The position numbers and the translations under genes were made by a program. Positions 1-64,000 of a stretch of 64,000 bases of DNA are shown here, piece after piece. The notes below the pieces were generated by a model, which saw nothing but the letters and a program-made list of their open reading frames with translations, made no database searches and had not been told where the DNA came from. Positions within the stretch are counted from its first letter, which is position 1. Each line of letters opens with the position of its first letter. The DNA lies in assembly GCA_020350825.1 (NCBI GenBank), contig CP070724.1:2076848-2140847 (forward strand), in the 5' to 3' direction. The DNA is from Thermoplasmatales archaeon (GTDB lineage Archaea; Thermoplasmatota; E2; DHVEG-1).

Positions 1-2
1 AA

Positions 3-2012
3 CAGGAACAAGCTAGAGGTATTACAATTAATACTGCATCTGCTTCCATGGTACACAATTTTGAAGATAACGAATATCTTGTTAATCTTTTAGATACACC
101 AGGTCACGTTGATTTCGGTGGCGACGTAACACGTGCTATGCGAGCAGTTGATGGATGTATAGTTGTGGTATGTGCTGTAGAAGGGGCAATGCCACAAACA
201 GAAACTGTCATTAGGCAGGCGATACGTGAGAATGTTAAACCAATTTTATTTATCAACAAGGTTGACAGATTGATTAATGAACTTCGAGTAACGCCAGAAG
301 AAATGCAACAACGTTTCGTCAAGATAATAAATAGATTTAATGAACTTCTTAAAAAACTAGTGCCAGAAGAGTTCAAAGGTAAATGGATTGTAAAGGTAGA
401 AGATGGCAGTGTAGCATTTGGTTCTGCGTACTATAACTGGGCAATTTCAGCACCATATATGACGAAGACAGGGCTGAGCTTTAAAGACATTTATGATTAT
501 TGTGATAAAGACGATCAAAAAACACTTGCAAAGAAAACACCAATCCATGAAGTTATACTCGATATGGTCATTGATCATCTTCCTTCTCCAAAAGAAGCAC
601 AGAATTATAGGATACCTATCATATGGAGAGGTGAGCAAGATAGCAATCTGGGCAAAAGCATGATTGATTGCAAGGAGAATGGGCCGTTAGCGGTAATGAT
701 TACAAAAATAATTTTAGATCCCCACGCAGGGGAAGTAGCAGTAGGGCGAGTATATAGTGGAAAGGTAACACGAGGACAAGAAGTTTACGTAGCTGGAATG
801 CCTAACATAAATCGTATACAACAAGTCAACGTTATGGTTGGAAGCGATAGGATACCTGTTGAGTATGTAAGTGCAGGAAATGTTGTTGCTGCTACAGGGA
901 TAAAAGATGCGATTGCTGGAAGTACTATTTCGGACGCCCCTGAAACAGAACCTTTTGAACGGATTGTTCATATTTCAGAGCCTGTGGTCACTGGTGCAGT
1001 TGAGGCTAAAAACACGAAAGATCTTCCAAAACTTGTTGAAGTTTTGAAATTGGTCTCTAAAGCAGATCCAAGTATACAAGTTCAAATCAATCAGGAAACC
1101 GGTGAAAACCTGATGTCTGGAATGGGAGAACTCCACCTTGAAATCACTGAATATAGGATAAAAAATGATTATGGAGTTGACATTGTATCCTCAGAGCCCA
1201 TTGTTGTATACAGAGAAACAGTTAGCAAAAAAAGTTCGAAAAAGTTCGAAGGAAAATCACCAAACAAACATAATCGATTCTACATAGAAGTTGAACCACT
1301 TCCTGGCAATATTGTAAAAGCCATTTATAACAATGAAATACCACAGAATGTAAAAAAGTATAAAAAAGAAGTTGCAAAAATACTCCAGGATCTTGGAATG
1401 GATAAAGTTGCTGCAAAGGGAGCCTTTGGTATGCAGGGTATGAATATCATAACAGATGTAACCAAAGGTATTCAGCATCTTTTTGAAACTAGAGAACTCA
1501 TCAAAGAAGCATTTGTAGAAGTAATGAAAAGTGGGCCAACTGCCTCTGAACCTTGTCAAGGAATATTGATAAAATTGGTCGACGCAAAGCTTCACGAGGA
1601 TGCAATTCATAGAGGGCCGGCGCAAGTTATTCCAGCTGTAAGAAACGCCATCTACGGCTCGATAACAATTTCTCAGCCAACAATACTTGAACCATTTCAG
1701 AAAGTTTTTATTAGCACACCGCAAGAACTCATGGGTGATGCATCAAGAGAGCTAAATCAGAGAAGAGCAGAAGTAAAAGATATGAAGACAGAAGAAGACA
1801 GTGTAAACATCGAGGCAAAAGCACCAGTTGCAGAAATGTTTGGATTTGCTTCCGCGATACGATCTGCAACAGGTGGACGCGTTTTATGGAACACTGAAAA
1901 CATGGGATTTGAACCTATGCCAAGACAACTTCAAGGAGAGGCAATAAAACAGATAAGAGAGAGAAAAGGTTTGAAACCAGAGCCTTATCCACCAGAATAT
2001 TACATGGATTAA
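3..2012 (+). CDS. fusA: Translation elongation factor 2 (EF-2), 5' end missing
   Basis: GTPase that drives ribosomal translocation. The reading frame is open from base 3, upstream of the first ATG at 48, and begins inside the switch-1 region (ARGITI), so about 60 N-terminal residues including the P-loop lie outside the window. Visible are the G3 motif DTPGHVDFGGDV, the G4 motif NKVD, and the domain-IV loop LHEDAIHRGPAQ, whose histidine is the site converted to diphthamide in archaea and eukaryotes. The C-terminus is intact (PEPYPPEYYMD then TAA). Length and domain order fit archaeal EF-2. No paralog or frameshift is seen. Confidence 0.97.
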   Translation, partial: QEQARGITINTASASMVHNFEDNEYLVNLLDTPGHVDFGGDVTRAMRAVDGCIVVVCAVEGAMPQTETVIRQAIRENVKPILFINKVDRLINELRVTPEEMQQRFVKIINRFNELLKKLVPEEFKGKWIVKVEDGSVAFGSAYYNWAISAPYMTKTGLSFKDIYDYCDKDDQKTLAKKTPIHEVILDMVIDHLPSPKEAQNYRIPIIWRGEQDSNLGKSMIDCKENGPLAVMITKIILDPHAGEVAVGRVYSGKVTRGQEVYVAGMPNINRIQQVNVMVGSDRIPVEYVSAGNVVAATGIKDAIAGSTISDAPETEPFERIVHISEPVVTGAVEAKNTKDLPKLVEVLKLVSKADPSIQVQINQETGENLMSGMGELHLEITEYRIKNDYGVDIVSSEPIVVYRETVSKKSSKKFEGKSPNKHNRFYIEVEPLPGNIVKAIYNNEIPQNVKKYKKEVAKILQDLGMDKVAAKGAFGMQGMNIITDVTKGIQHLFETRELIKEAFVEVMKSGPTASEPCQGILIKLVDAKLHEDAIHRGPAQVIPAVRNAIYGSITISQPTILEPFQKVFISTPQELMGDASRELNQRRAEVKDMKTEEDSVNIEAKAPVAEMFGFASAIRSATGGRVLWNTENMGFEPMPRQLQGEAIKQIRERKGLKPEPYPPEYYMD

Positions 2013-2064
2013 ACTCAATAAAAATTTAAAAATCATTATATAGGAAACCTAGTTACTCTCCTAG

Positions 2065-2430
2065 GTGGCAACGATGAAGAGAGGAAACATCCCAATTAAT
2101 CAGAATTTTGAACTAGAATATCGATATTATGATAAAGATGTTAACTACAAGTATTTCAACAGAAAATTTGAGATCTATCTTTTGGAAAAGAAAGGTTTGA
2201 AGAAAAATTACATTTTACACATGGATAACTGTGACATAAGTCCTGGAAAATGGTCTCCACATGTTCATAAAGTACCAAATGTGAACAAGAAATTGTATTT
2301 TGGAGTTTCAACTCTCAATTGGAACGATATAAAAAATAATTTTTTAGATTGTATAATAGGAGAAATTGGAGAAAAACATAAAGAAGGTGCAAAAAAAGCT
2401 GTTGGGAAACTCCTTTCTCCAAAACTGTAA
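2065..2430 (+). CDS. Uncharacterised protein, about 120 residues
   Basis: I do not recognise this family. It is a soluble, lysine- and asparagine-rich protein with no signal peptide or membrane segment. Its centre holds a histidine-rich stretch (GKWSPHVHKVP) followed by a region that looks helical near the C-terminus. It starts with GTG at 2065, or ATG at 2074, about 50 nt after the EF-2 stop. An AT-rich TATA-like stretch (about 2023-2042) lies just upstream, so it probably has its own promoter. A short inverted repeat (CCTAG at 2048-2052 and CTAGG at 2061-2065) sits immediately before the start and could affect initiation. It converges on mcm. Confidence 0.7.
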   Translation: MATMKRGNIPINQNFELEYRYYDKDVNYKYFNRKFEIYLLEKKGLKKNYILHMDNCDISPGKWSPHVHKVPNVNKKLYFGVSTLNWNDIKNNFLDCIIGEIGEKHKEGAKKAVGKLLSPKL

Positions 2431-2480
2431 AAGGTAGAGTGTTTTAAGTGTGACTTTTCAGATATTTCTATTTTTGGTTA

Positions 2481-4577
2481 TTACTCTGCAAGTCTATATT
2501 TACCATGAATCGGCTCATAAATTTGTCCATTGCGATTTAATCTGTCTAAAGCACTTTCCACTTTACTAGATTCTATGCCTTGTATCTCTGCTTCACTAAC
2601 TATATCACTTCTAGCTGCATTGCCATCACTTGATTCATCACAAATTCTTTTTATGACATCTATTATCACACGCATGCGCTCGTGTTGGCTATGGCTTATC
2701 CCAGTTGCAATAATATCTATATCAAATTTACCAGTCTCCCGATCCATACCCACTCTTCTAAGATACTGATCGATAATAGAAATTGCTCTTTTCGCATCTT
2801 CGACAGTAACCTCCTCACTTAACCTTACACGTGCACTTGCCTCTGCTAATCGGACGAAAGCTTCTAACTGCCGTGGAGTGAAAGGTACAGAATCTTCTGA
2901 GGAGCTTCTGAAATCCACGTAATAGTTTTTCAACACTTCTGATGCATCATCGTTCATAACTGGGAAAACGTTTCTCTTTGCATATGCCACGTATTTACGG
3001 ATGAATTCAGGAGTGAATATTGGCATAACGTTTTCCATTAAACCATCTTGTTCTTCTTTGGTGTGTTCTGACTTCCTTGACCTCAATATATTCTCACTGA
3101 CTTCTCCTGCTTTATGAGTACGTAGAATATGTGCTGCAAGAGCGGTATCAGTTTCTCTATTTGGTTTGTCAAGAATGGAAAAAATAAGATCAAAACGTGA
3201 AAGCAATGCAGGTGGCATATTAATCTGTTCGTGCATAGGGATGAATTCGTCAAACCGACCAAGTTTTGGATTTGCAGCAGCAAGCAGTGCACACCGTGCT
3301 TTTAATGTTGCATTTATACCCGCTTTTGCAACAGAAATCTCCTGCTGCTCCATTGCCTGATGCATTGAACTTCTGTCAGTCTCCTCCATCTTATCTATTT
3401 CATCAATACATGCAATGCCCATATCAGCTAAAACTAGTGCTCCTGCTTCCAATGTCCATTGCCCTTCACCAAATTCATCCCTCACTGCCGCAGCTGTAAG
3501 ACCTGCCGCTGACGATGCTTTCCCAGAAGCATATATACTCCTTGGGGCTAGCTTAGACATATATGAAAGCATCTGTGATTTTGCAGTGCCAGGATCACCA
3601 ACAAGTAATATATGGATGTCTCCTCTAATATAGGTACCATCTGGCATTTTCTTTGATAAACCACTAAATAATACTAAGACCAATGCCTCTTTTTCTATGT
3701 TCATACCATAGATAGTTGGGGCTATACTCTGTCTCATTTTGTTATAAATATCAGGATCTTTACTTATTTTTATAATCTCTTCTTCATCTTCTGGTGTAAC
3801 CTCTACTTCTTCGAATGCAAGCTCTTGTCGTTCAGTACTATAAGCATCCACGACTTTATTAAACGACGTCAGTCGAAGAGGTCCTCTTCGTCTCTGCTGA
3901 GAATGAAGAATGCCATTAACAATGACTCTATCCCCAGGCGCAAGCATTCCAACAAGATCATCCTCAATATAAGCACTTATTCTTTCTGGTTGAGCACCAC
4001 CTCTGAGACCTTCGGGATTTTCTTGGATTTCTATTTTTTGAGAATCAATAAATGTAGAAAGATTCATTAGAAGCTTAAACGAGGATATCCGTCCACAGCC
4101 TCCTTGATCCTCATAACACTCTGAGGGTTCTTTTAAAATATCTTCTTCCTGCTCAATTTTAATAATTGCTCCACACTTTTGACATTGGAATGCTGCGACC
4201 TGAAGCTTAGGACGTACCTCGGTAACTTTTTTCACCAAACCTTCAATCGCAGTATATTTTCCTAAATGGTTTGCCCGAATCTTTCTAATAAGTATTTTCT
4301 GTGTATCAGGGAGATTATCAACTCTAAAATGAAGCTGTAATTTATGTTCAGCGGCAACATCAATATTTTTGAGGGCCTCTTCAGCATTAAAGAGGGCTTT
4401 GTATGGCTGATTAATGAGTGTTTCTGTCAATTTTGGATCCGCTTTATCGATATCCCAATAGTCTACAATCAAACTACGATTTTCAGGATATTCTAAGGCT
4501 ATAGTCTCAATTTCAGATTTACAATTTTCTTCAAAAAAACTCTGCCATGATGATACTAAACTCTCATCCTTCAACAA
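2481..4577 (-). CDS. mcm: Replicative DNA helicase MCM
   Basis: Hexameric 3'-5' helicase that unwinds DNA at the archaeal replication fork. The 698-residue length is normal and no intein is present. The N-terminal half carries a four-cysteine zinc site (C132, C135, C154, C161) and OB-fold sequence. The AAA+ core shows Walker A GDPGTAKS (about 327-334), Walker B CIDEID (390-395) and the arginine-finger region LLSRFD (about 459-463). A winged-helix-like C-terminus follows (residues about 620-698). The start is TTG at 4577, preceded by a strong TATA-like stretch at 4613-4629, so mcm probably has its own promoter just beyond the SRP RNA. It is the last member of a replication block with polD2 and polD1. 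Confidence 0.97.
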   Translation of the reverse strand: MLKDESLVSSWQSFFEENCKSEIETIALEYPENRSLIVDYWDIDKADPKLTETLINQPYKALFNAEEALKNIDVAAEHKLQLHFRVDNLPDTQKILIRKIRANHLGKYTAIEGLVKKVTEVRPKLQVAAFQCQKCGAIIKIEQEEDILKEPSECYEDQGGCGRISSFKLLMNLSTFIDSQKIEIQENPEGLRGGAQPERISAYIEDDLVGMLAPGDRVIVNGILHSQQRRRGPLRLTSFNKVVDAYSTERQELAFEEVEVTPEDEEEIIKISKDPDIYNKMRQSIAPTIYGMNIEKEALVLVLFSGLSKKMPDGTYIRGDIHILLVGDPGTAKSQMLSYMSKLAPRSIYASGKASSAAGLTAAAVRDEFGEGQWTLEAGALVLADMGIACIDEIDKMEETDRSSMHQAMEQQEISVAKAGINATLKARCALLAAANPKLGRFDEFIPMHEQINMPPALLSRFDLIFSILDKPNRETDTALAAHILRTHKAGEVSENILRSRKSEHTKEEQDGLMENVMPIFTPEFIRKYVAYAKRNVFPVMNDDASEVLKNYYVDFRSSSEDSVPFTPRQLEAFVRLAEASARVRLSEEVTVEDAKRAISIIDQYLRRVGMDRETGKFDIDIIATGISHSQHERMRVIIDVIKRICDESSDGNAARSDIVSEAEIQGIESSKVESALDRLNRNGQIYEPIHGKYRLAE

Positions 4578-4612
4578 CCGTACCGTATGAATTCCCCCTT
4601 CTTTGGTAAATG

Positions 4613-4629
4613 TATATTATATTTATATT
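4613..4629 (-). promoter_or_regulatory. Putative TATA box of mcm
   Basis: On the minus strand this reads as an alternating A/T run (TATAAATATAATATA). It lies 36-50 nt before the mcm TTG start and directly after the 3' end of the SRP RNA. Spacing predicts a transcript start around 4585, giving a very short leader. The same T-rich run on the other side may also terminate the SRP RNA. Confidence 0.5.
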
Positions 4630-4631
4630 TT

Positions 4632-4957
4632 AGCGGGTGTAGAAACTCCGCAAGTGGGTGCACGTTTCATACTAATGACTACCCGTTTGCATCCTCAACC
4701 CCGTTAACCCTTTGAGCATCAGCAGTTTGTGGTAAGGCTGCTCACTTCCGTGCCTCACCCGATTTCCACAGCAAAGATGTACATATGACCCTCCGATCGT
4801 ATGCAGTCATCACCTCTGATCCCAAAGGACAAGGTTTCATCGTCAACAAATGGATCAATAGATGATCGTTACACCGCCTATTGAATTCGACTCCAGCTTA
4901 TCGGCGATTTCTGGTAACAGGGAACGCCTAACTCCCCAGTCTATTCTACACCTATCG
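4632..4957 (-). ncRNA. ffs: Archaeal 7S (SRP) RNA
   Basis: RNA scaffold of the signal recognition particle. The two ends pair to form helix 1, which archaeal SRP RNAs have (GGTGTAGAA on the RNA, from 4952-4944, with TTCTACACC from 4644-4636, extended by GCG/CGC). The 5' domain carries GGGGAGTTAGGCGTTCCC and CAGAAATCGCCGATAAGCTG, which match the archaeal Alu-domain consensus as I know it. Plus-strand 4731-4759 encodes helix 8: a GGTGAGGC/GCCTTACC stem enclosing the symmetric loop and a GGAA tetraloop (CACGGAAGTGAGCA), the SRP54-binding site. Length near 325 nt is typical. The 5' end is uncertain by about 15 nt; a TTTAAATA element at about 4993-5001 lies inside the upstream ORF and may be its promoter. 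Confidence 0.92.
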
Positions 4958-4962
4958 CCATT

Positions 4963-5244
4963 TTACCATGATCTACGAATGATTATCCTCTGATATTTAA
5001 ACAATTGGAAGAATATGTATGTTAGACATATAGCCAGGAATGCTATATCACGAGCTATAAAAAGCCATGCTTGTGATAACTGATCGCCGCCATATGAATG
5101 CGATGCAAATTTACCAGCAGTGTATGAATCTAGGATAAGTAAGTAGATAGATATAGCAATTATTATGAAAACTACTATGTTTATATAGAATGACCATTTG
5201 TTCCATGTTTTTTTATCTATTTGATGAATTTGAGTTTCTGTCAT
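4963..5244 (-). CDS. Small membrane protein with two transmembrane helices
   Basis: I do not recognise the family. The 93-residue product has a polar N-terminus (MTETQIHQIDKKTWNKW), a first hydrophobic helix at about 21-41, an extracytoplasmic-looking loop (GKFASHSYGGDQ), a second helix at about 60-80, and a basic tail (YQRIIIRRSW) that would stay inside. It follows polD2 by about 60 nt on the same strand, and its stop lies only about 5 nt before the SRP RNA. Cotranscription with the polymerase genes is possible, but a functional link is unproven. Confidence 0.65.
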   Translation of the reverse strand: MTETQIHQIDKKTWNKWSFYINIVVFIIIAISIYLLILDSYTAGKFASHSYGGDQLSQAWLFIARDIAFLAICLTYIFFQLFKYQRIIIRRSW

Positions 5245-5306
5245 AAAATCATCTTGAATAAATGCATTATGAAATTGATATATGAACGTTGTGCTTAAAA
5301 TTGATT

Positions 5307-8300
5307 TCAGAAAAAATCAACAATTTTTTTCTGAATGATCTTATCGCTCTCAAATAAAGAATCTATGGATTTTTCAACCAGCGTTATTCGCTGACGTGCA
5401 TAGATAGGGAGATTGTATTCTTTAGCAATTTTTTTTGAAATATCTAGATATTTTTTTACCGACATTTCATGAACAGTAAGTGTTAATTTTCCACCACACT
5501 TTATACACGAGCCTAAAAGAGGAATTCTCCTATACGTTGTATTACATAGGGGGCAACGAACTGATTGCTTACTAAATGCCCTTAGATTACCCAGTACATC
5601 TGGTAGAAAGTGTCTTTCTATTACTTTATAAGCAACATCAGCTTCATCTACTGCACGTATCTTCGCCGCTAGGCTTAGTTGCACATTCATTTTATCCATC
5701 ATACTTTTCAACGTCTTATAGAGAGATTCCTTTGGTCCAACAGATATATCATCGGTGTCGTGAGTAAAACCCCACTGTTCGTACTGTAAATCAGTACCTA
5801 TTTTGGCGGAAACAAGACCCATGATTGGTTCTAAATTTTTTGAATGTTCATGTTTTAATGTGGCCTCATAGAAATCAAGAGGATAACGTGCAATAGTATC
5901 GATATTATGTGCCTCTTTATCTATTTCCGCAGGATCGATACGAGTAGTAAGAATAAGAGGCAAGTCCATTCTACCCCCTCTCTTATCTGGAATATATGAA
6001 TGGGAGAAGTTCAAAAGTGCATCCATAAGTAGCATTAATCCATCTTCATCACCATCCGCGTTCCTTCTTTTTACTGCATGGAAAAACGGATGTGCATAAC
6101 AAACTTGAGTATCGGTAAATCCTATTATTCTTGCAAGTGCTCCAGCAGATGTATGTGGTGCCAAACCTACCGTCAAATGTCCAGTTAAATTCTGTAATTT
6201 TCTAATTTTATAAAAACGATCAAATCGGTAAAATTTTGAAAGAAGATCATCTACAAATTTTGAAACTTGTACAAAATATTCTGCACAGGATTTTGAAATT
6301 ATTATATCTTGAACTTTCAATTCACAAATTTGATCATCGTATGCTAGGTCATTATCAAGATAATCTTTTGTATACCCCAATTCCTTTAATCTTTCCAAAG
6401 AAGTTCCCAGTTCCTTTGGTTTGAAATGCGTAAGGGGTGCATCTGTCATATCAAAACGCGTAGTACCATCTTTGAAAACATGTACATTGTGCTTTGCTCT
6501 CAGAATCCCTTTTTCTAAGGGTTCTGGAGTTTTATGTTTTGAAATAGTGCCTATAACACCTTTAATTGTCTCTGGAAGAATACGTTCTTTTATGTTATCT
6601 TTTACAAGACGCAGTTCTTCTGAAATATCAATTGTATAGGTTTCTATTCTACCTTCAATAGCTTTGGTATGGGCACCACAGATGCAAAAGAGTTTATAGG
6701 TTGTTTTATTACATTTGGGGCATTTTCTCTTTCCCGCTTCGATTTCTATCTTTTTCTTCTCAGCAGCAGTTCTAAACAAACGCTGGTTTCCACCATAATT
6801 TCCTAATGGAAATAAGACGTGTGGTGGAGGTTTCATTTTTCTGGGTGCGGCTTTCTCAGGTCGCCCCATACGTGTTCCAATGCGAAACAATGCACGAGCT
6901 CTAATTGCTACTCCAGAAAGTTTAGAAGTCAAAGAAATTGTATCTTCTCCATCTATACGTGATTCATATCTGTTTGTTTTAACGATGTTTCCATTTTTGA
7001 TATCTAAACCGCAACATCTAATCACAGGATAGGAATATTTATCCAAAATAAGGTCCCCTTCTCTTTGTTTATGACATGCACCAAGTTCTATCAAAATATT
7101 CTTTATCTCTGAATCTTGGGGAAGAATAAGTTTCAAATCCTTATTCAAAATAATCTTTCCATATTCTTTAACGTATCTAGATAATTTAATAAGATCGTCT
7201 TTATCTATATCATGCCAAAAGAGGTTGAAATTAGGGTGTAGCGGTACAGAGTATCTTTCTGACAATTCAAAAGCCTCTTCGTAAGATGGGTTTTGTAAAT
7301 CAATTTCCCTCCCAAAATCTTCGTTGATTTTTTTCTGAAGATTTATATCCGCTTCTTTAATTCCAGCAAATGTATGTTCATAAGGTAAGCAACTAACTGA
7401 TTTTTGAAGATCTTGGACCCACCATTCATATACATAGGAGGAATCGGGAAGTATGGCATTATTTTCAATGAATTCTCCAAATGGAATAAGAATCTCACCA
7501 AGATCAATTATTTTTTTTACATCTTTCCTAACATTTTCTACATTATTGATTTGAATTAAATCTCCATTTTTTAACAATACAATAGGACCTTCTATTTGAT
7601 CACATGGCGTGCCTATTGTCCCTTTACCTGGGCGTTCGGTTTTCATTTGTGTTCCAACAGTTATAAAACCATCAAGTAGATACATAGCAGCTGGATTAAT
7701 TGCAGTAGATGCTAGTCCTGCAGTTCGAGCTCTGCCATATCGCAATCGAAATCCACCCTTTTTAGATGGATGAGAAAAAACCGGCCTTCCTGCTATTACC
7801 TCACCGATATATTTGGATGAGGGAGCGATTATCGGAATTTTATCCTTCTCCTTATTTTCCTCATCCCCCTTATTTATAAAAATATCAAGAAACTCCCATC
7901 CTGTAAGTTTCAGTTTTTTTACGTGTTTGAAAATTTTAGGTGCTTTTAAACAGAGTCCTTCTGCTATAACTAGACAAGCACCACCTCTCAAACGATTTGT
8001 TCCAACCCTGGGTAAATCTCTATATCCAGTGACTTCTACATCTTCTGTTCCTTCGCCATTGATACATATAGGGCAATTCTTCGCCACTAGATCAATTTCA
8101 TCAACTGAAGGCAAATATTGTAGATGTTGAGCTCTTTTATATAAGGGAATTTCTTCTTTATAGCGCTCTATCTCTCCAGATGTAGGTATATATCTCTCGA
8201 TTTTTAATTCTCTTCTAACAATATCAGCGATAAGAACGCTCATAGCCTGTCCAGTACCGCCTGCACTTCTTATAGGACCCGAGAAATAAAGATCCACATA

Positions 8301-8732
8301 ATTTGTACTATCTTTGTTTTTTCCTAATTTTACTTCAGCTATGCCTTCTAGAGGCGCAACTAAAACACCCTCAGTGAGTATGGCAAGCCCTGTTCTTATG
8401 GCTTGATTTAGGGCATCTTCAACTTTTTTAAATTTGTATGTTTTTCCATTAACAATTTGTTTAGCAATTTCTAAAGATACGAGTTCGCGATCCCCAATCT
8501 TTTTGGTGGCCTGACGAATTTTTGGAGCTATTCCTTTTGGTCCTACAAGTTGCTCAACTCGTGCAGCCAAATCTAGGGCTTGTGGTATTTCAACGGTAAA
8601 TTCAGGATCAAAACCTTTCTTCCTTGCATTCTTTGCGATGTCATAACATCGATCTATTTCCTTTTGCAATTGGCTGAAATATTCACGCATGATTGAACTA
8701 ACTGCAATATTTTTAGATAAATCCCCATCCAT
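5307..8732 (-). CDS. polC: DNA polymerase D large (catalytic) subunit DP2
   Basis: Catalytic subunit of the archaeal replicative D-family polymerase; its active site is related to double-psi beta-barrel RNA polymerases. The 1141-residue length is that of an intein-free DP2. The metal-binding loop NADGDEDG is at about 891-898. Cysteine pairs CPKC and CICG form a central zinc site, and CPLC (about 1060-1063) with CIKC (1076-1079) form a C-terminal one. The last eight residues, QKKIVDFF, match a PCNA-interacting (PIP) box, expected at the DP2 C-terminus. It lies 131 nt after polD1 on the same strand, so the two subunits are probably coordinated. Confidence 0.98.
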   Translation of the reverse strand: MDGDLSKNIAVSSIMREYFSQLQKEIDRCYDIAKNARKKGFDPEFTVEIPQALDLAARVEQLVGPKGIAPKIRQATKKIGDRELVSLEIAKQIVNGKTYKFKKVEDALNQAIRTGLAILTEGVLVAPLEGIAEVKLGKNKDSTNYVDLYFSGPIRSAGGTGQAMSVLIADIVRRELKIERYIPTSGEIERYKEEIPLYKRAQHLQYLPSVDEIDLVAKNCPICINGEGTEDVEVTGYRDLPRVGTNRLRGGACLVIAEGLCLKAPKIFKHVKKLKLTGWEFLDIFINKGDEENKEKDKIPIIAPSSKYIGEVIAGRPVFSHPSKKGGFRLRYGRARTAGLASTAINPAAMYLLDGFITVGTQMKTERPGKGTIGTPCDQIEGPIVLLKNGDLIQINNVENVRKDVKKIIDLGEILIPFGEFIENNAILPDSSYVYEWWVQDLQKSVSCLPYEHTFAGIKEADINLQKKINEDFGREIDLQNPSYEEAFELSERYSVPLHPNFNLFWHDIDKDDLIKLSRYVKEYGKIILNKDLKLILPQDSEIKNILIELGACHKQREGDLILDKYSYPVIRCCGLDIKNGNIVKTNRYESRIDGEDTISLTSKLSGVAIRARALFRIGTRMGRPEKAAPRKMKPPPHVLFPLGNYGGNQRLFRTAAEKKKIEIEAGKRKCPKCNKTTYKLFCICGAHTKAIEGRIETYTIDISEELRLVKDNIKERILPETIKGVIGTISKHKTPEPLEKGILRAKHNVHVFKDGTTRFDMTDAPLTHFKPKELGTSLERLKELGYTKDYLDNDLAYDDQICELKVQDIIISKSCAEYFVQVSKFVDDLLSKFYRFDRFYKIRKLQNLTGHLTVGLAPHTSAGALARIIGFTDTQVCYAHPFFHAVKRRNADGDEDGLMLLMDALLNFSHSYIPDKRGGRMDLPLILTTRIDPAEIDKEAHNIDTIARYPLDFYEATLKHEHSKNLEPIMGLVSAKIGTDLQYEQWGFTHDTDDISVGPKESLYKTLKSMMDKMNVQLSLAAKIRAVDEADVAYKVIERHFLPDVLGNLRAFSKQSVRCPLCNTTYRRIPLLGSCIKCGGKLTLTVHEMSVKKYLDISKKIAKEYNLPIYARQRITLVEKSIDSLFESDKIIQKKIVDFF

Positions 8733-8863
8733 GTTTTCTCGCTCTAAAAATTAACGATTATAAATGCATAAAACGTGTTTAAAGTTTTGTATTGTCGTAG
8801 AAGTTCCATAAGAAATAAAGGGGTTATTTTATAATTTTTAACATTTAGAAATCATAAATTTTT

Positions 8864-10516
8864 TTAGTTAAAATCCATTGTTGTTGCATTTCCTGTTTTA
8901 AGATTCACTATAGGCAATTTTGCTGAGTCAGGGATAAAGTTTAACATTTTTTGATACGAAGTCTGTGCTTGCCAACTTGAGGCATTTATTAATGTCACCC
9001 CTCGGTAATTATCAATATTTGCTATATGAACATGACCTGTAACAAATATATCTGGAACTTTGTCGATTATCATATGGTCAGTGTGTTCAGGAGCAAGTGG
9101 TGTATAACCTCCATATGCAGGTGCTAAATGACGTTTTTTAAGCATAATTTTCATCACTTCGGTAGGTTCGTTGTAATTCAAATATTGGATATTCGTCGAA
9201 AAATCTAGAAGACTTTGACCATGGTATGATAGTATTTCTACACTATGTGCAGAGAGATAACAAGGATTGCCTACAAATAAAAGCTCTCTTCCTGAAAAAA
9301 GATCTCGAATTTCTTTTTCAAATGTTGGTTGAGGTTCTGCTGGTCTAACCGCATCGTGGTTGCCTGGTTGAAGAACTATTGAAATATGATCTGGGATAAG
9401 TTCCAACTGTTTAGCTAGTGCGTCGTACTGTTCATATATATTACTTATCGAAAGTTCTTTTTCCTGGTCAGGATAAATCCCTATTCCATCAGCTAGATCT
9501 CCTGGCAAAATCAAATATTTTATCTTACTAGCTACATCCTTTTGTCTTGAGTTACCCAAGCTACCATTAATCCATTTGAGAAAGGCATTCCACTCATCTT
9601 TCATGAACATATTACTACCCATATGGATATCAGAAAGAAATGCAACACAAACGGGAACTTCTGCTCTATTTTTGTCATGTTGTAACTTTATGTCTGGAAA
9701 AACAATATTTTGAATGATTATCAAATCACCGTTTTTACTGATTTTACCAACCACGCCAATAACCTCATCTACAATAACTTCATTTGCCAACTGACTGATT
9801 TCATTGTAATTTTTTAAAGCCATTAACGTTGCAGTGCCAGTTTCATCTTCGATTTCAATTAACCTATGTCCATTAATTGTAGTTTTAACGCTTTTTACAA
9901 TTCCAACCAATTGAACATCGGACAAACTTTTTTTGATTCGATTTATGGGAATAGTATTTACCATTTCCCTTCTTTGGCTACGGAGTATCTTATGCAAAAC
10001 ATTAAATCTATCTCTAAACAATTTTACAAAATCTTGAGTTGTACCTTTACAAGTGCTGTTCCCTGTTATATCCTCCAATATTTCAATTTCAGATTCATAC
10101 TCTTTTGATAGTGGTTTCCAACCTTTTACAGCTGTTATTTTTAAGGTTTGAGGAGCTTTTTTTTCAATATCCTCGATATCCGATTCCAGCTGATCTTCTA
10201 AGTCAGTGTCATCATATTCATCATTGTTTGAAACTTCTTCTATCAATACATTGCTATTGTATATTTCAAAAAGAATCTTGTTTTGTACTTCTTTTTTTTC
10301 CAATAAGTTATCATCTAGCTTTGGTATCTCTTTAATTTTGGCAGATTCTTCTATATGCTTTATATTTTCAAATGTTAAAATTAAAGGATATTCCTTAAGG
10401 TTTTTAACTAAAAACGATGCAAATTCATTAGGGTTTTCTTTAGACGAAATATATTTCAGTGCATCTGGTTGAATGAATGTGCTGTGTTCAGAGAATAATT
10501 TTAGAATTGATTTCAT
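8864..10516 (-). CDS. polB: DNA polymerase D small (exonuclease) subunit DP1
   Basis: Small subunit of polymerase D, a calcineurin-like 3'-5' exonuclease that also bridges DP2. The first 190 residues are acidic and poorly conserved, with a DDTDLEDQLESDIED stretch. An OB fold follows (about 195-285), then the phosphoesterase domain with SDIHMGS, LPGDLADG, PGNHDAV, LSYHGQS and VTGHVHIAN, which supply the two-metal site. All expected metal ligands appear present, so it should be an active nuclease. It is divergent from thiC across 145 nt, which must hold both promoters. Confidence 0.97.
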   Translation of the reverse strand: MKSILKLFSEHSTFIQPDALKYISSKENPNEFASFLVKNLKEYPLILTFENIKHIEESAKIKEIPKLDDNLLEKKEVQNKILFEIYNSNVLIEEVSNNDEYDDTDLEDQLESDIEDIEKKAPQTLKITAVKGWKPLSKEYESEIEILEDITGNSTCKGTTQDFVKLFRDRFNVLHKILRSQRREMVNTIPINRIKKSLSDVQLVGIVKSVKTTINGHRLIEIEDETGTATLMALKNYNEISQLANEVIVDEVIGVVGKISKNGDLIIIQNIVFPDIKLQHDKNRAEVPVCVAFLSDIHMGSNMFMKDEWNAFLKWINGSLGNSRQKDVASKIKYLILPGDLADGIGIYPDQEKELSISNIYEQYDALAKQLELIPDHISIVLQPGNHDAVRPAEPQPTFEKEIRDLFSGRELLFVGNPCYLSAHSVEILSYHGQSLLDFSTNIQYLNYNEPTEVMKIMLKKRHLAPAYGGYTPLAPEHTDHMIIDKVPDIFVTGHVHIANIDNYRGVTLINASSWQAQTSYQKMLNFIPDSAKLPIVNLKTGNATTMDFN

Positions 10517-10661
10517 TTTCTAGCCTACAAAAATATTTCAAATAGCTGTATGCAATATCACGTTTTTAGAATTATGGTTTAGTATTCTAATTTGTTGAAT
10601 TTATAGCAGATAAAGTTTAATATTGAAAGTATTAATATGATAAATTGATTAGGTAACTGAA

Positions 10662-11942
10662 ATGACACAGATATCCGAGGCGAAAAAAGGGAAAATTACT
10701 GAGCAAATCAAAAATGTTGCTAAAAATGAAAACATAGATGTAGAAATAATCAAAAGGAGGGTTGCCTCGGGCAAGATTGTTATTCCTTTCAATCCAATTC
10801 ATTCTCCAAACCCCTTAGGGATAGGGAAAGAACTAAGAGTTAAGGTAAATGCAAACATTGGAACTTCTATGGAACATTGCGATATCAACGAAGAAATTGA
10901 AAAGGCAAAGATTTCTATAGAATCTGGTGCCCACGCCATTATGGATCTATCAACAGGGGGGGATCTTGATAAGATCCGTACATCTCTCATTAAAACAGTA
11001 AACGTACCGTTTGGTACAGTCCCTATTTATCAGGCAGGGATCGAGGCTATCGAGAAACATGGTGCCATTGTCGACATGACTGAAGACGAAATGTTTAATA
11101 TATTCGAGCGTCAAGCGAAACAAGGTGTTGATTTTGCAGTTGTTCATGTTGGTGTAACCAAATTAAGTGTGGAACGACTAAAAAAACAAAAACGTCTTAT
11201 ACCCATGGTCTCACGAGGCGGATCATTTCACATGGCATTGATATTACATAGTGGGCAGGAAAATCCACTGTACAAGAATTTTGACTATCTGCTTGAAATT
11301 GCAAGTAAATATGATTTAACACTAAGCCTTGGAGATGGCATGAGATCTGGAGCTATTTATGATTCAAATGATCGAGCAAAATTCCAAGAATTACTTATTA
11401 TAGGTGAACTTATCGAGCGGGCGCGGGAAAAAGGTGTTCAAGCCATGGTGGAAGGACCTGGGCATATGCCCTTAAATGATATTCAATCAAATATTCAGGT
11501 AATGAAAACAGTAACAAATGAAGCTCCTTATTTTGTTCTCGGTCCGTTGGTTACCGACATTGCACCAGGATACGATCATTTTGTTGGAGGCATAGGTGGA
11601 GCAATAGCAGGCCTTGCTGGAGCTGACTTTCTCTGCTATCTTACACCTGCAGAGCATCTTTCTCTTCCAGATAAAGAAGATGTAAGAGAAGGAGTTATTG
11701 CGGCAAGTATAGCTGCACATGCCGCAGATCTTGCAAGAGGTATTGATAGAGACATCGATATTAATTTTAGTAAAGCTCGTGAAGATCTAAACTGGGAGAA
11801 AATGTTTGATCTTTGTATAGATCCAAAAAAGGCAAGGGAATATAGAGAAAAGCGATTACCTCTAGAAGATGAAAACGCCTGTTCTATGTGCGGGAAATTA
11901 TGTGCCATCGAAATGGTTAAAAAATACTTGAAAAAGGGATAA
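10662..11942 (+). CDS. thiC: Phosphomethylpyrimidine synthase ThiC
   Basis: Radical SAM enzyme that converts aminoimidazole ribotide to the hydroxymethylpyrimidine phosphate of thiamine. The 426-residue length fits the short archaeal form. Visible are the conserved MDLSTGGDLD segment, the SRGGSFH loop, the metal/substrate region VEGPGHMP, and the C-terminal cluster motif CSMCGKLCAIEM (CxxCxxxxC) that binds the [4Fe-4S] cluster. I looked for a TPP riboswitch in the 145-nt upstream region and saw neither of its conserved core motifs. No other thiamine genes are adjacent. Confidence 0.97.
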   Translation: MTQISEAKKGKITEQIKNVAKNENIDVEIIKRRVASGKIVIPFNPIHSPNPLGIGKELRVKVNANIGTSMEHCDINEEIEKAKISIESGAHAIMDLSTGGDLDKIRTSLIKTVNVPFGTVPIYQAGIEAIEKHGAIVDMTEDEMFNIFERQAKQGVDFAVVHVGVTKLSVERLKKQKRLIPMVSRGGSFHMALILHSGQENPLYKNFDYLLEIASKYDLTLSLGDGMRSGAIYDSNDRAKFQELLIIGELIERAREKGVQAMVEGPGHMPLNDIQSNIQVMKTVTNEAPYFVLGPLVTDIAPGYDHFVGGIGGAIAGLAGADFLCYLTPAEHLSLPDKEDVREGVIAASIAAHAADLARGIDRDIDINFSKAREDLNWEKMFDLCIDPKKAREYREKRLPLEDENACSMCGKLCAIEMVKKYLKKG

Positions 11943-12006
11943 AAAATCTTTCTTTTTTCCTTTAGTGCTCAGATATATAAACAACTATTTTGATTATGCA
12001 CCATTT

Positions 12007-12951
12007 ATGATTCCTGTTATATTAGCATTGCCAGCATTTATCATTGGGATAGTCCTACTCTGGAAAGGTTCAGATATACTAGTAGAGAGCACTTCAAAAA
12101 CTGCAGTTCAACTAGGTATCTCCACTTTGATTATCTCAACTCTGCTTGTTGGATTTGGTACATCAGCACCAGAATTTGCTGTCTCTGTCGGAGCAGCGAT
12201 TCAAAAAAATTCAGACATATCGCTAGGTAATATCATAGGCTCATGTGTAGCCAATCTGTTACTTGTTTTAGGAGTTGCTGCTTTAGTTCGACCAATTAAA
12301 ATTAATAAAGGAATCATTAGAAGGGAATACCCAATAATGCTTGGCGCCACCGTTGTATTTCTCCTATCTTCATATTTTGGATTATTAGACACTAATCATT
12401 GGATCGGAGGAATTGTTTTCCTAATTTTATTTGCTATATTTATAACCTATTTCATAATATGTGTAAAAAACGAGAGAAATAACAGGAAAAAAATTGATGT
12501 TGGAAAAATCCATAAAAACATAGTTTTCATGATACTAGGGATCTTAGGAGTTGTTGCCGGAGCCTGGCTTTTAATTGACTCATCAGTGACGATCGCTGAA
12601 TATTTAGGTATTTCATTATTTATCATTTCAATTACTATGGTGGCTGTAGGCACTTCGGTTCCTGAGCTTGTGGTTTCATCAATGGCTGCATATAAGAAGG
12701 AGTCAGATATCGCTGTTGGAAATGTATTAGGATCAAATGTATTTAATATCTTACTAATTATAGGTTTCGCAGCTCTTTTTATACCACTTAAAGCCACAGC
12801 GTCTCTAGATCACTTACTGATTCTATTAGGTGTAACATTTGTGATGTTTCCAATATTATTCACGGGACAGGTTATCTCTAGAAGAGAAGGAGTCCTTATG
12901 ATTGTAATTTATTCTTTTTTTATCTGGTATATCTTTTTTTCTTTATTGTAA
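12007..12951 (+). CDS. Calcium/cation:proton-or-sodium exchanger (CaCA family)
   Basis: Integral membrane cation/Ca2+ antiporter with two inverted repeats, each carrying an alpha motif: GTSAPEFAVS with GNIIGSCVANLL in the first half, and GTSVPELVVS with GNVLGSNVFNILL in the second. About ten membrane helices are predicted. A GTG at 11965 would add 14 residues, but the TATA-like ATATATAA at 11973-11980 places the transcript start near 12003, favouring a nearly leaderless ATG at 12007. Ion specificity cannot be read from sequence. It follows thiC closely but probably has its own promoter. Confidence 0.9.
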   Translation: MIPVILALPAFIIGIVLLWKGSDILVESTSKTAVQLGISTLIISTLLVGFGTSAPEFAVSVGAAIQKNSDISLGNIIGSCVANLLLVLGVAALVRPIKINKGIIRREYPIMLGATVVFLLSSYFGLLDTNHWIGGIVFLILFAIFITYFIICVKNERNNRKKIDVGKIHKNIVFMILGILGVVAGAWLLIDSSVTIAEYLGISLFIISITMVAVGTSVPELVVSSMAAYKKESDIAVGNVLGSNVFNILLIIGFAALFIPLKATASLDHLLILLGVTFVMFPILFTGQVISRREGVLMIVIYSFFIWYIFFSLL

Positions 12952-12997
12952 AGTATCAAACTTTATAAATAGGAAAAATTTATTTCTACCAATGTAA

Positions 12998-13930
12998 ATG
13001 GTTAATGACAAGAAAACCAAGATAAATGATGTTTTACCTATTGTATTGATGGGTTTTTTATTTGTCATTATCTACAGTTTAGCCTTACTTGTAATTGGAC
13101 CTTTTGAAGCAGCTGGTGTAGAACCAGCATTTGAGAATCCTGATAATCCCATGAATCTTGTGTTTTTCTTTGTAATAATAATTGTAATGACAATGGTAAT
13201 ACTATTAATTGCCAATTTTTGGAAAAAACAGTTGATACAAATTATTATCTTGGGAGCAATAGGTTATACTGTTGCCTATGTGTTTTATCCTTTGTTTACT
13301 TTTGTAGTTCCCTGGCTATTTTCAGCAGTCCTATCGATAGCTGTTGCAGGTATGATTGTTACAATACTTTTTAAGTATCCCGAATGGTATGTTGTAGATA
13401 TAAGTGGCATCATAGTAGGTGCTGGTGCTATTGCAATATTCGGTATTTCGTTAGGTGTTTTTTTAGTAATTATACTACTTATTGGATTAGCGATTTATGA
13501 TGCGATATCAGTCTATAAAACCAAGCATATGGTCGATCTTGCAGATACCGTTATGGATCTTAAATTACCTGTTTTACTAGTGATACCAAAGATTAGAAAT
13601 TATTCCTTAATCAGAGAGACAAAGAGTTTGAAAGAAAAACTTAAAGAAGGTAAAGAACGAGAAGCATTTTTCATGGGACTTGGAGATGTTGTAATGCCAG
13701 GGATCTTGGTAGCTGCAATTTATCGTAATCCTGATATTACTAACAGTTTACCAATAGTATTATCGGTAATATTTGGTACTCTTGTTGGTTTTGTGATACT
13801 TATGACCTTTGTTGTTAAAGGAAAGCCTCAAGCAGGACTACCCTGTCTCTGTGGTGGTGCAATTTTAGGTTATGTAATATCAAGCTATGTTTTATTTGGA
13901 GAATTAGTTGGGCTTAACTTTGCCTTTTAA
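12998..13930 (+). CDS. Presenilin/signal peptide peptidase-type intramembrane aspartyl protease
   Basis: Predicted aspartyl protease (family A22) that cuts helices inside the membrane. Nine hydrophobic segments are visible. The two catalytic aspartates sit in the diagnostic motifs IYDAI (D168) and GLGDVVMPG (D230), followed by a GLP element (about 280-282) standing for the PALP motif. Archaeal homologues (PSH) have the same size, about 300 residues. The TATA-like TTTATAAAT at 12962-12970 implies an almost leaderless transcript. Its stop is 2 nt from the stop of the convergent rhomboid protease gene. Confidence 0.9.
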   Translation: MVNDKKTKINDVLPIVLMGFLFVIIYSLALLVIGPFEAAGVEPAFENPDNPMNLVFFFVIIIVMTMVILLIANFWKKQLIQIIILGAIGYTVAYVFYPLFTFVVPWLFSAVLSIAVAGMIVTILFKYPEWYVVDISGIIVGAGAIAIFGISLGVFLVIILLIGLAIYDAISVYKTKHMVDLADTVMDLKLPVLLVIPKIRNYSLIRETKSLKEKLKEGKEREAFFMGLGDVVMPGILVAAIYRNPDITNSLPIVLSVIFGTLVGFVILMTFVVKGKPQAGLPCLCGGAILGYVISSYVLFGELVGLNFAF

Positions 13931-13932
13931 AA

Positions 13933-14916
13933 TTAATATTTTGTTCTAAAATGATCCTTTTCACACCATATTTTTCCATTATCATGTTTTAGAGATTTGT
14001 TACATTTGGGGCATACAATCTTATCTAAAAAATGCTCAAGCCATGCATCTCTGACTTCTGATACAGTTTCATTTTCAATTTGCTTAATCAATTCCTTTTG
14101 TTCATTTGTTGTAGCTAGCTTTTCTAGGTTTGAGAAATTTATTTTACGTGCTTTTTGGGTATATATGGGAGTTTCGGATGAAAAATAACCGCCTGCAGTT
14201 GGTGCTTTATACTCTTCCTTAACTTTAGGTTTAATTAAGCCTGCTGATATAACAACACCACTTAAAAAACCACCAATGTGTGCAAGATATGCAACACCTG
14301 GATCTCCTCCTATAAAAACATAAACACTTTGAATGGCGATAAAGAAAATCCCTGCAAATAATATGGGAACTCTCATAATAAAAAATCCAACCGGGAAAAA
14401 AACATTATCTCTAGGGTATGCGTATGCATATGCTCCTATTATTCCAGATATTGCTCCGGACGCTCCTATAAGACCAATCCATGGGTCAAAAGGAAATGGA
14501 TCAGGTAGAAGAGGTACAAATACTGAATGAAACAGAGCTGCACAAATGCCTGTAATGAGATAAATTCCTAAAAATTTGTTTCTGCCAATCCGTCCTTCGA
14601 AATGCGGTGCGATGAGTATAAACATCAATGTATTAAAGATAATGTGGAAGAAGTCATAAGTACTATGAAGAAACATTGAGGTAAACAAAGTGTATATTTG
14701 AGGGAAAAAATCTATTGAGAGATAAATCGGCCGAAAGGCTAAATCATAGATTATTTCTTGGGGAAAAGCGAGGGAAAGGACAAATATAATGAAATTGGTT
14801 ATAATGATAGCATATGCCATCATCCATTTTTTATAATGTGCATAAACAATTGTCCCAATCATTATACAAATGCAAACCAGTGATACTAAATTAATCGGGA
14901 ATATTTCTATAGCCAT
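13933..14916 (-). CDS. Rhomboid-family intramembrane serine protease with C-terminal helical module and zinc site
   Basis: Membrane serine protease that cleaves transmembrane substrates. Numbering from ATG 14916, which has GGAG at proper spacing; a TTG at 14931 would add five residues. The core has HxxxN (H91, N95), the nucleophile motif GASGA (S153) and the catalytic histidine in AHIGGF (H213). After the membrane domain comes a soluble tail: a helical stretch at about 266-299 (ATTNEQKELI..IENETV..VRDAW) and a zinc-binding-like end (C302, C305, C318, H322). The helical stretch recurs in the small protein at 32817-33050. Substrates are unknown. Confidence 0.92.
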   Translation of the reverse strand: MAIEIFPINLVSLVCICIMIGTIVYAHYKKWMMAYAIIITNFIIFVLSLAFPQEIIYDLAFRPIYLSIDFFPQIYTLFTSMFLHSTYDFFHIIFNTLMFILIAPHFEGRIGRNKFLGIYLITGICAALFHSVFVPLLPDPFPFDPWIGLIGASGAISGIIGAYAYAYPRDNVFFPVGFFIMRVPILFAGIFFIAIQSVYVFIGGDPGVAYLAHIGGFLSGVVISAGLIKPKVKEEYKAPTAGGYFSSETPIYTQKARKINFSNLEKLATTNEQKELIKQIENETVSEVRDAWLEHFLDKIVCPKCNKSLKHDNGKIWCEKDHFRTKY

Positions 14917-15052
14917 TTTCTTTTTCTCCAATCACTTACTACTAAAGCGTATGTCACACCATATATAAGTAGAATAAGTAATGAATTTTTATAATCTGCT
15001 AATGAGATAATAAAACTGTAAAAAAGCGAGAGTTTTGTCTGGTAAGTCAAAG

Positions 15053-15123
15053 AGGGCGGGGAGGGATTTGAACCCCCGTATGCGGATCTGCAGTCCGCCA
15101 CATAACCACTTTGTTACCCGCCC
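15053..15123 (-). tRNA. tRNA-Cys (anticodon GCA)
   Basis: Complete cloverleaf on the minus strand. The acceptor stem is GGGCGGG (15123-15117) with CCCGCCC (15060-15054), and the discriminator is U as expected for Cys. The anticodon stem GCGGA/TCCGC encloses loop CTGCAGA, giving anticodon GCA. The T-arm reads GGGGGTTCAAATCCC. There is no intron and no encoded CCA. Confidence 0.96.
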
Positions 15124-15317
15124 ACAAATAGGAGATATATTAAGGAATAATTAAATGTTTTTGAAGTTAACAACAGTGTTATATGGAATAAACATTTGAT
15201 GACTTCATATGAACATGGAAACATTATTTATCTGATGTATCCAAGGGCGATTAAAAACAAAGAAACAATAAAAGTTTAAATAACCCCTTCTGTATGCCAG
15301 GAGAAGGGTTGATCATC

Positions 15318-16445
15318 ATGACAGATAAAAAAGCAGATTTAGCAGGACCGGGTATAGGAACCTATGACGAAGTTGATGAGATATTGCCAGAGGCCTATGA
15401 AACTTTACTTGACCTAAAAGAGACACAATTAGCACTTGCGGCTATAAAAAACTATATTGAAGAGGGTTTAACAAAAGAACTTAATCTGTTTCGAGTTGAG
15501 TGTCCCCTTATCGTTGACCGTGATAGCGGAATGAATGATTATCTTGATAGGGATGGTTCAAGAACTCCAGTAGATTTTAAATGTGGGCTAGGGCTTGATA
15601 AGCAAATAGATGCTCAAATTGTACAAGCTGTAACCAAATGGAAAAGATGGGCGTTAAGTCAATTTGACTGTAAAGTTGGAGAAGGTATTTATACTGACAT
15701 GAAAGCAGTACGTAAGGATTACTTCCTTGATCATGATCATAGTTCATATGTTGATCAATGGGATTGGGAGAAGGTAATAACTAAAGAAGATCGTAATTTG
15801 GATTATCTTAAAGATACAATTAGCAAAATATGGAAGGTTCTTAAAGGAGCAGAAAATCATGTTCAAAAGTTATTTCCTCAATTAAAAACCAGTAAATATC
15901 TAAATTTGCCAGATAAACTAACCTTTTTGCATGCTGAAGATATTCTTGATATGTACCCCGATCTTCCAAGAAAACAAAGAGAAACAGAAATTATTCAGAG
16001 ATATCCAGCTGTTTTCATTATGGGCATAGGCTACAATCTTAAAGATGGATATCCTCACGAAATGAGAGCTGCAGATTATGATGATTGGATAACTGAAACC
16101 GTATCAGATGATGGAAGACCAATGCATGGTCTTAACGGTGATATTCTTGTTTGGAATCCAGTTACAAAAAGACGTCATGAGTTAACATCGATGGGAATAC
16201 GAATTACTAAAGAGACATTAAAAAAGCAACTTGAATTAACAGGTCAGTTAGACTTTTTAAAAATGCCTTACCATAAGATGATTTTAAATGATGAAATTCC
16301 ACTTAGTATCGGGGGTGGAATCGGACAATCAAGAACATATATGTTGTTACTAAAAAAAGCTCATCTTGGTGAATGCAGCGTTACCGTGTGGCCAAAAATG
16401 CTTATAGATATATGTAATGAGAAGAATATACATGTCTTGAAATGA
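15318..16445 (+). CDS. asnA: Asparagine synthetase A (aspartate--ammonia ligase)
   Basis: Makes asparagine from aspartate, ammonia and ATP; the fold is that of a class II aminoacyl-tRNA synthetase. Matches to the AsnA family include TKWKRWALSQFD, GEGIYTDMKAVR, YVDQWDWEKV, RAADYDDW, HGLNGDILVWNPV, SSMGIR-like TSMGIRI, and IGGGIGQSR (motif 3). It has about 40 extra N-terminal residues relative to E. coli AsnA. ATG 15318 is preferred over 15294 because TTTAAATA at about 15275-15282 puts the transcript start near 15303 and a GGAGAAGG ribosome site lies in between. AsnA is uncommon in archaea but known, for example in Pyrococcus. Confidence 0.95.
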   Translation: MTDKKADLAGPGIGTYDEVDEILPEAYETLLDLKETQLALAAIKNYIEEGLTKELNLFRVECPLIVDRDSGMNDYLDRDGSRTPVDFKCGLGLDKQIDAQIVQAVTKWKRWALSQFDCKVGEGIYTDMKAVRKDYFLDHDHSSYVDQWDWEKVITKEDRNLDYLKDTISKIWKVLKGAENHVQKLFPQLKTSKYLNLPDKLTFLHAEDILDMYPDLPRKQRETEIIQRYPAVFIMGIGYNLKDGYPHEMRAADYDDWITETVSDDGRPMHGLNGDILVWNPVTKRRHELTSMGIRITKETLKKQLELTGQLDFLKMPYHKMILNDEIPLSIGGGIGQSRTYMLLLKKAHLGECSVTVWPKMLIDICNEKNIHVLK

Positions 16446-16904
16446 ACAGAGGTTACGGTGGTAATACCTAATTTCAATTACTCACATTTTTAGAACTTTC
16501 TTTGTTATTACCTGATAATTAAAACGAAATTCGTCTTTTATGATTTGTTAATCCTATCTGTTCATTATAATAAAATGAAAGTAGAGGAGTTCGGATGGAA
16601 GGAATCAGGAATTGATGTATTTGTATCCCAAGATTCTTATCCGAACCTCCCCATTTCTCCCAACGTTTGTTTGTTTATAAATCTAATTATTTTTCAAAAC
16701 TAAATAAAAAAAGAAATATGGAATACTAACTAATATATCATTTAGTGAAACGCTTGTTTTTTAATTAGGGAATATTTTAAAATACCTAATTTATCCATTA
16801 AAAGTGTATTATAAAAAAACGTTCGAATTAAAAATATCTACGACAAAACTCAAATCATCAAAAGAAAAATAAAATGGGAGAAAATCTCCCAATTTACTAT
16901 AGTA
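16446..16904. other. Gene-free stretch with one strong hairpin
   Basis: The 459 nt between asnA and the convergent secreted-protein gene hold no convincing ORF. The flanks are AT-rich with several T-runs that could terminate transcription from both sides. The only structure I see is the long inverted repeat at 16586-16650, listed separately. Confidence 0.7.
16586..16650. repeat. Long interrupted hairpin, candidate structured RNA
   Basis: GGAGTTCGGAT (16586-16596) pairs with ATCCGAACCTCC (16639-16650) with a single bulged C. The helix can continue with GAATC (16602-16606) against GATTC (16632-16636), leaving a loop of about 25 nt. No poly-T run directly follows, so it is not an ordinary terminator. 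It could be a small RNA or an RNA element; the strand is undetermined. Confidence 0.45.
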
Positions 16905-18338
16905 TTATATACCGCCACTAGGGTTAACCTTCACAAAGAACAACAGTACAAAACCATCTTGCTGTCTCAGATCTGATGGCCCGTCTTCTATCCAAGCTTC
17001 AACTTTTATGTTTGTTTGTCCAAATCCAAATATTAAACCCGACTGAATAGTTGCTTCTCCGTTTGCAGGAACAGTTAGATCTTCACCAGTTGATTCTCCT
17101 CCGATAAACACCCCGCCATGCAATGTGATCTTCCAACTCACACCAGTTAATTCTATTTCTCCATCGTTCTGAATCACTGTGCTTGTCTTGAGTAATCCAC
17201 CTTTGATACTTCCTATTTCAATTGTTGGTCCAGAAATCTCAACGCTCAATGGATCTGACCATTGACCATCTACAGTATCTTTGGCTTTAAGTCTAACATC
17301 AAAAGTATCACCATAAGTCCAGGCATGGCTTGCTTCTACCTGGGCACCTGAAGCATATGGCCCAAGCCATCCGCTGTCTGTACCATCGCCCCAATCAAAG
17401 AGATAGTAAATATCATCTCCATCAGGATCTGTTGTACTTCCTGTATAAGAATACTCAACATTTACTTCTCCACTCGTCGGTCCAGAAGGTGGATTTGGCT
17501 TGTTAGGTGCACCAGTTGTACTAGGAGTTGCAGATATTGTTTCATCAACATAGTATGCCCAAAAGGGATTACCACTTGGAGGATCAGAATATGATTGATG
17601 AGGCTCATCATCAAAAACTGCTAAGATTACCTGGATATTATCTGAAGTAATATCTGGATATCCTGCGGCGCCTCCATCCCACACAATAGTGTCTGAAAGG
17701 GTACCTGATGGAGGGATGTCTATCACTTGATTAACCGCGAAATCTAAAAAGGCGTGATAATACGTATTACCATTATAGTCATTCCACCTGGACACCAATT
17801 CAATGACATATATTCTCAAACGTCCAGGATAATTACTCCCTTCATTGTTCACAACGCTATAACCAATTTCCATCTCTGCACTTCCAAGCCATGTAACATC
17901 CAAATTTGCAACTAAGTCCGGAACTACTCTTGATCCTGAGGCATCCAAATAGTTTTGGAATGTGGGTACACTAGTACCTGGATATACGAATTCCCCACCA
18001 TCCCAGTATGAAGTGGGAACCCACCTAGGGTTAAATTCATTAAATCTTGCATCGGCTACTGAGTTCATATCAGAAACTAACTCAGTATATTCAAAATCAT
18101 AGATACCACTCTCATAAATGTTATGCCAAGCAGTATTAGATGCAGGACACGATGGACACCATGTAGCGGTTCCAACTTCAACTAAAACTGTATGTGTATA
18201 ATCACGATTTCCACCACTTGTATTATCAACATCTATTGTCTGAAAATCAAATTCTGTCACGTCACTATTTTGTGCAACAGCTCCAAGTCCACTTAGGACT
18301 AACACTACTACTATAACTAATATTGGTATTTTCTTCAT
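16905..18338 (-). CDS. Secreted thioredoxin-like/PKD-domain protein with conserved C-terminal tail domain
   Basis: Exported protein with an N-terminal signal peptide (MKKIPILVIVVVLVLSGLGAV). Residues about 48-260 resemble Omp28-like thioredoxin folds and contain the CxxC site ATWCPSCPASN. A PKD-like beta domain follows (about 285-370, with DPDGDDIYYLFDWGDG). The last 105 residues (GGLLKTSTVIQNDGE onward) form a domain shared with the proteins at 38619-40673 and 43372-45858, ending DGFVLLFFVKVNPSGGI. The CxxC suggests extracellular thiol/disulfide chemistry, but the partner is unknown. The shared tail suggests common surface sorting or attachment, which is inference. Confidence 0.85.
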   Translation of the reverse strand: MKKIPILVIVVVLVLSGLGAVAQNSDVTEFDFQTIDVDNTSGGNRDYTHTVLVEVGTATWCPSCPASNTAWHNIYESGIYDFEYTELVSDMNSVADARFNEFNPRWVPTSYWDGGEFVYPGTSVPTFQNYLDASGSRVVPDLVANLDVTWLGSAEMEIGYSVVNNEGSNYPGRLRIYVIELVSRWNDYNGNTYYHAFLDFAVNQVIDIPPSGTLSDTIVWDGGAAGYPDITSDNIQVILAVFDDEPHQSYSDPPSGNPFWAYYVDETISATPSTTGAPNKPNPPSGPTSGEVNVEYSYTGSTTDPDGDDIYYLFDWGDGTDSGWLGPYASGAQVEASHAWTYGDTFDVRLKAKDTVDGQWSDPLSVEISGPTIEIGSIKGGLLKTSTVIQNDGEIELTGVSWKITLHGGVFIGGESTGEDLTVPANGEATIQSGLIFGFGQTNIKVEAWIEDGPSDLRQQDGFVLLFFVKVNPSGGI

Positions 18339-18451
18339 ATATTATCCCTCTATTACCAATTAACAAATGTTAACTATATATAGTTTCCGTAGTATAAAAA
18401 GATAATCATGTATTCTATCAAAAATATAAAATACCAATAATTTCAAAAAAG

Positions 18452-19249
18452 CTAACTTTCAAAATAAATACTATCTCCATTCGCAACTTTTTTACATTCT
18501 CCAGAATCATTAATAACAATCAAAAAACCTGATTGATCAATATCGCATGCATTTCCTATAATTTGTTCAGAAGACGTAGTAATTCTCACTCTTCTTCCAA
18601 GGGTATCAGATTGATTTTTCCATTCTTTTATTATTGAATCATATTTTTTTTCCAGAAAAAGTTTGTAGTATTTATCAAAATTAAATAACAAAATTTTAAG
18701 AAAGTTGTAATAATCAACTGAATTTCCAATTTCTTCTGATAGAGAAGTTGAAATCAATCTAATCTTCTTTGATAAAAGATTTGTATTTGTATTTAGATTT
18801 ATACCAACCCCTAAAATGATATAATCCACTTTATATTCATTTGCTTCTAATTCTAACAAAATACCGGCTATTTTTTTTCCATTTACTCGAACATCATTAG
18901 GCCATTTTATATTAGATGAAAGGTTATAACTGTTAATTGTCTTTGAAACCACTAGAGATATCACTAAAGTAAGTAAGGTTGCCTTGTTGGGTGGACAATC
19001 AGGTCTAAGAATAATCGAAAGATATATTCCTCCTCCGGGCGATTCCCACAATCTATCAAATCTTCCCCGTCCTTTTTTTTGTATTTGGGCAATTACTATT
19101 GTGCCTTCCTCTTCACCTTTTCGTGCAAGTTCTTTTGCTTTACTATTGGTAGATGAAATTTCATTAAAAACAATTATTTTTTTTACAAAATCAACGTCTA
19201 AATTTTTAGAAAAATTTATTGTTTTTTCTTTAAATGTAGTATCTTTCAT
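18452..19249 (-). CDS. birA: Biotin--protein ligase, catalytic type without DNA-binding domain
   Basis: Attaches biotin via biotinyl-AMP to a carrier lysine of carboxylases or decarboxylases. Motifs: SSTNSKAKELA (about 32-42), the adenylate loop KKGRGRFDRLWESPGGG (GRGR at 60-63), KWPNDVRVNGKKIAGILLE (KWPND at 115-119) and the C-terminal SH3-like domain. The N-terminal helix-turn-helix of the E. coli repressor is absent, so it should not regulate transcription. No biotin carrier or carboxylase gene occurs in this window, so its target lies elsewhere. Confidence 0.94.
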   Translation of the reverse strand: MKDTTFKEKTINFSKNLDVDFVKKIIVFNEISSTNSKAKELARKGEEEGTIVIAQIQKKGRGRFDRLWESPGGGIYLSIILRPDCPPNKATLLTLVISLVVSKTINSYNLSSNIKWPNDVRVNGKKIAGILLELEANEYKVDYIILGVGINLNTNTNLLSKKIRLISTSLSEEIGNSVDYYNFLKILLFNFDKYYKLFLEKKYDSIIKEWKNQSDTLGRRVRITTSSEQIIGNACDIDQSGFLIVINDSGECKKVANGDSIYFES

Positions 19250-19306
19250 ATTTCTCAGGTATTATTTTTCACTTATTTACATTGTTTTAAACTGTTTGTT
19301 GTCATA

Positions 19307-19429
19307 ATGAATATTTATACTGCGGCCATTGCTGCAGCAGGTCTTATAGTTGAAGGTTTTTCCTTCATCTCTTTTACATATTCAACAACTCGGCTCTACT
19401 TAAGAATATCGGGGGCAAATCAAGGGTAA
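19307..19429 (+). CDS. Possible 40-residue single-helix membrane peptide
   Basis: An open frame from ATG 19307 to TAA 19427-19429. The product has one hydrophobic helix (about 5-24, TAAIAAAGLIVEGFSFISF) followed by a basic, polar tail. It lies between birA and the divergent Lon-like gene. An AT-rich TATA-like sequence about 30 nt upstream could drive it. There is no recognisable family; chance is not excluded at this length. Confidence 0.3.
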   Translation: MNIYTAAIAAAGLIVEGFSFISFTYSTTRLYLRISGANQG

Positions 19430-19534
19430 ATGATTAAAATTAAATAATTAAAAATTTTGATGAATAAAAATGAGTCCTAGTAAGTTTTTAATATATAATC
19501 TTATATTAAACCCAATTCATAAGAAGGAAAAATT

Positions 19535-21640
19535 ATGTTAAGAAAAATCTTGATTATGATATTGGGGATTTTAGTTTTATGGTCCTCTTTTTCTCAATTT
19601 TCAGGAGCTGTTATACCTGGTGAGATACAGGAAGATAGTTTGTACATTCAATATCGTAATGTAACCGTGTATGCACCTGCTGTAGCTCAAACTACTAATG
19701 GATATATGGGTGTTATCTCTACCATAACAGTAACTATTCAAAATAACGGAAGTGGAAGGGTATTTGTGGATACATTGCCTCTCACACAAATAGATATGCA
19801 AGGTTCGGCACGTCTTGCTGTAAAAGTTGCATCCGCACTTGTGAGGAATGATGAGAGATGTAACATAAGCCCCTCTGATTATGACTACTTTTTTGTCGTC
19901 AGAACTTCTTCGCCAATTATAGGCGGGCCGTCTGCCGGGGCAATTATGACGGCTGCGGTTGTATCTTTGTTAGAAAATTGGACGATAGATGATAAAGTGG
20001 TAATGACTGGTATGATTAATCCCGATGGAAGTATTGGTCCTGTTGGTGGAATCATTCAGAAAATTGATGCTGCATACTCTGTTGGAGCAACACGTTTTCT
20101 AATTCCAAAAGGTCAGGGTACATACGTAGATACCATAACAGAGACCATTTTGGAGGGTGATTGGACGCAGATTATAACCCGTCAAGTAACTCGGAGCGTT
20201 TCAGAATATGCTTCAGAACACTATAACATGGAGGTCATAGAAGTTGAAGATATAAACGATGCCCTTTTGTATCTTACAGGATGGGATTTTTTGGTAGTTG
20301 AATCAGAATACAGTATTACCACAGAAGATTATATCGATTCAATGAAACCGCTTGCAACAAGCCTTTTACAAGAGGCAGAAGAGTCCTATAAAAACGCAAG
20401 CGACGCTTTGAATAATTCAAATATCCCTAATCGCTATCCATTTTATTACAAGAATCAAGTAATAGATATTCTTAACAATGCAGAGCAGAATTTACAAGAA
20501 TCACAAGATTGGTATAAACAAGAGTTGTATTATACAAGTACCAGTAATTCGTTTCAATCTTTGATTGACTCACATTTTGTGTCTTATGCATGTGAATATT
20601 TTAGTACAGATGATAAAGACAGTTATGTAAAATTTCAACTTATTGATATAAGGAGTCTTCACAACGACAAAAGTGACCTGGCAAAGAATACAGAGATATG
20701 TGGAATGATATCACTTCAATGCGTAGGTGCAGCTCAAAAACGTGCATCTGAAGCAGAGGTGTATATTTCAGATGCCGATTATAGCTATCAGACTAGCGAT
20801 TATTTAACAGCATTATACAAGATTGCTTTTGCCAAGGAAAGAAGTGATAGTGTCGAATGGTGGATTGGAATTGCCTCTTCATTCAATGATACTGGGGAAA
20901 TTAACGCATCTGCAATTAGAGACCTCGCAGGGGAATACATCGAAGATGCTCAACAGTCTATCGTTTATTCAAGTGTTATCCTGCAAGAAATGGGAAAAAC
21001 GTCAAGTTATCTTAATGAGGCGGAGGATTTATTAGAAGCAGCAAGAGATGATAAAGAGAAGAATTATCCTGCTGCTGCTTTGTTTGAGGCGTTGGAATCA
21101 CTAGTAAAAGCAAATCTTGCATTGGAACTTGTTGATGGGATTACTGAAGATAAAATAGAGAGAGCACGTGAGAGTGCTAGTGCCAGCATAAGCGAAAGTA
21201 GAGACCGTGGTATAGAACCTATATTAGCAGTGAGTTACTATGAATATGCCCAAAGCCTTCTAAATGGATCTTCATTTGACTCTGCGATTGTTTATTACAA
21301 ATACAGTGATTTGATAGCTGGTGCATTAGGCTTCACAGGTACTTATGGAGGACATTCATCGCGCTACATCGGAATTCCTGAAATCAAAATTTCAATATTG
21401 GAACATGGTATTATTAGATATTTAGACTATTTCATTATTTTTGCAATTATTGGTGGCATTGGAGGTATAGGGATAGGTATACTTATCGGAGGGATGTCAT
21501 CTAAAAAACGCAAATATCAATACTCTGCTAAACAAAAGTTGCCAAGAACCATAAACGATTATTACAAAAAAAACCAATACTTTTCAGAAGTAGAGATACC
21601 TAGAAGTATAAGGGATTATTACAAGAAAAAAGATCGTTGA
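19535..21640 (+). CDS. Membrane-anchored, exported Lon-like serine protease (S16, COG1750-type)
   Basis: Signal peptide (about 1-25), then an S16 Lon proteolytic domain without AAA+ ATPase. The Ser-Lys dyad is visible as GGPSAG (S133) and GGIIQKIDAA (K176), with GMINPDGSIGPVGG between them as in Lon. A long helical region (about 255-590) has many alanine/glutamate/serine heptad-like segments, followed by one C-terminal transmembrane helix (about 635-660). The short cytoplasmic tail contains two copies of a motif (LPRTINDYYKKNQ and IPRSIRDYYKKKD). The protease domain therefore faces outside the cell. A TATA-like stretch near 19488-19500 and AGAAGGAAA before the ATG support this start. Confidence 0.88.
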   Translation: MLRKILIMILGILVLWSSFSQFSGAVIPGEIQEDSLYIQYRNVTVYAPAVAQTTNGYMGVISTITVTIQNNGSGRVFVDTLPLTQIDMQGSARLAVKVASALVRNDERCNISPSDYDYFFVVRTSSPIIGGPSAGAIMTAAVVSLLENWTIDDKVVMTGMINPDGSIGPVGGIIQKIDAAYSVGATRFLIPKGQGTYVDTITETILEGDWTQIITRQVTRSVSEYASEHYNMEVIEVEDINDALLYLTGWDFLVVESEYSITTEDYIDSMKPLATSLLQEAEESYKNASDALNNSNIPNRYPFYYKNQVIDILNNAEQNLQESQDWYKQELYYTSTSNSFQSLIDSHFVSYACEYFSTDDKDSYVKFQLIDIRSLHNDKSDLAKNTEICGMISLQCVGAAQKRASEAEVYISDADYSYQTSDYLTALYKIAFAKERSDSVEWWIGIASSFNDTGEINASAIRDLAGEYIEDAQQSIVYSSVILQEMGKTSSYLNEAEDLLEAARDDKEKNYPAAALFEALESLVKANLALELVDGITEDKIERARESASASISESRDRGIEPILAVSYYEYAQSLLNGSSFDSAIVYYKYSDLIAGALGFTGTYGGHSSRYIGIPEIKISILEHGIIRYLDYFIIFAIIGGIGGIGIGILIGGMSSKKRKYQYSAKQKLPRTINDYYKKNQYFSEVEIPRSIRDYYKKKDR

Positions 21641-21842
21641 AACTGTTGGACAAGAGAAAAATATTAATGAAAAAAACAATTTCAACGGATTATCCAATCA
21701 AATCCCTAAACTCTCTAATTGTCATATGGTTTTTGTGCAGGATGCCAATCAAAGTATAACCAATGGATGGGTATTGGTATTAATCAATTGTGCAAAATTG
21801 AATTTTAAATTATTTAGGTGAAAAGCATTTTAAGGCACTTAT

Positions 21843-22466
21843 CTAATAACCAATTATAATTACAAATGGGATAGATGCCTCGATATACAGAGTTTCTTTA
21901 TCGTAGGAATGTATCTTTGATGCTATTGCAACAAATTTATAACTGTGACAGGTGAACGGATCAAGTAGTGCATTCCCTAATTTCGCACTGGTTACTATTG
22001 CACAGTCAAAGGAGATCATGTTGAAAATCAGCCCTCTCCATGGTCTTGTTTTCAATGTTCCGCTAATATCTATATCTTTAAAAAATCTATTTGGCGGAAT
22101 CACCGTGATGTTGAGCACTAACCAATCGCTTATATTTCCATATTCATCCTTTGCCTTCATTCTAATTATATAGTTTCCGGTATCAGTCCAATAATGGGTA
22201 AAAGATACTGTTTCACCGGAATTATATGGTCCTACCCAATTTACATAGGTTCCATCGCCCCAGTCAATATAGTAGTAGACATTGTCTCCATCTGGATCCG
22301 TAAACGTAATGTAAAAAGTATATTCTACACCAACCCAATATAATCCATTTGTTAGATTAATAAAGGTGGGCTTAGCTAACGTATTTTCATTAACTGCCCC
22401 TATAATTGGTATACTTGTAATGAGTAACAGCATACAAAAAATAATTCCAATTATTTTTCTTTGCAT
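21843..22466 (-). CDS. Small secreted PKD-domain protein
   Basis: Exported protein of 207 residues: signal peptide (about 1-25), one PKD-like domain (about 35-125, with DPDGDNVYYYIDWGDG and YNSGETVSFTHYW), then about 80 residues of unknown fold ending in a hydrophobic strand (ASIPFVIIIGY). PKD domains usually mediate protein-protein or surface contacts. Its C-terminal part is not clearly homologous to the tail domain of the three other PKD/peptidase proteins in this window, although it also ends in a hydrophobic strand. It is the only gene on this strand between two plus-strand genes. Confidence 0.75.
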   Translation of the reverse strand: MQRKIIGIIFCMLLLITSIPIIGAVNENTLAKPTFINLTNGLYWVGVEYTFYITFTDPDGDNVYYYIDWGDGTYVNWVGPYNSGETVSFTHYWTDTGNYIIRMKAKDEYGNISDWLVLNITVIPPNRFFKDIDISGTLKTRPWRGLIFNMISFDCAIVTSAKLGNALLDPFTCHSYKFVAIASKIHSYDKETLYIEASIPFVIIIGY

Positions 22467-22804
22467 TTAATACCTCCCTATTCTCTTCTAATAGATGTTA
22501 TGATATATAAAAATTGTTGCATTATGTGGATATAAAACATGTTTATCAATTTGCAAACAGTTGTACTCAATAGATAACTTTGTCAAATGGAATTTTAACG
22601 GATATTCAATGGAATTTCTAATAAATCCTACCCTATAACAGTTACTTTTGAGTATAAACATCCATTTTTAAAACTTTTTTCTCCTCCTCAAAATCCAAGG
22701 ATTAGTTTTTAAAGAATAAGGAGTTATGGGGTTTGTATTTGGGGAATAAGATTATAAAAAAAGTAGACAAATGGATAAATTTGTAAATCATAAGAGGGAA
22801 ATAT
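22467..22804. other. Divergent intergenic region, promoters only
   Basis: 338 nt between two diverging genes. I see no ORF or tRNA. A TATA-like TTATAAAAA near 22752-22760 is suitably placed for the sufS-like gene, and ATATATAAA near 22503-22511 (read on either strand) may serve the minus-strand gene. Confidence 0.5.
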
Positions 22805-24112
22805 ATGTCGAATAGTAATAGAAATAAACTTTCAGTCGAAGAAGTAAGAGAGCACATTCCATTAACTAAGAAGTGTATTTATGTGGATAATGGTTCTACT
22901 ACACCAGTGCCAATACCTGTAATGGAAGCTATGGAAAAATATTTCCTAGAGTATTGTACAAATGTCGGAAGAGGAGGGTATAAGTTAGCCGAAAAGGCAA
23001 CTAGGACTTTTGATTTAGCTCGAAAAAATACTGCTGAGCTTTTACTCAACTGCAAGATGGAAGAGTTGATATTTACAAGGAACTTGACACACGCGTCAAA
23101 CATAATCGCATATGCTCTTGAACATCCATCTCTTGATAGAGTTCAGGGAGTATTTGAATATGGTAAACCATTAGTAGAATGGGAGAAAGACGATAAAATA
23201 ATTACTACGGTAATGGAACACCATGCAAATTTGATGCCTTGGATTCGGTTAGCAAAAAATTTAGGTATAGAGGTAAACATTATAGAACCAACTCAGGATG
23301 GAATTTTACTTCCTGAATCATTTTATGAGGTAGTTGATGATAGTACGAAATTTGTTGCGTTTCAACATGTATCCAACAGTATGGGAACTATACATAAAGT
23401 AAAAGAGATTATTAAGGTTGTAAAAAAGAAAAACCCTTTAGCTCTTGTATATATTGATGGTTCACAGGGTCCAGGTCACCTCCCTGTAGACGTATATGAT
23501 CTTGGATGTGACTTCTACGGGTTTTCGGGTCATAAAGGACCTCTGGGTCCACCAGGTACTGGTGGTCTTTTTGTAAAAAAGGATTTACTTCCTAACATGG
23601 CAGTTATGGAGCTTGGCGGAGGGATTGTATCTGATGTTACACTTAATGATTGGGAACTCCAATCTGATGTACTCTCAAAACGTTTTGATGCTGGTACCCC
23701 AAACATTGTTGGATTAATTGGACTTGGAAGAGCAGCAAAATATGTCACACATGAGATTGGATTAAAGGCTATTGAGAAAAGAGAGCATTTATTGACTAAA
23801 CGGCTTCTAGAAGGCATCCAAGATATAAATAACATTCATCTTTATATTCCACAGGATTCTTCTTACATTGGTGGGACTGTAACATTTAATATAAATGGCT
23901 GGACATGTACTGAACTATCATCGATTTTAGCTAAGAAATGGAACATATTAACACGGGCAGGCCATCATTGCACAATACCATTAATGAGATTTCTTAATGT
24001 TTTAGACGAATATGGAGGGCACATTCGTGTGACCTTTCATTACTTTAACACAGAAGAGGAAGTTGATAAGATAATAGAAGCAATAAAAACTCTTGCTAAA
24101 GCAAAGCCATAG
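22805..24112 (+). CDS. sufS: Class V aminotransferase, SufS-like cysteine desulfurase
   Basis: PLP enzyme predicted to release sulfur from cysteine for Fe-S cluster or thiolation pathways. Key residues: EHHANLMPW (H140), the PLP-contacting D218 in YIDGSQ, the Schiff-base lysine in GFSGHKGPLGP (K244), and the persulfide cysteine in RAGHHCTIPLM (C389). The 435-residue size is that of the SufS/CsdA group. A specialised role (selenocysteine lyase or another class V lyase) cannot be excluded. No sufBC or iscU gene is adjacent. A GAGGGAAATAT ribosome site precedes ATG 22805. Confidence 0.88.
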   Translation: MSNSNRNKLSVEEVREHIPLTKKCIYVDNGSTTPVPIPVMEAMEKYFLEYCTNVGRGGYKLAEKATRTFDLARKNTAELLLNCKMEELIFTRNLTHASNIIAYALEHPSLDRVQGVFEYGKPLVEWEKDDKIITTVMEHHANLMPWIRLAKNLGIEVNIIEPTQDGILLPESFYEVVDDSTKFVAFQHVSNSMGTIHKVKEIIKVVKKKNPLALVYIDGSQGPGHLPVDVYDLGCDFYGFSGHKGPLGPPGTGGLFVKKDLLPNMAVMELGGGIVSDVTLNDWELQSDVLSKRFDAGTPNIVGLIGLGRAAKYVTHEIGLKAIEKREHLLTKRLLEGIQDINNIHLYIPQDSSYIGGTVTFNINGWTCTELSSILAKKWNILTRAGHHCTIPLMRFLNVLDEYGGHIRVTFHYFNTEEEVDKIIEAIKTLAKAKP

Positions 24113-24368
24113 ATATTTACTCAATCAATTTCTGTCATAGATTATAAAAACTCAAACATTTGTCACAAAACCAGTGACTGCTTTCATTTACACGTTACTA
24201 TACTTTTTAGGTACCTTAGAAAAAACATAAAATTTTATGTTTGTATTTTTTCATTGAAAAAGTATAAGAAAAATCAAATTACACATCTCATAAAACATAT
24301 TATATCTGCTTGAGCGACAAATCATTATTACAAAAAAAACAAATAAGAAAAACAATTTACCTTTTATA

Positions 24369-25427
24369 ATGCAAGTTTCAGGAGAATTAGTTGACCATAA
24401 AATAATTATTAAAAAACCAAAGGATGCTGGACGACTCTTCACAAAGAGTCATTTTGGTAAATCTCTTTCTGGTAATAGGATACAGTTAGATTTAATTGAA
24501 GGGATTTTTTTAGTAAGTGAAGGGAAAATTAGAATATTTCATAACAAAAAGGAGATGGGTTTTCAAGACCTTGTTAAAATTTGCATGCAAAAGATTCCTG
24601 AATTTGGAATAAAATATCTTTTGTTCAAGGATTTGAGAAACAGGGGATATCCAATAAAATTATGTGTAGAAAATGAGCATACAACTTTTTATCAATTCAA
24701 ACAAAAAGGTAAAGATACCAATGAAAAACAATTATACATCTCTGCATTTTCAGAAAGAGACATTTTAAACTTAGAATATACAAATAAGGCAATAAATGAA
24801 GTAACAAAAAAGAATGGAGAATTATGGTATGGGATCGTTGATGAAGAAGGAGACATCACTTATTACGACGTTACATCATTAGATCTTAGAGGGGATATAG
24901 GTAAGAACGTTTTTCCAAAAGGAGAAGGAATCCTTCTAAAAAATAGGGTTGTACTCTTCGATAAAAAATTATCTGAAAATTTGCTTAAAAAAGAGTTTTA
25001 TGGTAAACCTTTTGGAGATGGATTACAACTATCGCTTATCGAAGCTTTATATCTTTCAGAGCTAGGGGTTATTGATATTCAGATGGACAATGGAAAAAAA
25101 CTTACTGTAAATAGACTTAAAAAAATTATTCAAAAATTACAACCAGATATTCAATCAAGACTTACTGTTTTTAGAGATTTGAAAAAACGGAGTTTAATTG
25201 TGAAGACAGGATTCAAATTCGGTGCCCATTTTCGTGCATATACAAAGCAAGTAGATGAAACACATGCTGAATACCTAATTCATGTGGTTGAAAAAGGATT
25301 TAAAAGTATATGGGCTGAAATGAGTAGAGCAGTAAGACTTGCACATTCTGTAAATAAGGAAATTATATTTGCAAGGGTCGACGGTGATAAAATAGGTTAC
25401 ATTAAGTTTGGGAGATTGCGGCCATAA
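24369..25427 (+). CDS. endA: tRNA-splicing endonuclease, two-repeat form
   Basis: Cuts bulge-helix-bulge introns from archaeal pre-tRNAs. At 352 residues it is the fused type in which an inactive N-terminal repeat (about 10-180) and a catalytic C-terminal repeat (about 190-352) lie on one chain and assemble as a homodimer. The catalytic triad is expected in the second repeat: Y in HFRAYTKQ, H in ETHAEYLIHVV and K in HSVNKEIIFA. Both repeats show the LF/DL..RG and SLIEALYL-type helices. The MBL-fold gene follows about 55 nt later. Confidence 0.93.
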   Translation: MQVSGELVDHKIIIKKPKDAGRLFTKSHFGKSLSGNRIQLDLIEGIFLVSEGKIRIFHNKKEMGFQDLVKICMQKIPEFGIKYLLFKDLRNRGYPIKLCVENEHTTFYQFKQKGKDTNEKQLYISAFSERDILNLEYTNKAINEVTKKNGELWYGIVDEEGDITYYDVTSLDLRGDIGKNVFPKGEGILLKNRVVLFDKKLSENLLKKEFYGKPFGDGLQLSLIEALYLSELGVIDIQMDNGKKLTVNRLKKIIQKLQPDIQSRLTVFRDLKKRSLIVKTGFKFGAHFRAYTKQVDETHAEYLIHVVEKGFKSIWAEMSRAVRLAHSVNKEIIFARVDGDKIGYIKFGRLRP

Positions 25428-25482
25428 TTTATTTAAATTGACTAAACAATTCAACTTTAGTAATTTTCGGGAGGAGTAAAAA

Positions 25483-26121
25483 TTGCTAAAGATAAGATGG
25501 CATGGCCACGCATGTTTTGAAATCACAAATGACGTGACATTAGTAACTGATCCACATGACGGAAGATCAATAGGTATACATTCACCAAATGTAACAGGAG
25601 ATATTATTCTAGTGTCGCATGATCATTACGACCACAATAGCATAAAATCAGTGGAAAAAGATGGTTCCAAAATTGTAACAGATGAAAGGAGAAGAACTAT
25701 TTCTAATATTCAAATAAATGGATTTGAATCATATCACGATGAAAGTCATGGTGAAAAACGGGGTAAAAATATTATATTTAAATTTACTCAAGACGACATA
25801 ACATTTTGTCACCTAGGCGATTTAGGACATGTACTTGACGATAAATCTATCCAGCAGATTGGAGAAATAGATATATTATTTGTTCCAATAGGTGGTACAT
25901 ATACTGTAGATTCTGAGCAAGCTTGGAACGTCGTAAATGCAATAAAACCAAAAATAACTATACCCATGCACTACAAGATAGAAGGATTATCATTACCTAT
26001 TGCAGGTATAGATCCATTTTTAGATAAAAATAAGTATAAAATTCTTAAAGTTGGAAATGAAATAGATATTGAAAAAGAAGAGTTGCCAGGAGAACCTGAG
26101 ATTTGGGTATTCACACTATAA
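25483..26121 (+). CDS. Metallo-beta-lactamase-fold hydrolase (UPF0173/UlaG-like)
   Basis: Small 212-residue metal-dependent hydrolase. Motifs are the N-terminal WHGHACFEI, the metal site SHDHYDHNS, HLGDLGH and a late histidine in PMHYKIEG. This arrangement is that of the UPF0173/UlaG-like branch, whose substrates are mostly unknown. The start is TTG at 25483 with a strong GGGAGGAG ribosome site 6-13 nt upstream. Its stop directly abuts the stop of the convergent dehydrogenase gene (26121/26122). Confidence 0.88.
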   Translation: MLKIRWHGHACFEITNDVTLVTDPHDGRSIGIHSPNVTGDIILVSHDHYDHNSIKSVEKDGSKIVTDERRRTISNIQINGFESYHDESHGEKRGKNIIFKFTQDDITFCHLGDLGHVLDDKSIQQIGEIDILFVPIGGTYTVDSEQAWNVVNAIKPKITIPMHYKIEGLSLPIAGIDPFLDKNKYKILKVGNEIDIEKEELPGEPEIWVFTL

Positions 26122-27090
26122 TTACCTTTTGAATACTTCGGTATTTACGCAATTTGGCGGGATTTCCCCTTTTAAACCCGCAATCATATTTTCAGCTGCA
26201 GTAATTGCCATTTTTGTACGCGTTTCAATAGTTGCAGAAGCAGAATGTGGCTGTAGAATTATATTCTCTAGTTTTTTAAGTTCATCACTAATCTCTGGTT
26301 CATGTTCGTATACATCAAGACCTGCTCCAAAAATCCATTTTTCTTTTAACGCTTTTACAAGTGCTTTTTCATTTATTACAGGCCCGCGGGATGTATTTAT
26401 GAGAACTGCATTTTTTTTCATCATTTTAAGTTCTTTTTCGCTTATCATATGGTAAGTTGCCGTATTTAATGATACATGTAGAGAGATAAAATCAGATTCT
26501 CTTAGGAGAAGTGGTAAGTCTACTTTTTTTGCGTCTAATTCGTTTTCTAATGTTTCATTTATTCTGTTATCGACATATAGGACATTCATATTGAACCCTT
26601 TGCTCTTTAAAGCAAAAGCCGTGCCAATCCTTCCTGCACCAATTATACCCAATGTTTTATTTGTTACATCTTGTCCTAGCATAAGCATAGGTGCCCAACC
26701 TTTGAATCTACCTGATCTAGTAAATTCATCACTTTCAACTATTCGTCTGGCTACTGAAAATAATAACGCCCATGCCATTTCCGCAGTAGTATCCGTTAAT
26801 ACACCAGGTGTATTACTCACTGGTATCCCTCTATCTGTAGCTGCTTTTATATCGACATTGTCGTAGCCAACTGCATAATTAGCTATCATCTTCAGCTTTG
26901 GTTCTGAATCTATAACATCTTTATCTATTGGATCAGTTAAAAGACATAGAAGGCCATCTTTTCCTTTCAATTCTTCAATAATTTCCTCTTTAGATAGAAC
27001 TCGATTGTATGGGTTTATTTTTACTTCGAATTCTTTTCTGAGTAAATTCAATCCTGGTTCTGGAATTTTTCTTGTTGCAAACACTTTCAT
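26122..27090 (-). CDS. D-2-hydroxyacid dehydrogenase (glyoxylate reductase-like)
   Basis: NAD(P)H-dependent reductase of 2-oxoacids. The Rossmann motif is GIIGAGRIGTAFA; the catalytic set appears as NTSRGPVINE (Arg), EHEPE (Glu) and LQPHSAS (His). ANYAVGYDNVD is the substrate-contacting motif of this family. ATG 27090 fits the family N-terminus (MKVFATRKIPEPGLNLL) and has GAGGG upstream; an in-frame start at 27117 would add nine residues. Glyoxylate, hydroxypyruvate or another 2-oxoacid could be the substrate. Confidence 0.92.
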   Translation of the reverse strand: MKVFATRKIPEPGLNLLRKEFEVKINPYNRVLSKEEIIEELKGKDGLLCLLTDPIDKDVIDSEPKLKMIANYAVGYDNVDIKAATDRGIPVSNTPGVLTDTTAEMAWALLFSVARRIVESDEFTRSGRFKGWAPMLMLGQDVTNKTLGIIGAGRIGTAFALKSKGFNMNVLYVDNRINETLENELDAKKVDLPLLLRESDFISLHVSLNTATYHMISEKELKMMKKNAVLINTSRGPVINEKALVKALKEKWIFGAGLDVYEHEPEISDELKKLENIILQPHSASATIETRTKMAITAAENMIAGLKGEIPPNCVNTEVFKR

Positions 27091-27345
27091 TAATAATCCC
27101 TCTGCAAGGATACTCAATAGTGAAAAGATTATATAGATTTCTCTGGGTAATTTATGGTTCTTCTTTCAATTAATTTAAATGTAAAGGATTCAATGAGGGC
27201 CCTTCTTTCTCACTTGTTTTTTTCTCTTAAGTTTTAATATAAGATTCGTTGTAAGTCAACCCCTAAAAACATCGTACTCAAGGATTATAAATTGTTGTAA
27301 AATTAGAAAAAGATAGATACAGAGTATGTACAAGACATACTTGTA

Positions 27346-28971
27346 TTAATAATATGAACCTATTCCTTCAATATCTGCTGCTGTTTCATCGAAATATGAG
27401 AGATCAAGAGCAGCCCAATCGCTTCTATCATATTCGCCACCGCGACTTCCGTCCGAATAATCGAAAAGACGTAGACCGAAATAATAGTAGTACATACAAC
27501 TTTTATAATCTTGCCAAACTAAAGTAGAGTTATCAATCCCTTTCCATTCTTCGTTGCGGAGTCCAAATGAATGACCAAGTTCATGCATAACTTGAACTGC
27601 TCTACCTATTCTTGCAGTTCTCGGAGTCAATGCAAAATGAAGTTGATTTCTGAAAAATCTACTATTACTAGGAACACATATGGTGTCATAACGTTGCATG
27701 AAATCTTGAGGATGGCACCAACCACCACCATATGCCACAAACACATAGCGGAAAATTCCTTTTCTTTCATCGGCAAAGTTATTTTTATAGAACTCAGAGA
27801 CGACACCTGAATCTTGATGATATGCTCCCGGTTCATTTTCAAATGGTAACAATTCACCGCCACCTCCCATATTTCCATCATCAATATGAATTGTAATACC
27901 ATGTTTACTAAATACTTCCATTAACATCTGCTGTGATTCTTCCCAGAACACATGCTCCCAACCGTCTAATCCTGTTTTTACTAAGCGTGGTCTAGGTATT
28001 GGTAGTATCCTACCTCTTTCAATTCTAATTTCATATGGTTTAAATGGAGCTTTCTCCATATAATCGGTTTCTATATACACATCAGGATAATATGGATTTG
28101 CCAACCACTTAGCCATAAAACATTCTTCTGTGTTTTGCAACCCATCATTATCAGGATCAAGTATTGAATGGTTATCATATACGAATGGATCATATCCCCA
28201 TTTCCATTCCCAGGCTGTATTAGCTCCATCTTCATCGGGGTCAAGTTTTGAATCATCTTGCCTCGGATCTGTATCTAAAGCATTGACTTCAACCCACCAT
28301 GGAATACCATCACCATCATAATCTGTCTGACGGATGGTGAACCACATTTCAAAATCAGATCCGTTGTAATGGCCATATCCGTCACTATCATTAAAGTAAT
28401 CATCTCCACTCCAAGTACCTGATCTAAAATCATATACAACATTGAATTTTTCTATTTCTCTATTTATGGTCCTGAGTATTCTTTTTTCTTTTTCTATGAA
28501 CTTAATTTCAATATCAACTTGTTCTTGTTCCTCATCAACGTTTCTTGTAATCTCCTGATTCATATAATCAGTATCCCATGTCTCATAAGTGGGAGAGTCT
28601 TCCCACACAAAATCATCAAAAGTAGCATAATAAGTAAATATGGGTTTTTTACGCCATCCTAAGCCTGGTTGTAGACCATCGAGCACTTGTTTTATACGAA
28701 TATTCCTTAATGGTAAATTGTTTAACAGTCTCGATCCAGAGTTTTCCATCACATCGATGATGCCATTTTTCCTAATCCTGTGTATTTCCAAAGACACTGC
28801 TTGATTGGTTAAAGGACTGATTCTGTCATCAATTCCTTTTTCAACCACTTCTTCTTCAACTTTTTCTTCAGCGGTATAAATCAGGTAAACAAAAACACTA
28901 GAAATAATTAAACAGGCTACAACTATTAGCGACACTCCGACAATCAGTTTTTGTTTGTATTTCATATACAT
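27346..28971 (-). CDS. Membrane-tethered metzincin-like metalloprotease with calcium-binding repeats
   Basis: N-terminal signal anchor (about 8-32), then an unknown extracellular region to about 190. Thrombospondin type-3-like calcium motifs follow (DYDGDGIPWW, DPDEDGANTAW, DPDNDGLQN; about 216-282). The C-terminal half carries a zinc-protease signature MHELGHSFGLRNEEW (H463, E464, H467, G470) and a candidate Met-turn SCMYYYYFG (M493). In classical metzincins the residue three after the glycine is His or Asp; here it is Asn473, so a different third ligand or a weakened site is likely. Probably takes part in extracellular protein breakdown. Confidence 0.82.
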   Translation of the reverse strand: MYMKYKQKLIVGVSLIVVACLIISSVFVYLIYTAEEKVEEEVVEKGIDDRISPLTNQAVSLEIHRIRKNGIIDVMENSGSRLLNNLPLRNIRIKQVLDGLQPGLGWRKKPIFTYYATFDDFVWEDSPTYETWDTDYMNQEITRNVDEEQEQVDIEIKFIEKEKRILRTINREIEKFNVVYDFRSGTWSGDDYFNDSDGYGHYNGSDFEMWFTIRQTDYDGDGIPWWVEVNALDTDPRQDDSKLDPDEDGANTAWEWKWGYDPFVYDNHSILDPDNDGLQNTEECFMAKWLANPYYPDVYIETDYMEKAPFKPYEIRIERGRILPIPRPRLVKTGLDGWEHVFWEESQQMLMEVFSKHGITIHIDDGNMGGGGELLPFENEPGAYHQDSGVVSEFYKNNFADERKGIFRYVFVAYGGGWCHPQDFMQRYDTICVPSNSRFFRNQLHFALTPRTARIGRAVQVMHELGHSFGLRNEEWKGIDNSTLVWQDYKSCMYYYYFGLRLFDYSDGSRGGEYDRSDWAALDLSYFDETAADIEGIGSYY

Positions 28972-29074
28972 TTTCTAGTTGCTCCGAATATCTATGAATA
29001 ATATGGTTTATAATTTATATAAAACTATCGGCTAATTAAATAAATATAAAAATGTCCTTTTCATTAAAAAACAA

Positions 29075-29980
29075 TTATTTTCCAGACATGGTTTTAACTA
29101 GATAAATCAATATTTCATTCATTGATGGATCAATAGTATGTACTCTACCGATATCAACAAATTTTCCGTTTATTGAATCGATCTCAGTTTTCTTTCCTCT
29201 TTTAAAACTCTGAAGCATTGAAGAGTGATTTTCAGAAGTACTTCTAATTACCTCCTTTGTTTTTTTAATTGTATGTTGATTGAAAATATCTAATCCATTA
29301 GCCTTAGCAATACTTGTTGATTCTTTACACACCTTTTCCACAATTTTTTCTAGTATAGGATTTTTTAAAAGGTAACCATTTTTACATTGGAAAAATGTGG
29401 TTAACGGATTAATGCTTGAGTTAACTATTGCCTTAATCCATATCTCTTTAATAATATCCTCACTAACAATTGTTTCAATGCCAGCCTCGTTGAATAACCC
29501 TGCAATATGTTTTATACGCTTTGTTTTCTTTCCTTTTAATTCTCCTAAAACGGTTTTACCTTTTCCAGTATGTCTAATGAATCCTGGTTTGGAAAAAAAG
29601 GCACCATGAGTAGTGATACCGGCAATTATTTGATTAATATCAACCACTTTCTTTATCTTAGCAATATTATCCAGACCATTTTGAAGAGATAAAATAATTG
29701 TATCGTCATCTATAATTTGCAAAGCTTGATCTATTGCAGCCCTCGTATCAAAGGATTTAACTGTTAGAATTAAAAGATCTGGAGAAAGCATTCCCTTATT
29801 GATTGAATCTTCGGCAGGTATCATTACATTTAACTGTGTTTTATCTTCGATATTTAGACCGTTTTTTCTTATAGCATTTACATGAGAAGTTCTTCCTATT
29901 AACATCACATTATTTTTATTTGAAAGTAGTCCACCAAATAATGAACCTATTGCCCCTGCACCCATAACCACTATATTCAT
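29075..29980 (-). CDS. panE: 2-dehydropantoate 2-reductase (ketopantoate reductase)
   Basis: NAD(P)H-dependent reduction of ketopantoate to pantoate for coenzyme A synthesis. The N-terminal Rossmann motif is VVMGAGAIGSLFGGLLS. LILTVKSFDT and LQNGLDN are family motifs, the catalytic lysine region is EDIIKEIWIKAIVNSSINPLT, and the late helix has ENHSSMLQSFKRGKKTEID with the substrate-contacting S/N residues. The 301-residue length is normal. Other pantothenate genes are not in the window. Confidence 0.92.
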   Translation of the reverse strand: MNIVVMGAGAIGSLFGGLLSNKNNVMLIGRTSHVNAIRKNGLNIEDKTQLNVMIPAEDSINKGMLSPDLLILTVKSFDTRAAIDQALQIIDDDTIILSLQNGLDNIAKIKKVVDINQIIAGITTHGAFFSKPGFIRHTGKGKTVLGELKGKKTKRIKHIAGLFNEAGIETIVSEDIIKEIWIKAIVNSSINPLTTFFQCKNGYLLKNPILEKIVEKVCKESTSIAKANGLDIFNQHTIKKTKEVIRSTSENHSSMLQSFKRGKKTEIDSINGKFVDIGRVHTIDPSMNEILIYLVKTMSGK

Positions 29981-30240
29981 ATTGGAATTCCTATCTCTTA
30001 CATCTCTGATTTTATTTCACCTTTTCTAACGATTATTAACTCCTATTCTACAACAGCTAATATTACACATCATTACATTAATATTTCTGGTAAAAAGTAT
30101 ACAGCACAACTAAGATTCTGCTGTTATAAAAAAATCAATTGATCTTCAAAAGGCATAAAGTAATTTAATCTTTTTCTCTTTAAGATATAAACCTGGGATT
30201 AAAAACAAATTTATTTAAGGGATAGATTTTATGCTGTAGT

Positions 30241-30492
30241 ATGGCTCATAAAAAGAAAATGAATCAGAAAAAAGAATCTTTGCCCTATAAAATTGAGGAT
30301 GCAATGAAAATTACTGACGAGATATTTAAGCTTAGCAAAGAAAAGGAGTATAACGTTGGTGCTTTTGTTCATGGTTTAATTTTTGCCCTCGAGTATGCTC
30401 AGTTCTCATACAAAATTCCTCAACAACAAATTGCAGTAATTAAAAGAGATTGTCGTCGATATTTTAAAGAAATGGACAATATTAAAAAATGA
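30241..30492 (+). CDS. Small conserved-looking helical protein, unknown function
   Basis: An 83-residue basic protein with no signal peptide or clear domain. The N-terminus is lysine-rich (MAHKKKMNQKKES); the rest reads as three helices (EDAMKITDEIFKLSKE, NVGAFVHGLIFALEYAQFSY, QQIAVIKRDCRRYFKEM). TTTATTTAA at about 30203-30211 would place the transcript start almost at the ATG, typical of leaderless archaeal genes, which supports it being real. No operon partner is evident. Confidence 0.6.
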   Translation: MAHKKKMNQKKESLPYKIEDAMKITDEIFKLSKEKEYNVGAFVHGLIFALEYAQFSYKIPQQQIAVIKRDCRRYFKEMDNIKK

Positions 30493-30645
30493 TTGTTTCA
30501 CTAGCACTACCTCTAATTTTTCAAACTTAAATTATTAATATTCCTTTTTTAAAAATTGAATAAGATAGAAAAATTGGCTTTGGCAAAATTTATTGATATC
30601 TATCAGAATTACAAAAGCGAAATGTCATTTATAAAAAAATAATAG

Positions 30646-30699
30646 AAGGAAGGGAATTTTCTTAGGGGATAAATATGAAGAAATAAAAATTCCTTCCTC
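30646..30699. repeat. Imperfect hairpin downstream of the 83-residue gene
   Basis: AAGGAAGGGAATTTT (30646-30660) can pair with AAAATTCCTTCCT (30686-30698), with one bulged G and a loop of about 25 nt. It lies about 150 nt after the gene end. It could be a terminator, a small RNA or a mobile-element remnant; nothing decides between these. Confidence 0.35.
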
Positions 30700-30809
30700 C
30701 TTTCCTCGTAATGCTTTTAATTTATATTTGCTACTGTGTAGCATGAATGCTTTTGTCATTTAAATACTTTTTGCTTAAATGATACAACATTTGTTAGTTA
30801 GAAAAAAAT

Positions 30810-30831
30810 TGCAGGGGAAGAGATTTGAACT
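30810..30831 (-). repeat. Displaced copy of the tRNA-Leu 3' end (possible att scar)
   Basis: Twenty-two bases starting TGCAGGGGAAGAGATTTGAA are identical to 30883-30904, which encode the discriminator, the 3' acceptor strand and part of the T-arm of tRNA-Leu. The copies are 73 nt apart in the same orientation, and the homology stops abruptly. Such direct repeats form when an element integrates at a tRNA 3' end. No integrase remains between the copies. Confidence 0.75.
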
Positions 30832-30882
30832 AGCTTTTACCGGTAAAAAAATAATGGATTTCCCATGTTGAAAAGTTAGGTA

Positions 30883-30967
30883 TGCAGGGGAAGAGATTTG
30901 AACTCTCGAACCTCTACAGGAACAGATCTTGAGTCTGTCGCCGTTGACCTAGCTTGGCTACCCCTGC
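30883..30967 (-). tRNA. tRNA-Leu (anticodon CAA)
   Basis: Class II tRNA with a long variable arm. The acceptor stem is GCAGGGG (30967-30961) with CCCCTGC (30890-30884), discriminator A. The D-arm is TAGCCAAGCTAGGTCAACGG. The anticodon stem CAGA/TCTG encloses CTCAAGA, giving anticodon CAA. The T-arm is GAGAGTTCAAATCTC. No intron and no encoded CCA. Confidence 0.95.
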
Positions 30968-31134
30968 ATAAGGAAAGCGTGAACAATTTAATAATAATTA
31001 AAGTTTAGGTTTTATTGATAAGAATTAAGACAATTATATTTATTGGAATATATTTATAAGCCGACAGTTTATATAATACTCTGGTAGATAGTATAGCAAT
31101 AAAAGAACATTGGGATTCTAGATTTGCTTTCATC

Positions 31135-32565
31135 ATGGCGGCAATTGGATCTGCGGTTGGATTGGGAAATGTATGGAGATTTCCATATGTTTGTTATGAT
31201 GGTGGTGGAGGAGCATTTCTTATCCCTTATTTTGTTGCGCTCTTCACTGCAGGAATACCACTTATGATTCTGGAATTTTCTGTTGGTCATTGGGCAAGAA
31301 GTTCGCCACCTGAGGCGTTTAAAAAAATAGGAAAAAAATGGGAATGGGCAGGTTGGTGGGCAGTATTCGTGCCGTTCGTCATTGCTTTATATTATGTAGT
31401 GGTAATGGCATGGTGTTTCTCTTATATGGTATACTCTCTTGACTTACGATGGGGCGCAAACGCTGGAGTGTTTTTTAGAAATTTTCTTGGAGATACAGGG
31501 AATCCTGCAATACTTGGGGGCATAAGCGTACCAGCTTTTTTAGGCCTTATCGTCATCTGGTTATGTGTATTTCTTATTCTTTACAAAGGCGTCCATCGCA
31601 TTGGTAAAATCGTTGCAATTACAGTACCTCTTCCTACCATACTTCTGATAATTCTCACTATTAGAGGGCTAACTCTTCCAGGAGCAATTGAAGGTATCAG
31701 TTACTATCTCACACCTAATTTTTCACGACTCCTGGACGTTAATGTCTGGCTCGCAGCGTATGCACAGGTATTTTTCTCACTTGGAGTTGCCCAAGGTATC
31801 ATGATTACTTACGCCAGCTATCTTAAGAAAAAATCTGATATTACAAACAACGCATTTATTATCTCACTTGCAGACGCAGGAACATCGTTTCTTGCAGGAT
31901 TTACCGTGTTCAGTGTTGTGGGCTATCTTGCTGCATCACAAGGAGTGGGAATCACAGAGTTAGGCATAGGAGGTCCTACCCTCACGTTTATCACATATCC
32001 AACTGCTATTTCATTACTGCCTTTTGCGGCAGCATTTTTTGGGATGATATTCTTTTTAGCACTTCTTACGTTTGGAATCGATTCTGCATTTTCCATGGTA
32101 GAACCCATCGTTTCGGGAATACATGGCAAATGGAAAATAACAAAGGCAAAAGTTACAGGAATAATGTGTATTGTTGGCTTTTTTATAAGCTTAATCTTTG
32201 TAACAGGAAGCGGTCTGCACTGGCTTGACATCGCAGATCATTTTATTGCAAATTTTGGCCTTGTGATGATAGGACTTGTAGAATGTCTGATTTTAGGATG
32301 GATGTATAAACTATCAAAATTACGAGATCATGCAAATAAGACATCTGAATTATACCTTGGCAGATGGTGGGATTATCTCATTAAATTTGCAATACCATTT
32401 GTACTGTTTATATTGCTAGCTGCCGCCATAATAAATAATATCACAGATCACTATCTAGGGTATCCATGGTGGATTATAGTAATTGGAGGTGTTGCACCGT
32501 GTCTTTCAATATTTCTACTCTCGTTTGTTTTCATGATTATTAAAAAACGAGCTGAGGTGAATTAA
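31135..32565 (+). CDS. Sodium:neurotransmitter symporter (NSS) family amino-acid transporter; true start probably upstream
   Basis: Sodium-coupled importer, usually for amino acids, with a LeuT fold. TM1 carries GSAVGLGNVWRFPY, which forms the substrate and sodium site in the family; about eleven helices are visible. The first ATG (31135) would cut TM1 in half. Codons before it continue the family N-terminus as KEHWDSRFAFI, open back to a TAA at 31057, yet contain no ATG, GTG or TTG. With TTTATATAAT at 31068-31077, the message would begin near the ATA codons at 31093 and 31099. A non-standard start or a damaged N-terminus must be considered. The TAATG junction couples it to a 35-residue partner. 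Confidence 0.92.
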   Translation: MAAIGSAVGLGNVWRFPYVCYDGGGGAFLIPYFVALFTAGIPLMILEFSVGHWARSSPPEAFKKIGKKWEWAGWWAVFVPFVIALYYVVVMAWCFSYMVYSLDLRWGANAGVFFRNFLGDTGNPAILGGISVPAFLGLIVIWLCVFLILYKGVHRIGKIVAITVPLPTILLIILTIRGLTLPGAIEGISYYLTPNFSRLLDVNVWLAAYAQVFFSLGVAQGIMITYASYLKKKSDITNNAFIISLADAGTSFLAGFTVFSVVGYLAASQGVGITELGIGGPTLTFITYPTAISLLPFAAAFFGMIFFLALLTFGIDSAFSMVEPIVSGIHGKWKITKAKVTGIMCIVGFFISLIFVTGSGLHWLDIADHFIANFGLVMIGLVECLILGWMYKLSKLRDHANKTSELYLGRWWDYLIKFAIPFVLFILLAAAIINNITDHYLGYPWWIIVIGGVAPCLSIFLLSFVFMIIKKRAEVN

Positions 32566-32672
32566 TGGGTCTGTCACTATCTGCAATTGCAATGCTTATT
32601 TTTGGATCAGTTGTATTATATGGTGGTCTAGTATATTTTTTATATAGAGCGTTGAAAAGTATGAAAAAATAG
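32565..32672 (+). CDS. MetS-like small subunit of the NSS transporter
   Basis: A 35-residue peptide with one transmembrane helix (SLSAIAMLIFGSVVLYGGLVYFLYRAL) and a basic C-terminus (KSMKK). Its ATG overlaps the NSS stop codon (TAATG), implying translational coupling. Prokaryotic NSS transporters related to corynebacterial MetP are often followed by just such a tiny membrane subunit (MetS), needed for transport in MetPS. The size, topology, GG-containing helix and position all fit. Confidence 0.8.
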   Translation: MGLSLSAIAMLIFGSVVLYGGLVYFLYRALKSMKK

Positions 32673-32816
32673 AATTGACAACGAGCACCTAAAAATGAAA
32701 GAAATAACCACATAATCCCAAACTAGACATAGATGCTATAATATGGAATGAAATTTATAAATGTGAGAAGGAAATTTTTTATAATAGTAGTTGCTATAGT
32801 AAAAGGGGACGTTTCA

Positions 32817-33050
32817 ATGACACATGATACAAAAAAATCCAGATTACGGGGCCTATTTCATCATTCTCAACAGTCAGCTAAAAAAGAAGATACTAGAATT
32901 GGTTTTTCATCACTTAAGAAAATGGTGACCACGAAAGAACAAGAGGACATTTTAAAGCTTATAGAAAATGAGACAATACCAACAGTTCGAGATGCATGGA
33001 TTGATTATCTCCTTGAACTGACAAAACGTTCTAAATGTAAAAGTGACTGA
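32817..33050 (+). CDS. Free-standing version of the rhomboid C-terminal helical module
   Basis: A 77-residue soluble protein. Its first 30 residues are basic and polar. Residues about 30-66 (FSSLKKMVTTKEQ..IENETIP.VRDAW) align with the tail of the rhomboid protease at 13933-14916, with about 20 identities over 37 positions. The zinc part of that tail is missing; the end is KRSKCKSD. ATG 32817 is favoured over 32748 because TTTATAAAT at about 32753-32761 would put the transcript start after 32748. Function is unknown; sharing a module suggests a common partner. Confidence 0.65.
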   Translation: MTHDTKKSRLRGLFHHSQQSAKKEDTRIGFSSLKKMVTTKEQEDILKLIENETIPTVRDAWIDYLLELTKRSKCKSD

Positions 33051-33136
33051 ACGGAAAAATATAATGTCATTCTTACAATAACATGTTTAAATAATCCAAA
33101 ATAATATCTTTTTAGTCCAATTTATTATAACACTTA

Positions 33137-33367
33137 TTATTCAAAATCTGATCCCAAGTCATAACCACAGTACTCACATTCAGTACTGGTATCCATTGTA
33201 CTATGGCAGTTGGGACAAATTTTTTCATATCCGAAATTTTGTTCTCTTCCCTCTAGAGTACAGCCACATTTTTGACATATGTGAAAAAGACCAGTTTTGT
33301 TAGTCAATCTTTTCATTTCATTTCCACAATTCGGGCAGATCCATGTCTCTTCCATAGGATAAACCAT
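33137..33367 (-). CDS. Small double zinc-ribbon protein
   Basis: A 76-residue protein with four CxxC knuckles: CPNCG and CQKCG make one zinc ribbon, CPNCH and CEYCG a second. The spacing (about 16-20 residues within each ribbon) is typical. Such proteins may bind nucleic acid or act as adaptors; no partner is indicated by the neighbours. It converges on the preceding small plus-strand gene. Confidence 0.7.
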   Translation of the reverse strand: MVYPMEETWICPNCGNEMKRLTNKTGLFHICQKCGCTLEGREQNFGYEKICPNCHSTMDTSTECEYCGYDLGSDFE

Positions 33368-33491
33368 TTTTAAATAATTCTATATAAAACTATTGTGTCA
33401 AAACGTCAAAACGAAAAAAAATATCTATGAAAACATCTGCATTCCATCTTTCTTCAATAAATTTCCTCATCGCATTTGGTGTCGAATTGCA

Positions 33492-33926
33492 TTATGAACC
33501 TAACCCACCAAAAATTCCACCTGTCAAAGAAAGATCAATTGTTGTAGTTTTTCCTGATTCTACTATTACTGGAATTGCAATCGCAAAACCACGACCAAGT
33601 TTTCCAGCTATTACAAAATATCGTCCTTCTGGAACGCTTATTTGATAATTACCATTACTATCTGTAGAAGCAGTAGCAAAAGCAGGAGGATTACCACTTA
33701 ATATAAATAGAATTGTTGTAAATGATATTATATGTGCATTTTCAACTGGAGCTCCACTTGAGTTTGTTATGGTTCCATCTATGTAACCTGTAGCAAACAC
33801 CCCTATCTTTGATAAGGAATCTACTTTGTTGGGCATTGCCATTGAGGTACCTGCGGTAAAACAAGCACCAATAACTGTCAGAATCATGAGAAACGCTGCA
33901 GGATCTGACAAAACTACTTTCTTCAT
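33492..33926 (-). CDS. Secreted protein with a carboxypeptidase-regulatory-like beta domain
   Basis: A 144-residue exported protein: signal peptide (about 1-30), then one Ig-like/carboxypeptidase regulatory-like domain with GYIDGTITNSSGAPVENAHI, TDSNGNYQISVPEGRYFVIAGKLG and GKTTTIDLSLTGG. These domains commonly occur as surface modules. The C-terminus is glycine-rich (GGIFGGLGS). No catalytic residues are seen. Confidence 0.72.
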   Translation of the reverse strand: MKKVVLSDPAAFLMILTVIGACFTAGTSMAMPNKVDSLSKIGVFATGYIDGTITNSSGAPVENAHIISFTTILFILSGNPPAFATASTDSNGNYQISVPEGRYFVIAGKLGRGFAIAIPVIVESGKTTTIDLSLTGGIFGGLGS

Positions 33927-34128
33927 TTTCTCTACCCCCTTTATTTATAGAAAATATAGTGTATTATAGTATATAAAATTTTACTACAGGTGGACAGGAC
34001 CATCTATAGAATCTATTTTTAGACCAATGAAGTTTTAAAAAAATAAAGAAAAGTGGAGTTTTAGATGAATCCTCAACTCTCATTTATCTAGATTTACCGT
34101 TAATAATAACCTCTATAAGGTTTTGTAC

Positions 34129-35328
34129 TTAACCCAACATTTGACCTAACGCTAATTCTAATGCTTTAATTCTTTCGTTCAATGCCTCATTTTCTGCCTG
34201 AATATCTTTTATCATTTGGTCAAGATTATTATTTACAGGGACTGGATCCTCTGAACTTCCCATCCTTATTAGAACGAATCTATATTTTTTATTCGTTAAA
34301 AGATTCTCAAGATACATCCCGTTTTCATCTCCAAAAATTTTCCAAATTTTAATGCCATCCTTTTGAAAGATGATATCCTCGGTATAATATCCACTGGCTT
34401 GCACATAGCCTTCAACATCTAATTCATAGGCTGGATTCGATGTATTAATGCCAACGCTGCCATTTACTGTTAATCCATCTGGGCCGTCTATGTCAACTGC
34501 ACCAGCATCAGCAACAATAGTTCTGCCAGCACCAGGACCACCTTCGTCATAGGCTTGGTCAAGTGTGTTATTTCCACCTCCTGGACCGCCAGTAGCGGCA
34601 GTTGTTTGTATTGTCCCATCTGGGAATTTGAATCCACCATTTGTAGAATGGATGATCCCATTCACTTCTAGCATACTAGTGGGGTTCAATGTCCCGATAC
34701 CGACATTGCTAGCGAAGTAACCTTTGCCGTTGAAGTATCCAGCCCAACCACCCGCATGTGTCACATGAATTCCATCTCCACTAGCGTTGGTAACCCTCAA
34801 TCCATGGTTTCCAGAGTGATCAACCCAAAGAGCACAAGCACTCGATGTATTAACTCGGAGTCCTCTACCAGGCCCATTCTTCTCAATATTGAGTACAGGT
34901 GCAAATTCTGATCCGACAACATGTAGTATATTCGTTGGACTTGTCGTCCCAATACCGACCTTGTCGTTTGTTGAATTGACATACAAAACAGCTGAACCAG
35001 TTGAACCATCTATTCTTAAAGAACCATTTACATGAAGTTTCTCAGATGGTGATGTAATACCGATGCCAACATTACCAGTTACATTAGAAAACATATGCGG
35101 CGGATTAGTCTGGTAGTCCCAGTCGTCATCTGGATCTGTAAAGGTTAGATGGTCACGTAGTTCTAAGCCGACAGCGTCCATGGATGTTTCAATATTATTT
35201 TGATTTAGCATAGGGAATGATTCTTCATTTTCTAAAACTCCACCAATCCCAGTTACAACACTAGCTCCAACGAATAAGGTTATTACTAAAACAGCAAAAC
35301 CTTTTCTAAATAAGTTGTTTTTTTCCAT
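34129..35328 (-). CDS. Secreted fibre-like protein with VGIGT repeats and C-terminal coiled coil
   Basis: Signal peptide (about 1-27), then at least four repeats of the type NVGIGITSPSEKLHVNG (also VGIGTTSPTNILHVVG, VGIGTLNPTSMLEVNG, VGINTSNPAYELDVEG), as found in tail-fibre and adhesin-like proteins upstream of chaperone endosialidase domains. A beta-rich segment follows, and the protein ends in a heptad coiled coil (about 365-396, IQAENEALNERIKALELAL) suited to trimer formation. The autocleaving S74 endosialidase domain itself is not apparent. Likely an extracellular fibre; its role is unknown. Confidence 0.75.
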   Translation of the reverse strand: MEKNNLFRKGFAVLVITLFVGASVVTGIGGVLENEESFPMLNQNNIETSMDAVGLELRDHLTFTDPDDDWDYQTNPPHMFSNVTGNVGIGITSPSEKLHVNGSLRIDGSTGSAVLYVNSTNDKVGIGTTSPTNILHVVGSEFAPVLNIEKNGPGRGLRVNTSSACALWVDHSGNHGLRVTNASGDGIHVTHAGGWAGYFNGKGYFASNVGIGTLNPTSMLEVNGIIHSTNGGFKFPDGTIQTTAATGGPGGGNNTLDQAYDEGGPGAGRTIVADAGAVDIDGPDGLTVNGSVGINTSNPAYELDVEGYVQASGYYTEDIIFQKDGIKIWKIFGDENGMYLENLLTNKKYRFVLIRMGSSEDPVPVNNNLDQMIKDIQAENEALNERIKALELALGQMLG

Positions 35329-35476
35329 TTTTATTACCCCTTATAAATTATTTAATATAATATTAACGACAGTTAAATATAAATGTTTCGTTATGAGGCT
35401 ACATCTATAGTTTTATCTTTCTGTCTGAAAATTGTTGGTTGATGTATTAAAAATTAAATAAAATAATGAATCTCTT

Positions 35477-36232
35477 TTAAAATGATGAAACTATGTTTTT
35501 CTCGAAATCTTTCAAAGAGTTCAATAACTTTTTATCATACTCAAATTCAAAATCATAAACAATATATCTCAAAATGAGTGGTTCAGCTGGAGCTAATCCA
35601 AAATCAACTTTTTTATTTGGATTATGAAGCGCTTCTATAATCTGTTCCTTTTCAATTTTACCAATTCCCACTTTCTGAATGGCTAAAACAATCCTTCGGA
35701 CCTGATTCCAAAGGAAAGTTTGGGCGTAAAAATCCATGATAAAAAAATCATCTTGATTCGTTATGATAATATTATCTATGATTCGTACAGGGTCCTTAAA
35801 CTCCTCTGTCCTTGCAAAATTACTAAAATTATATTCTCCTGCAAATGACGCTGCCGCAGATAATACCCTATCTATTTCAAGATTCTCATTTTTAAGATAA
35901 TATCTATACGTCCTCTGTTTTGCATATCTCGGAAAAAAATCTGGTTCAACATCCTTAATACCATAGACTAGAACATCCGTTAAATCTTCTTTCATTTCTT
36001 GAAAAATGCGTTCTTTAGAAGAATCCGTATTAAATGCAATAACATTGCTTAATGCAGAAACTCCTTTGTCGGTTCTACTTGCCGATCTAATACATGATTC
36101 TTTGGTATCTTCAATAAAACCATGTTTTATTAGAGATTTTATTATTTCTCCTTCAATGGTTTTTAATTTGGGCTGCCGTGCATATCCATGAAACTTTCTG
36201 CCATCATAGGCGAATTTTAATGCAATCCTCAT
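35477..36232 (-). CDS. truA: tRNA pseudouridine synthase TruA
   Basis: Modifies uridines in the anticodon arm (positions 38-40 in the family). The catalytic aspartate is in SASRTDKGVSAL (D55). The N-terminal FAYDGRKFHGYARQP, the RTYRYYL segment and FLWNQVRRIV are family motifs. At 251 residues the length is normal. It faces the gatD remnant across its promoter region. Confidence 0.94.
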   Translation of the reverse strand: MRIALKFAYDGRKFHGYARQPKLKTIEGEIIKSLIKHGFIEDTKESCIRSASRTDKGVSALSNVIAFNTDSSKERIFQEMKEDLTDVLVYGIKDVEPDFFPRYAKQRTYRYYLKNENLEIDRVLSAAASFAGEYNFSNFARTEEFKDPVRIIDNIIITNQDDFFIMDFYAQTFLWNQVRRIVLAIQKVGIGKIEKEQIIEALHNPNKKVDFGLAPAEPLILRYIVYDFEFEYDKKLLNSLKDFEKNIVSSF

Positions 36233-36272
36233 CTTAATGAGTCAATTGTTTTTAATATAAATAAGTTCGTGT

Positions 36273-36482
36273 GTTTATTCTACTGGATAAAATCTTATTA
36301 AAGCGGGTATAATACTTGGAGAAGATATGCTTCCTGAGACGACATATGTGAAACTTATGTGGGCATTATCTCATGAAAAAAACGGGAAAGAAGTTGCCCA
36401 GTTAATGCTCATAAACATTGCTTGAGAGACGTCTGTAAGAACAAAGGCAAATGCTTTTTTGAAATATAAAAAAATTGCTGAG
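36273..36482 (+). pseudogene. gatD: Remnant of gatD (Glu-tRNA(Gln) amidotransferase subunit D / asparaginase-like)
   Basis: One frame reads VYSTG, stop (TAA 36288), NLIKAGIILGEDMLPETTY then VKLMWALSH and VAQLMLINIA, stop (TGA 36423), ETSVRTKA. This matches the C-terminal region of archaeal GatD, typically VYSTGR.LLKAGVI..EDMLPETA.VKLMW....NIAGE. The first stop replaces the residue after STG and the second replaces the glycine of NIAGE. Only about 70 codons survive and nothing upstream is recognisable, so this is a decayed fragment, not a gene. Confidence 0.78.
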
Positions 36483-36483
36483 T

Positions 36484-36807
36484 TTATGAATTTTTTTCAG
36501 CAATATCTCCGACTATCGGTAGTTTAAATTTTTCTCCTTGATAGGCTTTAAGCATTAATATTAGCCATAGAATTAATGTAAGCAGTGCAATTAAACCGGA
36601 TATTATCCAACCAAGAACTGGTATCCAACCTAACAATATGACTATTATCCAAGCAGGTAGAAAGACTAGTATGGCTTGCATTGCATGAAATTTCACAAAT
36701 TTATTATCCTTTTCTAAGATATAGAATATAATTCCAGTTACAAAAAATAGTATGTAACAAAAAGCTCCTTCTATATTTTCTTCTAAACCAATTGATGTCG
36801 CTGCCAT
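36484..36807 (-). CDS. DUF4870/Tic20-like small membrane protein
   Basis: A 107-residue protein with three or four membrane helices. It has the family pattern: GAFCYILFFVTGIIFYILEKDNKFVKFHAMQA, where the charged KDNKFVKFHAMQ segment follows the first hairpin, then ILGWIPVLGWIISGLI and a final helix. The function of the family is unknown. It lies 40 nt downstream of nmd3 on the same strand and may be cotranscribed with it. Confidence 0.8.
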   Translation of the reverse strand: MAATSIGLEENIEGAFCYILFFVTGIIFYILEKDNKFVKFHAMQAILVFLPAWIIVILLGWIPVLGWIISGLIALLTLILWLILMLKAYQGEKFKLPIVGDIAEKNS

Positions 36808-36847
36808 AAATCTATCTCCTCATTAGGTAGCAATAATAACATTGTTG

Positions 36848-37894
36848 CTATTTATTAGTTATGTTTTGTTCTGGAAATAAAAAGAGCTTATCTTCTATTT
36901 TTACTATTTTAACTACTTTAGTTGTAAAAGAGATATTTTTTGGTTTTTTTAATTCAAAGGTTTTATACATTTTTGGATCCATTAGTTGTATTTCATCATT
37001 TAACTGACTAACAAAAATCATCTCTGTGACCAGTTCTTTTCCACCAACTATACTTGCTTTTTGAAGATCTTTACCATCAAAAACTGTTTCTGTCCAATTA
37101 GAAAGTTCGAAAGTATGAACTTTGTTTCCCCTAATGGAAAAGATGTAGAAATATGAATTATCAAGAGATATAAAATCACCTTTTCTATAGGAGGGTAGTC
37201 TGATGAGACAGGTCATCCTAAATATTTGTCTACTATCTTTCATACCAACATTTTTTGATGATTGTTTTATTTCGCCGCCAAATCTTTCTTGTAGCTTTTT
37301 GGCGATCGTATATGCAGATCCTTTTTCACTTAGATAAAAGTCAATGCCGCCATGTTCCTCAGCATAATCTGTAATAAACAATCCTCGGTTGCCTTTAACC
37401 TTTAGACTTTCGACAAGGTTTTCTACATTTAACCGAATAGTTTCAAGTTCTTCTTTTGTCAGTTTTCTTTTATTTGCCCTTACTTGTAGAGTTGCCTCAA
37501 AATATCCCCCAAATTGTTTAGAACAAATATCACATACAACTCCTTTTATACGAATTGTTATATAATGTTTTTCTGATATCTCATGATCTTCTAAATAACC
37601 AGATATAGCTATTTTGCATGATAATTTTTTGCCTTTTTCACCCCAATCTGTTTTTATTTGTACTTTTTTTAGTTCGCTACTTATTTGAAAGTTATCTTTA
37701 ATATGACGTTTTAGTACTTTTTCAAATGATTCCTGTGTCCAAGTATTTTTGTACTTATATGACGAACATTTAGGACATATATAGATATCAAGAATCTCTG
37801 GTCCTTTTGTAAATCTGTTATTTTTAAGATAGCATCTAATGCATACTCCGTTTCTAAATATTTTTTCTTCTTTCCCGCATTCGACGCAGAACAT
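36848..37894 (-). CDS. nmd3: Archaeal NMD3 homologue
   Basis: Related to the eukaryotic 60S subunit export adaptor NMD3; the archaeal role is presumably in large-subunit maturation or quality control. The N-terminus has the family zinc sites: FCVECGKE, CIRCYLK, YICPKCSSYKY and later VCDICSKQFGGYFEA with the QVR segment. The middle (about 130-210) contains the DFYLSEKGSAYTIAKKLQERFGG motif, as in other NMD3 proteins. It lacks the eukaryotic nuclear export tail, as expected. Confidence 0.9.
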   Translation of the reverse strand: MFCVECGKEEKIFRNGVCIRCYLKNNRFTKGPEILDIYICPKCSSYKYKNTWTQESFEKVLKRHIKDNFQISSELKKVQIKTDWGEKGKKLSCKIAISGYLEDHEISEKHYITIRIKGVVCDICSKQFGGYFEATLQVRANKRKLTKEELETIRLNVENLVESLKVKGNRGLFITDYAEEHGGIDFYLSEKGSAYTIAKKLQERFGGEIKQSSKNVGMKDSRQIFRMTCLIRLPSYRKGDFISLDNSYFYIFSIRGNKVHTFELSNWTETVFDGKDLQKASIVGGKELVTEMIFVSQLNDEIQLMDPKMYKTFELKKPKNISFTTKVVKIVKIEDKLFLFPEQNITNK

Positions 37895-38618
37895 TTTTTA
37901 CACCGCTACATTAGTTTTTTTGGCATTTACCTAAATTAACAATTTACTTCTCTTTAAAAATCTACCTAACAACAAATTTTAATACTAAAAATAAGAATAG
38001 TTTTTTAAAAAAATTTTATAATGAATTTTTTTGGCATCAAGTGTAAAGATACTGGGTAACAGTTGTACAACAAGGCCTTAATAAGCAAACGGACAAAACA
38101 GAAGATGAGGAATGATAAAAAATGATGATTGTAGGACAAGTATCAAACTCGGAAGAGGCCAAGGAAATAGAATCCATCACTAAATCATTTGTTGTGGGAA
38201 ATCGAGCTAGGGAACTTGCTCTAAAAATAAAAGAGGCTTAAACGTGAATAAGAAGAATAACAAGAAAAATAATAAGAAAGTAATCCCAAAAGATATTCCT
38301 ATAATCTGGGTAAACATCGTATAAATTTGAGTTTAATAAATCATTAAACAATTGTCTTCCTCAAGAAGATTATACTCAATTTTGTATTTTTCTGGATCTC
38401 CCTCTGAAAACTCAAACTTTTTTTCTAGATAGAGAAATTATCGATCGATTTTCTTTTAATAATTGATTAAGAAAATCATGCTCATATTATTATGCACTTA
38501 AGCATTTTTCGAATATGGCTACAGAACAATAAATTGACTCATGATTTAAGTTTATTAGGACTAGAAAATGGATATAAAAGAATAGAAAAAGTGGAAAAAG
38601 CCCCCATTTATGTTTGTA
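37895..38618. other. Long gene-poor stretch with only tiny ORFs
   Basis: About 720 nt of AT-rich sequence between nmd3 and the next secreted protein. The only candidates are the 39-residue ORF at 38122-38241 and a lysine/asparagine-rich 26-codon frame after it. No RNA gene or repeat is evident. It may hold the decayed end of a former gene, since short frames follow each other on the plus strand. Confidence 0.5.
38122..38241 (+). CDS. Possible small ORF or gene remnant (39 residues)
   Basis: Open frame from ATG 38122 (MMIVGQVSNSEEAKEIESIT) to TAA. The composition is that of a normal soluble helical protein (it ends VVGNRARELALKIKEA), unlike the surrounding noncoding sequence, but no family is recognised. 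It may be a fragment of a larger lost gene. Confidence 0.25.
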   Translation: MMIVGQVSNSEEAKEIESITKSFVVGNRARELALKIKEA

Positions 38619-40673
38619 TTAAAGGCCACCACCTGGTTTAAATTTTATAAAGAACAGCAGTACAAATGCATCTCTCTGTCTCGTATCTGAAGGTCCATCT
38701 GGTATTTCTGCTGAAAAAGCTACCGTTGTTTGTCCTAATCCCAATATAATAGATGAGCTTATAGTTTCTTGTCCACCTGGGGGTATGCTTACATTCTCAC
38801 CAGAGGTATCTCTGCCAAGTAATATGAAACCTCCACTGAGTTTGATATTCCAACTTAAATCAGTTACTTCAGTTTCGCCGTTATTATTGATTACCGCGCC
38901 TACTTTGAATAATCCGCCAGTCGTATTTTCTATACTAAACTCAATAGGTAATACATTGATGTAATCCACCTTTATCTCTATATCAGAAATTGTTCCATCA
39001 GAGACCGTCAAGGAAACTGTATAAATTCCATCTTCAGTGTATGTCCATACTGGATTTGGTTCTTCTGAATCGATAATACCGTCATTTTCAAAATCCCATT
39101 TCCAAGAAGTTATTGAAGTGTTTTCAGCTATTGATAAATCAGTGAAATGAACGGTTAAAGGTGCCGTGCCCTCTGTTAAGTCTGCTGTAAAATCAGCTGT
39201 AAGTGTAACTGGATTATATGATGAATTCAGACCGCCAGAATAACAAACTACTTTACCATATCGGCCTCCAGCTACCATCTCCATTGAGCCATCATTAACC
39301 AAGTCAGAGACGGCCCCAATAGCGTCGACAGCTTCTGGGTAAGGAGTTGAAAATAATTCAGAGCCATTAACTCCGTTAAGGAAATAGCAATAATTATTGT
39401 TAAATAACGTACCAACTAACACGTCATCTATTGCATCTCCGCTAATATCCGCAATTCTCGCCACATTCCATGGTTGATCTGCTACAGGGTGTGACCAAAT
39501 AATACTACCAGTATATCCATCGATAACCTGAGTAACATGCGTGGTACTATGTGCAGGTACGATGTCAGGGTGACCATCACCATTTACATCATTTAATTTT
39601 GCAAATCGAGTTATTATTGCAGATCCAAGTGAATTGCTATATTCCACATTTCCGGTTGTAGCATCAAGTCCGTAGATATTACCGCCAAAATCTCCTATGA
39701 TGACATCATTAATGCCATCACCACTGACATCATCAATTTGTTCGAGAGCCCAGACTGATGAGCCCGCAGCAGTAAACGTCCAAGTTATGCTACCGGTTGC
39801 TCCGTTTATACCATAAGCATATCCTATAGTTTCACCACTATTAGAAGCACCAGCGAGAACATCTGGTTGACCATCACCAGTGAAATCCTCAATACCAATT
39901 ACGGAAAATCCTGGTCCTCTGGGGCTACCCAGAGGGCATTCCCAAATTTTCGTACCGTCTTCGCCATCTAGACAATACACTCGCCTTGGACCAGTTGCGG
40001 TACCGCCAGTAGTTGCTAATACATCAGGTATATCATCGCCATTGTAATCATAGCTGCAATCAACCTGATATACCCAGCCACCATCGCCATATTCATGGGT
40101 GTCATGAGTCCAAATTTCTAAGCCAGTTTCTCCAGAGATTGCTCGAATTAATCGGGCTCCTCCACAGGTTCCAACGACGACATCGTTGTAGTCATCTCCA
40201 TCTAAATCATCTGTAACGATTAAGTCTTTTTGATATTCTACCCATCCTGCATCATGTTCCCAGAGGACTACGCCAGTGCCTGTGGAAGCTCCACTGATGC
40301 ATCGTACATAGTGATCCTCAGAGCCGATGACCACATCATCGATGCCATCCCCATTTATGTCTGGTATTGGTCTAATCCCCTTTGCACTATTAAAGGTGGC
40401 CGGAGGGATTTGATACTGCCATATTATTTCACCGATAGGATAATCTCTATTTCCTTCTGTACTTTGTAATTCTTCTTCATAATGATTTTCTTGATTACCT
40501 TCTGAAGTAGAGTATAACGCAGTTTGGTATCTATATGCCGAGACATCATCGAATAAACCTTTAAATTCGCTTTCATAGAAATTTCCTACGGTTTTATTAT
40601 TGAATATTCCAACAGCTCCAAGTCCTGCAAGGACAAATAATATTATAATTGAAAACGACAATATTTTTTTCAT
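38619..40673 (-). CDS. Secreted FG-GAP/PQQ-type beta-propeller protein with PKD and shared tail domain
   Basis: Signal peptide (MKKILSFSIIILFVLAGLGAV), then about eight propeller repeats (about 75-465) with calcium-binding loops such as DINGDGIDDVVIG, DVSGDGINDVIIG and DVNGDGHPDIV. Between them run PQQ-like strands (GLDATTGNVEY, CLDGEDGTKIWECP). A PKD domain follows (about 485-570, TVHFTDLS..SWKWDFENDG). The last 105 residues are the same tail domain as in 16905-18338 and 43372-45858, ending DAFVLLFFIKFKPGGGL. No enzymatic site is seen; likely a surface-bound binding protein acting next to the peptidases that follow. Confidence 0.83.
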   Translation of the reverse strand: MKKILSFSIIILFVLAGLGAVGIFNNKTVGNFYESEFKGLFDDVSAYRYQTALYSTSEGNQENHYEEELQSTEGNRDYPIGEIIWQYQIPPATFNSAKGIRPIPDINGDGIDDVVIGSEDHYVRCISGASTGTGVVLWEHDAGWVEYQKDLIVTDDLDGDDYNDVVVGTCGGARLIRAISGETGLEIWTHDTHEYGDGGWVYQVDCSYDYNGDDIPDVLATTGGTATGPRRVYCLDGEDGTKIWECPLGSPRGPGFSVIGIEDFTGDGQPDVLAGASNSGETIGYAYGINGATGSITWTFTAAGSSVWALEQIDDVSGDGINDVIIGDFGGNIYGLDATTGNVEYSNSLGSAIITRFAKLNDVNGDGHPDIVPAHSTTHVTQVIDGYTGSIIWSHPVADQPWNVARIADISGDAIDDVLVGTLFNNNYCYFLNGVNGSELFSTPYPEAVDAIGAVSDLVNDGSMEMVAGGRYGKVVCYSGGLNSSYNPVTLTADFTADLTEGTAPLTVHFTDLSIAENTSITSWKWDFENDGIIDSEEPNPVWTYTEDGIYTVSLTVSDGTISDIEIKVDYINVLPIEFSIENTTGGLFKVGAVINNNGETEVTDLSWNIKLSGGFILLGRDTSGENVSIPPGGQETISSSIILGLGQTTVAFSAEIPDGPSDTRQRDAFVLLFFIKFKPGGGL

Positions 40674-40990
40674 AGTTTTGCCTCCCTTACATTATTTACA
40701 CTTAGTATGGCAATTGCATATACTTAAATCTTTGTATATAATTTTTTATATTATTTATAGTAATATAGAGTACAATCAGTAAAACAAATAATAATAATGA
40801 GGATTTTTAAACAAATTTTATTAAGGAACGCTAGCTAAAAAATATGGGTTAGATATGTTTGAATCTCCATAATAATCTCCTTGAATTATTATTTTAATAT
40901 TCATCAAAATTATACTAAAGTGCTTGTTTTTTATATATAATTGATAATTAAGCATAGCAAATGTTTTAATATGCATATCCTTATAAATAT
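40674..40990. other. Divergent intergenic region, no gene seen
   Basis: AT-rich region between two diverging secreted-protein genes. Several TATA-like stretches occur, including TTTATATATAA near 40930-40941 (suitable for the plus-strand peptidase gene) and TATATAATTTTTTATA near 40733-40750 (for the minus-strand gene). No ORF or RNA gene is evident. Confidence 0.45.
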
Positions 40991-40993
40991 TTG

Positions 40994-43294
40994 ATGAGTA
41001 AGGCATTTGTTATCTCACTGGCAATATTTTTCATTTCTCTGAATATAGTCAATGCAGTGAACATTTCTATTGAAAAACAAGATTATCAGGCTGCAGGTGC
41101 TCTATCAAATATAATATCTGCTCGAAATTCTATAGAAGATGTTATTGTAGTTCCAGATAGCAACCCGTTATTTGGTATCATTGGCTCTTATGTCTCATGC
41201 TGGTATGATACAATTGAATCAACTGGATTAAAACCAATGCTTGTTCAGCACGAGGGATTCCTGACAAATCATCAAGAGATGTTCATTGACAAATACTTGG
41301 ATTCAGGAAATAGGTCGATTTTAGTCTTAGGGAGGCATTTGCAAACAGCATATAATACCACAGAGATATTGGGTTTACCACCTAGAGTTGCTATCGAAGT
41401 TGCCACACATGTATTTACTTTTGTTTCAACCATTATAATCATTCCAAATAGTAGAGACAAATATGAACTAAGTCTAATGGCTAGTCCTTTAGCAAGTTAT
41501 CTTAATATTCCAATTCTTATCTTTGATAATAATACCAATGAACTGGAGGATCTTTGTAACACTCTTAACGTTAGCAATGCATTTGTAATTGGAAACATTC
41601 AAGTAAATATACCTGGTATAAACATTACAAAACTGGAAACAGCTGATGAAATACAGAACGTGGTTTTGACTGTAATCAAAGATAAATTTGGTGAAATTAA
41701 TTACATTACTTTGACCAATCCTTCAGATGTTACACCACCATATATTATTGATGTCAATGAGACAACATCCTTTGATCATATTTCAAACATAAAGATTACA
41801 ATTCTTGGAAAAGAATTTGATGTTAAAGGAGAAGATTCAAAACAATTTAATGTAATCGTTCCAAATGGAATTAACAGAATCCAGGTTTATGGAAATATTA
41901 CAAAAAATTGTGAGTCTTATACAAATAAAATTAATCCTATTGTCCCGATCATTTTCTTAACCCTCTATGACCCTTTTGATAATATCGTTGCCTATTCCTC
42001 AAGCCTTGCCTTAGATTTTGGAACAGCATATCTGGAAACATTAGCCTGCAACGCCTCTGGAACTTACAAGCTTGTTGTTCGCATTTATAATGGTATAAAG
42101 GGTGGCTATTTCTCACAGCGTGGAATTTCACTCGTGGATACTGATTTTAAAGTTACTATTAAAATATCTGAACTAGAAAAACCTCATCTACCTTTTATCC
42201 CTAAACTTTCAATAAATGCTCCTTATCTTACATCTGCTCATGGAGGAATCATGATTGCTGATTCAAATTTTGAACTAACAAATGATAGTTACATAGACGC
42301 TGCTCTAGGGTCTGGAACAGGACCATGGCATAATGAAAAACTCCATAACTTCACAAATGAGAAAGTAAAATATATAACAGAACAACTGAATAATACTCTA
42401 AATCTTATTAGTAATTACGAAATGCTTGATGATTATCTCAATGGTCCAGCGTGGCTTGCAATCCTCGCTGATACCAACATGGTTCCAATGTACTACTATG
42501 CTCCATCCCAACAAGGTATTTATGAAAAAGGTCTTCCTTCTGACAACTCCTATTCACTTAATTGGAACCTCTCTGTTGGACGTGTAGTTGGTTGGAATGT
42601 ACAGGACGTTTCATTGTTGATTGCGAGAACATTATTCTACAAAGAAATATGTGATCTACCTGTTAGGCCAAAAGATTGGCACAATAGATTTAGTTTCATC
42701 TTTGGTGAAGGATTTGGAGAAACAGGAGGAATCTTTCATCAAATACCATACTCATTTGAGATAAGAAAATATGGCTTTTACCCGCGAATCTTTGGCGATC
42801 TAAGAAATAGTAGACAATTATCTGAGTTGTTTAAAGCTTATACCGGCTCAAATTATATAGAATATCTAGGCCATGGAGATTGGTTCTGGTATTCGCCCTC
42901 ATTGTATGGTCTTGATTATTATAGCAGATCGATTGATGTTGCACATGCAAAAAGCTGGATATATAATAAACCAAGTGTATTTCTTACGTCTGCGTGTCTC
43001 ATGGGACGCATAGATGGAATACTTCCTCAAATGAACATAGGACTAACGATGCTTCACGCAGGATGTAATTGCTTTATAGGGGCAACTCGAACCACCGGTT
43101 CGGAGGCAGGACTCACTATTCTTGAAAATCATTTAATAGTAGACGACCTTAGCATTGGCGAGGCATTGAGAGGAGAGAAGAGAGTGGACAAAGAGCTTCC
43201 CAATTACTATGTGCGAGTCCTTTACGGTGATCCTGCATTCAACCCATATGAACCAAACAATGGCTTCAGTAATCAAGGAAGGCCATCCAATTAA
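40994..43294 (+). CDS. Secreted clan-CD (gingipain-like) cysteine peptidase with CWB2-like N-terminal repeats
   Basis: Signal peptide (about 1-20), then a region (about 30-230) resembling cell-wall-binding type-2 repeats, for example LASYLNIPILIFDNNTNELE followed by NVSNAFVIGNIQV. A beta domain follows, then a caspase-fold C-terminal half. Catalytic candidates are His in YLGHGDWFW (about 627) and Cys in FLTSACLMGR (about 668), in the order typical of C25 peptidases. It ends GDPAFNPYEPN, as C25 domains often do before their C-terminal modules; the tail domain of its neighbours is absent. ATG 40994 is preferred over the adjacent TTG. Probably digests extracellular protein. Confidence 0.8.
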   Translation: MSKAFVISLAIFFISLNIVNAVNISIEKQDYQAAGALSNIISARNSIEDVIVVPDSNPLFGIIGSYVSCWYDTIESTGLKPMLVQHEGFLTNHQEMFIDKYLDSGNRSILVLGRHLQTAYNTTEILGLPPRVAIEVATHVFTFVSTIIIIPNSRDKYELSLMASPLASYLNIPILIFDNNTNELEDLCNTLNVSNAFVIGNIQVNIPGINITKLETADEIQNVVLTVIKDKFGEINYITLTNPSDVTPPYIIDVNETTSFDHISNIKITILGKEFDVKGEDSKQFNVIVPNGINRIQVYGNITKNCESYTNKINPIVPIIFLTLYDPFDNIVAYSSSLALDFGTAYLETLACNASGTYKLVVRIYNGIKGGYFSQRGISLVDTDFKVTIKISELEKPHLPFIPKLSINAPYLTSAHGGIMIADSNFELTNDSYIDAALGSGTGPWHNEKLHNFTNEKVKYITEQLNNTLNLISNYEMLDDYLNGPAWLAILADTNMVPMYYYAPSQQGIYEKGLPSDNSYSLNWNLSVGRVVGWNVQDVSLLIARTLFYKEICDLPVRPKDWHNRFSFIFGEGFGETGGIFHQIPYSFEIRKYGFYPRIFGDLRNSRQLSELFKAYTGSNYIEYLGHGDWFWYSPSLYGLDYYSRSIDVAHAKSWIYNKPSVFLTSACLMGRIDGILPQMNIGLTMLHAGCNCFIGATRTTGSEAGLTILENHLIVDDLSIGEALRGEKRVDKELPNYYVRVLYGDPAFNPYEPNNGFSNQGRPSN

Positions 43295-43371
43295 GATCGA
43301 TTAGTATTATCTAAAATCAGATTTTTTTGATAAACTTGATAATAAAGAAAGGATTCTTATTTATCGCTGTA

Positions 43372-45858
43372 TTATATACCGCCACCTGGATTAATATGCA
43401 CAAAGAACAGTAATACTGTTCCACCTTGTTGTCTTGTATCCGAGCCTTCTAATATCTCCGCTGTAGCTATTACCTCTATTTTACCGAATCCGACTATCAA
43501 GTCCGAATGTATCGTTGTTTGCCCACCTGCAGGGATACTTGGAATCTCGCCATTGCTTTCCTTGCCCAGCAGTATTGAACCGCCGTTAAGAATTATATTC
43601 CATTTTACATTTGATGTATCAGTGGCACCAGAATTTTTGATCACTGCATTTACTCTGAACAGTCCTCCACTAATAAGTCCCATATCAAGGAAGGGACCTC
43701 CAACAATTGTAACTGCTAACGGGGTTGACCAATCACTTTCGCTACCGTTCACATCCTTTGCCTTTACCTTTATATCGTATTCTCCTGGATCAATCCAAAT
43801 ATGAGATGCTTCTCCAGCGACTCCGGAGTCATATGGTCCAATCCAGTTGCTATATGTGTTATCTCCCCAGTCAAACATATAATATATTTGTTCTCCTTCA
43901 GGATCGGTAGTACTGCTAGAGTATGTAAGCTCTCTATCCTCTACTCCTTGTGTTGGTCCATCCGGTTGACCGGGCGTCTCTGGTGGTTTATTCACAATAG
44001 CTGTAACCATTCCTAAATTAGGGTTCCCCCAAAGTGCTCCCCATTCAAACATCTCATACTTAACGTAGTACCATAATCCATTGGTGTACATTTCGAACAA
44101 AGCCCATTGATGAGCTTCTCCTTGTGTATAATCTCCAGAAGTAACACAGGTGGTGAAGAAGTAGTCTAACGACTGGCTAGATCCACTATATGGATTATTC
44201 CAACTAGGCATTCCATAGGCAACCTTGGTGGAACCAAGAAAACCAACACCACCCTGCTTAAGCATCGCCTGACCAATGTTCAAATAATCTGTATCAGAAT
44301 TACTACACGCATCAGCAAATATAATCGCTGGATAATCATCGTTAAGGTAAGTACAGGTTTGTGTGTCGACAAAAGCTTGGGAAGGATAATATTCATAACA
44401 TGCGGTGGGTGACCCATGACCTGCCCAATCCACAAAACCATATGAGCCTGAAGACCATATCGACTTCACGTTGTTGTAATCCAGATTATAATCCATTGGA
44501 TAAGAAGACTGGCCCTGCTCGTACATCCGTGTCATCGACCAATCAGACATCCAAGTTTGATCAACCTTTGCTTCCATGAGCACTGCATTGTCAGTATCTG
44601 GCCAGAAGAAAGCACCCAGAAGGAGGATGTTTTTCTTAAATGTTGGATCATCACTCTGTTCATAAGCAACAGATTTCTCACAAATACTCAAGACTGTTGC
44701 AGGATCACTCCAGGGGATCCTACCAACATTTACCTCCGCATAAAAATCAATCGGATCTGATTCTTCACCATACTGATGATCCCCATCAGCATCCCAAGAC
44801 TGATCATCTGGGAGAGATAGCTCGGCATAATAGTAATCAGTTTCCGGTTGTCCATATCCAACATTCTGAGCTGTCCGACGCATAGGTACATCGTCATAAT
44901 GACCAATGAAACATACATCTATAATACCCCATTCATCAGAGGGATATTTGTCTCTTAGAAAGTTCCTCGTTTTCTCAGCCAAGTCCCAGCCATCATAGTT
45001 GGAATTAATCCAGGTTGTAGTTACCACTTCAACGGATCTACCTTTACTCTCCTCCCAGTTCTTAAGGGGAGTAACAGAGGATGTTAATGAATCTAAAGTT
45101 ATAATGACAAAATCACGAGTACCTCTACCTGTTGTACCCTTGGGGTACCAGTTTTTTGCTTGATCATAGTTAACAATTATTTTTTCAGCAATTCGTTCTG
45201 TCCTTATGCGGTTATCAACCACGACATCATCAAATGAGAAATCATCAGAGAATGTGTATCTCACATCGACGGTAACTTCAGGATAATAAGCCAAACTGCC
45301 TGACAATGGGTAGTAGATAAATGGCGTTATTCTCACATCAATAAGGTTATAATTTCGGTAGCCTGCCATGCGAACGAATTCTCCAACTGATTGTGGATAT
45401 GGTTCATCATTTCTATAGACCGTATTATAGTTTTCTTCATACATTTCTCTCTCGTGCTCGTAAACTAGAGGATCTTCCTGTCCTATAACTCGAGGTAATG
45501 GTGATGGAGATATTTCATAAGTTCCAGGAAACATTATACCTTCTCCTGTATTAAAAGTAACTTCAAGTATCTCGGCACCAGATGGAATAGCGATTGCGAA
45601 TATCTTTGAAGGTAGGTTGGGTTTTCCAGGTACTAGCAAACGACCGAGGTTTTCAACAGATATCTCATGTCCCTGTTCAGTGTTTTTAATCTCGTATGTT
45701 CCTATAGGGATGGTTACACTAATTGTATCTTCGCAAATATTAAAATAATCTGAATCTTGATTGTTTCCAACAGCGGTTGCAATAACACTGCCTAACATCA
45801 GCATACTTAATAATACAGTTAGTATTATCTTTGGTTTAATATCTAAAATCTTTTTCAT
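43372..45858 (-). CDS. Secreted gingipain-like C25 peptidase with PKD and shared tail domain
   Basis: Signal peptide (about 1-30), a propeptide-like region with gingipain-type features (IPIGTYEIKNTEQGHEISVE, PGKPNLPSKIFAIAIPSG), then the C25 caspase-like domain. The catalytic dyad is His in DWAGHGSPTA (H481) and Cys in FADACSNSD (C518). GDPNLGMV-type sequence (WGNPNLGMV) closes the domain. A PKD domain (about 635-720, STTDPEGEQIYYMFDWGDN) and the shared tail domain (last 105 residues, ending GTVLLFFVHINPGGGI) follow. Specificity cannot be told. Secreted C25 peptidases are a known trait of protein-degrading sediment archaea. Confidence 0.92.
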   Translation of the reverse strand: MKKILDIKPKIILTVLLSMLMLGSVIATAVGNNQDSDYFNICEDTISVTIPIGTYEIKNTEQGHEISVENLGRLLVPGKPNLPSKIFAIAIPSGAEILEVTFNTGEGIMFPGTYEISPSPLPRVIGQEDPLVYEHEREMYEENYNTVYRNDEPYPQSVGEFVRMAGYRNYNLIDVRITPFIYYPLSGSLAYYPEVTVDVRYTFSDDFSFDDVVVDNRIRTERIAEKIIVNYDQAKNWYPKGTTGRGTRDFVIITLDSLTSSVTPLKNWEESKGRSVEVVTTTWINSNYDGWDLAEKTRNFLRDKYPSDEWGIIDVCFIGHYDDVPMRRTAQNVGYGQPETDYYYAELSLPDDQSWDADGDHQYGEESDPIDFYAEVNVGRIPWSDPATVLSICEKSVAYEQSDDPTFKKNILLLGAFFWPDTDNAVLMEAKVDQTWMSDWSMTRMYEQGQSSYPMDYNLDYNNVKSIWSSGSYGFVDWAGHGSPTACYEYYPSQAFVDTQTCTYLNDDYPAIIFADACSNSDTDYLNIGQAMLKQGGVGFLGSTKVAYGMPSWNNPYSGSSQSLDYFFTTCVTSGDYTQGEAHQWALFEMYTNGLWYYVKYEMFEWGALWGNPNLGMVTAIVNKPPETPGQPDGPTQGVEDRELTYSSSTTDPEGEQIYYMFDWGDNTYSNWIGPYDSGVAGEASHIWIDPGEYDIKVKAKDVNGSESDWSTPLAVTIVGGPFLDMGLISGGLFRVNAVIKNSGATDTSNVKWNIILNGGSILLGKESNGEIPSIPAGGQTTIHSDLIVGFGKIEVIATAEILEGSDTRQQGGTVLLFFVHINPGGGI

Positions 45859-46048
45859 ATTATTCCCCTACATTACCCTATAGAGGAAAGCTAATATATA
45901 AAATGTTCTGCATGGATGCCCATAATCCATAGTTTTAACTTTATTATTGAAATAAATGTTGATTAGAATTGAGAAACTCATTTACAAAATTTTACCTGTT
46001 ATCATATTATAGAAGTAATCTTCTGTTTTTAAAACATTTTACAAATCC

Positions 46049-48016
46049 TTATATGGTTTCTTCAATCGCAGGGAGGATTTGTTTATCTTTAAATCCATGT
46101 TGTTGCATTGCACCAGAGGGGCATGCACCAACACATGCACCACAGCCCTTACAAAGCGCTTCATCCAGCCTTGCGTGAGATTTTTCGTCTTCTTTCACGA
46201 GCTCAATCGCCTTATACGCACAAACCGAGATACACAAGCTACAACCGGAACAAACATCCTCATCCACACAAGCAATCTGGGGTTCTGCCTCAAGTTCTTT
46301 CTTAGACAAAATAGTGGCCACTCGAGCAGCTGCACCACTCGCCATTGCCACCGTATCCTGAATATCTTTTGGGCCTTGACAACACCCAGCAATAAAAATA
46401 CCACCTGTGAATGTATCCATCGGACGCAGTTTTGGATGAGCTTCCAAGAAGAATCCATCGCCGCTCTGCGAAACACGAATCAAGCGAGCGAAATCATCAG
46501 CGTCAGCTCGTGGTACCAATGCAGGAACAAGTACTACTAATTCTGTAGTAATCTCAAACAACTTATTCGTCGTCGTATCAAAAATATCAATACTAAGATG
46601 ATTCCCTGCATTTCTAACTTCAGAAGGGCGACCACGGAAGAAATTTGTTTTCAATCCCCGGATATTTCGATAAAACTCTTCATACCCCTTACCATAACTA
46701 CGAATATCTGTATAACATATATTAATCTCAACATTGTCACCAAGCTTCTCCTTCAAGAGATACACTTGTTTTAATGCACTCATACATCCAATTCGGCAAC
46801 ACCATGTACATTCGGTTTCATCACGCGAACCGACACATAACGCAAACGTAATACTTTTTGGCTTCTCACCAGTGGACGGACGTAGTATCTCTCCACCCGT
46901 TGGACCAGATGAACTAATCAAACGCTCCATCTCAAGCGTTGTTATCACATCGTCCGAACGTGTATATCCATACTCGTACAAACTCGAGGGATCCATCACA
47001 TCATATCCAGTTGCCACTACGATAGCGCCAACATCAACCTCAACCTCTTTTTCCTTTTGTTTAAAATCGATGGCTCCAGCCTCGCAGGCCTCCACACATA
47101 AGGGACCTGTGCCACACTTTCCTCTAGTCAACATCAAACAATGATTAGGATCAATCGTACATTTTAACGGAATCGCTTGTGGAAATGGCATATATATTGC
47201 ACTGCGCTTGCTCATGCCCATATCAAACTCATTAATAATACGCCCATTCAAACGACAAGCCTCAACACAATCTCCACATCCGGTACACTTTTCTAGATCA
47301 ATGTACCGAGGTTTCTTCTTAATGAAAACCTTGTAGTTGCCAACACTGCCTTCAACACCAACAACTTCTGAGTAACTTAGCAACTCAATATTTGGATGAT
47401 TTGCAACTTCCATCATCTTTGGAGTAAGAATACAGCCAGAACAATCAAGCGTTGGAAACGTTTTATCCAGCTGTGCCATTCGACCGCCGATACTCGGCGT
47501 TTTCTCCACAAGATATACCTTATGTCCTTCCTCAGCAAGATCCAAAGAAGCCTGAATACCAGCGATGCCTCCTCCAATCACCAGGGCCTCAGGTGTAACT
47601 TTAATTTTTGCCGATTCCAATGGTTCCAATAGTCGTGCCTTTGCTACAGCACCACGAACCAACGCCTCTGCCTTCTTAGTAGCACGTTTCTTATCTTCAT
47701 GAGCCCATGAACACTGTTCACGGATGTTTGCTATCTCCAAATTAAAGCGGTTTATACCGCCAGCTTCAACAACACCGCGAAACGTATGTTCATGCATGCG
47801 AGGAGAACAACAAGCAATAACAACGCTGTCAAGGTTATACTTCTTTATAGAATCCTTAATAAGATTCGCGCCAACATCAGAACACATGTACTTGTAATCC
47901 TTACTGACTACAACACCATCCAATGTTTTTGCATATGAAGTAAGTGCCTTCACATCTACCAATGATGCAATATTTATACCACAATGGCAGACAAACACAC
48001 CAATCTTATTGCTCAT
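46049..48016 (-). CDS. hdrA: Heterodisulfide reductase-type subunit A (HdrA), single-length
   Basis: Flavin and Fe-S subunit of Hdr complexes, the site of flavin-based electron bifurcation or confurcation. Domains: N-terminal HdrA domain (GVFVCHCGINIASLVD, CCSPRMHE), thioredoxin-reductase-like FAD domain (VIGGGIAGIQA, GCILTPKMMEV), an internal ferredoxin (CTGCGDCVEAC plus CGTGPLCVEAC) and a C-terminal 2[4Fe-4S] ferredoxin (CSGCSLCISVCAY, CKGCGACVGACPS). ATG 48016 is preferred: GGAG lies about 10 nt upstream, overlapping the end of hdrB, and the 655 residues start as HdrA should. Last gene of hdrCBA. Confidence 0.95.
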   Translation of the reverse strand: MSNKIGVFVCHCGINIASLVDVKALTSYAKTLDGVVVSKDYKYMCSDVGANLIKDSIKKYNLDSVVIACCSPRMHEHTFRGVVEAGGINRFNLEIANIREQCSWAHEDKKRATKKAEALVRGAVAKARLLEPLESAKIKVTPEALVIGGGIAGIQASLDLAEEGHKVYLVEKTPSIGGRMAQLDKTFPTLDCSGCILTPKMMEVANHPNIELLSYSEVVGVEGSVGNYKVFIKKKPRYIDLEKCTGCGDCVEACRLNGRIINEFDMGMSKRSAIYMPFPQAIPLKCTIDPNHCLMLTRGKCGTGPLCVEACEAGAIDFKQKEKEVEVDVGAIVVATGYDVMDPSSLYEYGYTRSDDVITTLEMERLISSSGPTGGEILRPSTGEKPKSITFALCVGSRDETECTWCCRIGCMSALKQVYLLKEKLGDNVEINICYTDIRSYGKGYEEFYRNIRGLKTNFFRGRPSEVRNAGNHLSIDIFDTTTNKLFEITTELVVLVPALVPRADADDFARLIRVSQSGDGFFLEAHPKLRPMDTFTGGIFIAGCCQGPKDIQDTVAMASGAAARVATILSKKELEAEPQIACVDEDVCSGCSLCISVCAYKAIELVKEDEKSHARLDEALCKGCGACVGACPSGAMQQHGFKDKQILPAIEETI

Positions 48017-48017
48017 A

Positions 48018-48890
48018 CTATTTATCTCCAAGTTTCAATTTATCTACAGGACTAAGATTCAACTCTAAACCAAGTTTCTCTTTTTTAACACCAAGGGCAA
48101 GACCCAACAGTTGTGTCAGATACATCACTGGTATCTCGAGTTTTACTGCAACAGTCTCCCCGGCTTTCACCTGCTTAGAATCAAACATACGATGACACCA
48201 AGGACACACATCGACAAACACATCAAAACCTTGGTCCTGAACCTTTTGGAGTTTCTGACCAGTTTTTGTCAGTGCAGACTCAGGAAGATTCGCAGATAGC
48301 ATCGCACCACAACAATCAAGCTTCTCTGGATAATCTAATGGCTCAGCGCCCAAGACCTTCAGAATGGTTTCCATTTTCTGTGGGTTCTCAGAATCTACCG
48401 GCCGACCAACCTCACTTGGGCGTATCAAATGACAACCATAATGGGTTGCAACCTTCAACCCAGAAAGTGATTTCTTTACATGTTTCTTTATCTCCTCAAT
48501 ACCAATATGGTCATGTAAAAGGTTAATTGTATGCACAACGTCAATCGACCCCTTATATTGTAAATCCTCAGAAGCAAGCATACTATTTATCCGATCCCGC
48601 ATTTCTGGATTATTTTCCAGAGCACGCTGACATTCACTCAATGAAAGGTGGCACATAGGACATGGTACAAACAAGTCAAGATTCTGCTTCTCAGCAAGAG
48701 CAAGATTTCTAGCAGAAAGATAAAGTGTCATTAGTTGATTCATGCTCTTCATAGGCTCTCCACAACAAGAAAATCCTTCCACATCAACAAGGGCAATATT
48801 AAGTAATGGAAGGGCATCCCGTATAGATATTTCATAGGCATACTGCTCTGTTGGCATTACACAACCGGGATAAAGTGCATACTTTGTCAT
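48018..48890 (-). CDS. hdrB: Heterodisulfide reductase-type subunit B (HdrB)
   Basis: Catalytic disulfide-reducing subunit with two CCG domains that bind noncubane [4Fe-4S] clusters in HdrB. Cysteine motifs: YPGCVM, FSCCGEP, PCPMC in the first half, and HYGCHL, LDCCGAM, VCPWC in the second, so both clusters look intact. ATG 48890 gives the expected N-terminus (MTKYALYPGC) with GGAG 8 nt upstream; a longer frame to 48920 would overlap hdrC. The physiological disulfide is unknown, since no methanogenesis gene is present here. Confidence 0.94.
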   Translation of the reverse strand: MTKYALYPGCVMPTEQYAYEISIRDALPLLNIALVDVEGFSCCGEPMKSMNQLMTLYLSARNLALAEKQNLDLFVPCPMCHLSLSECQRALENNPEMRDRINSMLASEDLQYKGSIDVVHTINLLHDHIGIEEIKKHVKKSLSGLKVATHYGCHLIRPSEVGRPVDSENPQKMETILKVLGAEPLDYPEKLDCCGAMLSANLPESALTKTGQKLQKVQDQGFDVFVDVCPWCHRMFDSKQVKAGETVAVKLEIPVMYLTQLLGLALGVKKEKLGLELNLSPVDKLKLGDK

Positions 48891-48900
48891 TGTTATTCTC

Positions 48901-49428
48901 CTATATCTTTTCAACAGCAAGTTTTGTTATAGCTGTCTGAAACTTTACGGCATCTAATGGTTTAGATACCTTGGGCAATCCAAGATTGTCTCGCTTTTTA
49001 GTTTTATTATCTCGGTTAGAAACACTTTGTACATCCTGAATTAATCCTATAGAAAGGATAGACTGCAACATAGATGTATATTTTCCAGGAATCTGCTTTC
49101 CGCTTGCAACGGCCATATTCTTTAGCGCAAACAAAATCTCCACAGGTGCAACCTTTTGTGGACAGCGCTCCCTGCACTTAAAACAACTCATACATGTCCA
49201 GATGACATCAGAATTTACCATTTCATCAATTAAACCACGTTTAAGAAGAGCGACAATCTTATGGGGTTCCAGCTCTAAAAGCTTATGAGCTTCACAACCA
49301 GAGGTACATTTAGCACATTGAAAACAATAATCTGATATTTCGCTTTTAAGTTTTAAAAGCCGTTCATTAATTTCATTTCTAAGAGTAGATTGTTCTTCAG
49401 CCATTGATGTCAGGTCTACTACACCCAT
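48901..49428 (-). CDS. hdrC: Heterodisulfide reductase-type subunit C (HdrC)
   Basis: Electron-transfer subunit linking HdrA to HdrB. Two [4Fe-4S] motifs: CFQCAKCTSGCEA (about 36-48) and CMSCFKCRERCPQ. The 175-residue protein has a C-terminal extension of basic, low-conservation sequence. It starts the hdrCBA run; TTTAAATA-like sequence in the 107 nt after sucD suggests a promoter of its own. An ATG seven codons in is an alternative start. Confidence 0.92.
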   Translation of the reverse strand: MGVVDLTSMAEEQSTLRNEINERLLKLKSEISDYCFQCAKCTSGCEAHKLLELEPHKIVALLKRGLIDEMVNSDVIWTCMSCFKCRERCPQKVAPVEILFALKNMAVASGKQIPGKYTSMLQSILSIGLIQDVQSVSNRDNKTKKRDNLGLPKVSKPLDAVKFQTAITKLAVEKI

Positions 49429-49535
49429 ATAACGTCCCCGTCAAGCGTTTATCCAATTTTCATATTTAAAGTTATCAATTGATAATATTTTGAGTTTTTT
49501 TGAAATAAAAGAAGATTGAAAAAACTTGCTAGCAT

Positions 49536-50402
49536 TTAGTCATGCTTCTCAACTAGATCTGCGATATCTGTTGGGAATTTAGCTACTTTAACATTTGCTT
49601 TTTCAAAAGCCTTTATTTTTGATGCTGCGGTACCTTTTCCTCTAGCAATTATTGCACCAGCATGTCCCATTCGTTTCCCTGGAGGAGCAGTTCGTCCCGC
49701 TATAAACGCGAAAACAGGTTTATCGATATTCTTAATAATATGTTCAGCGGCCTCCTCCTCAGAAGCCCCTCCGATTTCACCAACTAAAACAACGGCCTTA
49801 GTTTCCTTGTCTTTTTCAAAGGCATCTAAAGCGCCAATAAAAGATGTACCAGTAATAGGATCTCCTCCAAGTCCAACACAAGTACTCTGACCCATTCCTT
49901 TCTCACTTAGCGAATTCACGATTTCATATGTCAACGTTCCAGAGCGACTAGCTACACCAACATTACCCTTTAAAAAAATACCACCCGGCAAAATACCCAC
50001 CTTGCTTTTACCAGGGCTAGCAATACCTGGACTGTTTGGACCCACCAACACCGCACCTTTATATTTTGCGTAATGAACAAACTCCATCGCATCATGAAAT
50101 GGAATATTCTCAGTAATTACAACAACTGTTCTAATTCCAGCGTCAAGCGCTTCGAAAACTGCATCCTTCGCAAAGCGAGCAGGTACCAACACTAAAGTAG
50201 TATTCGCACTAGTTTCATCAACAGCATCCTTGACATCATTAAAAATTGGTACACCATGTACTTCCTGGCCGGCTTTACCAGGAGTCACTCCCGCAACAAC
50301 TTTGGTACCAAAATCTAACATCTCACCAATATGAAACACACCCTGATGACCTGTTGCACCCTGCACAACTACCTTTGTTTTATCATCAACAAATATTGCC
50401 AT
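49536..50402 (-). CDS. sucD: Succinyl-CoA synthetase (ADP-forming) alpha subunit
   Basis: Binds CoA and carries the phosphohistidine of the acyl-CoA + ADP + Pi reaction. The CoA-binding N-terminus has [31 protein letters not shown] and GEIGG are family motifs, and the active-site histidine lies in RMGHAGAII. At 288 residues the size is normal. It starts at the base after the sucC stop, so the pair is translated together. In this context it should regain ATP from succinyl-CoA or related acyl-CoA made by the Kor enzyme. Confidence 0.95.
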
Positions 50403-51509
50403 CTATGCACCTCCTGCTAACTCACTTGATTTCTGAGCTGCATCCTGCAAAGTCGCAGCAGTAATTAGTCCAGCATCCTTCAAAATATCCTTAGCAATAT
50501 CCTCATTACATCCTTTAATTCGTGTGATAACCGGACAATCAATTCCTTCTTTAGTTATAACGGCTTTCACTCCTTTAGCGACTGTATCGCATCTTGTGAT
50601 TCCACCAAATAAATTCAAGAATATCACCTTAGGCTTAGCTTTTTTCATCAACTCAAAGGCCTGCTTTACCTTCTCGGGATCATCAGTGCCGCCAAGATCC
50701 AAAAACACACCCCCATATCCCTTGAAGTGAGTCAATGCGTCAAGCGTAGCCATAGTTAATCCTGCACCATTGGCGATAACACCAATGTTCCCATCTAATT
50801 GAATAAATGCAATACCCTTGTTCTTGGCATCTTTTTCAAGAGGCGTAAGCTCAACAAGTTCAGGTTCAATATCGGGATGACGATACAATGCATCATCATT
50901 AATATTGATCTTAGAATCTAATGCCATTACTTTTCCATCTTTTGAGATAATAAGCGGATTTATCTCAACAAGTTCACAATCATATTCTCTAAATAGTTTG
51001 TATATTTTCGAAATAACCTTTGCTACTCCTTTTCCCTCTTCCTTCTCTAATTTAAGTTTAGATACCACGCTACGTATGTTGAACGATTGAATACCAATCA
51101 AGGGGTTTACCCACTCTTTGAAAATTTTTTCATCAGGAACACTCTCAATATCCATCCCTCCTTCACCACTGATCATAATAAGTGGCATTCTTTTAGAGCG
51201 ATCTAGAGTAATACTCAAATATAACTCTTTCTCGATATCGACTTTTTCTTCAGCAAGAACCTTATGTACTGTATATCCCCTGATATTCATACCCATAATT
51301 TGTGAAAAATTTTCTTTTGCATCTTTCAAATTTTCAACAGATTTTATACCTCCAGCTTTCCCTCTACCACCAATTGGAACCTGTGCCTTTAGAACAAATG
51401 GAAAATTTAAACCAGAAAAATCTTTTTCATTCTTCACCAGTTTGCCTTTTGGAACTGAGATGTCGTGCTTTTCAAACAGCTCCTTCCCCCTATACTCAAA
51501 AAGTTTCAT
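50403..51509 (-). CDS. sucC: Succinyl-CoA synthetase (ADP-forming) beta subunit
   Basis: ATP-grasp subunit that binds nucleotide and acid substrate. Visible are the N-terminal LFEYRGKELFEKHDI, the lysine-rich VLKAQVPIGGRGKAGG loop, VEINPLIIS, the metal-binding ALDSKININDDAL and the C-terminal NLFGGITRCDTVAKGV and TRIKGCNED motifs. At 368 residues it is the normal size. It follows the two-HTH regulator gene by 18 nt, so the regulator, sucC and sucD probably share a transcript. Confidence 0.95.
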   Translation of the reverse strand: MKLFEYRGKELFEKHDISVPKGKLVKNEKDFSGLNFPFVLKAQVPIGGRGKAGGIKSVENLKDAKENFSQIMGMNIRGYTVHKVLAEEKVDIEKELYLSITLDRSKRMPLIMISGEGGMDIESVPDEKIFKEWVNPLIGIQSFNIRSVVSKLKLEKEEGKGVAKVISKIYKLFREYDCELVEINPLIISKDGKVMALDSKININDDALYRHPDIEPELVELTPLEKDAKNKGIAFIQLDGNIGVIANGAGLTMATLDALTHFKGYGGVFLDLGGTDDPEKVKQAFELMKKAKPKVIFLNLFGGITRCDTVAKGVKAVITKEGIDCPVITRIKGCNEDIAKDILKDAGLITAATLQDAAQKSSELAGGA

Positions 51510-51527
51510 GGCAACATGAATACAAAT

Positions 51528-52658
51528 TCACATATTTAAGAGCTTTTTAACCCAAAAATCACAGCCTACTATTTTACTAGCAATAGGAGCAAATTTAAAA
51601 TCTTTGATAAAAACCATTGTGCCTAAACTATATGTTCTAATCCTTGGGTCTTCTGCAATCCATTGATTTTCCTTTAAAATCTGCATAACTTTCATCATGT
51701 CTGATTTATAATCATCATAATCCTTGTATATAGAAATCAAAACTGCTTCAAATCTTCTACTAGCTAAAAAAACCGTTGAATCGCTCATCAACCCAGCAGT
51801 CTCATCGTTTTCCATATTTGGCGGATTACGAGGGTCAAACCTTATATGATAAAATGCTAGTATCTCAAAACCCAATTTTACATAATTAGGTAAAATGATA
51901 CTACTCATCAGGTTACTCTCTTTAAATTTACGTCTTAATCGTGAAATAGTATGTCTTGAAACTCCCAACTCTCTTCCGACATCGCTATCCGATAATTCGG
52001 GATAACCAGTCAATATACAATAAACATTTTTCTCAGTGTCAGAGAAAACCACATCCTCTATACTTCCAAAGTCAACATTTTCAATCCCGCTTTCTGTTTC
52101 TAGGTCTAACTTAAAGCAGTCTTTCAAAAGGGGGGAAAAATCAAAAAACCGGTATATTTTACTAATTTCAAATGGGAACACTACCAAATTGGGATACTCC
52201 TCCTCCAATAGTCCACGTCCACCAAATGTCTGCGTTCTAATATCATTAATTTTTCCAATTGAGGCATAATCCTTAGAAAGACTCAACGAGAATCCTTTAT
52301 CTTGTTCTCCAACAGAAAAAAATATCTCATCAAAGACTTCAATGGCTTTTCCAGTTATTTCAACTCTTTCTTCTAAAGGGATTAACGGACTAAAATTCGT
52401 ATAAATTACAACCAACATCTCACATCCCTTACTCTGAAGTTTTGGAATTATGAGTTTTCTGAGATATTCATTCTCTTTTAATCTATGTCTAATCGATGTG
52501 ACAGTAGAATGCTTCAAATCAAGTTTTTCTGAGAGTTGTTTATCCGTTAGTTCAGGATATTTTACTAAACCGTAGAGCATAAGTTTTTCTTTTTTAGTTA
52601 ATTCAAACTTTTTAATTGTTTCGAGAATAAGTATATTGAATATAAACTTTTTTCTCAT
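51528..52658 (-). CDS. Transcriptional regulator with two Lrp-like helix-turn-helix domains
   Basis: Two similar halves, each starting with a winged-HTH: KFELTKKEKLMLYGLVKYPELTD..LSEKLDLKHSTVTSIRHRL (about 17-65), and DTEKNVYCILTGYPELSDSDVGRELGVSRHTISRLRRKF (about 205-250). Each HTH is followed by an alpha/beta region. Internal duplication lets one chain bind both halves of an operator. It is divergent from the frd-kor-hdr-mvh run and in line with sucCD, so control of these energy genes is the obvious hypothesis. The effector is unknown. Confidence 0.82.
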   Translation of the reverse strand: MRKKFIFNILILETIKKFELTKKEKLMLYGLVKYPELTDKQLSEKLDLKHSTVTSIRHRLKENEYLRKLIIPKLQSKGCEMLVVIYTNFSPLIPLEERVEITGKAIEVFDEIFFSVGEQDKGFSLSLSKDYASIGKINDIRTQTFGGRGLLEEEYPNLVVFPFEISKIYRFFDFSPLLKDCFKLDLETESGIENVDFGSIEDVVFSDTEKNVYCILTGYPELSDSDVGRELGVSRHTISRLRRKFKESNLMSSIILPNYVKLGFEILAFYHIRFDPRNPPNMENDETAGLMSDSTVFLASRRFEAVLISIYKDYDDYKSDMMKVMQILKENQWIAEDPRIRTYSLGTMVFIKDFKFAPIASKIVGCDFWVKKLLNM

Positions 52659-52713
52659 TTTAATGAAAATAAATAAAATAATCGATAAATGGAGTAAAAT
52701 TTAATAGTTTTTT

Positions 52714-52787
52714 TATCAAATATATAAAATTATTGATATTGTTCGCTATTATGAGAAAATTACCCAAAAACTTTATATTATATAAAT
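52714..52787 (+). promoter_or_regulatory. Promoter and candidate operator of the frd-kor-hdr-mvh run
   Basis: TATCAA (52714-52719) and TTGATA (52733-52738) form an inverted repeat suited to a dimeric or two-HTH regulator. About 35 bp downstream lies a TATA-like TTTATATTATATAAAT (52772-52787), which predicts a transcript start near 52808-52812, about 135 nt before frdB. Assignment of the repeat as an operator is inference. Confidence 0.4.
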
Positions 52788-52828
52788 TACATAATGAAAC
52801 ACACTTAGATATTGGAGGAGCCATTTTG

Positions 52829-52948
52829 GTGAAAATCCATATAGATAATAACATTCAAAAAAATATTGGAATCAAGAAACGTAGGTTTAATTATTTGGTT
52901 AAATTAATAAAATTTAATTTGGTCGGTTTTGTGGGGATAAAATCATGA
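52829..52948 (+). CDS. Possible short leader ORF coupled to frdB
   Basis: GTG at 52829 is preceded by GGAGGAG (52814-52820), the strongest ribosome site in the region. The frame runs 39 codons (VKIHIDNNIQKNIGIKKRRF...) and its TGA overlaps the frdB ATG as ATGA. Leaders of archaeal genes are often much shorter, so the site needs an explanation. The product is basic and has no known family; it may serve translational coupling or be a false frame. Confidence 0.35.
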   Translation: MKIHIDNNIQKNIGIKKRRFNYLVKLIKFNLVGFVGIKS

Positions 52949-53709
52949 CTAAAAAAGAACAAATTCTTATAGAAAAACCAGATTTAAAAAAAGCAGAGGA
53001 TATAGAGAAAAAAGCTGGAACCGTTGAAGTTTTTATCATGGGGAAGAGCTATAAGGTCCCTGCAGGTCTCACGATAATGAAGGCTTTAGAATACGCTGGT
53101 TATAGATATATTAGAGGTTGTGGTTGTAGGGCAGGTTTTTGCGGTGCGTGTTCTACGATATATAGAAAAGAAGATGAACAAAAACTTGGTTTTGATTTGG
53201 CATGTCAAAAGGTTGTTGAGGATAAAATGTATCTTGTTCAGCTTCCTTTTGTACCCGCAGCAAAGGCAGAATATGATATTGATAAACTTGAGGCGACTGA
53301 AAGTACTATTTTTGATATTTATCCTGAGATCGCTCGATGTGTTTCTTGTAATACATGTACAAAGTCTTGTCCACAAGACATTGAGGTTATGAAGTATATC
53401 CAGAGAGCAGTTAGAGGAGAAATCGCAAAGTGTGCGGAGATATCTTTTGATTGCATTCAGTGTGGTCTATGTGCAATGAGATGTCCTGCTGATATAAAGC
53501 ATTATCATGTGTCGCAGCTTGCTCGAAGATTACGTGGAAAGTATCTTGATATAAAATCAAAAAATTTGGCTAAACGACTAAAAGAAGTTGAAAGCAGAAA
53601 ATTTGATAGTGAAATTGAAAAACTAATTAAAATGGACAATAAAGAGATACTGGAGTTATACAAGAATAGAAAGATCGAGGCAGAAGAGAAAGGTCCTGGG
53701 GGTGATTAA
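52945..53709 (+). CDS. frdB: Fumarate reductase/succinate dehydrogenase-type iron-sulfur subunit
   Basis: Electron-transfer partner of the flavoprotein encoded next. The N-terminal [2Fe-2S] domain has CGCRAGFCGAC (about 53-63) and a later LACQKV cysteine. The C-terminal domain has two ferredoxin-like motifs, CVSCNTCTKSCPQ and CIQCGLCAMRCPA, each with a full CxxCxxCxxxCP set. In classical SdhB the last centre is usually [3Fe-4S]; here two [4Fe-4S] clusters are more likely, as in HdrC or TfrB-like proteins. No HdrB-like CCG domain is fused, and no membrane anchor gene follows. First structural gene of an 11-gene run. Confidence 0.88.
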   Translation: MTKKEQILIEKPDLKKAEDIEKKAGTVEVFIMGKSYKVPAGLTIMKALEYAGYRYIRGCGCRAGFCGACSTIYRKEDEQKLGFDLACQKVVEDKMYLVQLPFVPAAKAEYDIDKLEATESTIFDIYPEIARCVSCNTCTKSCPQDIEVMKYIQRAVRGEIAKCAEISFDCIQCGLCAMRCPADIKHYHVSQLARRLRGKYLDIKSKNLAKRLKEVESRKFDSEIEKLIKMDNKEILELYKNRKIEAEEKGPGGD

Positions 53710-55356
53710 GTGAAAGTTACAGATGGATATCCAGAGTACATGATGAAATCTATAAAGCTGGTAGAGGAAAAACGGGAGAAAAACATGTCTCAACCAGTTA
53801 AACCCATGTCTATGAAGGCTCGAGAGGAAGCTCTAAGTAAACATCATCCGGATTATATGAAAGGGACAAAAAGAAAGCTTAAGGTCGGAAGAGATAAGGG
53901 AATGCTATTGTATAATGGTATTGTAGATCTCCTTGAGGCTAAACCTGTTCTTGATCCTAAGGATGTTGATTTAAGCAAGATTGATTATGATGTAGATTTG
54001 CTTATTATAGGAGGTGGCGGTGCGGGTACTGTTGCTGCTTTATTTGCTTACGAATCTGGTGTTTCTAAAGATAAAATTTTGATAGTCACAAAGCTTCGTC
54101 ACGGGGACGCAAATTCAATGATGGCACAAGGAGGGATTCAGGCTGCTGATAGGCCTGAGGATAACCCTACATTGCATTATCTTGATATTTTTGGCGGAGG
54201 GCATTTCACTAATAAACCTGAGCTTGCAAGAGCACTTGCATTAGATGCTCCAGGTATCATCAGTTGGCATGAGGAACTAGGGATAATGTATGATCGCCAA
54301 GAGGATGGTGAATTTCAGGAGCTATCAGGTGGTGGTACCTGTAGGAATCGTATGCATAGTGCTAAGGATTACACAGGTATGGAACTTATGAGAAATATCA
54401 GAGACAAAGCTAGGAATCTAGAGATACCTACGTTGGAGTTTTGTCCTGTAGCCGAATTGCTCATGGATGATAAAGGACAGGTGGCTGGTGGTATTGCCTT
54501 TAACCTTGAAACATTTGAGTATTATGTTATTCGCGCAAAAGCCACGATTCTAGCTACTGGTGGAAGTGGCCGATTACATCTTGCAAATTATCCAACAACG
54601 AACCATTATGGTGCTACAGGTGATGGTCTCATTATGGCTTATCATGCAGGAGCTAATCTTATTGATTTAGATACCATACAGATACATCCTACAGGAGACG
54701 CTTACCCTGAACCACTGGTTGGAATACTTTCAACAGAGAAAATCAGAGGACTTGGTGCAATACCACTCAACAAAAATGGAGATCCATTTGTTTTTCCATT
54801 AGAACCACGTGATGTTGAATCTGCAATGTTTATTCAAGAATGCAAACAGGGGAGAGGCATAGTAACACCTACTGGAATGCCTGGAATATGGCTTGATTCA
54901 CCCATGATTGACATTATTCATGGCGAGGGAACTATTGAAACAAAGCTTGCAGGTGAAGTCCGGAAATTTAAACGATTTGGTATTGATATGGCAAAGCATC
55001 CTATCCTTGTATATCCAACGCTTCATTATCAAAATGGCGGAGTAGAAATTAATGAAAAAACTGAAACAAAAATCCCAGGTTTATTTGCAGCTGGTGAAAT
55101 CTCAGGTGGAGTTCACGGAAAAAACCGGCTAATGGGAAACTCTCTTCTTGATTTTAACGTTTTTGGCAGACGCTCAGGAATTTACGCTGCAAAATATGTT
55201 AAAAAAGCTAAAATTGGAAAACTTACGCTAAATCACCTTGATAAATATAACAAAATGCTGAAGCAAGCTAGCATAAAACCAGCTAAATCTGCTCCGATAA
55301 TTTTACCTGAATATAGAGGTGAAATGGCAATTTCAAGAGCATTAGATATATTCTGA
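53710..55356 (+). CDS. frdA: Soluble fumarate reductase-type flavoprotein subunit
   Basis: FAD enzyme predicted to interconvert fumarate and succinate. The FAD motif LLIIGGGGAGTVAA is at about 98-110, unusually late because of a roughly 95-residue N-terminal extension that contains two similar pieces (YPEYMMKSIKLVEEKREK and HPDYMKGTKRKLKVGRDK). IHPTGDAYPEP and GGVHGKNRLMGNS (H469, R473) supply expected catalytic residues. At the place where SdhA has the FAD-linking histidine there is Asn135 (ANSMMAQGG), so FAD is probably noncovalent, as in soluble reductases and L-aspartate oxidase. NadB activity is the main alternative; the Fe-S partner and context argue for fumarate. GTG start directly follows the frdB stop. 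Confidence 0.85.
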   Translation: MKVTDGYPEYMMKSIKLVEEKREKNMSQPVKPMSMKAREEALSKHHPDYMKGTKRKLKVGRDKGMLLYNGIVDLLEAKPVLDPKDVDLSKIDYDVDLLIIGGGGAGTVAALFAYESGVSKDKILIVTKLRHGDANSMMAQGGIQAADRPEDNPTLHYLDIFGGGHFTNKPELARALALDAPGIISWHEELGIMYDRQEDGEFQELSGGGTCRNRMHSAKDYTGMELMRNIRDKARNLEIPTLEFCPVAELLMDDKGQVAGGIAFNLETFEYYVIRAKATILATGGSGRLHLANYPTTNHYGATGDGLIMAYHAGANLIDLDTIQIHPTGDAYPEPLVGILSTEKIRGLGAIPLNKNGDPFVFPLEPRDVESAMFIQECKQGRGIVTPTGMPGIWLDSPMIDIIHGEGTIETKLAGEVRKFKRFGIDMAKHPILVYPTLHYQNGGVEINEKTETKIPGLFAAGEISGGVHGKNRLMGNSLLDFNVFGRRSGIYAAKYVKKAKIGKLTLNHLDKYNKMLKQASIKPAKSAPIILPEYRGEMAISRALDIF

Positions 55357-55367
55357 ATGGGGTATTA

Positions 55368-55628
55368 ATGATAGAAGTTAAGGATGACTGGTGCAAAGGT
55401 TGCAACATCTGTATTGATCGATGCCCAGTAGATGCATTGGAAGAATCTGATAATTTAAATCGTAGGGGTGTACGTCCTCCTAAGTTGAAAGAAGAAAACG
55501 AATGCAACTACTGTCGGCTTTGCGAGCTCATCTGTCCAGATCTTGCAATAACTGTTATCCCTGAAGAGGATGATAAAAAACCTGTTAAAAAAACCCTTCT
55601 AACACCTGTAGGAGGAAAATTAAAATGA
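55368..55628 (+). CDS. korD: 2-oxoacid:ferredoxin oxidoreductase delta (ferredoxin) subunit
   Basis: An 86-residue 2[4Fe-4S] ferredoxin-like subunit with CKGCNICIDRCPVDAL and CNYCRLCELICPDLAI. It carries electrons from the TPP-bound intermediate to free ferredoxin. Gene order delta, alpha, beta, gamma is as in archaeal 2-oxoglutarate:ferredoxin oxidoreductases. It overlaps korA by 4 nt (ATGA). Confidence 0.9.
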   Translation: MIEVKDDWCKGCNICIDRCPVDALEESDNLNRRGVRPPKLKEENECNYCRLCELICPDLAITVIPEEDDKKPVKKTLLTPVGGKLK

Positions 55629-56806
55629 AATATAAATATGATCCTAAACGGATAAGAGAAGTTTTAGGTAAAAAAGTACAATTCCTACTGGGAGATATGG
55701 CTTGTGTCTATGGGGGCCTCCTTGCAGGATGTTCGTTTTTTGGAGGATATCCAATAACTCCTGCATCTGAGGTAGCTGAAGGAATGGCACGAAGACTTCC
55801 AAGAGTTGGTGGTACATATATCCAGATGGAAGATGAGATAGGGAGTATGGCTGCAGTAATTGGTGCTGCTTGGGGTGGAGCAAAATCTATGACCGCTACA
55901 TCTGGTCCAGGTTTTTCGTTAATGATGGAAAATTATGGTTTTGCTGCTATGACTGAAACACCCTGCGTAATAGTCAACGTTCAACGAACTGGTCCATCAA
56001 CAGGACAACCAACACTGGGAGCACAGGGTGATATGATGCAGGTACGATGGGGAACCCACGGGGATTTTGAAGCACTTGCCCTTGCACCAAGTACTGTTCA
56101 AGAATGTATGGATTTCACAATAGAGGCATTCAACCTCTCTGAGAAGTATCGAAACCCTGCATGTGTTATGACTGATGGTGAAGTCGGACATCTTAGGGAA
56201 CGTATTATTATACCCGATGAAAAAGACTTAAAGATAATCGATAGAGTCACTGCAACTATAGATAAGGAGAAATACATACCTTTTACAAACTCACAGACAA
56301 GAAAAAGTAAAGTTCCAGATTTTGCTACTTTTGGCACTGGTTATCGAACTTATGTTACAGGTCTCACTCATAACGAAAAAGGTTTTCCAGCAACTGATAA
56401 ACAGCCGGATCATGAACGACTTGTGAAAAGAATTACAACAAAAATCACTGATGATGCTGACAAACTCGTTATGGTTGAACAGCTAAATTTGGATGATGCT
56501 GATGTTGCATTTGTCACATATGGCGCTACTGCACGACCTGCAGAATCTGCAATGGAAATGGGGAGAAAGAATGGTATAAAAGTTGGCTTACTTCGACTTA
56601 AAATTGTTTGGCCGTTTCCTGATAAATTAGTAACAAATCTTGCGAAAGATGTTGATAAAATAATTGTTCCAGAGATGAACCTCGGGCAAATGGTTCATCC
56701 TGTCCGAGAATTTGCTGAAAATCATTGTGAAGTTATTTCTGCACCAAAGATCGGGGGGGAGATGCATCTTCCTATGGAACTTTACAAATATTTGGAGGGA
56801 AAGTAA
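55625..56806 (+). CDS. korA: 2-oxoacid:ferredoxin oxidoreductase alpha subunit (2-oxoglutarate type likely)
   Basis: The alpha subunit helps bind substrate and CoA. Motifs: FGGYPITPASEVAEGMA, QMEDEIGSMAAVIGAAWGG, TATSGPGFSLM, VQRTGPSTGQPT and the late PEMNLGQMV. At 393 residues it is the separate-gamma, four-subunit form. Whether the substrate is 2-oxoglutarate, a branched-chain 2-oxoacid or another cannot be proved from sequence; succinyl-CoA synthetase nearby favours 2-oxoglutarate. Confidence 0.93.
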   Translation: MKYKYDPKRIREVLGKKVQFLLGDMACVYGGLLAGCSFFGGYPITPASEVAEGMARRLPRVGGTYIQMEDEIGSMAAVIGAAWGGAKSMTATSGPGFSLMMENYGFAAMTETPCVIVNVQRTGPSTGQPTLGAQGDMMQVRWGTHGDFEALALAPSTVQECMDFTIEAFNLSEKYRNPACVMTDGEVGHLRERIIIPDEKDLKIIDRVTATIDKEKYIPFTNSQTRKSKVPDFATFGTGYRTYVTGLTHNEKGFPATDKQPDHERLVKRITTKITDDADKLVMVEQLNLDDADVAFVTYGATARPAESAMEMGRKNGIKVGLLRLKIVWPFPDKLVTNLAKDVDKIIVPEMNLGQMVHPVREFAENHCEVISAPKIGGEMHLPMELYKYLEGK

Positions 56807-57688
56807 ATGGTTGAAATTAAAACAGCTGATGAGTTAAATAAAAAATTTCTACGTGAAGGAATGTGGCCTACTATTTTCTGTAACGGCTGTGGTCATGGTG
56901 TTGTTTTAGAATATACATTCTGGGCTTTAGAAGAGCTAGGATTGGATATGGATAAGGTAATATTTGCCTCAGGAATCGGATGTTCTTCTCGGCTTCCAGG
57001 GTATATTAACGCTGATGGATTGCATACTACTCATGGACGGGCAATTGCATTTGCCACGGGGATAAAAGCAGCTAACCCGGATTTTCACGTTATTATTTTC
57101 ACTGGTGATGGTGACTGTGCAGGAATTGGTGGGAACCATTTCATTCATGCAGCTCGACGTAACATTGATATGACTGTGATAATGATAAATAATTTCATCT
57201 ATGGTATGACTGGCGGACAACTTGCTCCAACAGCTCCATTAGGAAGCATTGCTACGACTGCTCCATATGGAAATATAGAACATCCATTTGACATTAGTAA
57301 TCTTGCTTGTGCTCTCGGTGCTAATTATGTTGCACGATGGGGTGTTTCTCATCCATATCAACCAATTAAATCAATAAAAGAAGGTCTAGAAAAGAGAGGG
57401 TTTTCATTGTTAGAATTTCTTGCACCCTGTCCAACAGCATATGGCAGACGTAATAAACTAGGGGATATCAAAAAACATTGGGCGTGGTATGACGACAACA
57501 CTATTCTTATTGAGGATTATGAAAAAATTATGAAATATGGAACCGAAGAGGAAAAAGCACAGGTAAAAGACAAGATACAACTAGGAGTTTTTCAAGATAT
57601 TCAAAAACCTGGATTTTTTGAATCATATGAGAAACTTGTAGATAGATTAAGAGAGAAAGAAACCAAAGCAAAGGAGGGGAAGAAATGA
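56807..57688 (+). CDS. korB: 2-oxoacid:ferredoxin oxidoreductase beta subunit
   Basis: TPP-binding subunit. The N-terminal FCNGCGHGVVLEY motif, GIGCSSRLPGY, HGRAIAFATGIK and the TPP/Mg motif GDGDCAGIGGNHFIHAARRN with NNFIYGMTGGQ are all present. The 293-residue size is normal. It starts immediately after korA and overlaps korC by 4 nt, so the subunits should be made in step. Confidence 0.95.
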   Translation: MVEIKTADELNKKFLREGMWPTIFCNGCGHGVVLEYTFWALEELGLDMDKVIFASGIGCSSRLPGYINADGLHTTHGRAIAFATGIKAANPDFHVIIFTGDGDCAGIGGNHFIHAARRNIDMTVIMINNFIYGMTGGQLAPTAPLGSIATTAPYGNIEHPFDISNLACALGANYVARWGVSHPYQPIKSIKEGLEKRGFSLLEFLAPCPTAYGRRNKLGDIKKHWAWYDDNTILIEDYEKIMKYGTEEEKAQVKDKIQLGVFQDIQKPGFFESYEKLVDRLREKETKAKEGKK

Positions 57689-58227
57689 AAAAAGATATAC
57701 GGGTCTGCGGTTTTGGCGGTCAAGGAGTCATACTCTCGGGTTTTATCATTGGCAAAGCGGCATCTGTTTTTATGGATTATCATGCTGTTCAAAGTCAATC
57801 TTATGGTCCTGAAGCTCGAGGTGGAGCAGCCCGATCAGAGATTATTATCTCCGATGAAAAAATTGGATATCCTCGACCTATTGGCGTTGATTATCTCGTA
57901 GCCATGTCACAGGAATCATTTGATACATATCGTGATGATATTAGAGATGATGCAGTTATAATTGTTGATTCTGATCTTGTTAAAAAGCATGATATTGGGA
58001 GACCGCTTTATAAGGTACAAGCTCAAAAAATCGCTGAGGAACTTGGCAACAAAATTGTAACAAATATTGTTATGGTTGGGGCTTTCACGAGCATTTTCGG
58101 ATTGTTAAAAACTGAGGCTGTGAAAGAATCTGTAATAGATAGCGTTCCAAAGAGATTTACAGAACTTAATATCAAAGCCTTTGAAAGAGGTTTAGAGGCA
58201 GGTAAGAATGCCGTTAAAGAGCTATAA
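57685..58227 (+). CDS. korC: 2-oxoacid:ferredoxin oxidoreductase gamma subunit
   Basis: A 180-residue subunit with the family N-terminus VCGFGGQGVILSG and the motif QSQSYGPEARGGAARSEIIIS, which contacts substrate-bound neighbours in the family. It overlaps the start of the fused hdrA by 20 nt, tying the Kor enzyme to the Hdr genes at the level of translation. Confidence 0.93.
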   Translation: MKKDIRVCGFGGQGVILSGFIIGKAASVFMDYHAVQSQSYGPEARGGAARSEIIISDEKIGYPRPIGVDYLVAMSQESFDTYRDDIRDDAVIIVDSDLVKKHDIGRPLYKVQAQKIAEELGNKIVTNIVMVGAFTSIFGLLKTEAVKESVIDSVPKRFTELNIKAFERGLEAGKNAVKEL

Positions 58228-61200
58228 TAAAAAAATAGATCATGATCTTGGAGTCCCATTGCAGGATGATTATTTTTATGATGATCCAGAAGAAATAATT
58301 GAAAATAAATCAATGCCTGAACTGGAAAGTACAGCTCGATTAGTAACTGAGAGATCGAGACGAGGGGAAAAACGCGTTATCAATGGTGATGTACTCATTG
58401 TAGGAGCGGGGATTTCTGGTATGCAGGCAGCTCTTGATGTCGCTGATAAAGGCTATAAGGTAGTTATTATTGATAAAACATCGACCATCGGTGGGGCGAT
58501 GGTAAAACTTGATAAAACATTCCCCACAAATGATTGCTCTATTTGCACTGCTGCACCTAAAATGGTTGAACTCTCTCGTCATCCCAATATAAAACTCATC
58601 ACCTATGCTGGGATTAACTCACTTGATGGTAAACCAGGTAATTTCAAGGCGAACATATGGCGGAAAAGTAAGTATGTTGATCCCGATAAATGTACCGGTT
58701 GCGATGATTGCGTTGAGGTTTGTCCTGTTGAAGTAGCGAATCCTTTTGATGAAAAACTTTCAATACGTAAGGCAATTTATATCGAATTCCCACAGGCGGT
58801 GCCTATCGTTTACACTATAGATTATGAGAATTGTAATGGCTGTGGCGCATGTGACAGAGTGTGTGAGCCTGAGGCAATATCATTCCTTGAGAAATCAGAA
58901 GAAATTGAGGTAAATGTTGGTAGTGTTATCGTTGCTACTGGTTTCGAGGTATTTGAACCTCTTGAAATGAGGAAAGAATACGGATATGGCAAATATGAGA
59001 ATGTTATAACAGCTATGCAGTTCGAACGAATATTGTCTTCTTTTGGTCCAACAGACGGAAAAGTGCGTCGTCCATCAGATGGTAACAAACCTAAAACTAT
59101 TGGTTGGATTCAGTGTGTCGGCTCACGAAGTGAACAGCTTGGTTTTCCATATTGTTCACGTGTCTGCTGTATGTATGCAACAAAAGAGGCATCTATTGCA
59201 AAAGAAGCCAATCCTGACATTGATATAACTATCTATTATATGGATATTAGAGCATATGGAAAAGATTTCCAGCAGTATTATGATCATGCCAAAGATCTGG
59301 GTGTTAAATACATCAGGGGTAGACCTGCTTCGGTTTATGAAAATACGGATAAAAGTCTTACTATTAGATACAAAGACACACTTACTGGAAAAGTGGAAGA
59401 GAGTACTGTGGACCTATTGGTTTTATCCACTGCTATAATGCCCAATCAGGGTAATAAAAAACTTGGTGAAGTGCTTGGAATAGAAGTCGATGAAAATGGC
59501 TTTTTTAAACAGGACTCACTTTTAACAGACCCGATTCAATCAACAAGGGAGGGTATCTTTCTTGCTGGTTGCATCCAAGGTCCTAAGGATATTCCTGACA
59601 GTGTTTCTATGGCTAGTGGTGCTGCTGCAAAAGCAGTTGCTCCAATCAAAGATAGAGAAAGACTAATTGGTAAGGAGTTTCCGCCCGAGCGAGATGTTTC
59701 TAACGAGAAACCTCGTATTGGAGTTTTTGTTTGTCATTGTGGCAAAAACATCGCTAGTTACCTTGATGTGGAAAAGGTAACAGAAGAGGCAAAGAAACTT
59801 CCAAACGTTGAATATGCTGATCATATGATGTTTGTATGTTCTGAAGACAGCTGTAATAAAATCAAAGAAACTGCTCAAGAGAAAGGATTAAACAGAATAA
59901 TTGTTGCTGCTTGTTCTCCTAGAACACATGGGGGTCTTTTCCAGGATACATTGATGGAAGCAGGTTTGAATAAATATCTTTTTGAAATGGCAAATATCCG
60001 TAATCATTGTTCTTGGGTACATTCTGACGATTGGGATGCTGCAACAAAAAAAGCAGTAGATTTAGTAAGATCTTCTGTAGCAAAAGCCAGGTACCTTGAA
60101 TCACTCAGTGAAGAAGAGTTTTCAATTTATCCAAAATCTTTAATCATCGGTGGCGGAGTATCTGGGATGAAAGCAGCGCTTGCACTTGCAGATATGGGCA
60201 TTAAATCAATCATTTTAGAAAATGAACCTAAGTTAGGTGGCCGACTTAGATATCTTCACTCAATGTTTCCATCTGATACAAAATCGGAAGATATCATCAA
60301 TCCTTTGATTAAAAATGTTACCAAAAATAAGCTAATTACTGTTATGACTGATTCAGAACTTGAAAAACTAGAAGGATACATTGGTAACTATAAAGGAGAA
60401 GTAAAACAGAAGGGAAATAAAAGAGAAATTGAGTTTGGTACAATTATTGTAGCAACAGGATTTAAAGAAATTGATCTTGACGATAAATATCAATATGGGA
60501 AAAATAGAAATATCATGTCTCAAACTGAGCTTGAGACAAAATTGAAAAACAATGATCTTAAAGAGCCGAAAAATATTGTAATCATTAATTGTGCTGGTGC
60601 AATGGATGAAGAACGCCCATATTGTTGTCGGGTTGGTTGCGGAGTATCAATTAAGAACGCTAAGTTAATAGCTCAAAAATATCCAAAATCCAAGATTTAC
60701 CTTCTTTATCGTGATATGAGGGTTTTTGGAAAAGAGGAAGAGGAATACTACGCTGATGTTTTGAAAAACTATCATGTTACTACTATTCGCCATCCAGGAG
60801 ATAGGAAACCAGAGGTAATTCTAGATAAAAAGGATCCAAAAAATGGACCTATAACCATTAAGGTTTATGATGATATTTTAAATGAAGAAATGACCTTACC
60901 TGCAGATCTATTGGTTTTAACTGTTAATACAGAAGGGGGAGCCAAAACTGAAAAACTGAAAAACATGCTGAAGGTTCCGGTGGATGCTGCTGGTTTCTTC
61001 ATTGAAACTCATGCAAAAATCAAGCCTCTTGATTTCTCAACATCTGGAGTTTATATGTGTGGTGCAGCACATTATCCAAAGAATCTGGTTGATTCAATTG
61101 CTCAGGCTGAGGGTGCTGCATCTCGTGCTGCCATTCCTATTGCACAAGAGAAGATGAAAGGTGAAGGTATTATTTCTGAAGTAATCGAAGATAAATGTCG

Positions 61201-61426
61201 AGGTTGTGGAACATGTGAATTGGCCTGTGCTTACTCAGCTATTGATTTGGTCCCTCATTCGAGAGATCCTGGTCGTTTGGTCGCTAAAGTTAATAGAGCT
61301 CTATGTAAAGGCTGCGGCTCGTGCGCAGCTGCATGTCTAAACAGTGCAATTGAGCAGAAAGGATACGATAGTAATCAAATCAATGTAATGATTGCTGCTC
61401 TTCTTGAAAAGGAGGTTACCGCATGA
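58208..61426 (+). CDS. hdrA2: Tandem-fused HdrA (two HdrA-like FAD units in one chain)
   Basis: 1072 residues, about one and a half times the normal HdrA. Unit 1 (about 60-490): FAD motif VGAGISGMQA (66-71), the CSIC cysteine pair (110, 113), two ferredoxin clusters (CTGCDDCVEVC at 162-172 and CNGCGACDRVC at 209-219), and no C-terminal ferredoxin. Unit 2 (about 500-1072): the HdrA N-terminal domain (GVFVCHCGKNIAS, 505-), a second FAD motif IGGGVSGMKA (about 647-656) and a C-terminal 2[4Fe-4S] ferredoxin (CRGCGTCELAC, CKGCGSCAAAC). Unit 2 lacks the cysteine pair and inner ferredoxin, so the two flavins should behave differently. Overlaps korC and hdrC2. Confidence 0.92.
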   Translation: MPLKSYNKKIDHDLGVPLQDDYFYDDPEEIIENKSMPELESTARLVTERSRRGEKRVINGDVLIVGAGISGMQAALDVADKGYKVVIIDKTSTIGGAMVKLDKTFPTNDCSICTAAPKMVELSRHPNIKLITYAGINSLDGKPGNFKANIWRKSKYVDPDKCTGCDDCVEVCPVEVANPFDEKLSIRKAIYIEFPQAVPIVYTIDYENCNGCGACDRVCEPEAISFLEKSEEIEVNVGSVIVATGFEVFEPLEMRKEYGYGKYENVITAMQFERILSSFGPTDGKVRRPSDGNKPKTIGWIQCVGSRSEQLGFPYCSRVCCMYATKEASIAKEANPDIDITIYYMDIRAYGKDFQQYYDHAKDLGVKYIRGRPASVYENTDKSLTIRYKDTLTGKVEESTVDLLVLSTAIMPNQGNKKLGEVLGIEVDENGFFKQDSLLTDPIQSTREGIFLAGCIQGPKDIPDSVSMASGAAAKAVAPIKDRERLIGKEFPPERDVSNEKPRIGVFVCHCGKNIASYLDVEKVTEEAKKLPNVEYADHMMFVCSEDSCNKIKETAQEKGLNRIIVAACSPRTHGGLFQDTLMEAGLNKYLFEMANIRNHCSWVHSDDWDAATKKAVDLVRSSVAKARYLESLSEEEFSIYPKSLIIGGGVSGMKAALALADMGIKSIILENEPKLGGRLRYLHSMFPSDTKSEDIINPLIKNVTKNKLITVMTDSELEKLEGYIGNYKGEVKQKGNKREIEFGTIIVATGFKEIDLDDKYQYGKNRNIMSQTELETKLKNNDLKEPKNIVIINCAGAMDEERPYCCRVGCGVSIKNAKLIAQKYPKSKIYLLYRDMRVFGKEEEEYYADVLKNYHVTTIRHPGDRKPEVILDKKDPKNGPITIKVYDDILNEEMTLPADLLVLTVNTEGGAKTEKLKNMLKVPVDAAGFFIETHAKIKPLDFSTSGVYMCGAAHYPKNLVDSIAQAEGAASRAAIPIAQEKMKGEGIISEVIEDKCRGCGTCELACAYSAIDLVPHSRDPGRLVAKVNRALCKGCGSCAAACLNSAIEQKGYDSNQINVMIAALLEKEVTA

Positions 61427-61848
61427 ACAAGATTTCAGATGAAATTGTTAACGTTAATTCCTTAAAATTTAAGAAGGGAGAGCTAGTGAAAGAGATTGAG
61501 GAATTGTGTGGTGAAAACCTCTTTGGTTGCTATCAATGTGGGACTTGTTCTGCTGGATGCCCCTTTATTGAGGATATGGATCTTTCTCCTGATGAGGTAA
61601 TTAGATATGTAATATTAGATAAAAAAGAAGTACTAAATTCAAAAACAATATGGCTATGTGCTGCTTGCTACACATGTGCTGAACGATGTCCAAGAGATAT
61701 TAACATTACGAAGATCATGGAAGCTTTACGCCAAATTATTTTAAGAAAGAACATTGATCGGACGAATTTAACTAATATATCTAAGGATGAAAAGGAGTCT
61801 ATTCCTCAATTAGCGTTTGTATGTTTATTTAGAAAAAATGTAGGGTAA
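61423..61848 (+). CDS. hdrC: HdrC, second copy
   Basis: A 141-residue two-cluster protein with CYQCGTCSAGCPF (about 36-48) and CAACYTCAERCPR. It is closer to canonical length than the copy at 48901-49428. Its ATG overlaps the stop of the fused hdrA (ATGA), so it should pass electrons between that protein and the HdrB encoded 4 nt downstream. Confidence 0.93.
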   Translation: MNKISDEIVNVNSLKFKKGELVKEIEELCGENLFGCYQCGTCSAGCPFIEDMDLSPDEVIRYVILDKKEVLNSKTIWLCAACYTCAERCPRDINITKIMEALRQIILRKNIDRTNLTNISKDEKESIPQLAFVCLFRKNVG

Positions 61849-61852
61849 TAAA

Positions 61853-62734
61853 ATGAAGCTGCTGTACTATCCCGGATGTACATTAAAAACATCTGCAAAA
61901 AACCTTGAAAAGTCAGCATTTTGCATAGCTGAAACTCTAGGTCACGAAATAGTTGAAATGGAAGATTGGACATGTTGTGGAGTTGCATCCTCTTTAACCG
62001 ATGATGATCTCATGCATCATTTAGCTCCAATGCGAAACCTGATACATGTAGAAGACGTTGGAGAAGACAAAATTGTAACACTTTGTGATATGTGCTGTAA
62101 TACCCTTAAACAAACGAATTTACGAGTTAAAGAAAAACCTGATGATTTAGAAACATTAAACTTGTTTATGGATAGAGAGAATGATTACAAAGGAACAGTG
62201 AAGGTTGTTCACTTTCTTGAGTTTTTAAGAGATGAAGTAGGTTTTGACGTCCTTAAAAAGAAAGTAAAGAATTCATTGAAGGGTATGAAGATTATGCCCT
62301 ACTATGGATGTATGTTGCTTCGCCCTCGAGAGGTTAGTATTGATGACGCAGAGGAACCATTAATAATGAAAGATCTTCTCAATGCGCTTGGTGCTGAAGT
62401 AATTGATAATCCGTTTAAAATTGAATGTTGTGGATCATATCATACTATAGAAGATAAAAACCTAGTTTCTAATAGAGCTTATAGGATTACAAAGTTTGCA
62501 GTTGACAGAGGCAGCGACGCTATAGTGCTTTCTTGCCCGCTTTGTCGATTTAATCTTGATGTTAGGGGGAAGGAAGCAGAAAAAATATACAACAATTATA
62601 AACAAGTTCCTGTTTACTATTACACTCAGCTTATAGCTGTTGCATTAGGTCTGGATCCTAAATATTGCGGGTTCGGTGATCACGCAGTAGATCCAGTCTT
62701 ATTGTTAAAGAAAAAGGGGGTTTTTGAAAAATAA
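61853..62734 (+). CDS. hdrB: HdrB, second copy
   Basis: 293 residues with two CCG domains: YPGCTLK, WTCCGVA, CDMCCN in the first and YYGCMLL, IECCGSY, SCPLCR in the second. The cysteine sets needed for both noncubane clusters appear complete, so it is probably a working disulfide or thiol-linked redox subunit. It differs clearly from the HdrB at 48018-48890, so the two Hdr sets are not a recent duplication. Confidence 0.93.
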   Translation: MKLLYYPGCTLKTSAKNLEKSAFCIAETLGHEIVEMEDWTCCGVASSLTDDDLMHHLAPMRNLIHVEDVGEDKIVTLCDMCCNTLKQTNLRVKEKPDDLETLNLFMDRENDYKGTVKVVHFLEFLRDEVGFDVLKKKVKNSLKGMKIMPYYGCMLLRPREVSIDDAEEPLIMKDLLNALGAEVIDNPFKIECCGSYHTIEDKNLVSNRAYRITKFAVDRGSDAIVLSCPLCRFNLDVRGKEAEKIYNNYKQVPVYYYTQLIAVALGLDPKYCGFGDHAVDPVLLLKKKGVFEK

Positions 62735-62771
62735 GAGAGAATGATTAATATTTGATAAAATTGGTGATTGT

Positions 62772-63785
62772 ATGAGTAAGAAGAAAAAAGAAAATAAGAA
62801 AGACGCTGGAAAAAAGAAAAAACTGCAACTTGCGTTTTATTGGGCTGCAAGTTGCGGTGGATGTGAAATAGCTGTTCTTGACATTGATGAAAAAATCCTA
62901 GATGTAGTTGCGGTGGCTGACATTTTATTTTGGCCAGTTGCATTGGATTTTAAATACAAAGATGTTGAAGCGATGAAAGATAACACTATTGATGTATGTT
63001 TTTTTAATGGTGGTATACGAAACTCGGAACAAGAGCAAATTGCAAAATTATTACGAAAAAAATCAAAGGTAATGGTAGCATTTGGTGCATGTGCAGTTCT
63101 TGGAGGTATCCCTGGGCTTGCTAATGTTACAAATAAGAAAGAAATCTTTGACGTTGTTTATAAGGACAATCCTTCGCTAGATAATCCCAAGAAAATTGTC
63201 CCAAAAACTTCTGTCAAAGTTAAAGAAGGAACCCTTACTCTTCCTGAATTTTATGACTCAGTAAGCAGGCTAGACCATGTAATTGATGTTGATTACTACT
63301 TGCCAGGTTGTCCTCCAGTACCTGATCTAATCATGACTGCAGTTGGTGCAATTGTCGAAGGAAAATTACCACCAAAGGGTAGTGTAATTGGTCCTTTGAA
63401 ATCAGTATGTGACGAATGCAGATTTGAAAAATCCGAGAAAAAAATCAAGGAAATAAAAAGAATTTATGAGCTTGATAAGTTCGAGGAAAAATGTCTTTTA
63501 GAACAAGGTGTAATCTGTATGGGGCCTGCGACCCGGGGAAGCTGTGAGGCTAGATGCCTTGATGCAAATATGCCTTGTACTGGTTGTGGTGGACCTACAC
63601 CTAATGCACTTGACCAAGGTGCAAAGATGATATCTGCACTTGCATCAATTCTTGGAATTGAGGGTGAAGAAAACATGAGTGATGAAGAAGTTGAAAAACT
63701 AATTGAGCAGGTTGTAGACCCAGTTGGTACTTTCTACAAATATGGGTTGCCTTCTGCTCTTATTAATAGGAGGGTAGATAAATGA
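62772..63785 (+). CDS. mvhG: F420-nonreducing [NiFe] hydrogenase small subunit (MvhG/VhuG type)
   Basis: Holds the Fe-S relay that connects the Ni-Fe site to HdrA-bound partners. Cysteine motifs: ASCGGCEI for the proximal cluster, GACAVLGG, PGCPPVPD, then CDECR, CMGPATRGSCEARC and PCTGCGG for the medial and distal clusters. The lysine-rich N-terminus (MSKKKKENKKDAGKKKK) is unusual and has no twin-arginine signal, so the enzyme is cytoplasmic. It follows hdrB by 37 nt and overlaps mvhA by 4 nt. Confidence 0.92.
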   Translation: MSKKKKENKKDAGKKKKLQLAFYWAASCGGCEIAVLDIDEKILDVVAVADILFWPVALDFKYKDVEAMKDNTIDVCFFNGGIRNSEQEQIAKLLRKKSKVMVAFGACAVLGGIPGLANVTNKKEIFDVVYKDNPSLDNPKKIVPKTSVKVKEGTLTLPEFYDSVSRLDHVIDVDYYLPGCPPVPDLIMTAVGAIVEGKLPPKGSVIGPLKSVCDECRFEKSEKKIKEIKRIYELDKFEEKCLLEQGVICMGPATRGSCEARCLDANMPCTGCGGPTPNALDQGAKMISALASILGIEGEENMSDEEVEKLIEQVVDPVGTFYKYGLPSALINRRVDK

Positions 63786-64000
63786 AAACAGTAATGATAG
63801 ATCCCATAACAAGACTCGAGGGCCATGGTAAAATTGCAATATTTCTAAATGACAAAGGAAACGTGGAAAATGCATATATGCAGATTCCCGAACTTCGAGG
63901 TTTCGAACGGTTTAGCCAAGGTAGACGTGCAGAGGATATGCCACAGATTACTTCTCGTATCTGCGGTGTCTGTCCAGTTGCTCATCATTTTGCAGCAACA
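63782..64000 (+). CDS. mvhA: [NiFe] hydrogenase large subunit (MvhA type), cut by the window end
   Basis: The first 73 codons of the catalytic subunit. ATG 63782 overlaps the mvhG stop (ATGA). The N-terminus MKTVMIDPITRLEGHGKIAI and the L1 motif RICGVCPVAHH, which supplies two of the four Ni-Fe cysteines, are visible. The remaining ligands and any mvhD lie beyond the window. Confidence 0.93.
   Translation, partial: MKTVMIDPITRLEGHGKIAIFLNDKGNVENAYMQIPELRGFERFSQGRRAEDMPQITSRICGVCPVAHHFAAT

Follow-up and report, generated by a model that had tools for sequence, protein, structure and literature searches.

In gammaproteobacterial reverse TCA (rTCA) gene clusters, known from tubeworm symbionts and Thioflavicoccus mobilis, flxABCD-hdrABC genes are interspersed with korABCD and tfrAB (Rubin-Blum 2019, PMC6315080), and direct electron shuttling to Kor and fumarate reductase was proposed for these clusters (Rubin-Blum 2019, PMC6315080; Riftia, PMC11636981). 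The idea of Flx-Hdr operating with Kor and TfrAB is already published for gammaproteobacteria (PMC6315080), and we found no biochemistry in the literature for any version of an Hdr-Kor-Frd complex. A survey of HdrA proteins covered methane and alkane archaea and did not mention fumarate (Lyu 2025, PMC12054007). The source of low-potential ferredoxin in bacterial rTCA organisms has been called unresolved (PMC10052474).

The locus described here lies in a 64,000-nucleotide stretch of DNA (the window) from a sediment archaeon, a Thermoplasmatota MAG near MBG-D/Thermoprofundales. Like the clusters of Rubin-Blum 2019, it has interspersed Hdr, Kor and Frd genes, with ATP-citrate lyase, aconitase and isocitrate dehydrogenase (IDH) nearby. 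It differs from them in that (i) it is archaeal; (ii) the [NiFe] hydrogenase comes first and Flx-like genes lie further down the run; (iii) its HdrA is a two-headed type II protein; and (iv) hdrC-hdrB are located beside hdrA and mvh, not beside frd. The preliminary description knew of no described complex with this combination. That still seems to hold for the archaeal version with its hydrogenase, for its breadth and for the Frd-linked HdrB clade, which appear not to have been described previously; the general idea, by contrast, was in print.

We interpret the run as a soluble electron-bifurcating HdrABC-MvhADG complex, the high-potential arm of which would end in fumarate reductase, and we give this sequence-based interpretation a probability of about 0.5. 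Fumarate reductase would probably replace the usual disulfide acceptor. What we observed are the genes and their order, how well they are conserved, the residues of the clusters and active sites, the HdrB clade and the rTCA gene set; from these we infer a physical complex, its electron path, bifurcation and direction.

Organization of the gene run

Eleven plus-strand genes extend from frdB (52945) to mvhA, which is truncated by the window edge at 64000 and ends at window-equivalent position 65242. The intergenic distances are 0 (frdB/frdA), 11 (frdA/korD), −4 (korD/korA), 0 (korA/korB), −4 (korB/korC), −20 (korC/hdrAA), −4 (hdrAA/hdrC), 4 (hdrC/hdrB), 37 (hdrB/mvhG) and −4 nt (mvhG/mvhA), which bears out the packing first described, with no gap above 37 nt and with 4-nt overlaps. 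Beyond the window, the run reaches 22 genes in total, with every gap at most 37 nt and no N in the stretch. The genes after mvhA are, in order, hycI, mvhD, glcD, an hdrC-mvhD fusion, mvhD, an frhB-like gene, asrA-like and asrB-like genes, hdrA, hdrA-GltD and a nifX-like gene. The same gene order, which the preliminary description proposed to look for in related genomes, was found in relatives including other genera, and the run is therefore far above chance. An apparent operon break in a genome of the same genus (G001) was dismissed because the breaks coincide with 100-N scaffold joins.

A scan of the run with a sigma-70-type promoter model, which says little about an archaeon, scored near the shuffle mean. 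A divergent HTH/TrmB-like gene (51528–52658, minus strand) is a candidate regulator of the run; where the contig of a near relative extends that far, the gene almost always sits beside frdB as it does here. The divergent succinyl-CoA synthetase genes follow on the minus strand: sucC (beta subunit; 50403–51509; ATP-grasp_2 and Ligase_CoA), the position of which is shared with relatives, and sucD (alpha subunit; 49536–50402; CoA_binding and Ligase_CoA).

Fumarate reductase subunits

The frdB gene (52945–53709, plus strand) encodes a 254-aa protein with a [2Fe-2S] domain and two [4Fe-4S] clusters. The 12 cluster cysteines are invariant in 67 of 67 homologues, all of which have two complete CxxCxxCxxxC sites and no [3Fe-4S] site. 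In the fold search, the only matches were weak ones of low TM to subunits that carry a [2Fe-2S] cluster; we count this lack of a clear fold match against our interpretation.

FrdA (53710–55356, plus strand; PF00890) is a flavoprotein of the fumarate reductase/succinate dehydrogenase family with a conserved N-terminal extension of approximately 90 aa and without the C-terminal domain. The best fold match of its predicted structure is E. coli FrdA (1kf6); because the mean pLDDT was 77 and the FAD site was badly modelled, the model was used for the fold match only. The dicarboxylate-site residues shared with complex II (SQR/QFR), H232, T244, E245, R287, H355 and R390, are all kept (61/61), which argues for the proposed reductase, whereas the FAD-linking His, the [3Fe-4S] cluster and the membrane anchor of complex II are absent here. 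The FAD-linking His is replaced by Asn in 61/61 sequences; the FAD is thus predicted to be non-covalent, which also fits our interpretation. A quinone route is unlikely, because FrdB has no [3Fe-4S] site and family-by-family searches of the host genome (89% complete) gave no match to the Sdh membrane anchor (Sdh_cyt, PF01127) or to the menaquinone families MqnA/D. An L-aspartate oxidase function of FrdA was judged unlikely from the genomic context and from the loss of a Glu that is specific to NadB.

The residue equivalent to E. coli position 49 is Gln in 53 of the 61 FrdA sequences. In E. coli enzymes, a Gln there shifts the balance towards succinate oxidation, and we count it against fumarate reduction. 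It would suit the same complex working in reverse, in which Kor would reduce ferredoxin during peptide or glutamate degradation, FrdAB would oxidise succinate and HdrA would confurcate the electrons to 2 H2 (or NADH). The lost FAD-linking His speaks against such a reversal, since succinate oxidation is impaired in E. coli Frd without this residue.

Kor, heterodisulfide reductase and hydrogenase subunits

Four plus-strand genes encode Kor: korD (55368–55628), a 2[4Fe-4S] delta subunit with the 2-oxoglutarate:ferredoxin oxidoreductase delta subunit as top NCBIfam match; korA (55625–56806), a 2-oxoacid:acceptor oxidoreductase alpha subunit that exceeds the cut-off of NF006412 (556.6 bits; cut-off 411); korB (56807–57688), a TPP-binding beta subunit with a top NCBIfam match of 2-oxoglutarate type; and korC (57685–58227), a gamma subunit (PF01558; top NCBIfam match NF006323).

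The type II HdrA encoded by hdrAA (58208–61426, plus strand) has two thioredoxin-reductase-like halves, and equivalents of the flavin-bifurcation residues E356 and K409 (M. wolfeii numbering) are present in both, in support of bifurcation. This two-halved layout with both residues is shared with HdrA types II and III (Lyu 2025, PMC12054007), as is the GltD-inserted form of the HdrA encoded further down the run. The N half carries an inserted ferredoxin, and the C half carries C-terminal ferredoxins plus an N-terminal cluster.

HdrC (61423–61848, plus strand; PF13183/PF13534; top NCBIfam match HdrC) has two [4Fe-4S] clusters, and HdrB (61853–62734, plus strand), of the Frd-linked subfamily, has two CCG domains with conserved cysteines. 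HdrB was aligned to PDB HdrB; 9 positions of the two five-Cys CCG sites are kept in 57/57 sequences, and C9 is kept in 54, with 3 gaps. Both proteins score below the NCBIfam CoB-CoM Hdr equivalog cut-offs (HdrC, 84.5 of 160 bits; HdrB, 162 of 345 bits), and HdrB is also below that of the SdhE (MFR) model (143.5 of 500 bits); the Frd-linked HdrBs score nearly equally on the HdrB and SdhE models. They form a clade apart from methanogen HdrB, also where one locus carries two HdrBs. This dedicated clade favours our interpretation, and the retention of both noncubane clusters counts against it, as a disulfide substrate is possible.

The [NiFe] hydrogenase is encoded by mvhG (small subunit; 62772–63785, plus strand; PF01058; top NCBIfam match VhuG) and mvhA (large subunit; 63782–64000, plus strand, cut; full gene L001:1782-3242). 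MvhA has the nickel-ligand motifs RICGVCP and DPCFGCATH, its gene is followed by those for the HycI protease and MvhD, and the MvhD encoded in the run belongs to PF02662.

The HdrA flavin-site residues, HdrB CCG cysteines, MvhA nickel ligands and MvhD are thus shared with HdrABC-MvhAGD of hydrogenotrophic methanogens (PDB 5odc). Unlike that system, the present locus has FrdAB attached, a type II HdrA, and HdrB and HdrC under the CoB-CoM Hdr cut-offs. Moreover, family searches of the 89%-complete genome gave no match to mcrA or ComA, the absence of which the preliminary description had wanted checked, and none to CdhC. In SdhABE/methylmenaquinol:fumarate reductase (MfrABE), too, FrdAB has an HdrB-like partner subunit with CCG domains; our locus differs in scoring below the MFR cut-off, in the lack of an MqnA/D match and in the presence of HdrA and HdrC.

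TfrAB of Methanothermobacter is likewise soluble. TfrA is the best NCBIfam match of FrdA (317 bits, below the cut-off of 718), TfrB is among the top matches for part of FrdB (37 bits, below the cut-off of 385), and the single TfrB chain spans the FrdB, HdrC and HdrB parts, which supports an HdrCB-FrdBA arm. By contrast, frdB, hdrC and hdrB are separate genes here, in a locus with HdrA and hydrogenase, and no natural FrdB-HdrB fusion was present among the retrieved loci. These matches could also indicate a thiol:fumarate reductase resembling Tfr, in which HdrCB-FrdBA would draw its electrons from a DsrC-like protein or from a soluble thiol pair other than CoM/CoB and HdrA-Mvh would re-reduce the disulfide; a DsrC-like route was put forward as an alternative for Riftia symbionts (PMC11636981). 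We consider this highly improbable, given that the TfrA and TfrB scores are far under their cut-offs, that ComA and mcrA have no match in the genome, and that the single HdrCB pair in the run would need to serve both ends. At the genome level, the earlier suggestion that fumarate replaces CoM-S-S-CoB on the HdrCB arm is well supported by the synteny, the HdrB clade, TfrB and the lack of mcr/ComA matches.

Conservation of the Hdr-Frd linkage

In archaea and bacteria together, 56 named loci were informative. The run containing FrdA also includes FrdB in 56 of these, HdrA in 49, HdrB in 46 and Kor in 30, and the input modules vary (Mvh, Flx-like, Nfn). A gammaproteobacterial locus (L087) has the same FrdA family in a similar order, and the host genome has a second Hdr-Frd unit with Nfn-like genes instead of Mvh. 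Both this conservation and the second unit support the proposed complex. As Kor is an optional neighbour, it is more likely a ferredoxin user or source than a fixed subunit. Of the single electron-exchange module proposed in the preliminary description, the Hdr-Frd core is supported by its synteny across phyla, and Kor is probably not a fixed part.

The genes could instead encode separate co-regulated enzymes, with FrdAB fed by ferredoxin or another carrier, Hdr-Mvh reducing some disulfide, and the operon shared through TCA roles. The CCG cysteines are retained in HdrB, Frd occurs without Kor or hydrogenase in other genomes, and synteny alone cannot prove physical contact. We nevertheless regard separate enzymes as improbable: across phyla, no part of the locus varies less than Hdr plus Frd, the HdrB clade is specialised and distinct even from the other HdrBs of these loci, and TfrB unites the same parts in one chain. 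Somewhat more tentatively than for the locus itself, we propose that archaea and bacteria share a widespread, previously undescribed class of soluble bifurcating fumarate reductases driven by H2 (or NAD(P)H), in which the HdrCB-FrdBA arm would be dedicated and the coupled ferredoxin reduction would provide the reverse TCA cycle with low-potential ferredoxin.

Proposed mechanism and reverse TCA context

In the proposed bifurcating fumarate reductase, MvhAG would split H2 and MvhD would carry the electrons on to the HdrA flavin. From there, one electron per pair would reduce ferredoxin, and its partner would travel via HdrC, the HdrB noncubane clusters and FrdB to the FrdA flavin. The net reaction would be 2 H2 + fumarate + oxidised ferredoxin (2 e−) → succinate + reduced ferredoxin, with a favourable computed free energy of −70 kJ/mol (standard) and about −24 kJ/mol at 10 Pa H2. 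The reduced ferredoxin would power Kor and the succinate would be activated by SucCD, so that fumarate + CO2 + 2 H2 + ATP → 2-oxoglutarate, with electrons exactly balanced, in the setting of a reverse TCA cycle with ATP-citrate lyase. If this is true, H2 would serve two ends, the reduction of fumarate and the production of the strong reductant that CO2 fixation by the reverse TCA cycle requires. The ferredoxin supply would be paid for within the cycle itself, by its fumarate reduction step, which would be an answer for lineages carrying the complex and would alter how anaerobic CO2 fixation is budgeted in energy terms.

An acn–aclBA–idh operon, which supports this interpretation, is located 23 kb beyond the window end, and the citrate synthase family search of the host genome gave ATP-citrate-lyase-type matches only. 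Both ATP-citrate lyase subunits, aconitase, IDH, Kor, SucCD, Frd and Fum, the components looked for of an ATP-citrate-lyase rTCA cycle, are encoded in one N-free stretch. Because the genome has ATP-citrate lyase, Kor more likely consumes reduced ferredoxin than makes it; the preliminary description had supposed the latter. The reverse operation introduced above matches the stoichiometry equally well; the clustered Kor, SucCD, Frd, Fum and PEPCK genes could run oxidatively, and succinate oxidation was computed to become feasible once H2 falls to around 0.1 Pa or less, or where succinate greatly exceeds fumarate. With ATP-citrate lyase, not citrate synthase, in the genome, we judge this direction rather unlikely.

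Strict co-occurrence of Frd and ATP-citrate lyase, the lack of which counts against the bifurcating fumarate reductase, was not borne out: ATP-citrate lyase is present in 13/16 Frd+ versus 14/20 Frd− genomes of the same family. A 2018 MBG-D genome study reported aclAB and frdAB in none of its MAGs (PMC6461988). We found the Frd locus on contigs of three of these MAGs (SG8-52-3, SM1-50 and M9B1D), and the matched genomes of two of them, SG8-52-3 and M9B1D, have ATP-citrate lyase, which corrects the record for MBG-D archaea.

Organization of the gene run

The eleven packed plus-strand genes described from frdB (window position 52945) to mvhA (63782, truncated by the window end) were confirmed, with gaps of −20 to +37 nt, and each gene name was backed by Pfam and NCBIfam matches. 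The window corresponds to G000:C1:2076848–2140847 of the 2.32-Mb host genome (estimated completeness 89%). Together with L001, the stretch overlapping the window end, the full run comprises 22 genes with a largest gap of 37 nt and zero N. In L001, the remainder of mvhA is followed by hycI, mvhD, a GlcD-type FAD oxidase gene, an HdrC–MvhD fusion gene, a second mvhD, genes for FrhB-like Fe-S, AsrA-like and AsrB-like proteins, hdrA, a gene for an HdrA with an inserted GltD-like part (L001:11877–15761, 1294 aa, type III-like), and a nifX-like gene. Read from its domains, the mvhD/FrhB-like/AsrA-like/AsrB-like set looks like FlxDCBA. The GlcD-type oxidase and the HdrC–MvhD fusion, both within the run (L001:4193–6636), suggest a 2-hydroxyacid input into the same Hdr system.

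Conservation of the Hdr–Frd linkage

GTDB species genomes were scanned once with FrdA as the sole query, so that Hdr had no influence on the selection. This yielded 72 named loci, in which gene order was assigned from BLASTP comparisons with the proteins of the window. In the 56 loci with sufficient upstream flank, the same-strand run contained FrdB (56), HdrA (49), HdrB (46), HdrC (39), MvhD (31), Kor (30), and MvhAG (14). Eight of the 10 loci missing HdrB end at a contig end or scaffold N-gap, as judged from lengths and an N-gap check; the other 2 are from Chloroflexi, and one of these has Hdr genes just beyond the run. The loci come from Thermoplasmatota, DHVE2, Archaeoglobi (Mnemosynella), Bipolaricaulota, Aerophobetes, Aminicenantes, Planctomycetota, Chitinivibrionales, a gammaproteobacterium, and others. 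The order hdrC-hdrB-frdB-frdA is found in many of these taxa; in the window's own group, hdrCB instead follows hdrAA, still within the same run. The entire long run is retained in another genus (L119, genome G005). An apparent run break in genome G001 was rejected, as the breaks coincide exactly with 100-N joins. Such joins are present in the "single-contig" assemblies of both G000 and G001, which are thus joined scaffolds whose long-range gene order is not trustworthy.

The host genome carries a second Frd–Hdr–Kor unit (L104, G000:C1:822700–842699), composed of hdrB, kor-like genes, Nfn-like genes, korD, hdrA, frdB, frdA, korA, and korB. In this unit, Nfn-like genes replace the hydrogenase, and there are 2 additional korB-like genes. 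The locus counts and this second unit indicate that the core of the locus is Hdr plus Frd, and that Kor and the electron-input module vary. Of the Frd–Kor–Hdr–Mvh module put forward in the preliminary description, the Hdr–Frd part is thus retained, and Kor and MvhAG are dropped as constant parts.

A tree of 64 HdrBs places the Frd-linked sequences, second copy included, in one clade (SH-aLRT 97), separate from the solved methanogen HdrBs and the window's minus-strand HdrB; rows L087 and L088 are long-branched and unsurely placed. The second HdrB of loci L046, L063, and L064 also falls outside this clade. The Frd-linked HdrBs scored 157–196 bits on the CoB–CoM HdrB model, and their SdhE scores were almost as high; the other HdrBs in L046 and L063 scored 308–311 on the HdrB model. 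FrdA distances correlated with those of HdrB (r 0.74), FrdB (0.86), and KorA (0.94), values that none of 500 shuffles reached; this shows co-inheritance, not contact.

Features of the encoded proteins

Among 61 FrdA sequences, with sites read against the letters of E. coli FrdA, none of the six dicarboxylate and catalytic residues varies, Asn replaces the FAD-linking His in 61/61, and 53/61 have Gln and 8/61 Glu where E. coli has Glu49. FrdA also has a conserved N-terminal extension. The best match of the predicted FrdA structure was E. coli FrdA. All 67 aligned FrdBs have four Cys for the [2Fe-2S] site and eight for two [4Fe-4S] sites, and no site is encoded for a [3Fe-4S] cluster, which normally faces quinone. 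HdrB retains both five-Cys CCG sites, and MvhA retains the nickel ligands. By the definition in PMC12054007, HdrAA belongs to the type II HdrAs, and both of its halves carry equivalents of E356 and K409.

Separate stretches of the NCBIfam TfrB model matched FrdB (17–83), HdrC (120–225), and HdrB (263–465). In the thiol:fumarate reductase TfrB, these parts form one chain, whereas here they are separate proteins; the single chain of the known enzyme is a "Rosetta stone" for contact among them.

Proposed electron path and direction, and the reverse TCA gene set

From synteny we infer a complex, an electron path, and a direction. On the most likely reading, electrons from H2 would pass through MvhAG and MvhD to the HdrA flavin, which would split them between a ferredoxin arm and a fumarate arm via HdrC, HdrB, and FrdB. 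Per fumarate reduced, ferredoxin would take up two electrons, which is exactly the demand of Kor for each succinyl-CoA. With textbook potentials of +33, −414, −500, and −140 mV, and ferredoxin at −500 mV, the computed free energy per fumarate was −70 kJ under standard conditions, −24 at 10 Pa H2, and about 0 at 0.1 Pa; with heterodisulfide as the acceptor, it was +9 at 10 Pa. By the same numbers, the opposite direction, in which succinate and ferredoxin would yield 2 H2, requires very low H2. The Gln at position 49 of FrdA speaks weakly for such succinate oxidation, but the lost FAD-linking His and the presence of ATP-citrate lyase speak for fumarate reduction.

ATP-citrate lyase, identified by PF16114 and PF24948, is encoded in an acn–aclB–aclA–monomeric idh operon (L111:4773–12223, C1:2163620–2171070) 22.8–30.2 kb beyond the window end in the same N-free stretch. 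In a second copy of this operon (L112:5124–11780, starting at C1:1173123), an N-gap interrupts idh. The matches of a citrate synthase family search in the host genome were these ATP-citrate lyase subunits. Kor, SucCD, Frd, Fum, and PEPCK are encoded as well, and every reverse TCA enzyme in the set examined, which did not include malate dehydrogenase, is present. The Frd locus lies on contigs of SG8-52-3 (L035), SM1-50 (L042), and M9B1D (L044), and ATP-citrate lyase is present in G030 (taken as SG8-52-3) and G027 (taken as M9B1D). Reverse TCA genes in a related Thermoplasmatota OTU were already noted in 2024 (PMC11287216).

In gammaproteobacterial reverse TCA clusters, korABCD and tfrAB are interspersed with flxABCD–hdrABC, and a complex shuttling electrons directly to both the Kor and Tfr enzymes was suggested (Rubin-Blum et al. 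2019, PMC6315080). PMC11636981 provides expression evidence, tfrAB excepted, and offers a route through a DsrC-like protein as an alternative. In the open literature, with most subscription papers and preprints outside coverage, we found no description of a hydrogenase-linked, archaeal, or general Hdr–Frd bifurcating complex.

Host and flanking genes

The closest named relatives are Thermoplasmatales archaea bin14, bin50, bin105, SG8-52-3, and SM1-50, whose group was handled as MBG-D/Thermoprofundales in PMC6461988. In the suggested check for mcr and CoM/CoB genes, mcrA and ComA, like CdhC, Sdh_cyt, and MqnA/D, had no match in the host genome (89% estimated completeness); the searches gave matches in known genomes carrying those families.

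Divergent from the run are genes for a double HTH/TrmB-like protein (window 51528–52658), likely a regulator and the neighbor of frdB in most near relatives, followed by sucC, sucD, and an hdrCBA set; fumarase and ATP-type PEPCK lie downstream of the run. The minus-strand hdrCBA directly follows sucCD (window 46049–51509), and its HdrB is outside the Frd-linked clade. Window positions 40991–45858 encode several large proteins that, as read from sequence, are secreted and peptidase-like or of PKD type, typical of a protein-degrading lifestyle. A possible leader ORF of 40 codons (window 52826–52948) has a GGAGG Shine-Dalgarno, a TTG start, and a terminal ATGA overlap with frdB; in near relatives, the Shine-Dalgarno and position recur and the peptide is poorly conserved.
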